Assembly (NCBI GenBank): GCA_963971425.1
Contig: OZ020522.1
Location: forward strand, 5,492,168-5,556,167
Reading direction: 5' to 3'
Length of the DNA stretch: 64,000 nt
Origin: Bryoerythrophyllum caledonicum
Lineage: Eukaryota > Streptophyta > Bryopsida > Pottiales > Pottiaceae
How positions within the stretch are numbered: position 1 is the stretch's first letter; each line of letters opens with the position of its first letter. This document shows positions 1 to 64,000 of the stretch, piece after piece. The position numbers and the translations under genes were made by a program. The notes under the pieces were generated by a model. The model saw nothing but the letters and a program-made list of their open reading frames with translations. It had not been told where the DNA came from and did no database searches.

Positions 1-67
1 ATTTCTGTCCAAAACTGCCATAGTCAAACATGGCCGCAATAATCACATATTTTAGAAGAATTCTCAA

Positions 68-350
68 CTTTTAACCGTAAGATCTAAAACTAAACTCATG
101 TATAATAATCCTGTAAAATTTTAGTTGCAATCCACCGCACGGATGTGAAGATTATAGTGTTTGAAGTGCAAGAAGTAGTTATTTTTCCCTCTAGCCCGAC
201 AAAGTCAGCTCACTTTGACTAAGCATATCTTTTAGTATTTATAGTACATTGCGTTGGAAACCATTACCAATGTAAAGAATATGATGTTAGCTAAGTGTGT
301 GCAAAATTTGAGGTCATTTCGAGGGGTACATCATGCTCAAATAAATACTT
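68..350 (+). repeat. Dispersed repeat family R, copy 1 (diverged)
   Basis: The segment opens with an ACCGTAAGATC motif, then an ACCGCACGGAT motif and a GTTTGAAG motif at spacings also seen near 4430, 7570, 46500 and 61500. After about position 190 the match weakens but a recognisable ATGATGTTAG block remains. It is non-coding and its nature is unknown. It abuts the proposed left end of the large transposon, as the copy at 46.0-46.5 kb abuts another copy of that end motif, so it may belong to the same element family. Confidence 0.6.
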
Positions 351-400
351 TAAACACGCAATTAAGCAATTATGCACTTGGCCATTTAAAAGTGCACTTG
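349..400 (+). repeat. Proposed left terminal motif of the large transposon
   Basis: The motif starts AACACGCAATTAAGC at 353 and contains a short hairpin in which GCACTT (about 376) pairs with AAGTGC (about 390). The same block occurs inverted at 22547 and 46015, and in direct orientation with changes at 43750 and more weakly near 61085. TTTA at 349-352 may be a target-site duplication. Confidence 0.55.
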
Positions 401-923
401 GGTACAACGGCAGCCATTGCGAACAAAAGTGGCAAAATTTAAATTAAAAAAAAAAAATCAAAGAAAAAAAAATTTCCAAAGGAAAAAAAATTGAGCTTCT
501 GCAACAATATTACGTACAATCATGGTTGTTCATATTGGAAGCGATTTTTTGCCATTTTCAACTAATTTGTAGTGGCCCCTCGTTAATACTAGATAAATGT
601 GTATTTAATATAGTTTCACAATATTTCAAAGATAGATTTGAAGGATTGTAGTATTCAAACAGGTGTAATCACAAAACAACATACTTTATGCAAGGGTTGG
701 CAATCGATTAAACGATATTCTACGTAGTACATAATGCATACAATGGTGGAAACTAAATATAGATGCTTCTACAAATGGACTTAGCACCAATAGTAAACAC
801 ATCTTTACTCTAAAGGATTAATGACATAACGTCTTACATCACCCTTAGAATATACTACTCTTACACATACACTATATATCAATTACCATACACAACTAGT
901 ATACTCTCAAAAAGGCAGACTAT
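401..923. other. Left subterminal region, no gene seen
   Basis: AT-rich sequence with A-runs near 440-490. Short open frames here match nothing I recognise. It lies between the terminal motif and the 3' end of the transposase-like gene. Confidence 0.4.
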
Positions 924-1343
924 CTACTCCATAGAATTTAGGGCTGCTTGCAAACGGTCGTCATCGATAGCTTTGGTTTGCATTGCAATATATCGTAGTA
1001 TGTGAGCCTTTGCCGATTGAAGAATGCGAATCCTACTTTCAATCTGCACTCCAAATACATTGCGCTTTCTCCACCCGCTGGCCCTTGATATGGTTCTTTC
1101 CGGTGTGACTACCCATGAAAAAATGCATGCATCTTTTTCTACCCAACTATCGCTCTCCCCAGATGGCTCCCAGATTGAGTCCGTGCAATTTGCATACCGC
1201 TGTGCAGAAGACCCATGTCCATCAACAACCCCCCTTTGAATGCTGGGCCAATACCAACAAACCTTTATCTTAAGTCTCCATCGGTTCTTTCCTTCCTCAA
1301 TCACTTTCCCCACATAGAATGGTACATCGCCTTCTATTTCTGC
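924..1343 (-). pseudogene. Downstream in-frame extension of the transposase-like gene
   Basis: Directly beyond the TGA that ends the 936-residue frame, the same frame stays open for about 140 more codons. It reads like a small beta-barrel segment rich in Trp and Val (it includes WYWPSIQ, SDSWVEKDACIF and VTPERTI). Similar C-terminal tails follow the DUF7869 domain in related proteins as I remember them, so this is probably the original C-terminus, cut off by a stop. It could instead be stop-codon read-through or a chance open frame, though 140 codons in frame with sensible composition makes chance unlikely. Confidence 0.5.
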
Positions 1344-4154
1344 TCAATCAACACTCAAGGCTACAAATTGTCCACAAAAGATATCAGATTGTGGATTAAA
1401 TGGTGGAAATGGATCGTGATTACCTTCATACATTGCTCCTTCTTCGGCTCTTTCCTCAACATTGTTCCGCTCTGTTCGTTGTGCCCTGCGCAGTGCTTGA
1501 TTAGAGGGTCTTCCTCTACGAAGACCAAAGTATCCTCGAGCCTCGCCATTTGGAAGCATCGCCACTACCTGCTCTACGACATCTATCTCGTGATTTTCTT
1601 CACTTGCACCATCCATTACATCCAAAGATGCACTCTCCGTAGGTCTGGTGTTGGAGAACTCTGAAGGCCAAAATGGTGAGGAACGATGCTCATTGCTACG
1701 ATCTTTGTGTGGAAATTGACCCAAATAGAGTTTCAATCTTTCTGCCTCTACTTTTGTCTCACGATTCTTGTCCTCATGCTGCAATCTTTGGATGCACCTT
1801 TTTTTAAATACAATGAAGTCATCCAACGCCTCCAACTCCCGTTCATCCGCTGCAAATACTTCCACAAACGTTGGTCGCTCATCCCTACTTGGCAACGACC
1901 TCAAAGTTTTCGTCCCTGCCTCCGGTCCCCATGGATCCTTGCAATAATGCTTGTGTTGAACTCGAACCTCACGAGTGCCTTCTCGATTGTCCATATAGAA
2001 TCGCATGTGGTGCGAAAATGTTATGCCCACCAATGAATCCTGACCTGTCAGTAAGTGAGGAGTTATGAACAATTTCCAATCCCATACATTCTCTAGCAGC
2101 CGGGCGCTAACAAATGCCTCCGTAGGAGATGTTCCTCGTTCTATAAGACTCATCATTTCCTTCAACGAATCCACGTCCGACCTCTTCAACGTATTTGATA
2201 TACAACTGAAGCGTTGATCAATATCTTCGTGGGTATGGCCCACTATAAGAAAAGATAGTTCCACCTCCTGGAAAAACCCCAATCCCACCAATGTAGCACA
2301 TAGAGCAAACATATAAATGTTTTTGTTCTCGCGTGTGCAGTTGTCCGCCTGGATTCGCAATGTTGGTGGAAAAAAGCCCCTCCTCCGCAGCACACTTCCT
2401 ATCACGTACAACAATGTACTCACGACTTGGTTGCTATCGTGTTTGTAGTGAGCTCCAAACCACACGTCGCAATATAAACCAATCCCATGTACAAGAGCAC
2501 CACACAAATGAGTCTTCACAAACCGGTGTTCAATGTTCTTCACAGTCTGACGCATCCTCGGTACCATGGTCGTATTCTGGTCCATGCCATCCACTATGAT
2601 GCACATGTACAACTCAGGGCTAATATAACACGACCTCTTGAATATCCAATAATGTCTACGTTCTTCCATCTGGTTGCGCAAATGCAACATAAACAATTCT
2701 TTTATCTTTATCCTTGCATCCACATTGGTCGTTCCCTCCATGGCACATTTATACTCCCAACAATGATAACACTTTGAGAATCTTGAGAATGGAGGTACCT
2801 GAACGTGGGGATACTTGATGCGCCACATCCTCCGGAACGAACTCATAGAAATGGTTTGTCCATTACAAATTCTCTTGACCTCCTCGTTCACGTAATTGAA
2901 TACATCAAATTTGGTTGTATTCATAGGAAGGAGAATGAGAGGCACCACTTCGTTGTCACTCTTACGGCGAATACACCGATGAGGTTGAGGACAACCAGCT
3001 TCATCGACAAACGATTTAAAGCATGCCTCTGCCGCAGACATTCTAGTGCTCTCTCTAATTGGATCTGAAAGGGTATTGCCGTGAATCGATGTCACTCTTC
3101 CATATATTACACAGTCCTTCTTCAATTGCTTAAAGCGCCTCTGTGAATATTCAACCCCAAGAGCGTAGGAAGCATTGCAAACTTCTTTCCCATCTAACTT
3201 TGTTACAAACTTGTCTCGATGAGTTCCTTCCGTCCTTGTATAAAAAGAAATCAGCATTTGTCTCATCCACGTACTTCGTACAGAAAAATCAGTAGCCCAT
3301 GCATTATATCGCATGTCCAATAGATACCTTGCTGGAACGTCCCTCAAACAATTGCGTTTGCATCCTCCTTGTGCCATTGCAATTTGCACGCTTCCAAGCG
3401 ATACCTTAGATGGTGCAGCTTCAGTCAATGATGGCTCTCTTGAATCTCTCCTTCTCCTATTTTGCATAGAATAGGGACGACGTGTTGGTCTAACATAAAC
3501 AAATCCATCTATATGGGGCAAATCATGGATATTTGAGAGAGTAGGTTGGGAAAACGGCGAATTTGCATCTACGGCGTCAGAAGCTTGACTACTACGTCGA
3601 GACCTCTCGGTGGATCCTGGTGTGTTGATGAATTCAGGAAAATCAAATTTTGGGGCCATCATTTGTGTAGGCGCTACCTGAGATCCAATGTCACCATGGA
3701 CACTTGCAATATCAGGTTCTACAGCCACTATACGTAGGAAAGACCGATGCCAACGAATGATCAAGCCCACACACATGCCAAGGCGTTCTCCTATAATCTC
3801 TCCGGTCCAATGCAATGCATCATCTACCCTAGTGATACGCACCGCCACCTCGAATGGAAACAACTTGGATCCATTCAATTCCATGCCACTTTTGAATGCA
3901 TGCTCCCTAGTTGCTAAGCCCACCACATTTCCTACTTCAGAAAGCAGTTCTACTGCCCTTTCCAATTCAGATGTCATGGTCCCATAAGATCTCTGTTGAA
4001 TTTGCCTTGCACGTGCTGCTCGTACTAATCGAGCCCCCACAGAGCTATTGGAATGCAAATTATCCCTTTGGATGTGTGGCCGTATTGAAGGAGTTTGAAT
4101 CGTGCGGCTCTCCATTATCACTATTGAAAACATAGGAACATTATGGCTGCACAT
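1344..4154 (-). CDS. DUF7869-type transposase-like protein
   Basis: A single uninterrupted frame of 936 residues. The N-terminal 250 residues are Ser/Arg-rich and probably disordered. A Cys-rich knuckle (KCYHCWEYKC, about residue 465) precedes an RNase H-like core with three acidic blocks: IIVDGMDQ (about 520), QADNCTRENKN (about 603) and FLIVGHTHEDIDQRF (about 640). The GHTHEDID signature with the upstream DN...ENKN block is what I recognise as the DUF7869 family, which occurs in many copies in algae, oomycetes, cnidarians and seedless plants. A DDE-like catalytic role is inference from spacing and multi-copy behaviour. The first ATG gives the longest frame; a Met about 13 codons later is also possible. 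The gene is divergent from the accessory gene at 8.3-12.1 kb. Confidence 0.75.
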   Translation of the reverse strand: MCSHNVPMFSIVIMESRTIQTPSIRPHIQRDNLHSNSSVGARLVRAARARQIQQRSYGTMTSELERAVELLSEVGNVVGLATREHAFKSGMELNGSKLFPFEVAVRITRVDDALHWTGEIIGERLGMCVGLIIRWHRSFLRIVAVEPDIASVHGDIGSQVAPTQMMAPKFDFPEFINTPGSTERSRRSSQASDAVDANSPFSQPTLSNIHDLPHIDGFVYVRPTRRPYSMQNRRRRDSREPSLTEAAPSKVSLGSVQIAMAQGGCKRNCLRDVPARYLLDMRYNAWATDFSVRSTWMRQMLISFYTRTEGTHRDKFVTKLDGKEVCNASYALGVEYSQRRFKQLKKDCVIYGRVTSIHGNTLSDPIRESTRMSAAEACFKSFVDEAGCPQPHRCIRRKSDNEVVPLILLPMNTTKFDVFNYVNEEVKRICNGQTISMSSFRRMWRIKYPHVQVPPFSRFSKCYHCWEYKCAMEGTTNVDARIKIKELFMLHLRNQMEERRHYWIFKRSCYISPELYMCIIVDGMDQNTTMVPRMRQTVKNIEHRFVKTHLCGALVHGIGLYCDVWFGAHYKHDSNQVVSTLLYVIGSVLRRRGFFPPTLRIQADNCTRENKNIYMFALCATLVGLGFFQEVELSFLIVGHTHEDIDQRFSCISNTLKRSDVDSLKEMMSLIERGTSPTEAFVSARLLENVWDWKLFITPHLLTGQDSLVGITFSHHMRFYMDNREGTREVRVQHKHYCKDPWGPEAGTKTLRSLPSRDERPTFVEVFAADERELEALDDFIVFKKRCIQRLQHEDKNRETKVEAERLKLYLGQFPHKDRSNEHRSSPFWPSEFSNTRPTESASLDVMDGASEENHEIDVVEQVVAMLPNGEARGYFGLRRGRPSNQALRRAQRTERNNVEERAEEGAMYEGNHDPFPPFNPQSDIFCGQFVALSVD

Positions 4155-4429
4155 TAGTCTAAATACTTGTACTAAATGTCAACCTTCAAAGCACCATTCA
4201 TATGATAAAAAATATGATTCTAAACACATATTTATTGTTCAAAATATAATGATGATATAGGACCTTTTGATGAAACAGCTTTGAAATGAAAAAAATAAGA
4301 ATTGGTAGAGCATAAACTCCTTGCACGGAGTCTTTAACCCTAAAGGTACAATGACAGTCTTATACCAAAAACACTTTAAAATTGATGGATTCTAGTGCAA
4401 TGAACAAAATAGAAACAAAAACTTTTATT
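4155..4429. promoter_or_regulatory. Upstream region of the transposase-like gene
   Basis: AT-rich non-coding DNA before the transposase-like start codon. It should hold that gene's promoter, but I see no clear TATA box or other defined site. Confidence 0.3.
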
Positions 4430-4985
4430 TCTAATTTTGACCGTAGGATCAAAATTCAGATTATTGAGTAACACATAAACAAAATTTCATAAACTTTGAC
4501 CGCATGGATTGATAGAATATAGTGTTTGAAGTCAAGCCCATGGTTCATATTCTTCCCTGCGTGCAGTGGACCAGCAAACTTTGATTTCACTTAGTGTCAA
4601 ATTTTTGCACTACACAAGGTCTAAATCCATAACCATCTTGTTAAGCATGATGTTAGTTTCTTGTACACCAATTTTTAGAGGTAGAGAATGGGTGTAGCAT
4701 ATTCAAAACAACTATGCAAATAGTGAAAGTTCGGATTTGTTCATTCACACTGTAATTTTTTGTGAACTTAATATGTTTAAGAAGGTTTAATTCAAATGGT
4801 CAATAAGAAGGTTTACACCACATATTGTTGTGAAAGAAAAAAAAATGAAAAAAGAAAGATATCTAGGTTTTATTTGGAAAACAAGAAGTTTTTTTGGTAC
4901 CTTGCCGAACACTGACTGACAATGTCTGAAAATGTTTGACCTGGATTGATAAGCTATTTTTCACTAAAGAGAGGAACTTATTTTG
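4430..4985 (+). repeat. Dispersed repeat family R, copy 2
   Basis: A non-coding block of about 550 bp. Ordered landmarks are GACCGTAGGATC, TTGACCGCATGGATTG, GTTTGAAG, CTTCCCTGCG, ATGATGTTAGTTT, AGAGGTAGA, GTGTAGCATATTC, GGTCAATAAGAAGGTTTAC and a TTTGGTAC block. The same landmarks in the same order appear at 7565-8110, and inverted at 46021-46525. By eye the copies are perhaps three-quarters identical, so they are old. Confidence 0.75.
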
Positions 4986-6419
4986 ACACCATGAAAGAAC
5001 ATAATATTACTTGCGAGTACTGAAAATCTCACATTCAAGAGAGTGTCGTAGCAAAAGGTTTTGGACGTGCCCGACTTGCCCGCTCTCCCTATTTGAAATT
5101 CAAAACCCTAAAACTTTTTGATAAAATGTCCAATTTAGTTAAAAATTGTTTTCCCACTAAGGTCTTGGTAATGCCTTCCTATGGTAAAATTTTCAAAGAG
5201 GAATGTTGGAAATTGACACCATAGGAACCTGACCGAACTTTCAAAAAGCCCATTTTTGACACTTGATCCTTCATGGGTTAAATATGCTACACCTCTTCTG
5301 CATCCCTAAACATTAGTGCAAAATGCAACTTGAGGCACTTTTGACATGATGATAATGAATCTAGATCATGTGTGATGCAATCTTTTGAATCCAAGTGAAC
5401 TGAAACGTAGGGAATCCACTCAACCTAGGGAAGAAAATGAGCCATGTTGTCTACTTGCTATTACTGATACCATTGGAACTTGTCACTATTGCTAATAAAA
5501 AAAAGAATTTTTACATCCACATAAAGGTTATTCTACAAACAACATAGCATAAAAGATCAATCAAAAATCAATCTTAAACTTGTATAACAATAAATGTTTA
5601 CCTCAAGATACGTTGCAGGTGTTAGGGGTACACGCACTGATGCTTGATGGCGTTCAACATTAAATCACCATTCTGTCATTGTTGTTGGACATGTTTTTCA
5701 ACTCTTCCCCCTTTACCTGCAACACATGCATAAAATTTATATGGTAAACTATGTGATAAAAACTCCTAAACATCTTTGTATTACATATAGCCCGAAATTT
5801 TAATATAGTATGTAAAAAGTTTAACCATAAGGAGAAACAAAGCAAAAGGTCCAAAGTTCTAAAAGTCAAATTTTGACTAATAAACTTGAGGCACAAGGTT
5901 CCAACATGAATATAAGGTTTCTTTGCAAACCCTAGTGGTCACTTCTCTTCCCACTTTCTAAGGTGAGCTCTCTTGCAATCATAATCTTGAAGCCATGTGC
6001 ATTTTTTATTCATTCACTAATTTTTGTCAGATTTTGTGTACTGTGTAGATTGGAGGAGGAAGTTCACACATTGAGGAGATTCTTGTGAATTTTGGTAAGC
6101 TTTTGAATTTATTTCAATTCTGAATACGGGAGATCTACAGGTTTAGATTCATGATGATTAAAGTTCAGTCATAGTTGCGATAGTGGAAGGTCAGCAGTAC
6201 CAAAATTTGAGCTCAGACATGAGAACACCAGCTTGAGTATGTTCAAAAATGCAAATTCAACAATAGTTGATAGCTACAACAAGATAGCAATGAACAACTA
6301 GTGATCCAGCCTTCGTTCCGCTGAAATAATGACACTAAAATCACACAGAACTCAAGTCAAGAGAGTAGCTCGTAGTATAGTATCAAATCCTTAGTATGGC
6401 ACATCAAGGCACTACTGAA
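4986..6419. other. Non-coding interval inside the large transposon
   Basis: AT-rich sequence with no recognisable gene. A short inverted scrap of repeat R (an ATATGCTACACC block near 5285) is present. A 78-codon open frame at 5660-5896 on the minus strand has no recognisable features and I do not call it. Confidence 0.4.
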
Positions 6420-6515
6420 AACCCTAGCCGCCACACCTTGAACCCCAAACCCTAGCCGCCTCAACCAAACCCTAGCCGCCACTACCAAGCCCTAGCCACA
6501 GTCACAAACCCTAGC
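6420..6515 (+). repeat. Degenerate telobox-like tandem repeat
   Basis: Five to six spaced copies of AAACCCTAGCCGCC-like units. The AAACCCTA core equals the plant telomere/telobox unit. Such clusters occur in plant promoters and at old telomere-repeat insertions. Here it lies between the two divergent transposon genes, so a promoter role is possible but unproven. Confidence 0.6.
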
Positions 6516-6701
6516 TACGCAACCACGTCAGCACGTGTACGTGGAGTTCACGTGGCGATTCATAGAGTGACCGAAAACTGGAGGTGTGCGCGCGCACACC
6601 CCCTACTGCTGGTGCTCCACCATCAATAGTGTCGAATAACATCGATTCGAAAACCGAACACCAAAACAAAGCTTTTACCGCGATCAGATGTCGCGGTCAA
6701 C

Positions 6702-6901
6702 NNNNNNNNNNNNNNNNNNNNNNNNNNNNNNNNNNNNNNNNNNNNNNNNNNNNNNNNNNNNNNNNNNNNNNNNNNNNNNNNNNNNNNNNNNNNNNNNNNN
6801 NNNNNNNNNNNNNNNNNNNNNNNNNNNNNNNNNNNNNNNNNNNNNNNNNNNNNNNNNNNNNNNNNNNNNNNNNNNNNNNNNNNNNNNNNNNNNNNNNNNN
6901 N
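6702..6901. other. Assembly gap, 200 N
   Basis: Exactly 200 consecutive N. Any open frame spanning it is an artefact. The right flank is strongly GC-rich and palindromic, which probably caused the gap. Confidence 0.99.
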
Positions 6902-6908
6902 CCCTCGG

Positions 6909-6986
6909 GCACGCTGCGCTCAGGCGCGGCCCTGAGGCGCGTTGGGCAGAGGCGCTGCGCTCAGGCGCGGCCCTGAGGCGCGCTGC
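6909..6986 (+). repeat. GC-rich palindromic tandem repeat beside the gap
   Basis: Two near-identical units of about 41 bp begin CGCTGCGCTCAGGCGCGG. Each contains the inverted pair CTCAGG and CCTGAG around CGCGGC. The array probably continues into the N gap. Confidence 0.75.
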
Positions 6987-7309
6987 GGTCACCACAAATT
7001 TTTCCCCTCCTCTCCTTATTCGCCATCTCTCCTCTCCCCTCCCGCACCCAATCCTCCTTCTATCTCCCAAACCCTAGACACCCACAACTTATTTCCCTCC
7101 CCACCCTCACACCTCCCCTCCATTCCTCTCCTTCACAACTCTTCTCTCCCTACCCTCCGCCCTCACAAGCGCCTTTCTCACAAGCTTACAAGCCTCACAC
7201 AACCCTCTCACAAGCCTCCCCCTCCTCCAAACCCTCTCACACACTCACAGCCTCACAATAACTACTGCCAGGGGTGTGCGCGCACACACCCCTCGTAGGA
7301 TTACCCAAA

Positions 7310-7465
7310 GTTCCTAAGTTTGATATCCTCCAATGATACCCTAATTTCCAAAACCCTAATACGAAACCCTAGTTGATACCCTAAGTTGATACCTCGGTTG
7401 TAAGCCGGGTATTGATAACTACGAATTCATACCCTGGTGGTGATACCCTCGCTATTGATACCCAA
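7310..7465 (+). repeat. Degenerate TTGATACCCTAA repeat
   Basis: About ten spaced phrases of the type GATACCCT, AAACCCTA or GATACCTC. The composition again resembles telomere-like AACCCTA units, diverged with a GATACC phrase. Confidence 0.5.
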
Positions 7466-7564
7466 AGTACCCTGGTCCATAAATGATGTTGAGAATATCT
7501 CAACCAAAAACTGTTAAAAATGCTTGTTTTAGTGCATTTAGCAAGATAGACAAAATAAAGTTTT

Positions 7565-8240
7565 TTTTGTAGTTTTAACCGTAGGATCTCAATCCTTACT
7601 AATTAAATAATATGCTCACAAAATTTCATAAAGTATTACCGCACGGATTGAAAGATTATAACGTTTGAAGTAGAGAAAGGGCTCATTTTCTTCCCTGCGT
7701 TTACTGGATCAGCTGACTTTGACTCCAATTAGTGTCAAACTTTTGCACTGTAAAGGTTGTCAATTAATTACTCTAATGTTAAGCATGATGTTAGTTTGCT
7801 ATGTACCAATTTTGAGAGGTAGACAAGGAGTGTAGCATATTCAAAAAAATTGTGCAATGAGTGGAGGTTCGATAATTCTCAATGAACGTTATATTTTTTT
7901 GTGAACTCGATATTGTTTCAAATGAGAATCCAACTGGTCAATAAGAAGGTTTACATCACATAATACCGTAGGAAAAATCAAAAGTGAATTATACAAAGAT
8001 CTCAATGTTTTATGTGGAAGGTAGAAGTGTTTTTGGTACTTTGGCCGAAAATGTGTGACAATGTGTGAAAATAATTGACTTGGATTAATATGCTATTTCA
8101 CCAAAGAACTAACAACATGCTTAACACAATGGTATTGGATTTAGATCTTCCGTACTGCAAAAGTTTTTAGAGGTAGACAAGGGGTGTAGCATGTTCAAAG
8201 AAATTCTGCAACGAGTGGTGGTTCAAATTTTCTTGTTCCA
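7565..8240 (+). repeat. Dispersed repeat family R, copy 3 plus a partial tandem copy
   Basis: A full set of R landmarks runs from ACCGTAGGATC (about 7575) to TTTGGTAC and TGCTATTTCACC (about 8095). A second fragment follows at about 8160-8240 with the AGAGGTAGACAAGG and GTGTAGCAT landmarks. Copies 2 and 3 are in direct orientation about 3.1 kb apart and flank the telobox and CT-rich core. Confidence 0.75.
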
Positions 8241-8277
8241 TACTAATAGTGACTATTGTTTTGCAATGGTATACAGG

Positions 8278-11200
8278 TTTTTTGAATGTTGCGTTATGGC
8301 ACCACCAAATATTGACAGAATCTGGGAGAGCCACGGCTGGTCGATTGCGGAAGTGGATGAGTCGAACGCCTTCTTGTGGGTGACGGATTAACCCTTTGAG
8401 CTGGGGAAGCGTACATCGGCGTTGGGGAAGAGTTTTGGCAAAATCCAGGCAATCACTCTTCGACGTGATGATATGGTATACATTACTTGCGCAGTGGGTC
8501 CAGGTCAATCGGAGGTGAAGACTTCTCTTTCGAAGAAGTTGCTTTTGGCACCTGTCCCTTTGAATCTTCTTCAAAATCCAGGTCAAGTGAAATTCCTCAA
8601 ATCATTGCAGACGTTTTGGTTGAACATCTCTCTTGCGGTACGTACTGCTAGACACAATAACGTCTTAGCCTGTTTAGCGTTATCACTGGAAATGGTGTGG
8701 AAAGCTAAGAAGATTATGGAGGAACATATTAGATATGAGGCATTTCGGGACAGGGACCCATCACGTGCGACAACTGAAGCCCCACCTGCGGAACCAGAAG
8801 ACACTGAAGTTTATCGAATTATTGCTCAGCCGTTGCAATTGGATTGGCGACCACTGGAGGGGGGGAGGGGAAGTGGAGGCCAACATCCCACCACAACTTC
8901 TGAGGTACAGACATTACCGAATCCTCCATTAAGGAGTAGACGTCCTACGAAGAGGCCACGGCGTGTTGAGAGTGATGTAGCTTCTGGTTCGAGAGAAGGC
9001 CCATCAAGTTTGGATCCAAGCGCGAGAAGGTTGATGGGAAGAAGTGTAAGATCCGGTGGCAGGGTTCCTAGGTCGGGGCTCAGGACGTCTGATGGTCATC
9101 GTAGGGCCCCTATATCTACACCGGGAGATTTAGCTGATTTGTCAGCCATGGCGTCAGAGGAAGAAACATTTCACAACCTATCAGACAGTGTACTAGAGGA
9201 TTTTGAAGACAATGCGGGGATACCACAGGATGTTCCAACTTCTATGTATTAAAAGCACTAGTGCCTACAACGGAGGAGATTGCAAAAGGATCGGTGTGGG
9301 GGAATTTTGTGTTTAAGGCACACATAGACCGCATTGTTTCTGTGGAGAATCCGGAAACAAACCACCGGGTTTTATCACAGAAGAGGGTCAGAGAAGTATT
9401 TAACCGCGTAAGAGACCCTGAATCCGCGAGTCGAGTGAGTAGATTGGTACTTCGACCGATCAGATACATCGTGCATACTACCGCCGAAGATGGTGTCGTT
9501 GAGAAGGAGGAGTTGTCATTTCCGTTGGTAGGAACCGCACGAGAGTTTGAACGCATGTTCATTGCACACGGGAGTGCTTCTGCACAGCGTGCTATGGGAT
9601 CCCAGTATTCTTGGCTTCAAGATCATATCATTTGGGAACCGGTGAATGGGCAACATATAGTAGCAACTTGTAAGTTTGCACAGCAACAGTGGAGAGATGG
9701 TACTATGCCTTTAAATGAGTACCTGGACACGTTCGAGCGGCGGGAGGCCTCTTTTGTGGTGTATGATGATCGTCGCTTTTATATTGAGAAGTCTGTGCGG
9801 ATCAACATGGCGGAGTTCCAGAGACAGTCATATTCTACTATGGAGGAGGATTTGAGGAAGCTCCGTCAGATTTGGGATTTATACGGGAGGCCTGATAACA
9901 CAGTACGTGCAGACTATGCACACAGGGCTGTTGCTTTGGTGAGTGCGGCAAGTGCAGTGCATAAGTTGCCCAGGGGGGATGGAGTTGTCACGGTGAAGAG
10001 GTTGGCAAAAACATGGAGGATCTTATCAATCATGCATGGAATCCGAGCAATGATTGCTTCGAAGCTATCATACAAGTATGCAAGGACAACGAAGACGGCA
10101 TTCTCTTTTACAGCAAGGAAGAAGATAACAAGTGGAAGGACATGGCAAAGAAGAAAGAGCTGGATCCAAATGTGGACGTACGACCAACAAGAAAAGAGAT
10201 GACCCAGAATTGGTTGAGGCCGTTAGGTAGGGTTCCGAATCCATATTATCTTCGGTTGGCAAAGTCTGCTGTAGCAAAGCCGGTGAAGGAGGATGGAGTA
10301 AGACCTCGTCAAGCATATTACTTCGACGGTGTAAAAGACAAGAATCAACATCCTCGTACGATTACTAGTGTGGTTGACCGATATCAGAGACGAGAAGCTG
10401 TGATGAATTCCATCCGTTGGTTGATGGTGGAGAACAAGGAAAGTACACCTGATTCCATGGAGGAGTTCTTTCGTATCCGTGTAGGGAAGTATTTTCCGAG
10501 GAGTAACGCACAACTTGATACCTTTGGAAAACTTTTGAATGCTGCCACGAAAAAAGCTTGGACTGCTCCTATGCGGGGGAAGGTGTCTAAACTGGAAGAC
10601 ATAGGCTACCTCATCCCCCCTTCCATCAGGTTTCATTATGGTGACATTGCAGCAGGGGGGCGTGGATACATTGGACTGTCCGTGGATGTGGGAGGACAGA
10701 CTACTGCTAATTGGGAATGGCAGATAGAAGTCAAGAGGCCAGGCCAGAGCGACACAGAGAATCTTCTTTCGATTCGGTGTAGAAGAGGGTTATTCCGCAC
10801 CGACTACATAGAGCTGGGAAAACCATGTTTGTGGGTGATTGATTGTCGACGTGGCGGTGGGAGGCATGGAGATGGTCATTGGGGAGACGCTCAGTTATCC
10901 GCAGCTTTTGCACAGCTGACATTATGGATGGCAAATATTGAACGATGGAACGTCATTTTCTTGTTACCAGCGGCCGTATATGCCAACAAAGAGTTTTTCA
11001 CGAAGGTGAAGCTTCCAGAGGGATGTACTATACGACGTGGATGTTGGGCATTTGATCCGAACTCGGTTAATCCCTATGCTCTCGATTTTACAGAGAATAG
11101 GCGTCTGGAACAAGTAGTACAACCGATTGGCGATGTTGTCATTTGTATGCAGCACCCTGTGGATACATCTCCTGGCCCGAACTATGTTTCTGGAGACGTT

Positions 11201-12064
11201 CCACTTCCACTTGTTTTTCTGGATCACTGGAGTGAGGCACGCCAACCCTCTGAGGTTGATTCACTTGAGAGATCTCCATCAGAGCTGGCAAGACTAGTGG
11301 GCTCATACTTGCCCCGTGGTTGGGGTTTAGTGGCGTGTAACATATCTACGGCCATTCCCACGATCCTTGAAGGAGATTTCCAGGGATCTGAGGTTTTCAT
11401 CATTGACGATTGTACAGACAGAGTTTTATTTCTGTACAATGAGCTGTCTGATAATTTCCAGGGACAACTGTTGGTCAGGACTGGTGGAACAAGTACTGGT
11501 TGCAACATCGTATCTGAGACCGAAGAGGCGGTTGGTGGAGTGAGGAATGAAGACGACAATGAGGATGGAGGTGGTTTACATGAGAGATTGTCACGTTCAG
11601 GTACCACTGAAGATTTCTCATCTCGCAGTGGTTCAGACGCCGATGAAGATGGAGTGAACCAGTCTCCTCCTAGACAGAGGATTCCATCAACGCAGGAGGC
11701 GGTGGGAGATACTTCAGGAGAGATGTTAGCAACACCTACCGAGAGGATGCAAGATACCGGTGTAGTGGATGTTGGTTTGGCGGCAGGGGCAGGAGGGGGG
11801 CGTACATTTGATGGTCCTAGACTGGAGATGGAGGAAGAAGAATTGGATTCATTGGAATTTTTTTCGGTGTAAAGGAGGATTCCACAGTCTTCGATGCCTT
11901 CTCAATCAGAGCCTGTATCGGAGACACAAGAGATGTTCGGAGGTACTCAGAGTGATACCAGACCAGGTTTGCCTTCCGTTCCAAGATCTAGCGTATCCGA
12001 GGACATCATTGCATTTCAGGGGGCCTTCTCGTTAGAGCAAGAGATGTCCTTCAATCCAAAGGAT
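8278..12064 (+). pseudogene. Large accessory gene of the DNA transposon, unknown family, left part
   Basis: Long open stretches in the plus strand encode more than 1,100 residues in total. They are interrupted several times, so this copy is degenerate unless some gaps are introns. I do not recognise the family. The N-terminal part (about 8278-8720) is compact. A low-complexity Arg/Ser/Pro-rich linker follows (about 8750-9150). A large globular region (about 9260-11500) contains GDIAAGGRGYIGLSVDVGG, a Trp-rich WEWQIEVKRPG block and CLWVIDCRRGGGRHGDGHWG. The C-terminal 150 residues are acidic and Ser-rich. It is divergent from the DUF7869 gene, as expected for a two-gene transposon. An LTR element interrupts it at 12064/12065 and the frame resumes at 21755. 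Confidence 0.6.
12061..12064 (+). repeat. Target-site duplication GGAT, left copy
   Basis: GGAT precedes the first base of the LTR element and is repeated at 21751-21754 directly after its last base. The accessory-gene frame reads Lys-Asp at the left copy and continues Asp-Gly-Phe-Phe at the right copy, which independently fixes both insertion boundaries. Confidence 0.85.
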
Positions 12065-12423
12065 TGTCACGGGACGTGGAGTCGAGGGTCTCTCCGTATC
12101 GTAGATTTTAGCGTAGATTAGTTTGTTACTAATCTACGTGTGTTTAGGGACGAACGGCGGCGCACCGTTTTCATCCGTGGATGATTTTCATCCACGTAGG
12201 GTTGTTTGCGTGTGCGTGTAGCGCCGCACACGTCCTTGACTTGACGTCTTTGTCAAGTCAAGCTTTGTGAGTGAGTTAGAGAGTGTTTAGTGATTACCTT
12301 TGCTTGTAAGTGATTGTTTATCATTAGTAAAGGCTCCGCATTCTCTCATACTTCTTACACTCGTTGATTCTCCCTTTGTGGAGTGCGAGACGCTTGACTA
12401 CCCTAGTGATTTGCTAGCCATTC
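12065..12423 (+). repeat. Left terminal repeat of the LTR element (segment B)
   Basis: 359 bp beginning TGTCACGGG, repeated at 21286-21644 with five differences, four of them transitions. It contains a CTTGACTT/AAGTCAAG hairpin. Unlike the right end it is not followed by the segment of about 105 bp called A here. Confidence 0.85.
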
Positions 12424-13669
12424 ACTTGACAAAGACCCTCCTACGTTTCTTGCAATAGTTCTCAAATTTGACATTGAGTGATTTGAAAAAAAATTGTGGG
12501 TAGTTTAAATTTTCGTGTAGAGCGCGCGGAGACGAAGCCGACGCCACCGACGGCGCCCAAATCGGACGATTTTTGGAGAAGTTGTGGAGATTGGAAGTTG
12601 TGGAGCAAGAAGTTCTGGAGTTTCTGGAGTTTCAGCAGTTTCATCCAATTTGCGATTTCTCATCCAATATCGACGTTTCATCCACTTCGCACGACTTCAT
12701 CCATTCGGGGTAGTTTTCATCCGGGTACGCAATTGCTCTAGGGTCGCAATTCCGTTAGGGACCCTAAACCGTGCCGAAGTTCCCAATTCCGTTACTTTGA
12801 GTGCTGAAATTTCATGGAGTCCCTGGAGTTGAAACATCAAAAACCCAACTTTTGGAGTTTTTATTATTTTTCAATTCTGACTTCGAATTTGAGTTCGTGG
12901 AAGAATTCTAAGACTAATGGTGTAAAAAATTTCTAGTTTGCAAAAAAAATTTGGTGAGTTTTTGGACATCCCGAAAACAATCACATGTTATGTGATCTAT
13001 TAAAAATAAAAATAAAAAATAAAAAAAGTGTTTAGTGTCTAACTTCGGAGGTAATTAGCTAGTGCAGTTTTACTCTAGTTTTGAGTGAAACTTGCGTTTA
13101 TAATTAAGGAATCTCGTCATTTATCCAATTTCTAGTATTGGATTGACGTTTTGGCACGTTTGTCACCCATGGTTTGAACTTTGTTGAGGGACTAGTGTTT
13201 TTGAACACCGTGACCATAGGATTCTATTACCTCCTTAGTTTTAGACATTGGGGGAACACCTTGCGGTGTTTCTCTTTGCTTTTGTAGGTGTTGCGACTCG
13301 GAGCCAACCACTGCAGGCGTGTGCCAGTGGCTCTGACTCTTTTGTCAATTTTGCTTATATGTTGTTGGGGGAGAGGATCCGGTTTGGATTTTCTGGATTC
13401 TTGTGCGGTACCTCCCCCATGTTGCGGGTTTGTTGCCGGTGTTTTTCGGTGGCCCCATTTCTCGTTGTCCCAGGTTGTGATAGGGTATTGTAGGGGTGAA
13501 GTCGGGTTCATGGCCGGCAAGAGCTTTCTATGTGGGGGGTTGTGGTTGGACCTGTGCTAGCCGGAGGTAATGACCGGTGAACCACAAAGTTTGGTGATTT
13601 TGCAGGTGCAGGTTGCCCGTTCGTACCCTTACCTTTTAGATAGTACCCGTAGATAGGTCCCGAGGTGGT

Positions 13670-15100
13670 TGTTGTTTATGGTGAGTACCCGGAGTCGGTA
13701 TTACCGCTCCCCCTCACCAGACCACTCGGAGAGTGCTTCCACCACAGATTTTGGGCCAGGGTCGGATACCGACGAGGCTTTTGAGCCTGTTTCGGCGTTG
13801 GATACCGATCGTAGGCTTCGGGTCTGGGGCGTGGGCACGTTTGACGACATGGAGGACGATCTTCGTCATGTCGTGCGAGACAGGTTCTCGGGACGGGTTG
13901 GGGGCATCTCCCTGCCCGATTGGCGGCTCCGATTCCAAACCTGGATGAAGGAGAAGCGCCAGCGAACGCCGTCGTTTAACGACTGGTATGCGTTCGAGCT
14001 TTTGCCCCAGCATTTGGAGCTATAAGCGCTCCAATCGTACGGGAAGTGGACTACGCAGCACGAGGCACAGTTACGTCCGGTTGATGAGTACTGGCGCCAG
14101 CGTGTGGAGTTGGTGACTGCGCTCAAGGAGAGTGCAGTTGCCCAACTGCCGACTTCCACCGAGGAGCCTAAGGTGGAAGAGAGTCTCTTCGGGGAGGACT
14201 CCAGGGGCAAGGGTGTTGCCATTGTGGGCGAACGGGTTGGCATGGGGGCCATGTCCCGTTTGGCCGTTGCCACACGTGCGGCATTGATGGCGGTTGGCGA
14301 TCCGCCTGCCTTTGATCCTCTAGCGCAGTTCATGGCGCATTTAGAGGTGGAGTACGGGGGCTTCAGGCGTGATCAGATGCAGCGCATCCAGGATTTCCGC
14401 CGGGAGAAGGAGGATACCCCACGCACCATGTATACCTGGTTGGCACGGTTGTCAGCTGAGGCTGGTGATGTGTTCACGGAGCGCCAACTAGTGAAGATCT
14501 TCATCTCCAAGTTGGACAAGAGGATGGTGGAATTGATTAGTCCACATCTTCTTTTTCGGTATCCTGGCAACGCCACTTTGGCTCAGGCGTTCGCCGAGGT
14601 GGAAGCGCTCGATAGAGCACTGGGCGTGAGCGAGGCCATTGATTTAGTGACGTCCCTATTAGAGGCTCCCAAGCCCAAGAAGCTTGCCACCACCACCGGT
14701 AGCTTGGCGGAGGCACAACCTGAAAAGGTTGTGCATTGTTGGGCTTGTGGGGAGGCTGGTCACACCAAGGGGGACCCCAACTGTTCCAAGAAGAAGGGGG
14801 CAGGGGCGGTGAAGGCCAAGCCCAAGACTGAGGCAGCCAAGCCTGCAGAGAAGGCTGGGGGTAAGGGGAACAAGCTTGTGACATGTTCTCACTGTAGCAA
14901 GACTGGCCACACTGATGAGAATTGCTTTTCTCTTCATCCAGAGAAGCGCCCACGGTCTTCAGTTGTTGGATCGGATGCGGTGAAGACACTGCAGGCTGAA
15001 CTGGCGGAGCTGAAGAAGCAGATGAGTGCGATGGCTTCTTTGGGGCAAGTGGCAGAGACATGGCCTCCATCGAGGGGTCATGGCTCATCTTCAGCCCTAG
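13670..15100 (+). other. Gag region of the LTR element with two zinc knuckles
   Basis: Retrotransposon Gag-like region followed by two CCHC knuckles at about 14730-14790 (CWACGEAGHTKGDPNC) and 14880-14930 (CSHCSKTGHTDENC). A Gln/Leu-rich coiled stretch follows. Knuckles of this type bind the element's own RNA during particle assembly. Fossil: part of the broken element. Confidence 0.8.
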
Positions 15101-15769
15101 ACCGCTACTTGTATGGCGCTTCAAGGGAGGTGGTGGCAGCAGTGGCCACTCGTGCTCAGACTATTGCACAAGTAGTGGCACCTTCATCCTCTGTGCCGGT
15201 TAGTAGTGGCCGTCCACGCCACACGGGTTTGCCGGACCACATTGGTCAGTCCCGGCTACCACTTTCTTTTGGCATCGCGGATGCGGCTATTTCTACTGCC
15301 TCTTCCACTCCGCCCCCGGTCCTACCGCTTTCTTCCACTCATGGGGATGCCGCACACACCTTGGCGTATAAGGTGTTGCAGTTGCCCGTGTTTGCCGGTG
15401 TGGATTTTCTGACACCGGATTTTCGACCATCTGGTGTATTCCACTTGGCAGGTAGTATGTTGGAGGGCAAGGTGCCCATGCCTTCATTGGAGGTGTCGCA
15501 GGCGGTGACGGCTCCACCCATCGAGGAGGATTTGGTGGCATTACGGGCCAAGTTGGCGGCGGAGGCTATTTCCGTGTTTGAGGCCAATGCCACTTCCACA
15601 CCTACGGAGCAGTCCTCCGGGGATCAGTCATTGATCTCTGGAGTGGCTTATTTATCTGACATTGGAGCCCGGTCGGCACGAGAGCGCCGTAGTGTGCGTC
15701 CAGGGATTGTACGTTTGGTGAATGACGACGGAGTCATGGTGGTTAGCCGTACGGACGGCAACCCCACTC

Positions 15770-15960
15770 GAGCTACCCTCTTGCGTGTTATGTTGGACTC
15801 TGGAGCTCAGCCAGTGATGATTGGCAAGCAGCTAGCCCTGGATTTGGGTCTAGGTGCTTCGGACCTCGAGCCTTGCCCATTTACGATTGTTACATTGGTT
15901 GGAGGCACGGAGAAGGCCATGGGGTACACCCGACATCCGTTACAGTTGATGTTCGGTGTC
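15770..15960 (+). other. Aspartic protease segment of the LTR element
   Basis: The retropepsin signature LDSGAQPVMIG and a downstream hydrophobic strand region identify the protease that processes the polyprotein in this family. It sits between Gag and the methyltransferase domain. Confidence 0.75.
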
Positions 15961-16449
15961 GGATCTGGTCCATTGTTCTCCCACGTATCCCTTTAGTGTG
16001 CTGTGACTGGTGCCACCAACTATGACATTCTGGTGGGTCAGCAAGCACTTTATCCTCTCGGTTTTGGAGTGGATAATTGGACGGAGGAGGCCTGGATTAG
16101 GCCTGGGTGGTCTGCCGGTGATGGCAGAAAGGAGCTCATTCCGGTTGTCTTCGCAGCTAGCGCGGTGACTTCCGCGGCGGACGCTATGTTTGGGTGCAGT
16201 GCGTTGGCTTTTGATTTGCCATGTGGTTCTACGCTTTTGGAGGAGACATATGCTTTTATGTCAGGGGTAGCGGAATCACGGGAGTACATACCACTACAGA
16301 TCCCTGCACGTCATTGCAAGGATCCAGTTCTGCCTTGGGGAACTCAGCTGGAGCTTACCCGTCGGAGTCGGGAGATTGTGGATGCTTTGGATGCTCCACA
16401 TCTCTTAGTGAACTCTTCTACTCCGCTGTTGGCTCGTACAATTCAGTGG

Positions 16450-17460
16450 CAACCACCAGATGAGGGTATTACCCTCGTGGAGCTATTTGCCGGTATCGGT
16501 ACGGGGCTCGCGGCTGTGTTAGAAGCTGGGCTCAAGGTACGCCGGTACATTCACGTCGATAGTGGCTTTGCAGCCAATCGAGTTGCTCACCACCACATTC
16601 AGCGTCTTCTGGCGTTGTACCCGAAGCAGTTACCATCTTCTGCGATTCGAGGGTGTTTTGGCAAGTTGCCACATGATGTGACGTTGATCAGTGAGGATGA
16701 TCTTCGCCGGTTAGGTCACGTGGACTTGGTGATTGCCGGATGGCCTTGCCAAGGCCATTCACGGGCGGGAAGTGGACGTGGCTTGGATGATCCACGGTCG
16801 GGTCTCTTTGTGGATTTGCTCAGGCTCGTCCAGTGGTGGATTACCCACCAATCGACACCACCGGGGTACATTTTTGAGAATGTACCCCCATTGGGGGATA
16901 CACGGACGAAAGTGCGTGAGGATGGGGCGTACATCCATCACCTTCTTGGTCCCCCTACATTTGTTGATGCCGCAGCGTTGGGATCTTACGCCCATCGGCC
17001 ACGTTGGATTTGGACCAACATGGCATCATCCACGACGCTCACTTCTGCACTTGCTCAAGTGCAACGGCCCGTGCGCCGTGAGGTCGATGACATTTTAGAC
17101 GACCACCGTGTTTCCACGGAGGTTACGAAGGATGATGAGCCACCATTGGCGGTGGTCAACCGCGTTGGTTTCACTCGGGGGGCATTTCCCACTTTGATGT
17201 GCTATCCAGGCTCTTTTGCCTTCAGGTCACGCGGTCCGGGCATGGTTTGGGATTCTTCTTCCCAAACTTTCGAGGAGCCTTCTGCCGATGAGAGGGAGCG
17301 GGCGATGGGCTTTTTGACAGGCACCACCGCCGCACCGGATATCTCTGAGGGCCAACGCCGTTATTTGTTGGGTCAAGCCATTGACCTCAACACCCTTGTT
17401 TGGATATGTGGCCTCTGTTTCGCCGCTCAACGCCGTTCGAGTGACCATCCACGCGTGTTG
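16450..17460 (+). other. C5 cytosine DNA methyltransferase domain inside the LTR element
   Basis: Canonical DNA (cytosine-5) methyltransferase motifs occur in order. Motif I (SAM binding) is LFAGIGTGLAAVLEAGL at about 16480. Motif IV with the catalytic Pro-Cys-Gln is GWPCQGHS at about 16738. Motif VI is FENVPP at about 16873. A motif X-like LLGQAIDLNTL is at about 17370. Between VI and X lies a divergent target-recognition region. The enzyme class transfers a methyl group from SAM to C5 of cytosine. The domain lies between protease and reverse transcriptase, where Ty3/Gypsy elements normally have nothing. A role in methylating the element's own or host DNA is inference. Confidence 0.88.
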
Positions 17461-17889
17461 GGGGCAGACTCTGATGGTCAGGGGGCAGCGGTGCCACATC
17501 TCACAGAGATCGAGGAAGCGGAGTTGCTTTTTCGTTTGAAGAGGCATGCAGCTGAAGAGCTTCGTGCTCAGCGTGTCTTTGCAGCCTTGGCAGAGGACTT
17601 TGGCCGTGAGGATGCTCGGGATATCTTTTCCCAGTTTTATCATCACGACCCGGGATTTTCTATAGATCCTGTGAGTGAGGGGTGTGGGGGCATTAATGCC
17701 CTCTCTGCTACCAAGTAGCAATCACCGGCCGTGCCGGTACGCGGTGAGTCTTCTACGGTGGAGAAGGAGACCACGGAGTTTGATGATTGGCCTTTGGATT
17801 TGGGGCCACATCTTATTGGTGCCGAGGCACGAAGGGTACGAGCGTTTATACGTTCGTATCGTAGTTGTTTTGCCTTTAGTCTCCATGAT

Positions 17890-18620
17890 TTGGAGGGCTA
17901 TAGAGGCAAACCAATTCTCATTCAGTTGGAGGATGACCACCCGATCTTCCGACGACCGTACAAGCTCAGTCTCTCTGAGAAAGTTGGGGTTCAAACTCGT
18001 TGTCAGGAGTTGTTGGACGCCAGCTTGATTGAGCTCTCTAACGGCGAGTACGCTTGTGCCACGGTGATGCCATCGAAGAAGGACATCTTTGGCAACTGGA
18101 CGGAGAAGCGGATGTGTGGGGATTATAGGCCGGTCAATCGTAAGACCAAGTCGGATCGGTATCCCATGCCCACGCCAGAGGAGTTGTTTGATGCGGTGGG
18201 ACACGCCAGAGTATTTAGTACTCTGGATTTGCGGTCCGGTTACCACCAGTTACCATTGATGGTGGAAGACCGGGTGAAGACCACGTTCTGGGGAGTTGAT
18301 CTGCATGGGAGAGATCAGCTCTACCATTGGAAGTTTCTCCCATTTGGCCTCAAGAACGCACCCGCTGAGTTTCAGAGGGTGATGGACCGGGTGTTGACCG
18401 GTTTACCGTTTGCCCGATGCTACATTGATGATGTTATCATTTTTAGTAGCAGCCCACAGGAACATGAGAGGCATCTTCAGGCGGTGTTTGAGAGGTTACG
18501 GCAGTGGGGATTGCGCTTGCACCATGGCAAATGCAAATTCTTCCATGACCGGTTGCCATACTTGGGACATATGATTGTTCCAGGAGGTCTTGGCGTGCAG
18601 CAGGCGAAGGTTGACGCGCT
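17890..18620 (+). other. Reverse transcriptase domain of the LTR element
   Basis: Ty3/Gypsy-type reverse transcriptase with RMCGDYRPVN, FSTLDLRSGYHQ, FGLKNAPAEFQRVMD and the catalytic YIDDVIIFS block at about 18420. The close match to the usual Gypsy motif order places the element in Ty3/Gypsy rather than Copia or Bel. Confidence 0.92.
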
Positions 18621-18629
18621 GCAGAAGAT

Positions 18630-19240
18630 CCCAGCCCCAATCGACGTGTCGCGGCTGAGAGCTTTTCTTGGCCTGGCGAATTACTATCGCCGGTTTGTCA
18701 AGAACTTCAGCTTGATTGCCAAGCCGTTGACTATTCTCATGGGGAAGGATCAGCCATGGACTTGGGGACGGGAGCAGCAGCAGACGTTTGCTACTTTGAA
18801 GCTGAAGCTCGGTTCAGCGCCTGTACTGCGGCGTCCAGATGCTACACGGCCTTTCCACTTGCATACAGATTGGAGTGCAGTAGGATTGGGAGCCGTGTTG
18901 ACTCAAAAGGATGATGAAAGACGGGAGTACGTTGTGGCGTTCGCTTCTAGGAGCAACAACAACGCGGAGTCCAACTATTCGTCCTATGAGGGGGAGGCCT
19001 TGGCCGCGGTTTGGGCCATAGCTCATTTTAGGCCCTACTTGTATGGGCAGCGTTTTACTTTGGTGACCGACCACCAGCCTTTGAAGTGACTCATGGAGTC
19101 TGACAAGCTTACTGGCAAGCTTGCCAGGTGGGCTTTGTTGCTCCAGGAGTATGATTTTGAGGTTGTACACCGGGCGGGCATCACGAACTTGGATGCGGAT
19201 GGTCTATCTCGCAATCCAAGTCCATCGGAGGAGGATTTGA
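18630..19240 (+). other. RNase H and connection region of the LTR element
   Basis: The FLGLANYYRRFVKNFS tether, then the RNase H block with HTDWSAVGLGAVL and the ALAAVWAIAHFRPYL and LVTDHQPLK motifs typical of Gypsy elements. Confidence 0.88.
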
Positions 19241-19579
19241 CTCGTGCCAGGTGGCATGGGGACTGTGACAGGGAGTCAGTCCCGGGGTGGCATGCAGCAG
19301 CCTACCTCACATTGATGTCTGGATCCACATCGACGTTGCCTGATATGGCAGCGGATGAGGAACCAGACAAGGCCCAGGTTGTTAGCGACGTGTGGGAAGA
19401 CGTTCCAGTCTTGCACAAGCTACAACATGGCACACTTCCGCCCGCTCTTTCGGCCATGGAGCGCGATCGAGGTGGACACCGGATAGCGAGGTTCCGTTGG
19501 GAGAACGGCCTTCAATTTCGGTTGTGGCCGGATGGAACTAGGCGCATAGTTCCCAGACCGGATTAGAGGGCTTCGTTGG

Positions 19580-20640
19580 TACGGCAAGTACACGAAGACC
19601 TTGGTCATTTTGGTGTGCGGCGGACTCATTCGATGTTGCGCAGTCAATATTGGTGGACCGGCATGTATCAGCAGGTGGCTATGTACGTTTCACGGTGTGA
19701 AGTCTGTGATCGGGTCAGATCCAGCTTCAACACATTGTCACCACAGTTGCAGCCTTTGCCCATCATGGGTTTGGGCTACCGTTGGTCTCTGGATTTTGCT
19801 GGGCCATTTGTTGTCACCCCACGTGGAGCCAAGTACGTGTTGGTGATGGTGGAGCACTTCAGCAAGTGGATTGAGCTTGTGGCATTACCACAGAACTCCT
19901 CGGAGTTGGCGGCCATGGCATTCCTTGACCGGGTGCTCACTCATTTTGGAGCCCCAGCTGAGGTGTTGACTGACCAAGGGCGTGAGTTCCTTGGTGCTTT
20001 CGAGGCTTTGTGCACCAAGGCTTTGATTGACCACCGTACGACTTCTAGAGATCATCCGGAAGCGGACGGTTTGGCGGAGCGTGTGGTTCAGACCGTCAAG
20101 CGTGGACTACGGAAGTATGGATTACTTCAGGGTGGCCACCGTGATTGGGATCTGATGATACCATGGATCGCCATGGGATACCGGTTTAGCCGGCAGGCCT
20201 CTTTGGCCGCTTTCAGTCCGTATCAGTTGTTGTACGGACGGGAGCCGATTCTACCCAGTTCTGTACGGGAGAAGTTGGCCCCAGTTGTGGACTTGGATGA
20301 TCCAGAGGTCTGGATCCAGTGTCTGCGTGACCGAGCGGAGTTCTTCAAGCGGGCCATGCCAATGGCCATGGAGAATTTATCCATCGCTCAGCACCGCGAC
20401 ACATTACGGTACGCTCGCATTCGCAGGGGCGCTTATCGACCTCAGTTGCGGCGTTTCTCCACTGGAGATTACGTTTATTTGCAACGTGAGGCGCCTACGA
20501 CGTTAGACGTCAAGGCCGGGCGCACCATTCTTCGTGTGAAGGATGTGTTGCCCAGTGGCATCTTGTTGCTGGAAGGCAAAGATGGCCGAGAGTGTCGGGA
20601 GCACTCCAAGAACTGCGCGCCCTGCCATTTGCCCATTGAT
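19580..20640 (+). other. Integrase domain of the LTR element
   Basis: The N-terminal zinc-binding HHCC region (HEDLGHFGVRRTH ... CEVCDRVRS) is at about 19590-19735. The catalytic core carries LDFAGPF, VLTDQGREF and the EADGLAERVVQ block with the three acidic residues at about 19790-20100. A C-terminal GDYVYLQR-type SH3-like segment is at about 20465. No chromodomain is evident; its usual place is taken by the PHD-like finger. Confidence 0.9.
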
Positions 20641-20669
20641 GGCTCCGTGCATCCTGAGTTGGCCGTTGT

Positions 20670-20840
20670 GCCACAGGGTCTTCCGTATTTTGTGTGTGGT
20701 GAGAAGAAGGGTGCGGCTACTATGTTGCTTTGTGACCATTGCCAGCGTGGTTGGCATATGGCTTGCTTGTCGCCGCCTCTCTCTACTCTAGCGTCCGGGG
20801 ATTGGACTTGCCCTCGTTGTCGGAGGTCTTCGAGTCACGT
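20670..20840 (+). other. PHD-finger-like domain at the end of the LTR element's coding region
   Basis: The segment contains MLLCDHCQRGWHMACLSPPL and a downstream DWTCPRC, the core pattern of a PHD zinc finger. PHD fingers commonly read the H3 tail, often its lysine-4 methylation state. At the integrase C-terminus it could guide integration to a chromatin type, as chromodomains do in chromoviruses. This targeting role is inference. Confidence 0.8.
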
Positions 20841-20862
20841 TTCACCCGATGAAACGGCTTGA

Positions 20863-21170
20863 ATTTCTCATAGACTTGTCATTGTGTGGTGCGTTGCCAT
20901 CCAGTTGGAGTTCCTGGTTTCGGTTCAGGGATAGGCAACGTGGAGATTGACCAAGGGATTGGCAATAAAATTGCCTAAGGCGATTAAAGATGGGGCTCAC
21001 ATTGCACCCGGCCTACCATCTCTTTGTTACTTCTTCATATGCTTATTGATTCGACGACGGCGACATCTTTGGCTGGATGCGTACAGTTGTTGCAGCGACA
21101 TCACCGTGGCGTTTAGTCTTATTAGTGTTGTTTGGTCCTAGCTGGATAGAGGGTCTCTTTATCCACTAGG
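20863..21170 (+). other. 3' untranslated stretch of the LTR element
   Basis: No domain recognised between the PHD-like finger and the G-rich tract that precedes the terminal repeats. Confidence 0.5.
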
Positions 21171-21179
21171 GGGGGCACT
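21164..21179 (+). promoter_or_regulatory. Candidate polypurine tract
   Basis: A run of seven G in CTAGGGGGGGCAC lies directly before segment A. A purine tract at this place normally primes plus-strand synthesis immediately upstream of the 3' LTR. Here it precedes segment A rather than the TGTC boundary. Confidence 0.6.
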
Positions 21180-21180
21180 T

Positions 21181-21284
21181 GAGGGTGTATTACGTATACT
21201 TGTTTTAGTTTATGTTTTTCGTTTATTTGATGTTGGTTAGGACTCTCGATCTGTTGTGGTTATCGATCTTTCTTTACACGACAG
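21181..21284 (+). repeat. Segment A of the LTR element, first copy
   Basis: About 105 bp beginning TGAGGGTGTATTACG and ending TTTACACGACA. It recurs almost exactly at 21647-21750, with one difference seen, and is absent after the left terminal repeat. Confidence 0.85.
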
Positions 21285-21285
21285 C

Positions 21286-21750
21286 TGTCACGGGACGTGG
21301 AGTCGAGGGTCTCTCCGTATCGTAGATTTTAGCGTAGATTAGTTTGTTACTAATCTACGTGTGTTTAGGGACGAACGGCGGCGCACCGTTTTCATCCGTG
21401 GATGATTTTCATCCACTTAGGGTTGTTTGCGTGTGCGTGTAGCGCCGCACACGTCCTTGACTTGACGTCTTTGTCAAGTCAAGCTTTGTGAGTGAGTTAG
21501 AGAGTGTTTAGTGATTACCTTTGCTTGTAAGTGATTGTTTATCATTAGTAAAGGCTTTGCATTCTCTTATACTTCTTACACTCGTTGATTCTCCCTTTGT
21601 GGAGTGCGAGACACTTGACTACCCTAGTGATTTGCTAGCCATTCCTTGAGGGTGTATTACGTATACTTGTTTTAGTGTATGTTTTTCGTTTATTTGATGT
21701 TGGTTAGGACTCTCGATCTGTTGTGGTTATCGATCTTTCTTTACACGACA
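21286..21750 (+). repeat. Right terminal repeat of the LTR element (segments B plus A)
   Basis: 465 bp starting TGTCACGGG and ending CACGACA, so the outer ends form the inverted pair TGTC/GACA usual for LTRs. It consists of B (21286-21644), matching the left repeat with five differences, and A (21647-21750). GGAT follows at 21751-21754. Confidence 0.85.
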
Positions 21751-21754
21751 GGAT

Positions 21755-21949
21755 GGTTTTTTCTACAATGATGATAGGGTAAGGCATGCGCGGGAGGGTG
21801 TTCCCGGCAATTACCGATATGTTGAGTGTACGTCCATTGGCATCGAAGACGTGGGAGACCGTCCAGTGCAGGATCATGAACTGTCCGCTATGGTGGGTAG
21901 CGCCATTGGACACGTGGAGGGAGTCGTTCCGCCAGAAGATGAGCTTTGA
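21755..21949 (+). pseudogene. 3' end of the accessory gene beyond the LTR insertion
   Basis: Directly after the right target duplication the accessory-gene frame resumes in phase. It stays open for 64 codons (starting GFFYNDD, ending VVPPEDEL) and stops with TGA. The composition is acidic, like the tail left of the insertion. This confirms that 8.3-12.06 kb and this piece were one gene before the LTR element arrived. Confidence 0.75.
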
Positions 21950-22499
21950 GCCCTGGAGCTATATACTATAGTAGAGCATGCACGCAATTTAGGTGGCAAG
22001 TATGTTAGTATAATGTAGTTTGAGATGTGTCTATCGTTCGGTTGGTGGTATATATTTATATATTGGGTGGTCCATATGATATGTTTGATTTTAGAATTCC
22101 TCAGCAATAGTGTGGAATTGCTTGATTATGTATGTTTTTGCATTATAAAATACAGTGAGGTACTTTACACTATCTTAGGAAATTGCATATATATTTTTGT
22201 ATCTCTTACACATTGTATTTGTAGTGCAGTACTCTAAAATCCTATAATAACTCATAACACATTTATAATCTCTTTGGGCACATGATTATAATTTTGTAGC
22301 AGGATTTTCAAACTAGATCAGAAATCATATATTTTTTTTAAAAAGGTAGCAAATGTAAAAAATATATTATTGATACGAACATGAAGATGCCAATGTATGA
22401 CACGACAAATACCAAATTTTTTTGACAAAAAACATACTAAACTTTTGCGACATTTTGATTTTTAAAAAAGTTATGAGCAAATAACTTGCGGCTTTCTAC
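21950..22499. other. Right subterminal region of the large transposon
   Basis: AT-rich, no gene recognised. It lies between the accessory-gene stop and the right terminal motif, mirroring the layout at the left end. Confidence 0.4.
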
Positions 22500-22551
22500 C
22501 AGCAACCAGTGCACTTGGCTAAGTGCATAATTGCTTAATTGCGTGTTTTTA
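22500..22551 (-). repeat. Proposed right terminal motif of the large transposon
   Basis: The inverted copy of the left terminal motif: read on the minus strand it begins AACACGCAATTAAGC at 22547 and runs through TGCACTTAGCC into a GTGCACT hairpin. TTTA follows outside at 22548-22551, matching TTTA at 349-352. Confidence 0.55.
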
Positions 22552-23137
22552 GTGAAAGGGGGTATAAAACAATGCAAATGACTACAAATGAAGTGAGAAA
22601 TTATTTGCTAAATATGAATTTACAAATTTAGAAATCCATACGATTGAAATGTGGAATTTAATTTTTTACTTATTTTAGAATTTTTTTTCTTAAACGGGTT
22701 AAATCTCTAATTTTAATGAGTTTATTGAATTATTCAAATATTATAGGTAAGGGCAGGGCTTCAAAATGGGGATCCTTCAAGAAATGAAGGGCCACGTCAT
22801 TCACCCACTCCCCTATGCGGGACCCGCGCAGCTCCTCAGGGGTGGCCCGCCACTGTAAGGCAGCATTTTTATTTTTTATTTTTCCCCACACATGCCATCT
22901 CTTTCAGTACCCACAGCCCCTGTTATGCACCACTTTTTGCTATTTTTAAAAAAATTCTATTTATCCCTTTTCTTGGAATTTGTGGGGTCTTCCTTTCCAC
23001 TATTCCTCCCCTTGATTTGGGCTGCCCCACCCTTTCTCCACCCTTTGTGCCCCTACTTACTGCCCCTCTTTCACACTTGTGTTTCATTGGTTCCCAGGGG
23101 TGCTCAGGCTACCTATCCTCTCCATTTTTGACAACAG
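22552..23137. other. Intergenic, nothing recognised
   Basis: AT-rich up to about 22750, then a more GC-rich pyrimidine-heavy part. Short open frames show no recognisable protein features. Confidence 0.4.
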
Positions 23138-24925
23138 GTGGTACTAACTTTCAAACCGTAAATCCAAATTTTTTTTTAAAAATACCTCCACGAAGCTCTT
23201 ATCGGGGCCGATCTACATTAAAAGTAATTATAAAAAAGGATTCTTTTTCGAATTTTAGGAACCTGCCCAAAATGTGAAATCCCCCCGAAGGAGACTTTGG
23301 TTACTTAGGGGTTAAAACGCCACGTTGTCGACCTCGCTGCGCGCGGAGGACGCCATCGCCTAGTCCTAGTGGTCATGGCGATGGCGTCACCAACATCAAT
23401 CTCATCCGAGTCCCCATTGTCACTATCTCACCTCCACTTCAACAATAATAATTAATCACCACAAGAACATTCTATGAATCTTCAAATTCTGCACACGTTT
23501 TGAGTCAGAATTTTGTGCAAATAATTGATATGTCAACCGATGATCTAGTTCATATAACCATCTTCACAAAGTCTCAAAATTACGAGTCTTCCCATCCTCA
23601 CACGTCTACTGTACTCCTACACTGATTCAACATGAGTAACAATCACCACAAAACACAGTGCCTGCGAGTACGTATGTACCATGGATCTGCGGACTGCACA
23701 CGGCGTTGTGAAAACATCGATCAAATTGTTCAAGTATATAATAATGAGTAATTGATGCACTGCAGTATCGTTTGACCTGTCGTGGATATGTGGCGTTTCC
23801 CGCAAGTCTGACATCGGGTGACGTCGTCTGATCCACAAAAAGTCCAAATCAAGCACGCGAAATTATCCGCATGGACATCGTGTGACGTCATCTGATAAAA
23901 TACAAAGTGACAATGTCAACGCAGTATGGAACTTCATAAACTAATCAAAAGCACAAAAATTGATTTCAGAAATTATTATTCAGAAACATATATCAGTTTT
24001 TTAACACGGTGAACATACGATGTCAAACTTCCATTCCCACCGCCGCACTCTCACCTCTTTCACCTCTCTCACCTCTCTCCGCACGACGTCGTGGTCTGTT
24101 GCATCTACAACTACAGCTGTGATTTCCGACTTGAAAGGTAGCAGTCAGCAAGTAAAATCTGAATTGTTCCTGTTTACACTGATTTGTTTCTAATGTTATC
24201 CATTTTGACATCCTCGTAAAAAGTACTCTTGATGTGGCCAGTGCTAACTCTTTCGTGTTTGTGGTCTATGTATGTAGGCTGAGTTTAGTGGACATATGGC
24301 GACAGCAAGTGCGCACGTCCAGTCCAGGAGGGAGTTGGGACACTATGGCGCAGAGATGGAAGTCATATTGGAGTGGTAGGCCCAGTTCAAGCCTTTTGCA
24401 CGATGAGAATGAGCCTCTTGTTTGTGCATGCATCAATGCTCATAGTCTTATCGTGCATTTTACATTTCGTAGCCCCAATTACACAATTGCAAGTTCCAGT
24501 CAGGCTGTTGCGGAAATGCAACTCACTGACCTTCAAACGTCAGCCGGTGAACCATATATATAGGCGCGTATCCTACTCTATAGAATACAAAAATTGCGTT
24601 AAAGTTTTGCAAGACTTACACCTTTGGATTGAAGATTCTTCAACAAACATCTTTCACTTGGAGGTCAATTCAATATCTCAACCTCATCATGTTCAAATAC
24701 CACACCATACATGTAGAATATTGTGGCTATCATGATGTGTAAGGGTTAACCCATAAAGGACCAAGTGTCCCTTGGGAGGACGATTTTGATTTGAGCAGGT
24801 TCTTAAAACTCAAAAAAAGAATTCTTTTTTTGAGATTTTAACACTAGATTGTCCCTAACAAGATCTTTGGAGAGGTTCTTTTTTCTTTTTTCTTTTTGGA
24901 TTCATGGTTTGAAAGTTAGTACCAC
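23138..24925. mobile_element. Non-autonomous element with about 180-bp terminal inverted repeats
   Basis: The left end (23138-23316, starting GTGGTACTAACTTTCAAACC) and the right end (24745-24925, ending GGTTTGAAAGTTAGTACCAC) are inverted copies. They share a GGTTCTTAAAA/TTTTAGGAACCTGC block and inner ends of the form GGGGTTAA/TTAACCC. The interior (23317-24744) has no convincing gene. It holds a CGCCATCGCC/GGCGATGGCG hairpin near 23350-23390, a repeated GTGACGTC...TCTGAT phrase (23820, 23880) and a foldback-family copy. No target duplication was found. The long inverted ends suggest a Mutator-like or foldback element, or two solo copies of one repeat. Confidence 0.6.
24537..24745 (+). repeat. 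Foldback family S, half copy 1
   Basis: Starts ACGTCAGCCGGTGAACC and shares TTGGATTGAAGATTCTTCAAC and CATCTTTCACTTGGAGGTCA with copies at 30190-30345 and 40304-40706. It is one arm of the foldback seen complete at 40.3 kb. Confidence 0.75.
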
Positions 24926-25130
24926 TCAAAATTAGAAATGAGGACTCCAGCCAACTCCAAAATTTTGCTACAAGTTTCTATTGACATTGATATTTTTCAA
25001 ACACATAGAGAATATTACTTTCTGTGAAGATGTTAAAAAAATTCTTGTCTTTGGTGTGAAAACAATATATTGACCATGGATTCACAAACCATAGGCTTGA
25101 AGATTCTAACAAACACCATCTATTATACAG

Positions 25131-27183
25131 TTACCAGACTATGGGTTGGCCATCCCAAGCGAAGAACTTGCCGTTGTCTTTGGCGTCTACGCCATTGATG
25201 ATACCCAGCAGCTTCTCCACAGAATACTCTCTTGTGAAGAGCTTGCCCTGTGGCACATTGCGCTGGAAAGGTTTCGACAGGTCCGTGTCTACTGTGCCTG
25301 GATGCAGCAAGATGCTCACAATGGGGTCTCTCTTCCGTGCAAACTCCACCGACGCTGTCTTGGTCACTGCACGGCCAGCAAGAAAAGGTTAAGACTTCTA
25401 GTCTATAAAAGCAGTTGCCTGGCACTAGTTCTAGAATGTTATGGAAACAACGACACTTTGACTAAGAAGAAGGTTCGGATCTAAGGTAAGTAGATACAAC
25501 ACTTACGTTGGTTAAGTGCAGTTTTTGATGCCCGGTATGCATACCAACCTCCTGTTCCATTGTCGCCAATAGATCCCACTCTTGCACTTAAGTTGGCTAT
25601 GATTGCCGCAGGTCTACTCGTGCCCTTTCCTCCTCCCTTCTTCAGCAATGCTGCCATATGCTGGCCAACATAGATAAAATCACAGCAGCAAAAGTGCCAA
25701 GTGAGAATCAGGTGACAGTCCTTCACAACCATTTCACTCAAGGTTTTTGATTTTATACTAGAGTTATTTGTAACGTCACCATAAGTTAGAAGAAGATATC
25801 AACATCGTTTATGAGGAGAAAGATGGTAGTACCTTCATAACAAGAAGTGGCCCAACTGCGTTGATTTGATACACAAGCGTCATCGCGTCTAGGTTAACCT
25901 TACTCAACGCAGTCTCTGCAGTTGATACCATAAAGAAAAAGGGCTAAATATTCTTGAATGACCAATGCAGTTCTTCCTAAAGTCAATTAAACAACCCCCC
26001 TTTTTCAGCTATTATACTGTTCTTCCCTCACTCTAAACAACTATATGATGAACAGAAGAGCTTGGTCATCTTATCCTCTGATAGGAATAAAAGCCAAAGT
26101 AGTTTGCAAGAAGCGATTTCATTTATTCAAAGTGCGTTCTCTTCTTCAAACTTGAGGTGACTTTTAAAAATACTAACTAGATAAAGTGGAAGATGGATGG
26201 ACTTATCTCACCAGGGTGGATCTTGAGATTGCTAACATGAAGAATCCCAGCCGTGTTTATGAGCAGGTCAAGCCTTCCATGCTCCTGCGATATAAGCTTG
26301 GCCGCTTCCTACTGTCAGCACAAGATCCAAACATATTTGGTTATTAATTCATTACTTCCTCGCTTCATATCTGCAGTTCTCACATATCTCTCTTTCCAAT
26401 TCGTAAAATTATCACTCAACATGCTGTACAAAATTTACACAAAAGATCCTTTCCACATTAATATACTAGAACCTCCACATGAATATTGTATTTTCAGATA
26501 CAAATTTAAACCCTAACTAAAATGGCATACAAACTTTTTACTTCGATTGTGGTCTCCTTGGTCACGTCCAAAGGCAGCACTGTCAACCTCCCAGAGTGCT
26601 CATCCTTGAGCGACGACAAGTCCCCTGCGCTCTCAGGACTCCTACAAGTCGCAATGACGTGACCTTGTTCTTTCTGTAGCAGCTGCCGCACCTGATCAAC
26701 CAAAACTAACATCGTAAATGAGCCAGCTCTAGTGACAGTGCCAGCCATTGCAAGATGTGATACTCAACGACTGAAAGAAGTTGAACTCAATTCACGAAAA
26801 TACCACCAGCCAATTCCATTGAACAAAAGTAGTCTAATCAGTCACCCATTCTCTCACAACACCGGTCAAATGGAAGAATGTGCACACCAATAGGAAGAGA
26901 ATACTTTTTACAAAAAAATGTAAACTGAGGTTTTCAAAAACATCAAGAATCCCATACTAAAGTGGAAGCGTGTTGTGTAGAAAGAAAGGTGACTGACAAA
27001 CTCGAGACCGAGGCCGCGAGACGCGCCCTGCACCAGCGACACACCAGCATCTACACCACTTGCAGCACTTGCTCCCAGCGCCCTCGCAGAATGGAAATTC
27101 GCGAGACCCGAGTGCCTGGCGAGCTTGAACATGGCCATGGGAGTCCTCAGCAGCAGCGCCATGGCCACAGCTCCACCCACCAC
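25131..27183 (-). CDS. Short-chain dehydrogenase/reductase, six exons
   Basis: Classical SDR of about 305 residues encoded by six exons on the minus strand, approximately 27183-26998, 26691-26542, 26313-26215, 25919-25836, 25661-25506 and 25372-25131, with GT-AG junctions. The first 50 residues look like an organelle-targeting or membrane-proximal extension (AMALLLRTPMAMF, then Ala/Ser-rich). The NAD(P)-binding glycine motif QGASRGLGLEF ends exon 1. NTAG occurs in exon 3, INAVGP in exon 4, the catalytic YxxxK (YAYRASK) with an upstream Ser in exon 5, and HPGTVDTDLS in exon 6. The sequence resembles the CsgA/C-factor-like or sniffer-like SDR subgroup. The substrate cannot be told. I see no breaks. 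Confidence 0.88.
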
Positions 27184-27400
27184 AGCCCCTCGTCAGCAAC
27201 ACACAAGGAATTGATGCGCCTCACGACGTTACGGAGTCGAAGGGATGAGGCGATTCTGACGACGGAGCGCAGAAACTGTGAGAACGTCACGTGAGCTTCG
27301 TCACTGACGCAATCGAGATGAGCTCGCTCGTCGGCGTCCTCCGTCAGGTGCAGCGCGCGACACGTCGCGCGCGACGTCGCCCACCTTTACTTCACGTTGA
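27184..27400 (-). promoter_or_regulatory. GC-rich upstream region of the SDR gene
   Basis: A CpG-rich stretch upstream of the SDR start with repeated GCGCGACACGTCGCGCGCGACG phrases near 27353-27378 and ACGTCAC-type boxes near 27285-27305. It is probably the core promoter; the exact start site is unknown. Confidence 0.4.
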
Positions 27401-27564
27401 ATACCAAATGTACAAATGTGTACTTGATGTTATGCCTAATCTACAACTTTTTAGATTTTTGTAACGACCAGTTGCCCGTTTGAAGTGAGCCTTGAACACT
27501 ATTTCCATCACTGCCTAGAGATCAAAGGACTTTACTACCATATGTCTCTTCTAAGAAGATGTTC

Positions 27565-27692
27565 TAACCCTTTCTCGCCGGGCTCGCTATGGCCTGGCTA
27601 TCAATCTACGGCTTTAGAAGATAATACATTTTAGAGTCTATTACTCTCGTAGATGGTGGTCATGCCATAGCTAGCCCGATATTAAAGGGCTA
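27565..27692. mobile_element. Small MITE with TAACCCTTT-type inverted ends
   Basis: About 128 bp. The left end TAACCCTTTCTCGCCGGGCT and following CGCTATGGC pair with the inverted right end GCCATAGC...TAAAGGGCTA. The ends resemble those of the elements at 28.9, 47.3 and 60.6 kb. Confidence 0.6.
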
Positions 27693-28897
27693 ATAGGCAA
27701 CCAACTTTGTACTAAATCACAATGTTTGTGACCTATCTTATTATCATGAGAATATGCTTTGGATGAAGGATTTTGTGAGAGCATCCCCACAAAGACCAGG
27801 AATTATCTTTGGCGAGGCATGCAGTGGAGCCAAGGCTTGGGCTCGGCCCCACGGTCGAGGGGGATGTAAGGGTAGGCTTGCGGGACGTCATTCAAATATG
27901 GTTATGCAAAGGCAATTGAAAATTGTAACGGCCTGCCACCTCCACTCAATGATGGACACGTGGCATAGGATCGTTGCTTTTACTTACACAAGCATCCCTA
28001 CCTTGTGCTGTCTATTAACTTCTAGTCTACCATAGATTGTAGGAAAATTGACACCGTTGATCAGAGACGTCCTTTTACTGGGCGGCGTTTTCATACGAGG
28101 TGTTTACTCACGGTTGCGGGGCTTCTAGCTTCTAGTGCTAGGACTGATCCTCCGGCAACCATGCCTAGGGCCCTACATCCCCCCCACCCCACATTTCTTG
28201 GCCCAAAGTGACCGTAGCTATCGTAGGCACTGAAGATGCTTTGATTTCATGGATGGCATACAAGACCATCACTATTTTGTCGAGTATTTATATATTCTAA
28301 AATAAAATATTTGGCAAAACAAACATTTTTTTAAGATATGTTGTAACACTACGTCAAAAAATTAAATACTTTCAAAAATAATTGGTATTGTTTTTTGAAT
28401 TATTTTTGCCAAATTTAATCCTTGGGTACAATATGTCATGTATTTTAAGTTTTTTAAGATTCAAAACACAAAAAGTGAAATTCTTCTTAAAATCTTATTA
28501 AAGTTCTTAAAATTTACAATAAGAAGAAGCATGGTTTTGCATATTCAAGCATAGTACAAACTAACATATTCTACGTTTGTACATAGAATATGTTTTAAGG
28601 TCAAATAATTTCTTTTCTTTTAGAATATAATTTAAGAAGAAGAAAAATCCTAATGTTCAATGTTTGGAATATGAATGCAAAAGAAATTGAATTTACAAAG
28701 ACAATTAAAAATCTCAAATACAAGGCATCGATAGTATAGTTGGTCCCTTCTTCTGTTGGAAGAGCACAAACTTAGAAATGGGAGAACATCAAGAGAACTT
28801 ATGAATAGTGAAGTTTAGACATGGGAGAACTTTGTGTTGTACTAGATAATCACAAGATCAATGCTCCCTAACATAGCAGAACTTTGTATTGACTTAT
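27693..28897. other. Intergenic, nothing recognised
   Basis: A moderately GC-rich part up to about 28200, then strongly AT-rich DNA. No gene or repeat with a partner in the window was identified. Confidence 0.4.
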
Positions 28898-29160
28898 CTT
28901 AACCATTTAATGCCTAAGGCCTAGGAAATCTACTAACTAATAGATAAGGTAGAGCATCATCTACACAATGGATACATTGCAACCCCACTTCATAATATCA
29001 CTTTAGTTTGCAAATGCTTGCATGAATTGGAGACTAGAGAGATTCGTTGGGAAGATAATGAGTAGCTCAAAATCCGTGAGAGACAATGCCAATTGTGAAA
29101 AGTGTGATATGAACAAAAGCACCAAAATCGACCCTGCCAAGACCTCATAGGCGTTTAAAA
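28898..29160 (+). mobile_element. MITE family T, copy 1
   Basis: About 260 bp starting TTAACCATTTAATGCCTAAG and ending AGGCGTTTAAA. It shares ordered blocks with 60563-60840: GATAAGGTAGAGCATCATCTACACAATGG-like, TAGTTTGCAAATGC, ATTGGAGA and AAAAGCA. The ends are weak inverted repeats of the TTAACCCTT type. Confidence 0.65.
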
Positions 29161-29781
29161 AGAAAGTAGAAAACTAGTTTTAGCCACCTTCATACATCAG
29201 AACCCAATTTTGCAAATTCCTGTGAGTATGACTCTATTTATGATGAAGTAGCCAAAAAAAAAATGGTGGTGACTACGGAACAAGCGGTTTATTGCAATGT
29301 TTGCCGTCAAATTCCATCATCACCCACATTTGCCTACAATTATAAAAACTCTCCTCCGACAAAAGCCTCCAACACTCAGCTCCCTTTATAGAAGCATACA
29401 ATACAACAACAATTTCATTATACCAGGCAGCTTGGGTCAAAACAAATATTCTCTCTCTACAAACACTTGCTGTAACATGCATTACCCATTATAACAACCG
29501 CTTGAAATAGCAGCCTCAGCCTCTATAAATAGCAGGAAGAACAACAAGTTGTTGTAAAGGGAGCTGACTGTACTTGTTCCTCCCCTGTACAAAAATCTGT
29601 ACACCACACTAAAGAGATATCCACAAGTGGCTGGAAGTCTGGTGCTTGTCGGTAAGATTACAGAACGCATTTGTAACCTCTATCCAAGGCGTTGGCAACT
29701 GGGGTAGAAAACTTTGCCCAAACTCACGACCAAACTCCCGGTTGAGAATTCTCTCTGATACATGATCCATACATACCTCAG
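29161..29781. other. Downstream region of PPK1 with an inverted repeat
   Basis: An imperfect inverted repeat is centred near 29460: CAGCTCCCTTTA (about 29378) pairs with TAAAGGGAGCTG (about 29556), and AACAAGCGGTTT (about 29279) pairs with AACCGCTTG (about 29496). The remainder is probably the PPK1 3' untranslated region. Confidence 0.45.
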
Positions 29782-32700
29782 CTAGCTGCTGTCATATTGG
29801 CGCCTGATTTTGATGGCGCTCCCATCTTTCTTCCTCAGGTTCACCTTCTTGGCTTTCCGGCAGCGTTTGGCCACGATCTCTATGAGGCCGGAGTGCAGGC
29901 CCATGGTTTCGGCTGCTGTCACCAGCTTCGGAGACGCCGCTTGGGGGACGTGCTTCCGCGGCGGAGTCTTTATGGTGCCAATCCCCAGCAGCTGGTACCG
30001 CCCGTCGGCTCTCATCTCCCAGGCCGTTCTCCGGTCGCTCAAACACGCATCCAGCATTTCCTGGACATCACCACAAACAACCAAATTCCTGGTCTCAGTC
30101 CGAATTTTCCTCAGCCCTAGCATTTCCTGTCACCACAAAGATTTCTCCCTGTTCTGCGTGCATTTTTCCTTCTGAAACATTAACCCTTAATCGTCAGTCG
30201 GGAACCGTATATACATGCACCTTTGGTTGAAGATTCTTCAACTAACATCTTTCATTTGGAGGTCATTTCAATATCTGAACCTTATCATGATCAAATACGA
30301 CACCATACATGTGGAATATTGTGGCCACCAGTGGCACCTTTCAGACAGATAAACAACACACCTGAAGCTCCTTCTGAAGAGACTCATCTTCGACAGGAGT
30401 CACAACTTCGACGCGGCGGATGAGGTTGCGAGTCATCCAATCAGCAGAGCCCATGTAATACTCAGCATTGCCTCCTGCTCAGCAACAAACGGTTAGGCTA
30501 CACTTCCAGGAATCTAAAACTTTGCTTCATGACAACTTCAGGCAATATTAGCTCACCGTTTTCAAACCGGAAAATTCGATGATGCTCCAGGAACCTCCCT
30601 AGGATGCTGACGACACGTATGTTGTCGCTGAGAGCCCGACCCACACTTGAGGTAAGATGACAAGCTTCATGTACTTTTGCAGAATGAGGATCTATTTACA
30701 GTACCTGACGTTGGGAATTCCGGTGCGAATACGACACATGCCTCGAACGATGCAGTCAATTTGGACGCCTGCTTTTGAGGCTTCGTACAGCTTGGTCACC
30801 ATCACCTGTTCCCTTTCTGTGAGTCCAGATTCCTGACAACAAAACCATACCGTTCCATCTCCTATTTGCAAAAAACTAAGAGAGGAAAAAACATTTGGTT
30901 GGTGTACCTGATCATCAAGCCCGTTACATTTGACAATAATACTAGCAGGCTTTCCCGCTTGCGCATTAAGAATCTCCCTGCAATAAATCCATAAAACTCA
31001 GTACACTGAAAAGATAAGATAGTAAAGATGCTCGACAAGTTCTTACACTTGAGATACACAAGAACGGCCCATTGGATAGAAGAGTACCTCTCTATCAACC
31101 AAATGAACTCATTGCGCATTGTCCCTGGAGCAACTAACAACTTGCGATAGGCGACCTGCAAGATAACCGCCTTGGGTTGGATAAGAAACTGTAACCAAGC
31201 AGCAAGGTGAATTCAGAAGTAGAGCCAATAAATTATACGTTTCGTTTAATGGCACCTGTCTATGATAACCAGTCAAGTACTTGAAAAGATCTGCAACGTC
31301 CATCCCGAGGTCAGGATCGCAGCTGAGAAGGCCGAAGTCTGTGTAAACGGAAGCTGTGCGGGGATTGTAATTCCCAGTGCCTAAATGGACGTACGTTCGG
31401 AGTCCATCCTCCTCCTGTGATAGATCAGCAATCGGAAGTCAGATAGAACGAGAGACAAACAGAATTATTCACAGGAAGTGAAGAGCTGTGGTACTACCTT
31501 CCGTACTACCATGATGCATTTACAATGTGTCTTAAGCCCCACCAACCCATAAGCAACGTTGCACCCGGCATCCTGCATGACCCAGCAGTTAGCAAAGTCA
31601 TTAACAAGATATCAATGCGAGTCACGATGATCGATCTGAGCAACTTACTTCCAATTTTTGTGCAAATCCCATATTTCGAACTTCATCAAATCGAGCCTTC
31701 AACTCCACCAAAACAGCCACCTGAAACCAAGTGTATGCAACTGTTATATAAGGAGAACTCAAACATCCCTACACTATATATCGTATCTTACACTTGCACT
31801 AACCTGCTTTCCAGCTTCAGCCGCTTTCGCTAAAGCAGAGATGACTGGGCTATCGTTGTTGGTGCGATACAGAGTGGCCTTAATTGCTGCCACCTGACAT
31901 TCTCAAATTTCCAAAAAAATTGATTAGAGATTCAACACCAGATTGAAAACCAACCCCTTCTTCAGCTCACAAAAGCAACGAATGAATTGGTACCTTTGGG
32001 TCATTAGCTGCTGCTTCCACAAAGTGTTGGGTACTTCTCACAAAACTGTGGTAAGGATGGTGAAGAAGAATATCCCCTTTCTTTATGACTTCAAAAACAT
32101 CAGCCTGCAAACATGGTCTCAGAAAAAAGAATATAGATGATGAAACCAACAAAGGGTTGAACATATTTGATGTAGACCTACCCCTTGTAATCGAGGATGG
32201 GTCTTTGCAGTCCATGGCGTGTAAACAAGCGGCGAGTCCAACTCAAGCTTGACTGGTAATGAATCCAGCTCTGTTCACACAAACAAGTCAAGGTATCATT
32301 ATCAACAAGTTTCTGTCAAGACATTTGTAAAGTCACCCAAAGTTTCAATAAGATTATCCCCTCATTTGATTTGTAACACAATTCTTAAAAGCTACTAGAT
32401 CGATAAAAGACCTTGGTGTGGAATACTTATTAAGTGTGGAAGAGTTGGGTGGTGTCTAAACTCGAGTTATAGCTAGTTTTAGCCTCCTTTGAGAAGGAAG
32501 GAGAGATCACAAATCTTAGCCGCCTTTTTCCCTCTTTGAGCTGATCAAATATTAACTAAAAGCTATTTGGATAGTTAAAAATGAGAAAAGAGGTCAGAGT
32601 GTCTTTGCCTCACATAACATATAACTCTACCGCCTTGGTAAAAACCTACAGACTTGAAATAAACCAAAGCTAAGTATTACCAATCAATCTGGCATTACGG

Positions 32701-34937
32701 ACGCAAGTGCTCAAGCATTCTCACCTCCTGAAGCCATAGGCCCACAGATAGTGTAGACATCATCTTGATCACTAAGGCCCAGCTCCAATGTCAGCCGTTG
32801 AACCACTTCGATAGGCATGTCGCAGTCTACTTCCAGTCGCACAAAAGGAGCGAACCGAAGCTCCCTCATCTGGTTCAAATAAGTTCAATATTTCTGGAAT
32901 CATGTGCAAAAGATAACTGCAAAAGTGCAATCACAATGAAAAAAAGTCGAAGCACTTTCTCTTACCTCATCCGTGATCATTTCCAAGAGGTCTTCCGCTT
33001 CCTCCTCGTTCCGAGCAACATCTGCATTTCGAGTGGTTCGAAACACGTGTGCAGACTTAATTTCCATCCCACCAAAAAGTAGATCCAAATTGTTGATAAT
33101 GATAGCTTCCACCGACACAAATGTATTCCTGTTGTACCTGGAAAACACAGTGCAGTGCACATAATCTATGCAGGTCCCTAAATGAAAGAATAAAACTCTT
33201 GTGGGAGTATAACTGAAAATAAGTAACATACTCATCCGTCTTAGTGAGAGCCAAGCTCTTCCATCGCTCCAACCCAGAGGGCACAGAAACAATCGCAAAT
33301 TGGACAGCATCGTCATAAGGATCTCTAAGCACCTGCAGCATCAAATCATCATTACGTCAATACTAGTTGTAATCTTACCCATGCCACATGGTTTGCATTG
33401 AAGAGATTATCAACATAAGAAGCACATACCACCGCAATGCTTGATGTCAAATTGCCAATGTAGGGAAATGGATGTCCCGGATCCACTGCCAAAGGAGTCA
33501 AGATGGGCTCCAAGGATGACTTGAAGTAAAGCCTGAGCTGAACAAACGCAGTCAAGAACTATCAATAAGGACAGAAACATGCGCAACCAACCAATAACAA
33601 GACATTTAGAGAGAAAAGTACCTGATCCTTCTCATGCAGCTGAAGCTCATCATAAGCAACTAAGTTGATCCCCTTCTTTTTGAGAGCTGGCAGAACATCC
33701 TCTGTCAAGCAAGCAATCTGCGTGTCCACCATCAAGCGCACCTCCCTGCCGGCCGAAAAAAGAACAAATATAAGGATCATGTACCCATCAAGCCATGAGC
33801 ACACACTCTTCACATGACGTACCGAGCAACATATTTCAGCTGTTGCTGAGGAGTCCAGGCCATGCGCGGCTGCACGTTGATCAAATTCTCCACACCTGCA
33901 GCTTCCTGCCTCTTCAGTGCTCCAATCCGCTTACAGAAAAACTCGTCCAGATTCCGCGCCGAAATCGCCAGAAACCTCAGCCTCTGGCAAATCCAAAACA
34001 ACACCAAGATGAATGATATCAAAACCACCACCTCAATAAGTTCCACATCCAAAGAAAGGCGACCAATAACATTCTAGAACTACTGCTAGGGAGGCCTTCG
34101 AATTAGGAATTTCTAAGGAACATGATTCTGAAAAAACTTCTTGAACCAAACTGGAAGAGGCCATCGAGGGGAAGAATGAGCATGCTAGGTGCAAACCTCA
34201 AGGAGCGGCGTGCGAACATCCAGCGCCATGTGCACCACCCGCCAGTTGAACGCCAGCCAGCTGCAAATCGAACAACAATCCTCAGAGACTCCCAAGAGGA
34301 AACAAGGAGTTCAATATTCACATTCTAGTGGTAGTGCACCTGAGCTCTTTGTTGTAAACCGAATCTGCAACAACCAGCGTATCAACTTCAATCCCCGCAA
34401 CATCAGCCTCCAGACCCTCTTGCTTCTGCGGCGGCATGATCACATTCCCCAAGACTGTCGCCTCAACTGCGACCGCGGCACCATCGTGCTTCGACGCTCT
34501 CGCCTTCCTCGGCCGTTCAACCTAAACAGAAACCCGGTGAGCACAGAGCAAACTCGAAACCCAACTTGTTTCAAGCAGATGAGACTCACCTTCGACTTGG
34601 AGGAGTGTTTCAATTCCGTCGCCTCGGTTTCGTCTTCATTGCTGAGGAAAGCACGGTTCTCCTCACCGAGCACAGCAATTGCAGCCGCCCCATTCTCCTC
34701 GCTCTCATCAGCCTGCTGCACCAGCGCGTCGTCGTGGGTCTTCTTCTTGCTCCACCGCGAGACTTGCCCCACCCCCTCGCCTCGTGGACTCCGCAACGCC
34801 ATCCTACTCGCTACACTACTAGTGGCGGCCCATTGCTGGCTACACGAGACGGTGGACGTTGTGGGCAATCCTCGGTGAAATTCAATGTGACCCACGAGAC
34901 AGGACTCCCCGCCTGATAAGAATAATGCTGCTGCCAT
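29782..34937 (-). CDS. PPK1: Polyphosphate kinase 1, about 20 exons
   Basis: Encodes a PPK1-type enzyme, which makes inorganic polyphosphate from ATP reversibly. Ordered matches on the minus strand: N-domain [19 protein letters not shown] (about 33970), [20 protein letters not shown] (about 33510), HHPYHSF (about 32060), [17 protein letters not shown] (about 31890), the catalytic-histidine block [10 protein letters not shown] (about 31535), [13 protein letters not shown] (about 31385), [15 protein letters not shown] (about 30750) and [18 protein letters not shown] (about 30450). Introns are short with GT-AG ends. The first exon (start 34937) encodes an Ala/Ser/Arg-rich extension absent from bacterial PPK1, probably an organelle-targeting peptide. 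PPK1 is a bacterial-type family also known from algae, Dictyostelium and a few seedless plants; seed plants generally lack it. No breaks seen; some small exon limits are approximate. Confidence 0.9.
30190..30345 (+). repeat. Foldback family S, half copy 2, inside a PPK1 intron
   Basis: Starts CGTCAGTCGGGAACCGTATA and ends at GGCCACCAGTGGCACC. It is very similar to the arms at 24.5 and 40.3 kb. It lies in the last PPK1 intron, antisense to the transcript. Confidence 0.75.
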
Positions 34938-35330
34938 CTGAAATTAGACGAATCTCGGTTTCCCCAACATTCACGTGCGGAAACAAAAAAGCTCCTCCGA
35001 GTTGACGGAAATTTTTCAAACACTTGAAGATCTCGACAGAACCTGCACGAGCTCTCAGGCATCTGCGAGACGCGGAACCTGGGTTTGGCTGGCGATGTTG
35101 GCATGTAGCGGGAGCCTGGGTTTGGCTGGCGATGTTGGCATGTGGCGGCATCGTGAAGGGGTTCATGAGCGTCATCGTGCAGCGGAGAGCGAGCTGCGAG
35201 TTGCAGAATGTGCAGATTCTAGACATCGAGATTCTTGGATCTAGCTCCCGCTAAAGCTGTGTGCGGATTCTTGGATCTAGCTCCCGCTAAAGCTAAAGCT
35301 GTGTGCGGCGCAGATGCCCTCGCAGCTTGT
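34938..35330. repeat. PPK1 upstream region with two short tandem duplications
   Basis: A unit of 37 bp starting CCTGGGTTTGGCTGGCGATG is present twice in tandem (about 35079-35152). A second unit of about 43 bp starting ATTCTTGGATCTAGCTCCCG is present twice (about 35229-35312), the second copy with an extra AAGCTA. Both are recent-looking duplications in the probable PPK1 promoter or 5' leader. Confidence 0.7.
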
Positions 35331-35829
35331 GTGGCAGTCATGTGACGCCTCTCTTAGCCATGCCATTTGGAACCTTGACATTAGCTTCTGCTTCTGTTTT
35401 TTTCCATCTGACGTCACTGGAACTGCAAACTTGCAATAATAGATAGGCGAGAGAAGTGGTGGTGACACAACAAGGTACAAATGTCCCATTAAGAATTGAA
35501 AATGGAAGACAGTCTTAGTAGGCTCCGTCTACTAGTCACCTGGTTCACAATCTAAGAAACACAGCAGGTAATTGTGGGCACTCTAGAAAATTATTGTCTG
35601 CACAAAAGGAGAGGCTATGTAGAGATACCATTGCTACTGTACAGAAGTGGTGATGCAAGAGATCGTCATTATGGGCGGAGAGGTTGAGTGCTACCCCTTG
35701 TGATAGCAACAGGTGTTCGGAACTGACCCACCGACTTTCAACACCGTAAGCCATGGACATGCTCCTCGAGTATTTTCCCCTAAACTCTACTCAAATGGAG
35801 CACTACGGGATATTTAGTGATAGGTCTCC
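35331..35829. other. Intergenic between PPK1 and the VID27-like gene
   Basis: No gene recognised. It probably contains the 3' untranslated region of the VID27-like gene. Confidence 0.4.
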
Positions 35830-38800
35830 TCAGACGTTGAATGAGCTCAGTTCCTGCCGTGTAGCAACCACCAGAGGGGTCTCTCCAGAATCGTCCAGGA
35901 ACTTCTCGTGCATGAAGGAGCTCTGCACAATATTCTCCGGTTTCGCAACCACCTCGTAACAGTAACAGCTTTTCAACCCCGTCACGCCTCTGTGGAATTC
36001 CGACGCAACCACCACATCAGGACGGGTTAGCACAACGTGAGCTTACAACCCAATAAGTATGAATGGCTTGATATCTGTCAATCGATATGGTTGTACATCA
36101 AATCTAAGCAACTTGTTAAGAGATAGTACCGCAAGAAAGACCAACGACTGGGGACTCAGAAATGTAATTTCATGCGTTTCAGAGAGAGCAAGACTATCAT
36201 CTTTAGTTCCAACTCTGTAGATTCAGCCAAGCTCTCCCACTAGAAAGTACCTGTAGCAATCATGGTTGTTGTCCTTGACAACATCAAAGTCCCACACCAC
36301 CGTGAACGTTCCTGCAGAAACCACTAAGTGTCGTTCTTCCTTACCCTCCTCCGTGACCTGGCAAGATCAAAACCGTGCCCAGGTTAACGCAAATAGTAGA
36401 CAATCATAATGGCATTCAAAGCAATAGCAAATAAAACTAGCCTGCATCACAAAATAAAAAGACGTATCAAACGAACGACGTGAGGGCCACAACCGGATAC
36501 AAGGCAATAGATTCGCCTCTTACCCAAGAGAACTTGCCACCATGCAGCTTTTGTCGCTTCCCATCTCGGTTCGAATCGACTGGCAGCAGCTTCAGTAACC
36601 TGGGTGCGAAAATTTGACCCCCCATACGAGAATTGAACCCAGTTTTCATCTTCCCATCCTTGTCTTTGTACGATGTGCAGATCAGAATCAAGTATGTATC
36701 AGTGGTGGCTAACACCCACTTCCCATCATATGTCACATCAACGTGCGTAATGGGAGACCCCAATGAAGGGAACGCGGTCTTTGCCTGCAGTTAAATTTCG
36801 GCGTTCACAGGATCAGTGTGGCAACGACTTTAGACATTTCAAGAGTATCTCCGCATTATGATAAACACCATGGACTAACGATTCAACAAGGCAAGCCACA
36901 TTAATCGAGGAACAACTTCATTCACGACTTCACATCAGTCTACCATGTTCTCCTTCCAGACAACAAACACGGCTCAACCAACATTGTATTATGATATACT
37001 CAGCTGCTTCTCAAGCACTGATGAGATACCCACCATACGAGAACTCAGGATACGTGGCGTGAAGGTACCGATTGAGCATGAAAGCTCAAAGGTACAACTA
37101 CGGAAGAGACGTGTCTCGGAGATGAGAAGTTCACATGCGTTGAGCAGCAGCATATACCATACTCACATACTGTGCATACTACCTGTTTGTCCAGTAATGC
37201 AAGATGTAACCCACCAACTAAGAGCAAGACGATGATCTTTACCATTCTCATGCTCGTCGTCCCGTACAGCCTCACTTTGCCATCTGAAGACCCAACGACG
37301 ATGCTTCCATCTCCAGCAGTTGCAAAGCACTGGAAGTTGGTTCCTTTGGAAAACTGCACACAGCAAGTTCCAACTAATGAAACAGCCCATTTCATGCTCG
37401 AATACATAAAGGCAGCATAACAACAACACAACAGCAAATAATCAGCACCACTGAAAATCCTCACCAGTAGACCAAACTCTGCTCCTGAGATAGAAACAGC
37501 GTAATGACCTACCGCCACTACCAGTATCACAAGAATTTACTCGACATAGTCCGAGGAGTCATATTCAACTAATTTGCTATCACATACATCCACCACTACA
37601 AACACATATACATTCCACCACCTCCTACATCACACTCTGCCATTCATGACCTTACGTCCTTGGAATTCTTCACACAAAAATACCATAGCTGATCAAGGCG
37701 TGACTGGGTCCACGAACCTGGTGGCCCTCTGCCCACGACAGAGCAGCAGGACTGGCGAGTTGCTGAACGATTCCCTGAGAGTCTCGCATGTCCCACCTGC
37801 ACAGTCTGTTGTCATCCAACCCGAGGAAAGTCGAGCCCCCGCTGTACAGCTGCGCACCCTTGCTGTCGTTGGTCACGTCCCTCATCGTGATGGGAGTGCC
37901 GTCCTTCTCGAACTTCCACTCCGCCACCATCTTCCCCGTTCCGATGTCCAGCTGGCTCACGCCGCCAGCAGTTGACTTCCCATCCTTGGCAGGACTAATC
38001 AGCATCATGTCCTTCTCCCCTCTCATCAGCATTCCCTTCTTCGGGGTTCGGAAAATGTTGCTCCCGACACCAGACGGGGCCCGTCCCCCATCCTGGAACC
38101 GAATTGTCATGCCCGTGCCTTCCAAACCGTTGGTCCTGTTGGACAGCACATCCAGCCCGTAATCGTTCACCAGAAAGCTGTGGTCCAGGCCGCCCATGGC
38201 GAAGCTCTGGATGTTGGTCTTCGAGGGCGTCTTGAGCGTCTCCCTCAGCGGCGTGTACTTGCTGGGAGTCCGGATCACCTCCTCGGCGTCCTGCCACACG
38301 GCATCGTCCTCCTCCATGCCCTGGGCCCACCCCATGAACTCCTTCCCGTACACTTTCAGCTTGTTCGCCTCCGTCGGCTTTAAGAAGAACGTGTTCTCAA
38401 ACCTGCCAACACGCAACAAGACACCCAACACTGTCCCCTCAGTAAAAGGCCCTCTTATATTGCGTGAGCGAACTGACCGGGGTAACATTCTAAAAGATCT
38501 TGCCCAATTTCTTAGTAAGCTCTTCCTTCGAACAATTCACATCAATAGACTGTGCATGTAACAAACTCCCCGAAATACATGCAGCATAGAAATGTGTGTA
38601 AGGTGGTCCAACTCACTTGGCATCTTCGTACTCCGTAGAACAGGCTCGCAACTGGTCCTTGGTGAAGAACTTCAACGCCCACACACCTTTGGCCACGAAA
38701 TCCACCCGCAGCTGGTCGTAGGAGAACCGCATTTGGAGCTGATCGTCCACCCTCGCCCGCACGCCGCCCACCTCCAGCATCCAGAACTTGTAGTTCTTGT

Positions 38801-39170
38801 GCCCGGTTGTGGGCCTCCTCCACACCTCGTCCTCCTCATCATCCTCCTCATCAATCTCCCTCACGAACTGCCAACCCACGCTCTTCGCAGTCACCAGCCA
38901 CTTCCCCTGAATGTAGTGGTACAGCTTGGCCTTCTGAATCCCCGTCGCAGGCGGGTCGCCGAGGGAGAGCGAGCCCAGCTTCATGAGAATCGTGGGGTCG
39001 GGAGTTGAGAACCCAGCAGGCTCCCGTCGCGGCGGAGGAGCCGGAGTGCCTGCCTCAGAATCATGATAATCACTCCCGGGCGAGGACGACGGAGTCCGAG
39101 GCGACTCCAGACCGTCATCGTCCTCGGAGTCAGAATCCAAACGCCCCTCCCGGCTGGCTGCAGTCCCCAT
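35830..39170 (-). CDS. VID27/DEM-like (CYPRO4-type) WD-repeat-like protein
   Basis: About six exons on the minus strand: 39170 to about 38617, about 38402-37725, about 37355-37250, about 36783-36520, about 36358-36250 and about 35970-35830. The product begins MGTAASRE, a typical N-myristoylation context, and an acidic Ser-rich N-terminus follows. [13 protein letters not shown], a VID27/DEM hallmark, lies near the end of exon 1. Exon 2 holds [20 protein letters not shown] and the beta-propeller start. Later exons hold [42 protein letters not shown] and [11 protein letters not shown], and the protein ends [13 protein letters not shown]. Plant DEM proteins are needed for embryo and meristem development. 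Start choice rests on the MG context; an upstream in-frame ATG 27 bp earlier lacks it. Confidence 0.88.
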
Positions 39171-40250
39171 CCTGCACACAACCACGCAACTAAACAAAAG
39201 ATATCAACACCCTCCAAAAACCACACCAATACAACCACAACAGACGCGTTCATGGCAAGAACGACCCTGACACTGAACCAACCCCCCCCCCCCCCAACGC
39301 CATTCCCGAGCCCTCGGCCCCTAAGACACCACAATGCAGCATCAAATCCACCAACTGCGCTCGCCAGTGGAAGCTCCCAAGTACTCCTAGTACCTTAACT
39401 TGCAGAGAGAGCAAATGCAGGCAATCAAGCGGCCAACGTCGGGTGCCCTCCCGCCAATCAAACCCTAAAAAAACTCAAACAAAGGAAGAGAGCTGAACAT
39501 CCAAAAACGCCATCCACCAACGCTCTCACAGCAAATGCTGCAACTCCAAGAACGGTAGCTAAAACCCTAACCCTAAGCATTACACCGAAACCTTACAGAA
39601 TAAAGTCAGCAATCACACAATGCATGACTCTAGCGATGACTCTCCCGGATCAAACCACTCCTGAACACGAAAAATTCAAACAAAGAAAGAGAAACTGAAC
39701 GTCCACCAACAACTCCAAGAACGGTAGCTAAACCCTAATCCTAAGCATGACACCGAAACCTTACAGAATAAAGGCAGCAACTACAAAATGCATGACTCTT
39801 CCGGATCAAACCACTACTAAGATTATTACCTCGACTGAAGAAGAAGTTATCGGTCGGATATCCCTGATGAGTGGGAGACTCCACAGCAACAATGCAGGTG
39901 ATCCGAATTGAGGAAATTCCAAAAACATGAGACGGACGAGATGAAGACCTTGGAACTCAGTTGGCTATGGCAGGTGATGATCCAGCTTCGTCGACAACCG
40001 CAACCGAGTCGACTCCGAAACCGAGTCGACTTCAAATGGCCTTCATGTCGATGCATCGAAAACCGTCCAAGTTCCCAGATCTTGTTGAGGCTTAGAGCGG
40101 ATCCGTGGATTTCTAGGGATATCGTAGATGATGTCAGTGACGGTTTTGTGTCTTCCTCTCGCTCAGGCGGGAGACGGAAGAATGCATTTACGAACTACAT
40201 CTACGAAATACGAATACATTTCTTCCTGTGCATGCGGTAGTCTACCCCGT
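39171..40250 (-). promoter_or_regulatory. Leader and promoter region of the VID27-like gene, with a tandem duplication
   Basis: The C-run at 39286-39296 and AACCCTAACCCTAAG teloboxes lie upstream of the start. A unit of about 165 bp is duplicated in tandem (about 39470-39660 and 39665-39830): both copies carry CTCCAAGAACGGTAGCTAAA, ACACCGAAACCTTACAGAAT and AATGCATGACTCT. A CGAGTCGACT repeat pair is at about 40005-40030. The segment probably includes 5' leader exon or intron and promoter. Confidence 0.6.
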
Positions 40251-40303
40251 GGCTAGATTTGGTGCCTACAAGAAGAATGGTTTCAGTCTCTTGAATCAGG
40301 TGT

Positions 40304-40706
40304 ACGTCAGTCGGGAATCGTATACATAGGCACGTATTTTACAATGTAGAATATTGAAAATTTGTAGAATCTTAGCAAGTCTTACACCTTTGGATTGAAG
40401 ATTCTGCAACTAACATCTCTCATGTGGGGGTCATTTCAGTATGTGAACCTTATCATGTTTAAATACAACAACATAGATGTAGAATTAAGTGGCACCTCTG
40501 CCGTTTAAGGGTTACCTCATGAGGTGCCACTGGTGGCTACAATATTCTACATGTATCGAGTTGGATTTGAACATGATAAGATCACAAAGAGGAATGAAGG
40601 TTCGCATGTTAGTTGAAGAATCTTCAATCCAAAGATTTTAGGTGATTCATTATTTGTATTCTACAAAGTAAAATATGTGCCTATTCATCTGGTTCCCCAG
40701 TAACGT
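40304..40706. mobile_element. Foldback family S, complete palindromic copy
   Basis: A near-palindrome of about 400 bp. The left arm starts ACGTCAGTCGGGAATCG and the right arm ends GGTTCCCCAGTAACGT. Both contain TTTGGATTGAAGATTC and CTTATCATG blocks in opposite orientation, centred near 40510 around GGCACCTC...GAGGTGCC. Single arms occur at 24537 and 30190. Confidence 0.8.
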
Positions 40707-43700
40707 TTATGGGTTTGATTTCAATATTTGTATTCTAAAATCTAATCAGGTTTTTTGTTCTTTGTTTTTTGAAAAAAACAATATACTCTGAGGAAGGAAT
40801 CCTTTTTTTCAAAATAGTAAATATTGTCTACATGGAAGGGAATCTGCTATTGTACTATGGTATGTTTTACATGGAAGAAGAAAGAAACCTTTCTTCTGTG
40901 TGATAGAATTGCACAACGATTAGCATAGCAAAGGAATGCAAGAAGACCAGTGTGGCACGCATCACAGCAAAAGCTAAGTTATCTCATTTTATTGTTTTTC
41001 TTGTAGCATTGCAAATTGGATTTTATATAGGAGACTGTATGCTACTTGGATCTATGCGCAATTTATCTGAGGTTCAACATGATGCTAAAGAAAACAACAT
41101 CTCTCCTACAAGCGCCATTGGAGAAGAGATACAAGTTGCTCGGTTGAAAGCAGCCAAAGGTATTGCAACACTTCTGTGGAATGAAAGACAACGAGCACAA
41201 CAAGCGCCAACTACATGCACTTAAGTACAACACTGAACAATGGCAATGAGTGAGACCAAGAAGGGAGAAGACCACTTAGGAGCCGGAACTAGTAGGGAAC
41301 AAATGAAGTCGAGCTTGTTCAACAAACAAGAAGAAGATGACCGTTGCAGCACAACGTACCAGTTTGGTGAAGCAGATCCAATCAAATCGGAGCAGCAGCA
41401 AAAGATAGTCCGACTACCTGCCAAAAAAGACACAACATATCAGCGACCCAGCAACAGAGCCAACAAAAAGCTACTCAAGCCACCTACCACACTACAAGCA
41501 CAACACATCAAGAAGTTATAAGAACATGGTGCCCATCTCTACAAGTCGAATGCACCAATGGCACCAACACCAAATCACTGCAATACAAAGGCATAAAAAG
41601 ACCCCGGATGCAAGGAAAGCAGCCAAAATATGGTATGGGGAAGAAGATGCAACAAAAAAGACTGGCGATGGCTCCAAAATCATTGTTGCCATGGGCCAAG
41701 AGGAAGCATAATAACAAGAACCATGAAGAGAAATGTAGACAAGGACAACACCAACAGCTCAACACAAAGATTTGCAATTGATATAGAATTTAGAAGCCCA
41801 AAAACCACCGGAGCCCATAATCAAGCTGTAGAATAGGTGAGATTTAGTGCCCTCCTTTGCCCAATGCTAGTAAGTGAGAGTGAGTAAAAGAGAGAAGACA
41901 TGCCATGGGTAACCAACTCATGGATTTCGACAACATCAACATCATTTTTCTCCACCTACTCCCTCTCAGTTTGATCTATTACATCGACGCCTGCTCTTCA
42001 CCTTGAGGAGGCTAGACACTACCTGGCGATCTACATAAGAGGCACGCAAGACTCAAACGGGGTGAGAGCATCGGAGTGTCACTGAGAGAGACAACTGCGG
42101 CTAGCAAGTTCCACGGCTACACAACCCACTTGTGAAGCAGACTCTACCCCCTTCCTACATATTTTATTGCTTGTCTTTAACGCTCTCTATCACATATCAA
42201 TGTACGTTTACACTAACTCATACCCTAATCGACAATACATTGTCCGCAATGGTGTCCACAATACAGACACACAATAGGAGGAAGACAGAAGAAAAGCCCA
42301 GTGAGCATCAAAACATAAGATCGCAACACATAAGCCTTCATTACTTCAGGAGGAGAGTACCACTTTTGTATGCGGCAAATCAAGCAGAGTGTAGTTGCAG
42401 CCCGCACCCAACAACAAGTGTCAACTCTTCCCTAGCAAACCCTACTTAACAACCTCAGCAACCTCTGCCAAAAAACTCTAGCACCCCCATCTTGCAGGCA
42501 GTACACTCGCAGCTCGCAGCCGGTGCACCTCCAGCTCGTAGATTGCAGCCAATGGACATATGCAAGAGAAAAGACATCAAGTGCTCGCAGCTGCGATGGG
42601 AGAGTCCTCAACTGCACAATACAACGACACCGTCACACTTCATGGAAGCCCAAAACCAAAGACTAAGAATTGTTCATCGTCGTTGGACGCCCAAACACCA
42701 TCGTACCTACCGAACCCGCATTCAAACGTTGAGAACACAAGTTACTCAAGTAAACATAGATTTTACTCCCTTTTACTTGATTCCAGCATCTCCCTATATT
42801 GTCTAGTATCTCCACGCAAACCTCAACCCATGTAATCATGCCTTCGTAATATGTTAATATTCATGTGTATGGAGAAGAGACCCTTATTTTCAATGTGCAT
42901 CTCAAAGTTGCGTATGAATATTAATTGGCCTAAACACTAGATCTTTGTGCATGTATAAAATTAAGAGGTTGTTATTTATTCACCAATTCTTGTTGTTAAA
43001 ACCTAGATGTTGTAATATGCTTAAAATCGGTAGGTTGAAATTAAATCAACAACTCATCCTAGTTAAACCTAATTTTCCAATGTATACAATTAAACGACCG
43101 TTACTAAACCAACACTTATTGTTTCATAGATGTTTTTGCATAAGTACGTATTTGAGATTGCTACAAAATCACACCTTGTCAAACCAGTATCTTGTTTTAT
43201 GATATCAAATGCTCCCTCATAAAATGATAGCTCCATAACCTTTCAATAATTTGATTCAATAATAGACATATCTAATCAAATGAATCTAACATCTAAATTT
43301 ATTTAGTTTTGAATGAGATTTAATAAATAAGCATTGAATAAAGAGTTGAACATTCATTTATTGGATACCTAACAAAATCTTATTTTTCCCATTTTTACAT
43401 TTGGTTATACCTTTTAAAAAGGATAAAGTGAACAAATGCTAATCCCTAAAGGACCAATTTTCCATAGAAGGATGTTTTCCATCTTTGGCATATTCTTATG
43501 GTCACAATTATGATCGTGGATTTTACAAATGTTATGAAGACTTGCCATAGTAAGAGCTTCATAGGAATATCATTATTTTTCACATCTAGAATAAAACTCA
43601 TGCTACTGCAAGTCCAATTATAGAAAGTTTAGGTAGCACCAAATTTTATTTTACAGCCGTTTATAAACATTGAGATTTTTTTATTAAAATTACGTACCAT

Positions 43701-43749
43701 CTTCTCTAAGCTTGTTAAAAAATCATGTTTTTAGTTCTAAATTATTTAG
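40707..43749. other. Intergenic, unassigned
   Basis: Several short open frames (for example 40952-41224, 41240-41521, 42132-42449 on the plus strand) have biased Gln/Lys/Thr-rich translations and no recognisable motifs. They may be remnants of an unidentified element. Beyond about 42850 the DNA is AT-rich without features. Confidence 0.35.
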
Positions 43750-44239
43750 AATTAAGCAATTACGCACTTGGCCAAGTGCACTACTCGGCACTCAAAAATG
43801 AGAAGATTTTGCCCCCAATTTTATTTTCTTTTTAAATGCTAAAATCTTACTAACTCTTTGGTATTAAATTTTTGTGTTTGTTGTGTTACATGTTGCGTTA
43901 CATGTTGCCTTACATATTGCCTTACATATTGCATTGAATATGTGTACGTACTTCAATAATATGCAAAATATATGATAACTATTGTTTTAAATTTATGTAG
44001 AATGTATGGTTATTAAATTTCTTTTTGTTTTTTTTGCAAACGGCATTGATCATGTACTTAAAATCTATACGTACATCTTGAAACATAAGACAACATTAGT
44101 CATGTATCACTTCCAATATTTTAGTAATTCATTTGTTTTCTTACGTGTTTGTACTATCATATAATGAAATACCATACCTTGATGTGAGTGCAACAAACCA
44201 TTTGTGAAACGAAGCATTATGTGTAAAGATATTAACTTC

Positions 44240-44352
44240 CAAGCCTTGAACATCACCAAAGCTAGTAGAAGCCGGTTGGAGGTGGTTGAGAAACCTTGAA
44301 GTTAAGCAAGATGGTGAAAAAATAGGACTTGGATGGGTGACCAAGGGAACTA
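44240..44352 (+). pseudogene. 5S rRNA-derived segment
   Basis: The segment matches the 3' two-thirds of plant 5S rRNA in order: GAAGTTAAGC, a diverged middle with GGTGA, then TAGGACTTGGATGGGTGACC and GGGAAC. The internal control region (box C, GGATGGGTGACC) is intact. The 5' third is diverged. It could be a 5S pseudogene or the head of a 5S-derived SINE (SINE3 type); the AT-rich tail expected of a SINE is not evident. Confidence 0.65.
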
Positions 44353-44400
44353 GGTTGAAATTTCCTAGCTCTTCTTGGCTTCGCCTCGCGAAGCCCGCGG

Positions 44401-44510
44401 AGAATTCGGGGAACTCGTGGAGCTCGGGAAACTCGGGGAACTCGGGGAACTCGGGGAACTCGGGGAACTCGGGGAACTCGGGGAACTCGGGGAGCTCGTG
44501 TAGCCTTTCG
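44401..44510 (+). repeat. 9-bp minisatellite GAACTCGGG
   Basis: About eleven tandem copies of GAACTCGGG, with variants such as GAGCTCGTG at both edges. It directly follows the 5S-like segment. It reads as a repeating tripeptide in any frame, so open frames across it are meaningless. Confidence 0.95.
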
Positions 44511-44567
44511 CCCACGAGCATTAATTTTATATTAAGTTTTTTTTTATTAATTTATGCGGATATGTGC

Positions 44568-45283
44568 GTGCGGGTGTGTGCGCGCACACCCTTGGTTGCT
44601 TTACGACAGCGTTCAGTTGCAGCTTGAGTTGCAACTCTCCTCCGCCACTCACACTCTACTCGCGGCCGCTCCATCCCTCTCTACATAGCCCCTCCTCTCC
44701 ACACAGTTCAGCCCCTCCCGCGGTCGCTCAAACCTTCTCCCCACGTTGACAACCTCACCGCCACTCAAACCCTCTCCTGGCGTTGACAGCCTCACCGCCA
44801 CTCAAACCCTCTCCTGGCGTTGAGAGCCTCACCGCCTTTCAAACCCTCTCCTGGCGTTGACAGCCTCTCCCTGCCACCGCCGCTCAAACCCTCTCTCTAC
44901 ACCCTCTCCCCACGTTAACAGCCTCTCCCCGCCGCCGCTCAAACCCTCTCTCCTTGTCACCGTTCAAACACTCACCCTACACCCTCTCCCCGTGTTGACA
45001 GCCTCCCCCCCGCCGTCGCTCAAACCCTCTCCCTACACCCTCTCCCCGTGTTGACAGCCTTCCCCCGCCGTCGCTCACACCCTCTCTCCTTGCTGCCGCT
45101 CAAACCCTCTCCCAACCGCCACTCAAACCCTCTCTCTTCACTTACAGCCTCTCTCCTCCGCCGTTCATAGCCTCTACCCTCCGCCGCTACTCCATCCTAC
45201 GGGAACCCTAATCCGCTGTTGCTTACACCCCCTCCCTCACACTACCCTCTCACCTCCACACGGGTGTGCGCGTGCACACCCTA
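44568..45283. repeat. Second CT-rich core bounded by GTGTGCGCGCACAC palindromes
   Basis: The left boundary GGGTGTGTGCGCGCACACCC is at about 44571 and the right boundary GGGTGTGCGCGTGCACACCC at about 45261. The interior is a degenerate tandem array of CTCAAACCCTCTCC and GTTGACAGCCTC phrases. Boundaries, length and pyrimidine bias match the core at 6.58-7.29 kb. Confidence 0.65.
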
Positions 45284-46020
45284 CCTCGCGACCAGCCAGC
45301 CTTGAAATCAAGGACTGGCTGAGAGAAGATCTGGCCGTCAATCTCCTGCACCTATTCTGAGCCATTGATCTGGAGTCCTTAACTCAATGTCGTTGCCCCA
45401 AACCCGCGGAACCCTAAACCCGTGGCAATCCCCAACCTAACACCACCAAACCAAAACCCAGGGCCTCTTTCCTCTCCCGTACCCCTCCTCTCTTTTCCTA
45501 CTCTCCTCCCGCTATACATTAAAGGAGTGGAATTTTAGTACTACTGAAAAATATCATGTATTGTGTAGGCACACAATGTAAATAATAAATGCCATAAGTT
45601 TTTACTATTGATTAATTACATCACCAAGTGCAGGTATAAATACCTTTATTTTTTTGTCTTCTTCTTATGTATCATGCCATGTGGAATTTCTTCATATCAA
45701 TTGGCAATTTTGTTTCGATGATTGTATCTTTTGTACATTACAATTCTTATAAGCTATTCACAAAATTTTGTACAATGATATTAAATAGAAATTTATCAAA
45801 GTTCAACAACATTCCACTAAAAATTTGTTGAAAAAACAATTTAACATCTTGTTAAATTAACATTTTTAATTGCATACAATATTGATCCAAGAACTCTAAT
45901 TTTTTTTCAAAATTGACAAAAAAATTTCAAATGTGGGATTTTTGGTGCGCCATGGCCGTCGTGGTTCCTAAGTGCACTTTTAAATGGCCAAGTGCATAAT
46001 TGCTTAATTGCGTGTTAATA

Positions 46021-46525
46021 TTGTTTTCATGCAAGTGAGACATTTTTACTCATTGTCAAACAATTCAAATTTTCCAAATAAAGATTAGAGATTCAAATAG
46101 TTCTTACTTTTATTTTCCTATTGTATGATGTGGTGTGATTCTTGTTATTGGCCGTTTAGATTTTCATTCTAGAACAAATTGAATTCACAAAAATGCCAAT
46201 GTGTATTGGCGGATGTTGAACCTTGAGTTAGCCATTGCACAAATCATTTGAATATATTAAACCCCTTTCTTACCTCTAAAATTGGTACACAAGGAAGTAA
46301 TATCATGCAAAACATAATAATATAAATCTTAGACCTTGTGCAAAAGGAAAAATTGACATCAAATGAAACCAAAATCTACTAATCATTCCAAGGCAAAGAC
46401 AAAACAAAAAAAATCTCCAATTCAAACACAATAATCTTTTGGACCATGTAGTCAAAGTTTTATGCAACTCTGTCAAAATGTAAATTTATTAGTCTAAATC
46501 AAGATCCTACGATCAAAATATTGTA
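46021..46525 (-). repeat. Dispersed repeat family R, copy 4 (inverted)
   Basis: On the minus strand it shows the full R order: GATCGTAGGATC, AACTTTGACTACATGG, TGTACCAATTTTAGAGGTA, GCCAATAACAAGAATCACACC and a terminal CAATATTAA that runs straight into the terminal motif of the 2.27 kb element at 46015. Confidence 0.7.
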
Positions 46526-47285
46526 TGTATTTTTTTTCTTTCTCCACTCATTATGGGACACAACACGCTACAATCTATACGTCATGAGCAAAAATGGGGA
46601 ATTATAAAAAAAATGAAAATAATTTTGTTAACACTTTGGTTGGTTGGTGGAAGAAGCTAGCAAGATTCTACAAGTGGACCTAATTTGTTTTTTTGTTTTT
46701 TTGTCTTTGTAATGGGCTACAACACGTCTATTTAAGTTCACACCACAAGACTTGGTGTACATACACTCAAGAAAATTGTAAGGAGAGCAATTATACCATC
46801 AATTTAAAAACTAAAGACGTATGCAAATCCTTTTAATAATTGCTTAAATCTAAATTATTATTCTTGTAAAAAGTATATTCTTGTAAAAAGTATATTTTGA
46901 AGTTCATAAATTAAAACAAAATCCACATATCTTAAATGGATGTCAATTCAACCTTTTTAACAAATAAAGTTAAAGCTCAATGCAATTAATACTTCACAAT
47001 TTTGATAAGAACACACACGTCAATAATTTGTAACTTTGAGGAATTGTTCTTTCTAGAATGTGACAAATTATCTTACTTTTGAATTTCATTGTTAGTAAAG
47101 GACTATATGTTTTCCTTAATTGGACATTTTTGGTATCTACCCATATTCAATTTTTTCCAACTAAGTTATTTTAAAAGATCAAAAGTGTATTATTCAAGTT
47201 GATGACTACTCTTTTGCACGTACATTGAATTATGAGATCATACAAAATTAGATTTGGAGAACACATATGTATTTTTTGAATTCTT
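46526..47285. other. AT-rich intergenic, nothing recognised
   Basis: Very AT-rich. A short tandem TTCTTGTAAAAAGTATAT duplication is near 46860-46897. No gene seen. Confidence 0.4.
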
Positions 47286-47942
47286 TAAAACCCTTTAGTG
47301 CCTGAGAGGCCCAAATGTGGTCTCTAGGGGATGAAAATGCACTACTGTAGGTGAAGGGCACCGTTGGCTATAATTAATTCAAAAAGGCATGCCGAATTAT
47401 TTGGGAAATTATTCGGTGAAAATGCCGAAATTGGAGAAAATTTTAAGATACAAAATCTTTGGACACCATGGACATCAATGGGGAGTTATGGCTTGGAAAG
47501 CCTTGATTCTTGGAAGTGTGTGCAAAAGTGCTTCTAGTAGGGAGCTTGTGGCCTTAGGTTCAATCCCCTTGGCCGTCAAAATAGGCTAATTATAGTAATA
47601 TGTGAACTCCTGCCGAAATTAGCTAAATTTTATTTTAGAAAGCCGAACCGACTTTTTTGACTTTAATTAATTATTCGGCATCCAAGTGCTGAAGGTGCCC
47701 TTGACATACGATATTGCAGTCTATAGAGGAAACTAGCACCAAAACATTCTTGACAACGGACGTAGCCCAAACAACAATTATTCTTATGAAACCATTGGCA
47801 CAAGAATAGATGCAAGCTTTAGCAAACTACAATGATTCTCATGGTGATATGTATATGATGTGTACATGATGTTATGTTTAACCTATCACCCTCATAGAAT
47901 CTCCTAGGTCTTGCCGGTCATGCTCGGCACTAAAGGGTTAAA
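47286..47942. mobile_element. MITE with CCCTTTAGTGCC inverted ends, carrying a nested MITE
   Basis: The left end AAAACCCTTTAGTGCC and the inverted right end GGCACTAAAGGGTTAAAC pair over about 17 bp. About 310 bp remain once the inner element (47355-47701) is set aside. The TTAACCCTTT end style is shared with the elements at 27.57, 28.9 and 60.6 kb. Confidence 0.7.
47355..47701. mobile_element. Harbinger-like MITE nested in the previous element
   Basis: Ends AGGGCACC and GGTGCCCT are flanked by TGA on both sides (47352-47354 and 47702-47704), a TNA target duplication typical of PIF/Harbinger. Inner parts GCCGAATTATT and AATTATTCGGC are also inverted. The interior near 47555 has a GGTTCAATCCC motif like a tRNA B box, which may be coincidence. 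Confidence 0.7.
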
Positions 47943-48106
47943 CAAACGTTTCACAATAGTTCAAACTAAAATCACTTGTTACGACTGCACTTTGATGTTG
48001 TTAGTTGTACAAACTATGACGATTGTAGGGCATTGGATAAATGCTGATTCATCCAATCTCTAGATGAATGCTTTAGAACGCGTCCCCAGGTTCCTAAAGC
48101 TGAGAC

Positions 48107-48234
48107 TTCCCGCCAAATTCTCGGATGTTTCAATTGGATGATCATATTCCCACGTTCCCATTCCAGGTCCCGCCAATTTGTTTTACCATGATCCCCACGT
48201 TCCCAATCCAGGCGCACCTTCACACTCCCGCCAT
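48107..48234. promoter_or_regulatory. Three E2F-like sites upstream of the RECQ gene
   Basis: TTCCCGCCAA (48107), GTCCCGCCAAT (48167) and CTCCCGCCATT (48225) lie at roughly 60-bp spacing, interleaved with repeated CCCACGTTCCCA phrases. The first fits the E2F consensus TTSSCGCC exactly; the others fit its core. E2F control is common for S-phase DNA repair and replication genes. The transcription start is not known, so the link to the helicase gene is inference. Confidence 0.5.
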
Positions 48235-48249
48235 TTCCTGCTATGCTTT

Positions 48250-50049
48250 TAAACAAGGCGAAGCTCCCACCGGGCGACCCCCCACCGCAACGTCTTCTTC
48301 ACCCGCTACTTCCCCGGGACCGCCTTCACTCACCCGCCGAATCGTCGGTCGTCTCTCTCACCGCGAATGATACACAGCTTCACGAGAAAGGCTGTTGGTT
48401 GCTGCTATCTACCACTGTCGTATATTTCGGTACCGAAAATCTAGAGAAACGTTAGATAGTGTTTGGGGAAAGGTTTGTGTGCACACACCCTCGGAGCCAT
48501 TCTCTTGCGCAAGCTCACTCCCGCGGTTCTTCAGACATCGTTTCTTTCCACCGCCTGCGAACTACCTTCCCGTTCTGCCGGCCATTTCATTCTCGTTCTT
48601 TTGATACCTCATTTCGCCTGGTTCTGCCTCCGGTCCGTGTTTTGCTGGGGGATCACGTGCTTGGCGATCCACTCAGTTGCCGGGCGTTTCTGGAGCTACT
48701 CTGGGGCTGCGAACGGCGAGTTGGAGGACTTCGTTGTCCGTTCCACCGATTTCGTTGCAATTTCAGGTTTCTATGAGCTGCGGCAATTAATAGCGGCGTT
48801 TTCGGTGCGGTTGTTGAGCGGCTTAGGTTTTGTGAGGTGTTAGTTGAGGTGAGGTTTTGTTGGCCGATCATGAGTGAGGATAGCTGGAGATGAAGTAGAG
48901 GTATTTGTGAATGGTGGAGCGCTGGCCTTAAGAGGCTCTTGTTGTTACTCGGTTGTGGAGGCGTATGGAAGGAGATTGAGTGAGGAGAGGCATCTGGAAC
49001 GGTTTGTGCAAATTTAGGAAAATAGTGATTTGCTGAGGTGTGGCGATATTGCACTGGGACGCCGCTTTGCTATCTCGGGTTGATCAGGCGAATTTGGAGT
49101 TTTTACGCTGCCTGGAGTTCGGAGTGGCGAATTTTTTGAGACGGCGGAGTTCGGAAGCGTAGGATTGGCTGGACGGAGAGTTTGTGTGAAGGCCAATGCG
49201 AAATATTCAGAGCGCTGACAATGCAAAGGTTCTTCACCTGCCTTGCGGCCTCCGAATGACCGGGCTAGGAAGGGGATTCTTGTTGAATAGGGCACTGAAT
49301 TGGTTGCTCTCTTGATGTGCGTTCGACGTCTGTTTGTGGTTTTTTTTTTTTTTTTTTTCCCGAATTACAGCATGCAATGCCGTATAGTTAGTTTGGAAGT
49401 GACAGCCTTACTGCCCGTTGAGAGTTGCTACGGCACTTCCGGATGTGCACAGTTGAACATGTTTAAGGTGCTCATTCCATTGATTGCAACTGTACTGTTC
49501 AAGTCAGAGCTTACAACAGTGTTTACGTTCATTTAATCTTCGTTCAAGGTGTGGATATGCATGTGAGAAATTTAGCTTTTTACTCCTTTGTTTGATTTTA
49601 CATTAAGAATCATTTAATGATGGCATCTTGCTTGAGTATCGACTTGTTTAGTATCAGTGCACGAAAGGTGGAAGCATGTAGATATAGCTGAGTTCTGAGT
49701 GTAGCGTATCGGCCGAACGTCTCTCCTTTTATTCCTGACTGAGGTAGCACCTGACTGCACTTTGTCAGTAGTTCAATGCTAGTCAATTAGTGGCTGAGTT
49801 TTCCACTTTCAGTAATCTGGTGCTAGGATTTTCGGTATATAGCATTCTAGTCCAGAGCATGTTTCCGCAATCTTTGTCTACATAGGATCCGTCTTGAGGA
49901 CGTGATTCCATTGTGAGGATACTAGTACAATGAAACAGCACGTATGGTACAGGTCTGTACCTCTTTGGTTGCGTGATTGTCTCTTCTGTGTTATTTTTCA
50001 GCATTGTCCTCGTGATTTTTAATTGGTTACTAATCCTATGTTTGTGCAG
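48250..50049 (+). other. Probable 5' leader region of the RECQ gene
   Basis: GC-richer than its surroundings, with open frames that match no protein I know. A single GTGTGCACACACCC near-palindrome is at 48477. A T-run of about 20 lies at 49340-49359. The first coding exon of the helicase may lie here: an ATG at 49931 followed by a splice-like AG|GTCTGT would join in phase to the exon at 50051, but this is speculative. Confidence 0.4.
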
Positions 50050-50050
50050 G

Positions 50051-59034
<8,984 letters not shown>

Positions 59035-60562
59035 TGATTTGATGCACACTTGCATCTATGAGGAGGTGGAGGCGAACATGACCCCTCTCCGTTATCAGGT
59101 GACCTGCACTCCCTCCATTATCCAGATGAGTTTGAGAATAGCCATCGCGTGGTGCTTTAGCATTCTTTTTCCACTAAACTTCAGGACAAATGCTTTCTGT
59201 TTACAGAGCACCTGGATAAGATGTAATTATAGTCTCAACAGCGAAACAGCAAATTTTCACTTCAGAGAAGCATAGGGAAACGATTTATGTACAGGAGTGT
59301 AGAACCTCAGCTCTTATGAATCCAAGGAGAGACATGTAGATTGATACATGCATGAAGAGACCTTATGTTTGCAACCTATCGTTGCAGCCGCGGCGACGTT
59401 TCACAATTTCTGGATCATTCGGTGCGTGATTTTCTTCTTTATTTCACTCATACTTGGACTCCGAAATTGGTTTGTTCATGTCCTACCGATAGTAACCATG
59501 CAGATGACAAGTGCTCATGAGAACTTCCCTTCAGTGTATGCCCTCTGAAATTTCCGAGTCCTTGAATTTTCAACTTTTTGTGTCCGGTATAAGAGGCTGT
59601 CTGTAGAAAGCTGTTCTCACATGTGTACCATGTACTGATGCTTCTAAAGTGCTTGTACTCAACAGCAACATGGGTTCTGGAGGTGGACATGTCTGACATA
59701 AGTTGACAGTTTCCCTCACATTGAAGAATGAAGAACGGGTCAATAAGGAAAAGAAGATAAGCTACTTCCTCTAGATCCAAGATTTTCTTTTAGAGCTTGT
59801 TCTGTTTGTTTTCACATAACCCCCATGGCATTCTCATGATGGCATTGGAGGAGATGTGGGGAGTGCCTTCTGATGTACATGTAAATGCACATGCCAATGT
59901 CGTAATAACAATGAATGTATCCCAGTGATGTAGACAGCTGAGCAAAGGTTGTGATGATGACCCAGCCAAGCTTTCATGAAACCAAGATCCCAGCTTGATA
60001 TTATGTTACCATGCTACAGTACATATGTAAGAGTTGCAAACTACAGGGAGGTTTGGGAGGGAGAACGCTTGGGGGTCCCACTGCTGCAACTGAAATTTGA
60101 AAAAGATGCTTCGTGTAAGTTGGCTGACGAAGATGGCCATGCGGGTACATTATTCTAAAACCCCCTTGCATTCGAACTCTGTGTTGAGTGATGAAAGAAG
60201 AATGCATCTTAACTACCATTCCATTATTCGATCCATTGTCTTTGCTAGCTTTCACCTGTGTCATTTATTTGAAAAGTATTTTCTGAAAAATTCTTAAAGA
60301 TGTTTTTAGATATTTCTTGTGCAGAACCAGATGTTTGGCCAGGCACTTTTTGTTGACTATTCAATGTGAGGAATTCGCGTGTCAACTAAAATATCTGGTG
60401 TCCAGGCCACACGAATTTCAACTAAATCATGACACCCACCACATCTTAGGCTTAGAAATGTGCACTTGTAATTTTTGTAGTCATGTGCACAAACATGGTG
60501 AACTGTACAATTGTGACATAACTTACTTGAGTGCACATGGAGCGACATGAGATGTGAGATTT
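59035..60562. other. Downstream region of the RECQ gene
   Basis: Probably 3' untranslated region (to about 59930) followed by intergenic DNA. A TGTACATGTAAATG stretch and AATAAC/AATGAATG tracts near 59880-59915 could serve polyadenylation. No gene recognised. Confidence 0.4.
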
Positions 60563-60840
60563 TTAACCCTTCTATGCCTAAGTGTACCATGAGAGCTTGG
60601 GAGAGTCTGAGAGTGTAATAGATTAGGCAGAATATCATTTACACTATGGGTACATTTTACGGAAATGTTTGTAGTTTGCTAATGCATGGATTGGAGATTG
60701 GAGATATCCATTGGAATGCTAATGAGGAGCTTGAAATGTGTTTAGAGGACGTGAGCTACATTGGCCAATTGTGGTAAGAGGTAGAAGACCAAAAGCATGA
60801 GAATCAACTCTACTAGGGCATGTAGGTGTTAAAGGGTTAC
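60563..60840 (+). mobile_element. MITE family T, copy 2
   Basis: About 278 bp with inverted ends TTTAACCCTT (60563) and AAGGGTTA (about 60831). The interior matches 28898-29160 block by block (ATGCCTAAG, GATTAGGCAGAATATCAT, TAGTTTGCTAATGC, GGATTGGAGA, CCAATTGTG, AAAAGCA). Confidence 0.7.
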
Positions 60841-61999
60841 TATGAGTGATTAACATCATTACATTTGAGATGGTTAATAGAATAACCTTCCATAGTGTAA
60901 AACATTGAACCTAGGACTAGTCAATGTTTTTCACCATTTTGAAACAAGGTATAAAGAACAAATTTCATTTCTTTATAAAAGTTAATGATCTTTGTATTTT
61001 TATTGTTTAATATTTTTGCTCTAAGAAGAAGCATTCACTCATTTGTTTGTATGGATTAGATTTCCAATTTACACAAAACAAAAACATGCAATTAAGCATT
61101 TTTGCACTAAGCGTTATGATGGATTTAATGAACAACAGATTAGGTCGAAACCTACACATTCAAATATTGTAATTTGAATGATGTCAAAACCTCAAATATT
61201 TCATGTGTACCTTTAATTATCAAAGGCTAGATGTTTTCATATTCCAATCCACTTTTATCATTATTTGTTAAAACAACCCCTTCCAAAATTCTTTGAATGT
61301 ACCATCACTTTACATTATTAGAATGTGCAATTTTACCTCATTTGGAAGTAGAAACTCAATGCTTCTACAAGTTTTCTAAATTCAACCCTAACCCCTAAAG
61401 AACCAAGTGTCTGTTTAGGGGACAAAAAAAAATCATTTTGACTAAAATTATCTTTCAATCCGTGCGGTCAAAATTCACAAAAAAACTACCACATTATCTC
61501 ATATAAGTTTAAAATAAGATCCTAGGGTTACATTACAAAAAAGTTCATCTTGACAATTTTTAAGCAATGGAGTAGATTCCCTTAAAAATGCCTGGTCCTG
61601 TTGGGGTCAAGGATTAAAAGAATAAATCAAGGTAAAATGGAATCATGGAAGGACATTTGGGGTCATTATCGTTTGACTTCAACTCTTCATCTATTCAGGG
61701 TGGTTGCAGATACCATCTGCTATGGAGATTCACTAATTGCAGAGAAACTCTGTAGCATAGAGAAGAATCTAAGATTGTATGGATATTTTACATGTTATGT
61801 CGCAGGTAAATTTACATGACTTTCCAAAAAACGTACTATCAACATGTGCACCACAGCGCCTCTCAAAATGATTGATATGTGTGAATATGTTGTGTAAAAT
61901 ATTATTCTGGTTTTTGGTATCTGAACTTCAAAATAATATGGGTTTTATATTTGGTATGCATGTGAACTTCTTTTGTAACTCTGGCCCTTGACAATGTCA
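60841..61999. other. Intergenic with fragments of repeat families
   Basis: A diverged copy of the transposon terminal motif (GCAATTAAGCATTTTTGCAC) is at about 61088. An element-like start CTAACCCCTAAAGAACCAAG is at about 61389; the same phrase with changes opens the right inverted end near 24746. No gene seen. Confidence 0.45.
61440..61540 (-). repeat. Dispersed repeat family R, copy 5 (inverted fragment)
   Basis: On the minus strand: CCCTAGGATC, then TTTTGACCGCACGGATTGAA about 60 bp on, then GATAATTTTAG. The ACCGCACGGATTGAAAGAT landmark is nearly identical to copy 3. Confidence 0.65.
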
Positions 62000-62343
62000 G
62001 GGCCAGTTTACATTACGGTGGAGAAGTCCACCGATCATGAATTCTAGGGGAATTCTGAAATTTGATTGGCCAAGAGTGACGCTCTTCTCCGATGGGGGTT
62101 TACACTACGGCCAAGAGTCCTCCGGTGGAGAACTTTGTGCATGGATGAAAAAATGACATGGCTGCCAATGTGGCGATACTTTTTGGAGGGGAGGTTCTCC
62201 GGAGGTCAAGTTTCTTGGGCGAGCTCAAAGCCTCGGAGAAGAAACTTGGCCTTGCACATCGTCCCTTGCCTCAAATAACCATGTCTAGGGCTGAAATTCT
62301 TGACCGACCAATGCACTTCTTCACCTTAGTGTAAACTGGCCCT
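62000..62343. mobile_element. Harbinger-like MITE, family H1
   Basis: Ends GGGCCAGTTTACATTACGG and CCTTAGTGTAAACTGGCCC are inverted over about 19 bp with two mismatches. TCA lies on both sides (61997-61999 and 62344-62346), a TNA target duplication. A GGCCAGTTT-type end with TNA is typical of PIF/Harbinger MITEs. The short open frame inside is not a gene. Confidence 0.78.
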
Positions 62344-62689
62344 CAGGCTTCTTTCACTCAGAAAGCATCGTTGCTTTTAAAGTATCATGGGTGTGAATAG
62401 AAATAAGATGTAAAATCTTAACCGTACAAGCTTGTTATCTAAAGTAGACTTGAATTCAGACTTGAAATTAAAATCTGTTTTTTTAAAAATACGTTAAAAC
62501 TCAGCTTTGGATGAAAGAGAAATGTGCCTTTGAATTTTTTAGCCATCCAAAGTGTCAGAGGAAACAAAATTGACATTCAACATATTCATGCCAATTTACA
62601 AGTATTCATCACATTATTATACAGATTAATGTGATACTCTTAATTTGGATAATTTTTATGCTCTATTAGAGTTTTCTAGAAACTAGTCA

Positions 62690-63188
62690 AGGGCGCTTTA
62701 CACTACGGACCATAGAGATCGATCATGGCCCTCTAAAATCTGTGATTGGCCAAGGAAGTCGTCCCGGTCCAAGTTCGCTTTATACTACCTTGAAAAAAGG
62801 AGATTGACCACGGAGTTTGAGGTTACCTAAGTATGCTATTTTTTGCCGAGTGGATAATGTGTCTTGGTCCAACGGGTTTTCCATTGGGTCGAGGCAAATA
62901 GGCCAACTCGACGGAAATCAAGGGGACTGTTGAGCTAAAAATCAATGATTGGCTGAAATTTATTTTATTTATTACTTTTAATTAATTTTTTCCCGGATTT
63001 AATATACATTAAAAAATTAGCCTATACTTGTCCCAGTCCAAATCCACTTTACACTATGAGAAGTGACCAAGACATTCAAAAAATGTTTTTTCATTTTTCA
63101 TGGCCATGGCTTTAGACCAAGAGCTGTGACCATGAAAATAAATGATTTCTCTTGGTCAATCGTTATGGTCCATAGTGTAAAGCGCCCC
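62690..63188. mobile_element. Harbinger-like MITE, family H2
   Basis: Ends GGGCGCTTTACACTACGGAC and GTCCATAGTGTAAAGCGCCC are inverted over about 24 bp with one mismatch. TCA lies at 62687-62689 and 63189-63191. The subterminal GATCATGG and GATTGGCCAAG match family H1, so H1 and H2 are related. The interior repeats the end-like phrase GCTTTATACTACC/CACTTTACACTATG, suggesting an internal rearrangement. Confidence 0.8.
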
Positions 63189-63191
63189 TCA

Positions 63192-64000
63192 GTGGGGCGA
63201 CCTTCCATTTGACCCTTGATTTGGAGTTTAATCGATTGCCCTGAATGTGGAGAGTTGTATTTCACGAATTAAAAGGTGGGGTAAGTAGACAATGTCTAGC
63301 TCGATTTAGGCTAGCATTCACCATGCTCCATGCACGTATTTCTAGGAGCTTAGGTGGAGCTATGTAGTACTATTCAAAGAATGCTAGCCTATGGACCAGG
63401 AAATACACAAGGTGAGATTTTTCACTTGACAAAGATTTCCGTTTTTAAATCTTACCCTACTTTTGTGATTAAAAAATGACACATGGTCCTCAAAAGGTAT
63501 CGCAACGGGTTTTTTTGGCTGATACAAGGTGGCGACCCTCTAAAAATCAAACTTTCATGAAAACTCTATTAGATAATTGTGTTTTCATTTTTATAGTTAT
63601 TAGATATAGACAAGTATGATAATTTTTTAAACCAAGTATGAAAGATCTTCATGGCCTCTAAACTAAGTCATAGTAGTTTTAATTATCTTTGAAAATAAAG
63701 AAAGCCTCAATATGCAAATAGTGGTGTTCCTATCTATTATGATATGTTGTACATAGTGTCCACCCTCGAAAGGGGGAAGTAGTTTCATACTACTAACCAG
63801 GCCTTTTTTTTTGGTTTCAGAGTTTTAGCCAGATTTGGCCAGAGTGGCGACACAAACTTTTTGACGACGGCAAGTTTGGCGACACAAAGTTTCTCTCAGA
63901 ACCATACAAAACCAAACTTTCTCTATAAATATCCATTTTGGAGAATTCATCTCTATAAACATAGATTTGTACATCCTTTTGTACACCATTTTGGAGTTCA
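63192..64000. other. Intergenic, nothing firmly recognised
   Basis: An inverted GCTAGCATT/AATGCTAGC pair is at about 63311 and 63399. A repeated GGCGACACAAA phrase is at about 63846 and 63879. No gene seen. Confidence 0.4.

Follow-up and report, generated by a model that had tools for sequence, protein, structure and literature searches.

A DNMT3-like cytosine methyltransferase domain in a Ty3/Gypsy-type retroelement family with split terminal repeats from the moss Bryoerythrophyllum caledonicum

RESULTS

A retroelement with a methyltransferase domain between protease and reverse transcriptase

The window, a 64,000-nucleotide stretch of Bryoerythrophyllum caledonicum DNA (contig OZ020522.1, positions 5,492,168 to 5,556,167), holds a Ty3/Gypsy-type retroelement at 12065-21750 in which a C5-cytosine methyltransferase (DNMT) sits between protease (PR) and reverse transcriptase (RT) (Table 1). 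The DNA methylase profile PF00145 significantly matched the open reading frame (ORF) at 15997-17718 (E 1.8e-12, 47.7 bits, cut-off 22). In the same frame, Pfam matches to RVT_1, RNase H (RH), an H2C2/rve integrase (IN) and a PHD finger lie downstream, and an aspartic protease match lies upstream. The Gypsy order of PR, RT, RNase H and DDE integrase is thus present, though the PR match is weak (E 0.0035, below Pfam's cut-off). A frameshift between DNMT and RT was ruled out, as one frame holds both. These matches bear out the first-pass annotation, which had read the locus as a Ty3/Gypsy element with its own C5 methyltransferase. An Rfam scan of the window at gathering scores gave no match.

Table 1. 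Features of the retroelement copy in the window
Feature	Position	Strand	Basis or remark
Target-site duplication GGAT, left copy	12061-12064		Matches 21751-21754
A1 repeat, starts TGTCACGG, left element end	12065-12429	+	98.4% identical to A2
ORF1 frame, Gag-protease-DNMT, ends at conserved UAG	13678-17718	+	Frame and stops read
C5-cytosine DNA methyltransferase domain, DNMT3-like, canonical motif order	16450-17460	+	Pfam, profiles, predicted fold, motifs
Conserved UAG CAA UCA, fits UAG-CAR-YYA	17716-17724	+	30 loci examined
ORF2 frame, reverse transcriptase-RNase H-integrase (H2C2, rve)-PHD finger	17719-20862	+	Frame, Pfam, stops
PHD finger at integrase C-terminus	20692-20820	+	Residues 376-418 of ORF 19567-20862, E 3e-10
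Candidate polypurine tract AGGGGGGGCA, directly 5′ of B1	21168-21177	+	Position only
B1 repeat	21178-21284	+	99% identical to B2
B1/A2 junction, ACACGACA-GC-TGTCACGG	21276-21293	+	Sequence read
A2 repeat	21286-21649	+	Self-alignment
B2 repeat, ends ...ACACGACA	21645-21751	+	Self-alignment; element's right end at 21750
Target-site duplication GGAT, right copy	21751-21754		Matches 12061-12064

The start of ORF1 was taken as the first ATG, counted from the translation, and two zinc knuckles were seen by eye in its Gag part. The window copy is broken: besides the conserved UAG it has four in-frame stops, at 14023 and 15994 in ORF1 and at 19087 and 19564 in ORF2. A 1353-aa frame, corresponding to 13657-17715 of the window copy, was found in 12 of 119 genomic matches, nine of them free of stops inside the match. 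ORF2 was read at whole length in three copies, the window copy being the one family-1 copy of the genome among them; it is uninterrupted in the other two, L051 (family 2, 1041 aa) and L060 (1047 aa). The PHD finger is found in family 2 as well (E 2.3e-9). Among 202 database proteins, 33 had an integrase match, and all 24 that reached at least 250 aa beyond it carried the finger. In the window copy, the first Cys of the finger seems to be replaced when compared by eye with family 2.

The element belongs to a multicopy family

The genome search proposed in the first-pass annotation returned 119 scored matches to the DNMT domain, at 79 to 100% identity; the domain is therefore not part of a one-off chimera. 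The genome also contains a second DNMT-bearing family, 54% identical in the DNMT domain. A search of genome contigs gave six loci, of which only L060 was close (94%), on a contig filed under a cyanobacterium metagenome-assembled genome. A 96-bp self-overlap in L060 could equally reflect a collapsed repeat or a true circle. Viral contigs yielded six loci, every match partial.

The methyltransferase is DNMT3-like and constrained

The motif order claimed earlier is present and canonical, that is, non-permuted: motif I (LFAGIGTG, 16483), motif IV (GWPCQGHS, 16738) and motif VI (FENVP, 16873), followed by AHRPR (16990) and LGQAID (17368), interpreted here as the regions of motifs VIII and X. By phmmer against PDB, DNMT3A was the best match (37 bits), ahead of HhaI (28) and DRM2-labelled chains (at most 18.5). 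A profile search of PDB chains gave DNMT3A 91.6 bits, a chain labelled only DNA methyltransferase (4onj) 53, DRM2-labelled chains 47, HhaI 39.7 and tRNA-C38/DNMT2 chains at most 36; this comparison comprised 56 rows, none named DNMT1, CMT or DNMT5. An AlphaFold model of the domain (pLDDT 87) was searched with Foldseek, and each of the best 50 rows was an entry for DNMT3A or DNMT3B, in some cases together with DNMT3L (lowest E 4.9e-18). By profile bits and fold rows the domain scores nearer DNMT3 than DRM, DNMT2 or bacterial enzymes, and it is DNMT3-like as judged by sequence and predicted fold. Animal DNMT3A/3B share its canonical motif order and are its best match on both counts, but they are only about 21% identical to it in the fold alignment, and the window domain, unlike theirs, is embedded in a retroelement polyprotein. 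Pfam found no PWWP or ADD domain beside the DNMT in the window element or family 2.

Across 435 pairs from 30 loci, pN/pS was 0.160 for DNMT, 0.186 for RT and 0.295 for the PR/linker region, the DNMT value being biased downwards because the loci were chosen as the best DNMT matches. An alignment of 24 sequences shows little or no variation at the Pro-Cys of motif IV and the Glu-Asn of motif VI. These observations bear on whether the domain still mainly methylates DNA. A domain placed last in the Gag frame, with an expected Gag-like stoichiometry, could also serve Gag in nucleic-acid binding or packaging, but the conservation of both motifs and a pN/pS as low as that of RT make such a role very unlikely. 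Singleton CpG transitions per site exceeded the non-CpG rate 2.03-fold in DNMT and 1.33-fold in RT, an excess too weak to be claimed as CpG decay from methylation.

The terminal repeats are split

Ordinary Ty3/Gypsy LTR retrotransposons make short target duplications of 4 to 6 bp. The window element resembles them in its PR-RT-RNase H-DDE integrase order, its TG...CA ends and its 4-bp duplication, but it lacks two identical, complete LTRs at its two ends. Its terminal repeats are instead split direct repeats in the order A...B-A-B, and the B1/A2 junction joins the element's outer ends across a 2-nt spacer. A1 and A2 differ at five sites and one gap in 365, and B1 and B2 at one site in 107. Low repeat divergence, which had been cited as LTR divergence, fits recent activity of the family; the repeats themselves are not plain LTRs, a reading that self-alignment and six further copies ruled out.

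All six of these family-1 copies (L040, L042, L044, L046, L048 and L050) contain the B1-A2-B2 block, with B2 interrupted in L048, and all six, as well as L060, contain the CA-GC-TG junction. The start of A1 was seen in four of the six; the 5′ piece L039 has part of A1, and L045 has none. Four-base-pair target duplications flank all five copies in which both ends are present, the window copy included. As long as a single copy was available, the arrangement could have been the scar of a recombination or nested insertion instead of a replication structure. That is now extremely improbable: the block and junction recur, the A...B ends are flanked by duplications, and the same plan occurs in the one family-2 copy read and, according to a figure legend, in the Klebsormidium nitens element KnitGypsy-Dnmt3, whose repeats are described as DIRS-like (de Mendoza et al. 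2018, PMC5890265). SymbioDIRS-Dnmt3 of Symbiodinium likewise has A-coding region-B-A-B repeats (PMC5890265). DIRS/PAT elements differ in their integrase: the moss element has rve and H2C2 domains, and a phage integrase (tyrosine recombinase) domain was not among its Pfam matches. TG...CA ends and a DDE integrase are thus present despite the split repeats.

A conserved UAG separates the DNMT and RT frames

In family 1, 30 loci were examined, the window included; TAG CAATCA was found at 28 of the 29 that were readable and TAA CAATCA at the other. Family 2 has TAG CAACCA at seven of eight loci (the remaining locus did not align), and L060 has TAG CAATCA at its DNMT/RT boundary. The stop is thus kept between the two frames in both families, whose flanks otherwise differ. 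UAG-CAR-YYA is the type I readthrough motif of tobamoviruses (PMC3542737). The element shares both the stop and the six-base context, but tobamoviruses are plant RNA viruses, whereas readthrough in the element is predicted from sequence context. Since the stop contexts of both families fit this motif, the DNMT is probably the last part of a Gag-PR-DNMT protein. RNA structure as a shared readthrough enhancer is unsupported: a stable fold 3′ of the UAG is limited to family 1 (z -2.57; family 2, z -0.43), so no common structural enhancer backs readthrough.

Relatives in other green plants

Relatives were named from Marchantia, Calypogeia, Sphagnum, Closterium and Klebsormidium, among others. Public databases contain DNMT-Gypsy proteins from Marchantia, Calypogeia, Sphagnum, Closterium and Scenedesmus, most of them entered as hypothetical or unnamed; these were compared at the protein level. 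The Gag zinc knuckle-PR-DNMT order recurs in Marchantia proteins, P0003 and P0009 among them, and the best Marchantia rows are 53 to 56% identical to family 2 in the DNMT. A second architecture, RT-RH-DNMT-IN, also exists. A Pfam list had suggested this type for Klebsormidium, but the domain positions in K. nitens protein P0196 place the DNMT before RNase H and integrase and rule it out.

The published K. nitens element is similar in several respects. KnitGypsy-Dnmt3 combines a Gypsy domain set with a Dnmt3-type DNMT in its coding region, and its DNMT is under purifying selection (PMC5890265). Its DNMT is placed in the Pol polyprotein ORF, whereas here the DNMT closes the Gag-PR frame before the conserved UAG; the word PHD is absent from the main text of that paper, whereas the window element has a PHD finger; and it is reported in fewer copies than the Symbiodinium elements, compared with 119 scored matches for one family here (PMC5890265). 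SymbioDIRS-Dnmt3 and SymbioLINE-Dnmt are likewise retroelements with many copies and a DNMT of their own, but they are a tyrosine recombinase (DIRS) element and a LINE, in contrast with the DDE integrase and 4-bp duplications found here (PMC5890265).

Trees were built to place these elements, with a single partial gene model, P0196, standing for K. nitens. In an RNase H plus integrase tree, in which every Gypsy element carries a DNMT and the moss genome is represented by L051 instead of the broken window copy, P0196 grouped with the DNMT-before-RT elements (100/99). This supports relatedness of the element bodies. The DNMT trees, built without host DNMT3 genes, were less consistent. With an outgroup, P0071 and DNMT3A included, a joint clade with Klebsormidium received 96/91, but without the long-branch row P0071 its support was 38/19, and the clade was not taken as established. 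Topology tests then rejected neither a placement of the Klebsormidium group outside (p-AU 0.347) nor one with the RT-RH-DNMT-IN type (p-AU 0.106).

The first-pass annotation had left open whether the element extends the charophyte lineage or reflects an independent capture. Capture apart from the Klebsormidium DNMT would fit these DNMT trees, the long branch of the Klebsormidium DNMT group and the distance between the P0196 and window domains (30% identity over 85% of the query). The 100/99 grouping of the element bodies, the shared DNMT-before-RT order and the split-repeat plan common to the K. nitens element (PMC5890265) argue against it, and we regard separate capture as unlikely. The choice thus leans to extension, with the 38/19 support standing in the way of a firm answer, and kinship of the element's family with KnitGypsy-Dnmt3 is likely.

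DISCUSSION

With modest confidence, we favor reading the locus as a broken copy of a large and recently active green-plant DNMT3-Gypsy family that uses UAG readthrough and packages a DNMT that methylates its cDNA; the family probably shares its lineage with KnitGypsy-Dnmt3. Translation of working copies would yield Gag-PR-DNMT, and the minority of ribosomes that read through the UAG in its CAR-YYA context would add RT-RH-IN-PHD. As part of the product made before the UAG, the DNMT would be produced at Gag stoichiometry, could be packed into the particle and would be released by the protease. There it may methylate the new double-stranded cDNA before integration, most likely at CG, so the DNA would reach the nucleus already marked as self. 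Retrotransposon DNMTs have been reported to have de novo CG activity (PMC5890265). The first-pass annotation's suggestion that a self-methylating element could hide from host CG methylation, or exploit it, is a hypothesis on what such marking might bring.

The enzyme might instead act on the host, spreading CG methylation over host chromatin to the indirect profit of the element. Its position upstream of the UAG, from which it would exceed RT in amount, is compatible with this, as is low pN/pS, which is silent on the substrate under selection; genome-wide effects in Symbiodinium are discussed in PMC5890265. A DNMT in one frame with Gag and protease predicts packaging, however, and we consider a host target distinctly unlikely.

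In the favored reading, with methylation of cDNA in the particle, the fused outer ends at B1/A2 would serve as an internal template from which reverse transcription restores both ends, probably via a circle or end-joined form. If the G-run is the plus-strand primer site, such a putative circle or joining step has to be added to the model, as ordinary reverse transcription would then give B-A...B-A and not the observed A...B ends. The DDE integrase would then cut the CA-GC-TG junction and insert the element with a 4-bp duplication, and the PHD finger may steer it to chromatin.

A broader possibility, offered tentatively and as less than probable, is that one DNMT3-bearing Gypsy lineage spans much of the green plants. 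Its streptophyte members would have the DNMT between PR and RT, produced at Gag level ahead of a UAG-CARYYA readthrough stop, and a Scenedesmus-containing group RNase H-DNMT-integrase (the order of the group; the Scenedesmus protein itself shows DNMT alone). The DNMT would have changed place once in the polyprotein, and replication would take a hybrid route, with DIRS-like split direct repeats and a PHD-finger-bearing DDE integrase that cuts a circle-junction-like substrate.

In the parts of the open-access literature searched, we found no paper on DNMT-bearing Gypsy elements of bryophytes. Such elements were known from one green alga; in this genome they are abundant, and relatives are present in mosses and liverworts. 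Transposons are usually the targets of DNA methylation, and Marchantia is a genetic model. With a lineage whose methyltransferase stays under purifying selection, the question of what a transposon gains from methylating DNA can be tested in land plants, Marchantia among them. Further, the UAG context gives a concrete prediction on enzyme dose, and split repeats combined with a DDE integrase give one on the integration substrate.

Coding capacity of the window copy

The element in the window (the window copy) has a single Ty3/Gypsy-type reading frame that contains in-frame stops (see the table). Pfam searches of its open reading frames (ORFs) matched reverse transcriptase (RT), RNase H (RH), H2C2 and rve integrase (IN) and a PHD finger, with a weak match to aspartic protease (PR; E 0.0035). 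Two Gag zinc knuckles were seen by eye in the translated ORF 14026-15996; they gave no Pfam match to zf-CCHC, whereas a second family of the genome (family 2) does match it. The first-pass annotation had read a cytosine DNA methyltransferase (DNMT) from three motifs and had proposed a PF00145 search. The motifs were borne out, and DNA_methylase (PF00145) matched residues 159-304 of ORF 15997-17718 (E 1.8e-12). AHRPR and LGQAID blocks, which we take to be motifs VIII and X, follow the three motifs. The motif order is not permuted, in contrast to that of plant DRM enzymes.

Features of the window copy and neighboring frames
Feature	Position (strand)	Detail
DUF7869 frame	1344-4178 (-)	944 aa; E 8.9e-50
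Overlapping frames directly upstream of the element	8392-11872 (+)	286, 331 and 635 aa
A1 repeat	12065-12429	self-alignment
Reading frame with stops	13657-20862	Ty3/Gypsy type
1353-aa frame	13657-17715	window coordinates of the frame open in other copies
In-frame stop	14023	TAA
In-frame stop	15994	TAG
DNMT motifs	16483, 16738, 16873	LFAGIGTG, GWPCQGHS, FENVPP
In-frame stop	17716	TAG; DNMT/RT boundary
In-frame stop	19087	TGA
In-frame stop	19564	TAG
B1 repeat	21178-21284	self-alignment
A2 repeat	21286-21649	self-alignment
B2 repeat	21645-21751	self-alignment
VID27-like host gene frames	37670-39203 (-)	PF08553, E 4.6e-7; DUF7135, E 6.2e-25

The DUF7869 frame possibly belongs to another mobile element. 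The three frames directly upstream gave no Pfam match at E 0.01. The VID27-like frames fit a host among the plants or green algae.

With regard to class (METHYLTRANSFERASE), the best matches of the DNMT domain among all PDB sequences were DNMT3A, 3B and 3C (37 bits), followed by HhaI (28 bits); 4onj, labelled only DNA methyltransferase, scored 20 bits and DRM2-labelled chains at most 18.5. A profile of 24 relatives compared with PDB gave 91.6 bits for DNMT3A, 53.4 for 4onj, 47 for DRM2-labelled chains, 39.7 for HhaI and at most 36 for tRNA-C38/DNMT2 chains. An AlphaFold model of the domain (mean pLDDT 87.2, pTM 0.88) was searched with Foldseek. The best 50 of 202 rows (E up to 0.001) all belonged to DNMT3A or DNMT3B, in part in complex with or alongside DNMT3L, and the top row had an E value of 4.9e-18 at 21% identity.

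Two families of DNMT-bearing elements

The DNMT domain is not a one-off, as the first-pass annotation had asked to be checked: as query against the 437-Mb assembly it gave at least 119 matches, 79 to 100% identical, scored out of 2252 first-look candidates. By eye, 45 of the 119 have a stop within the match. Twelve have an open frame that is precisely 1353 aa long, and 9 of these are free of stops within the match. For family 1, to which the window copy belongs, pN/pS was 0.160 for DNMT, 0.186 for RT and 0.295 for PR plus linker (435 pairs, 30 loci); the loci were picked by DNMT score, which biases the DNMT value downward, so the comparison of DNMT with RT is indicative only.

A PF00145 search of the genome yielded 123 scored matches, and 7 of the 8 loci fetched (L002 to L008) belong to family 2. 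Alignment over the DNMT/RT boundary assigned L003 to L008; L002 failed to align in that region and was assigned from the translated start of its DNMT. Family 2, read in locus L051, has a Gag-PR-DNMT frame of 1371 aa and an RT-RH-IN-PHD frame of 1041 aa, and its DNMT is 54% identical to that of family 1. Locus L001 (G000:C14:16016358-16017317) differs from both families. It is a C5 methylase of bacterial appearance (218 bits), full-length and in a single frame, and lies within a 22-Mb contig, adjoining a frame that by eye resembles an insertion-sequence transposase; horizontal transfer, contamination and assembly chimera are the alternatives for its origin.

Split repeats and target duplications

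The B1-A2-B2 block was present in all six further family 1 copies read at both ends, with B2 interrupted in one (L048). The A1 start was visible in four; the fetched pieces of the other two hold part of A1 (L039) or no A1 (L045). All five copies with both ends are flanked by 4-bp duplications (window, GGAT; L041/42, ATGC; L043/44, ATTT; L047/48, TCTA; L049/50, GGTG), which place the element start at TGTCACG and its end at ACACGACA. The internal B1/A2 junction reads ACACGACA-GC-TGTCACGG in the window copy, the six further copies and L060, an environmental contig. A1 and A2 are 98.4 to 99.7% identical (five copies), which fits recent movement of the element. The one family 2 copy read also has the plan A...B-A-B but with different repeat sequences (A, 256 bp, 100% identical over the part read; B, 239 bp, 99.2%). 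According to PMC5890265, the repeats of the Klebsormidium nitens element are built like those of a DIRS retrotransposon (Fig. 4c legend), whose plan is A-coding region-B-A-B; the plan described for that element is shared by the window family.

A conserved UAG with readthrough context between DNMT and RT

Thirty family 1 loci, including the window copy (L009), were examined for the stop at the DNMT/RT boundary; one (L020) did not align at the site. The sequence was TAG CAATCA in 28 of the 29 readable loci and TAA CAATCA in 1. In family 2 it was TAG CAACCA in 7 of 8 loci, L002 lacking an alignment there, and the sequence flanking the UAG is unlike between the families. In L060, TAG CAATCA separates a 1162-aa frame from an intact 1047-aa frame. 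The type I readthrough consensus of tobamoviruses, as given in PMC3542737, is UAG_CAR_YYA; it fits both CAATCA and CAACCA.

This context is absent from the other five stops in the window copy's frame (14023, 15994, 19087, 19564 and the final stop). The stop at 15994 is missing from open copies L012 and L016, and those at 19087 and 19564 from L060. Since the UAG is conserved with a readthrough context that the other stops lack, DNMT most likely terminates a Gag-PR-DNMT protein, with RT, RNase H and integrase as its readthrough extension. A hairpin common to both families was considered as the signal, but RNA folding 3′ of the UAG gave z scores of -2.57 for family 1 and only -0.43 for family 2. 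The supported signal is therefore the hexanucleotide.

Relatives and probable kinship with the Klebsormidium element

Protein searches with element DNMTs found 72, at least 55 and at least 170 proteins (8000 candidates scored in each of the latter two; best 120 of the 170 examined). Marchantia polymorpha accounted for 14 of 72 rows in the first search and Calypogeia fissa for 2 of 55 in the second. Further hosts among the matches listed were Sphagnum fallax, S. jensenii, S. troendelagicum, Closterium sp., K. nitens (P0196) and Scenedesmus sp. The 72- and 55-protein searches together gave 125 proteins, of which 25 had the order Gag zinc knuckle-PR-DNMT, 21 had PR-DNMT and 20 had a different architecture, RT-RH-DNMT-IN (18 with PHD). 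In P0196, whose gene model is without most of RT, DNMT lies upstream of RNase H and integrase. Integrase was matched in 33 of 202 proteins, and all 24 that extend at least 250 aa past it carry a PHD finger.

Several relatives are unusual. Two Closterium proteins (P0063, P0069) have WECQG rather than WPCQG in motif IV, with the cysteine retained. The environmental protein P0071 has DNMT at its extreme N terminus, then RT-RH-IN-PHD, and a very long branch. Two near relatives of this eukaryotic element come from records labelled bacterial: L060 (CADCWO010000201.1; DNMT 94% identical) from a Synechococcales MAG contig and P0077 (76%) from a MAG assigned to Candidatus Obscuribacterales. Both contigs appear to have been mis-binned. 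L060:1-9254 has a 96-base self-overlap and a single B-A junction, assembling as a circle A-body-B, either by repeat collapse or as a true extrachromosomal circle.

All trees were built without host DNMT3 genes and without DNMT-less Gypsy elements. A 42-row DNMT tree, for which DNMT3A served as outgroup, united the rows of the DNMT-before-RT type, including Klebsormidium but not P0071, in a 19-row set (96/91), around which the RT-RH-DNMT-IN rows lay without resolved order. P0071, whose inclusion strongly alters the tree, grouped with the outgroup on a long branch that the program flagged as unsafe. When both the outgroup and P0071 were left out, a split at 100/99 set off the RT-RH-DNMT-IN rows, and whether the window and Klebsormidium elements form a clade depended on the root. 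In a 25-row tree that kept the outgroup and omitted P0071, their joint group reached only 38/19; placing the Klebsormidium group outside (p-AU 0.347) or beside the RT-RH-DNMT-IN rows (p-AU 0.106) was not rejected. An RT tree (32 rows) split the two architectures at 100/99 and agreed with the DNMT tree in its order, family 1 followed by family 2 together with Marchantia, indicating that DNMT and RT moved together in this part. The RNase H plus integrase tree (26 rows) separated P0196 and the DNMT-before-RT rows from those of the second architecture (100/99); the tree is unrooted, so the reverse grouping of K. nitens with the RT-RH-DNMT-IN type was not rejected (p-AU 0.441). Together, gene order, repeats and Pol make shared descent with KnitGypsy-Dnmt3, the K. 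nitens element, likely, while shared descent of the DNMTs themselves is not proven.

Discussion

A 2018 study described cytosine DNMTs carried by retrotransposons of Klebsormidium and Symbiodinium (PMC5890265), and a 2025 paper that returns to them speaks of Copia and DIRS (PMC12344493). In a limited search of chiefly open-access literature, we did not find the readthrough context, PHD finger, 4-bp duplications, two architectures, or liverwort and Sphagnum cases for DNMT retroelements, though they may be in print elsewhere.

Our model draws on the observed gene order, conserved UAG context, conserved catalytic motifs, repeat plan and 4-bp duplications. The repeat plan is hard to square with ordinary reverse transcription, because priming at the G-run that lies 5′ of B1 would give a linear B-A...B-A product, yet the integrated ends are A...B. 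The CA-GC-TG junction suggests a model in which B1-A2 serves as the template on which both element ends would be completed or joined, and in which the integrase would act on an internal junction of this type. DNMT would be made at the level of Gag, packaged and then freed by the protease, and would methylate the cDNA prior to integration. Retrotransposon DNMTs are capable of de novo CG methylation, and methylation of retrotranscribed DNA has been proposed, according to PMC5890265. The family 2 PHD finger resembles those of PHF12, KDM5, KMT2-type proteins and CHD4, a likeness suggesting that it may read histone H3. Other Gypsy elements carry chromodomains, and by analogy the PHD finger possibly plays their role.
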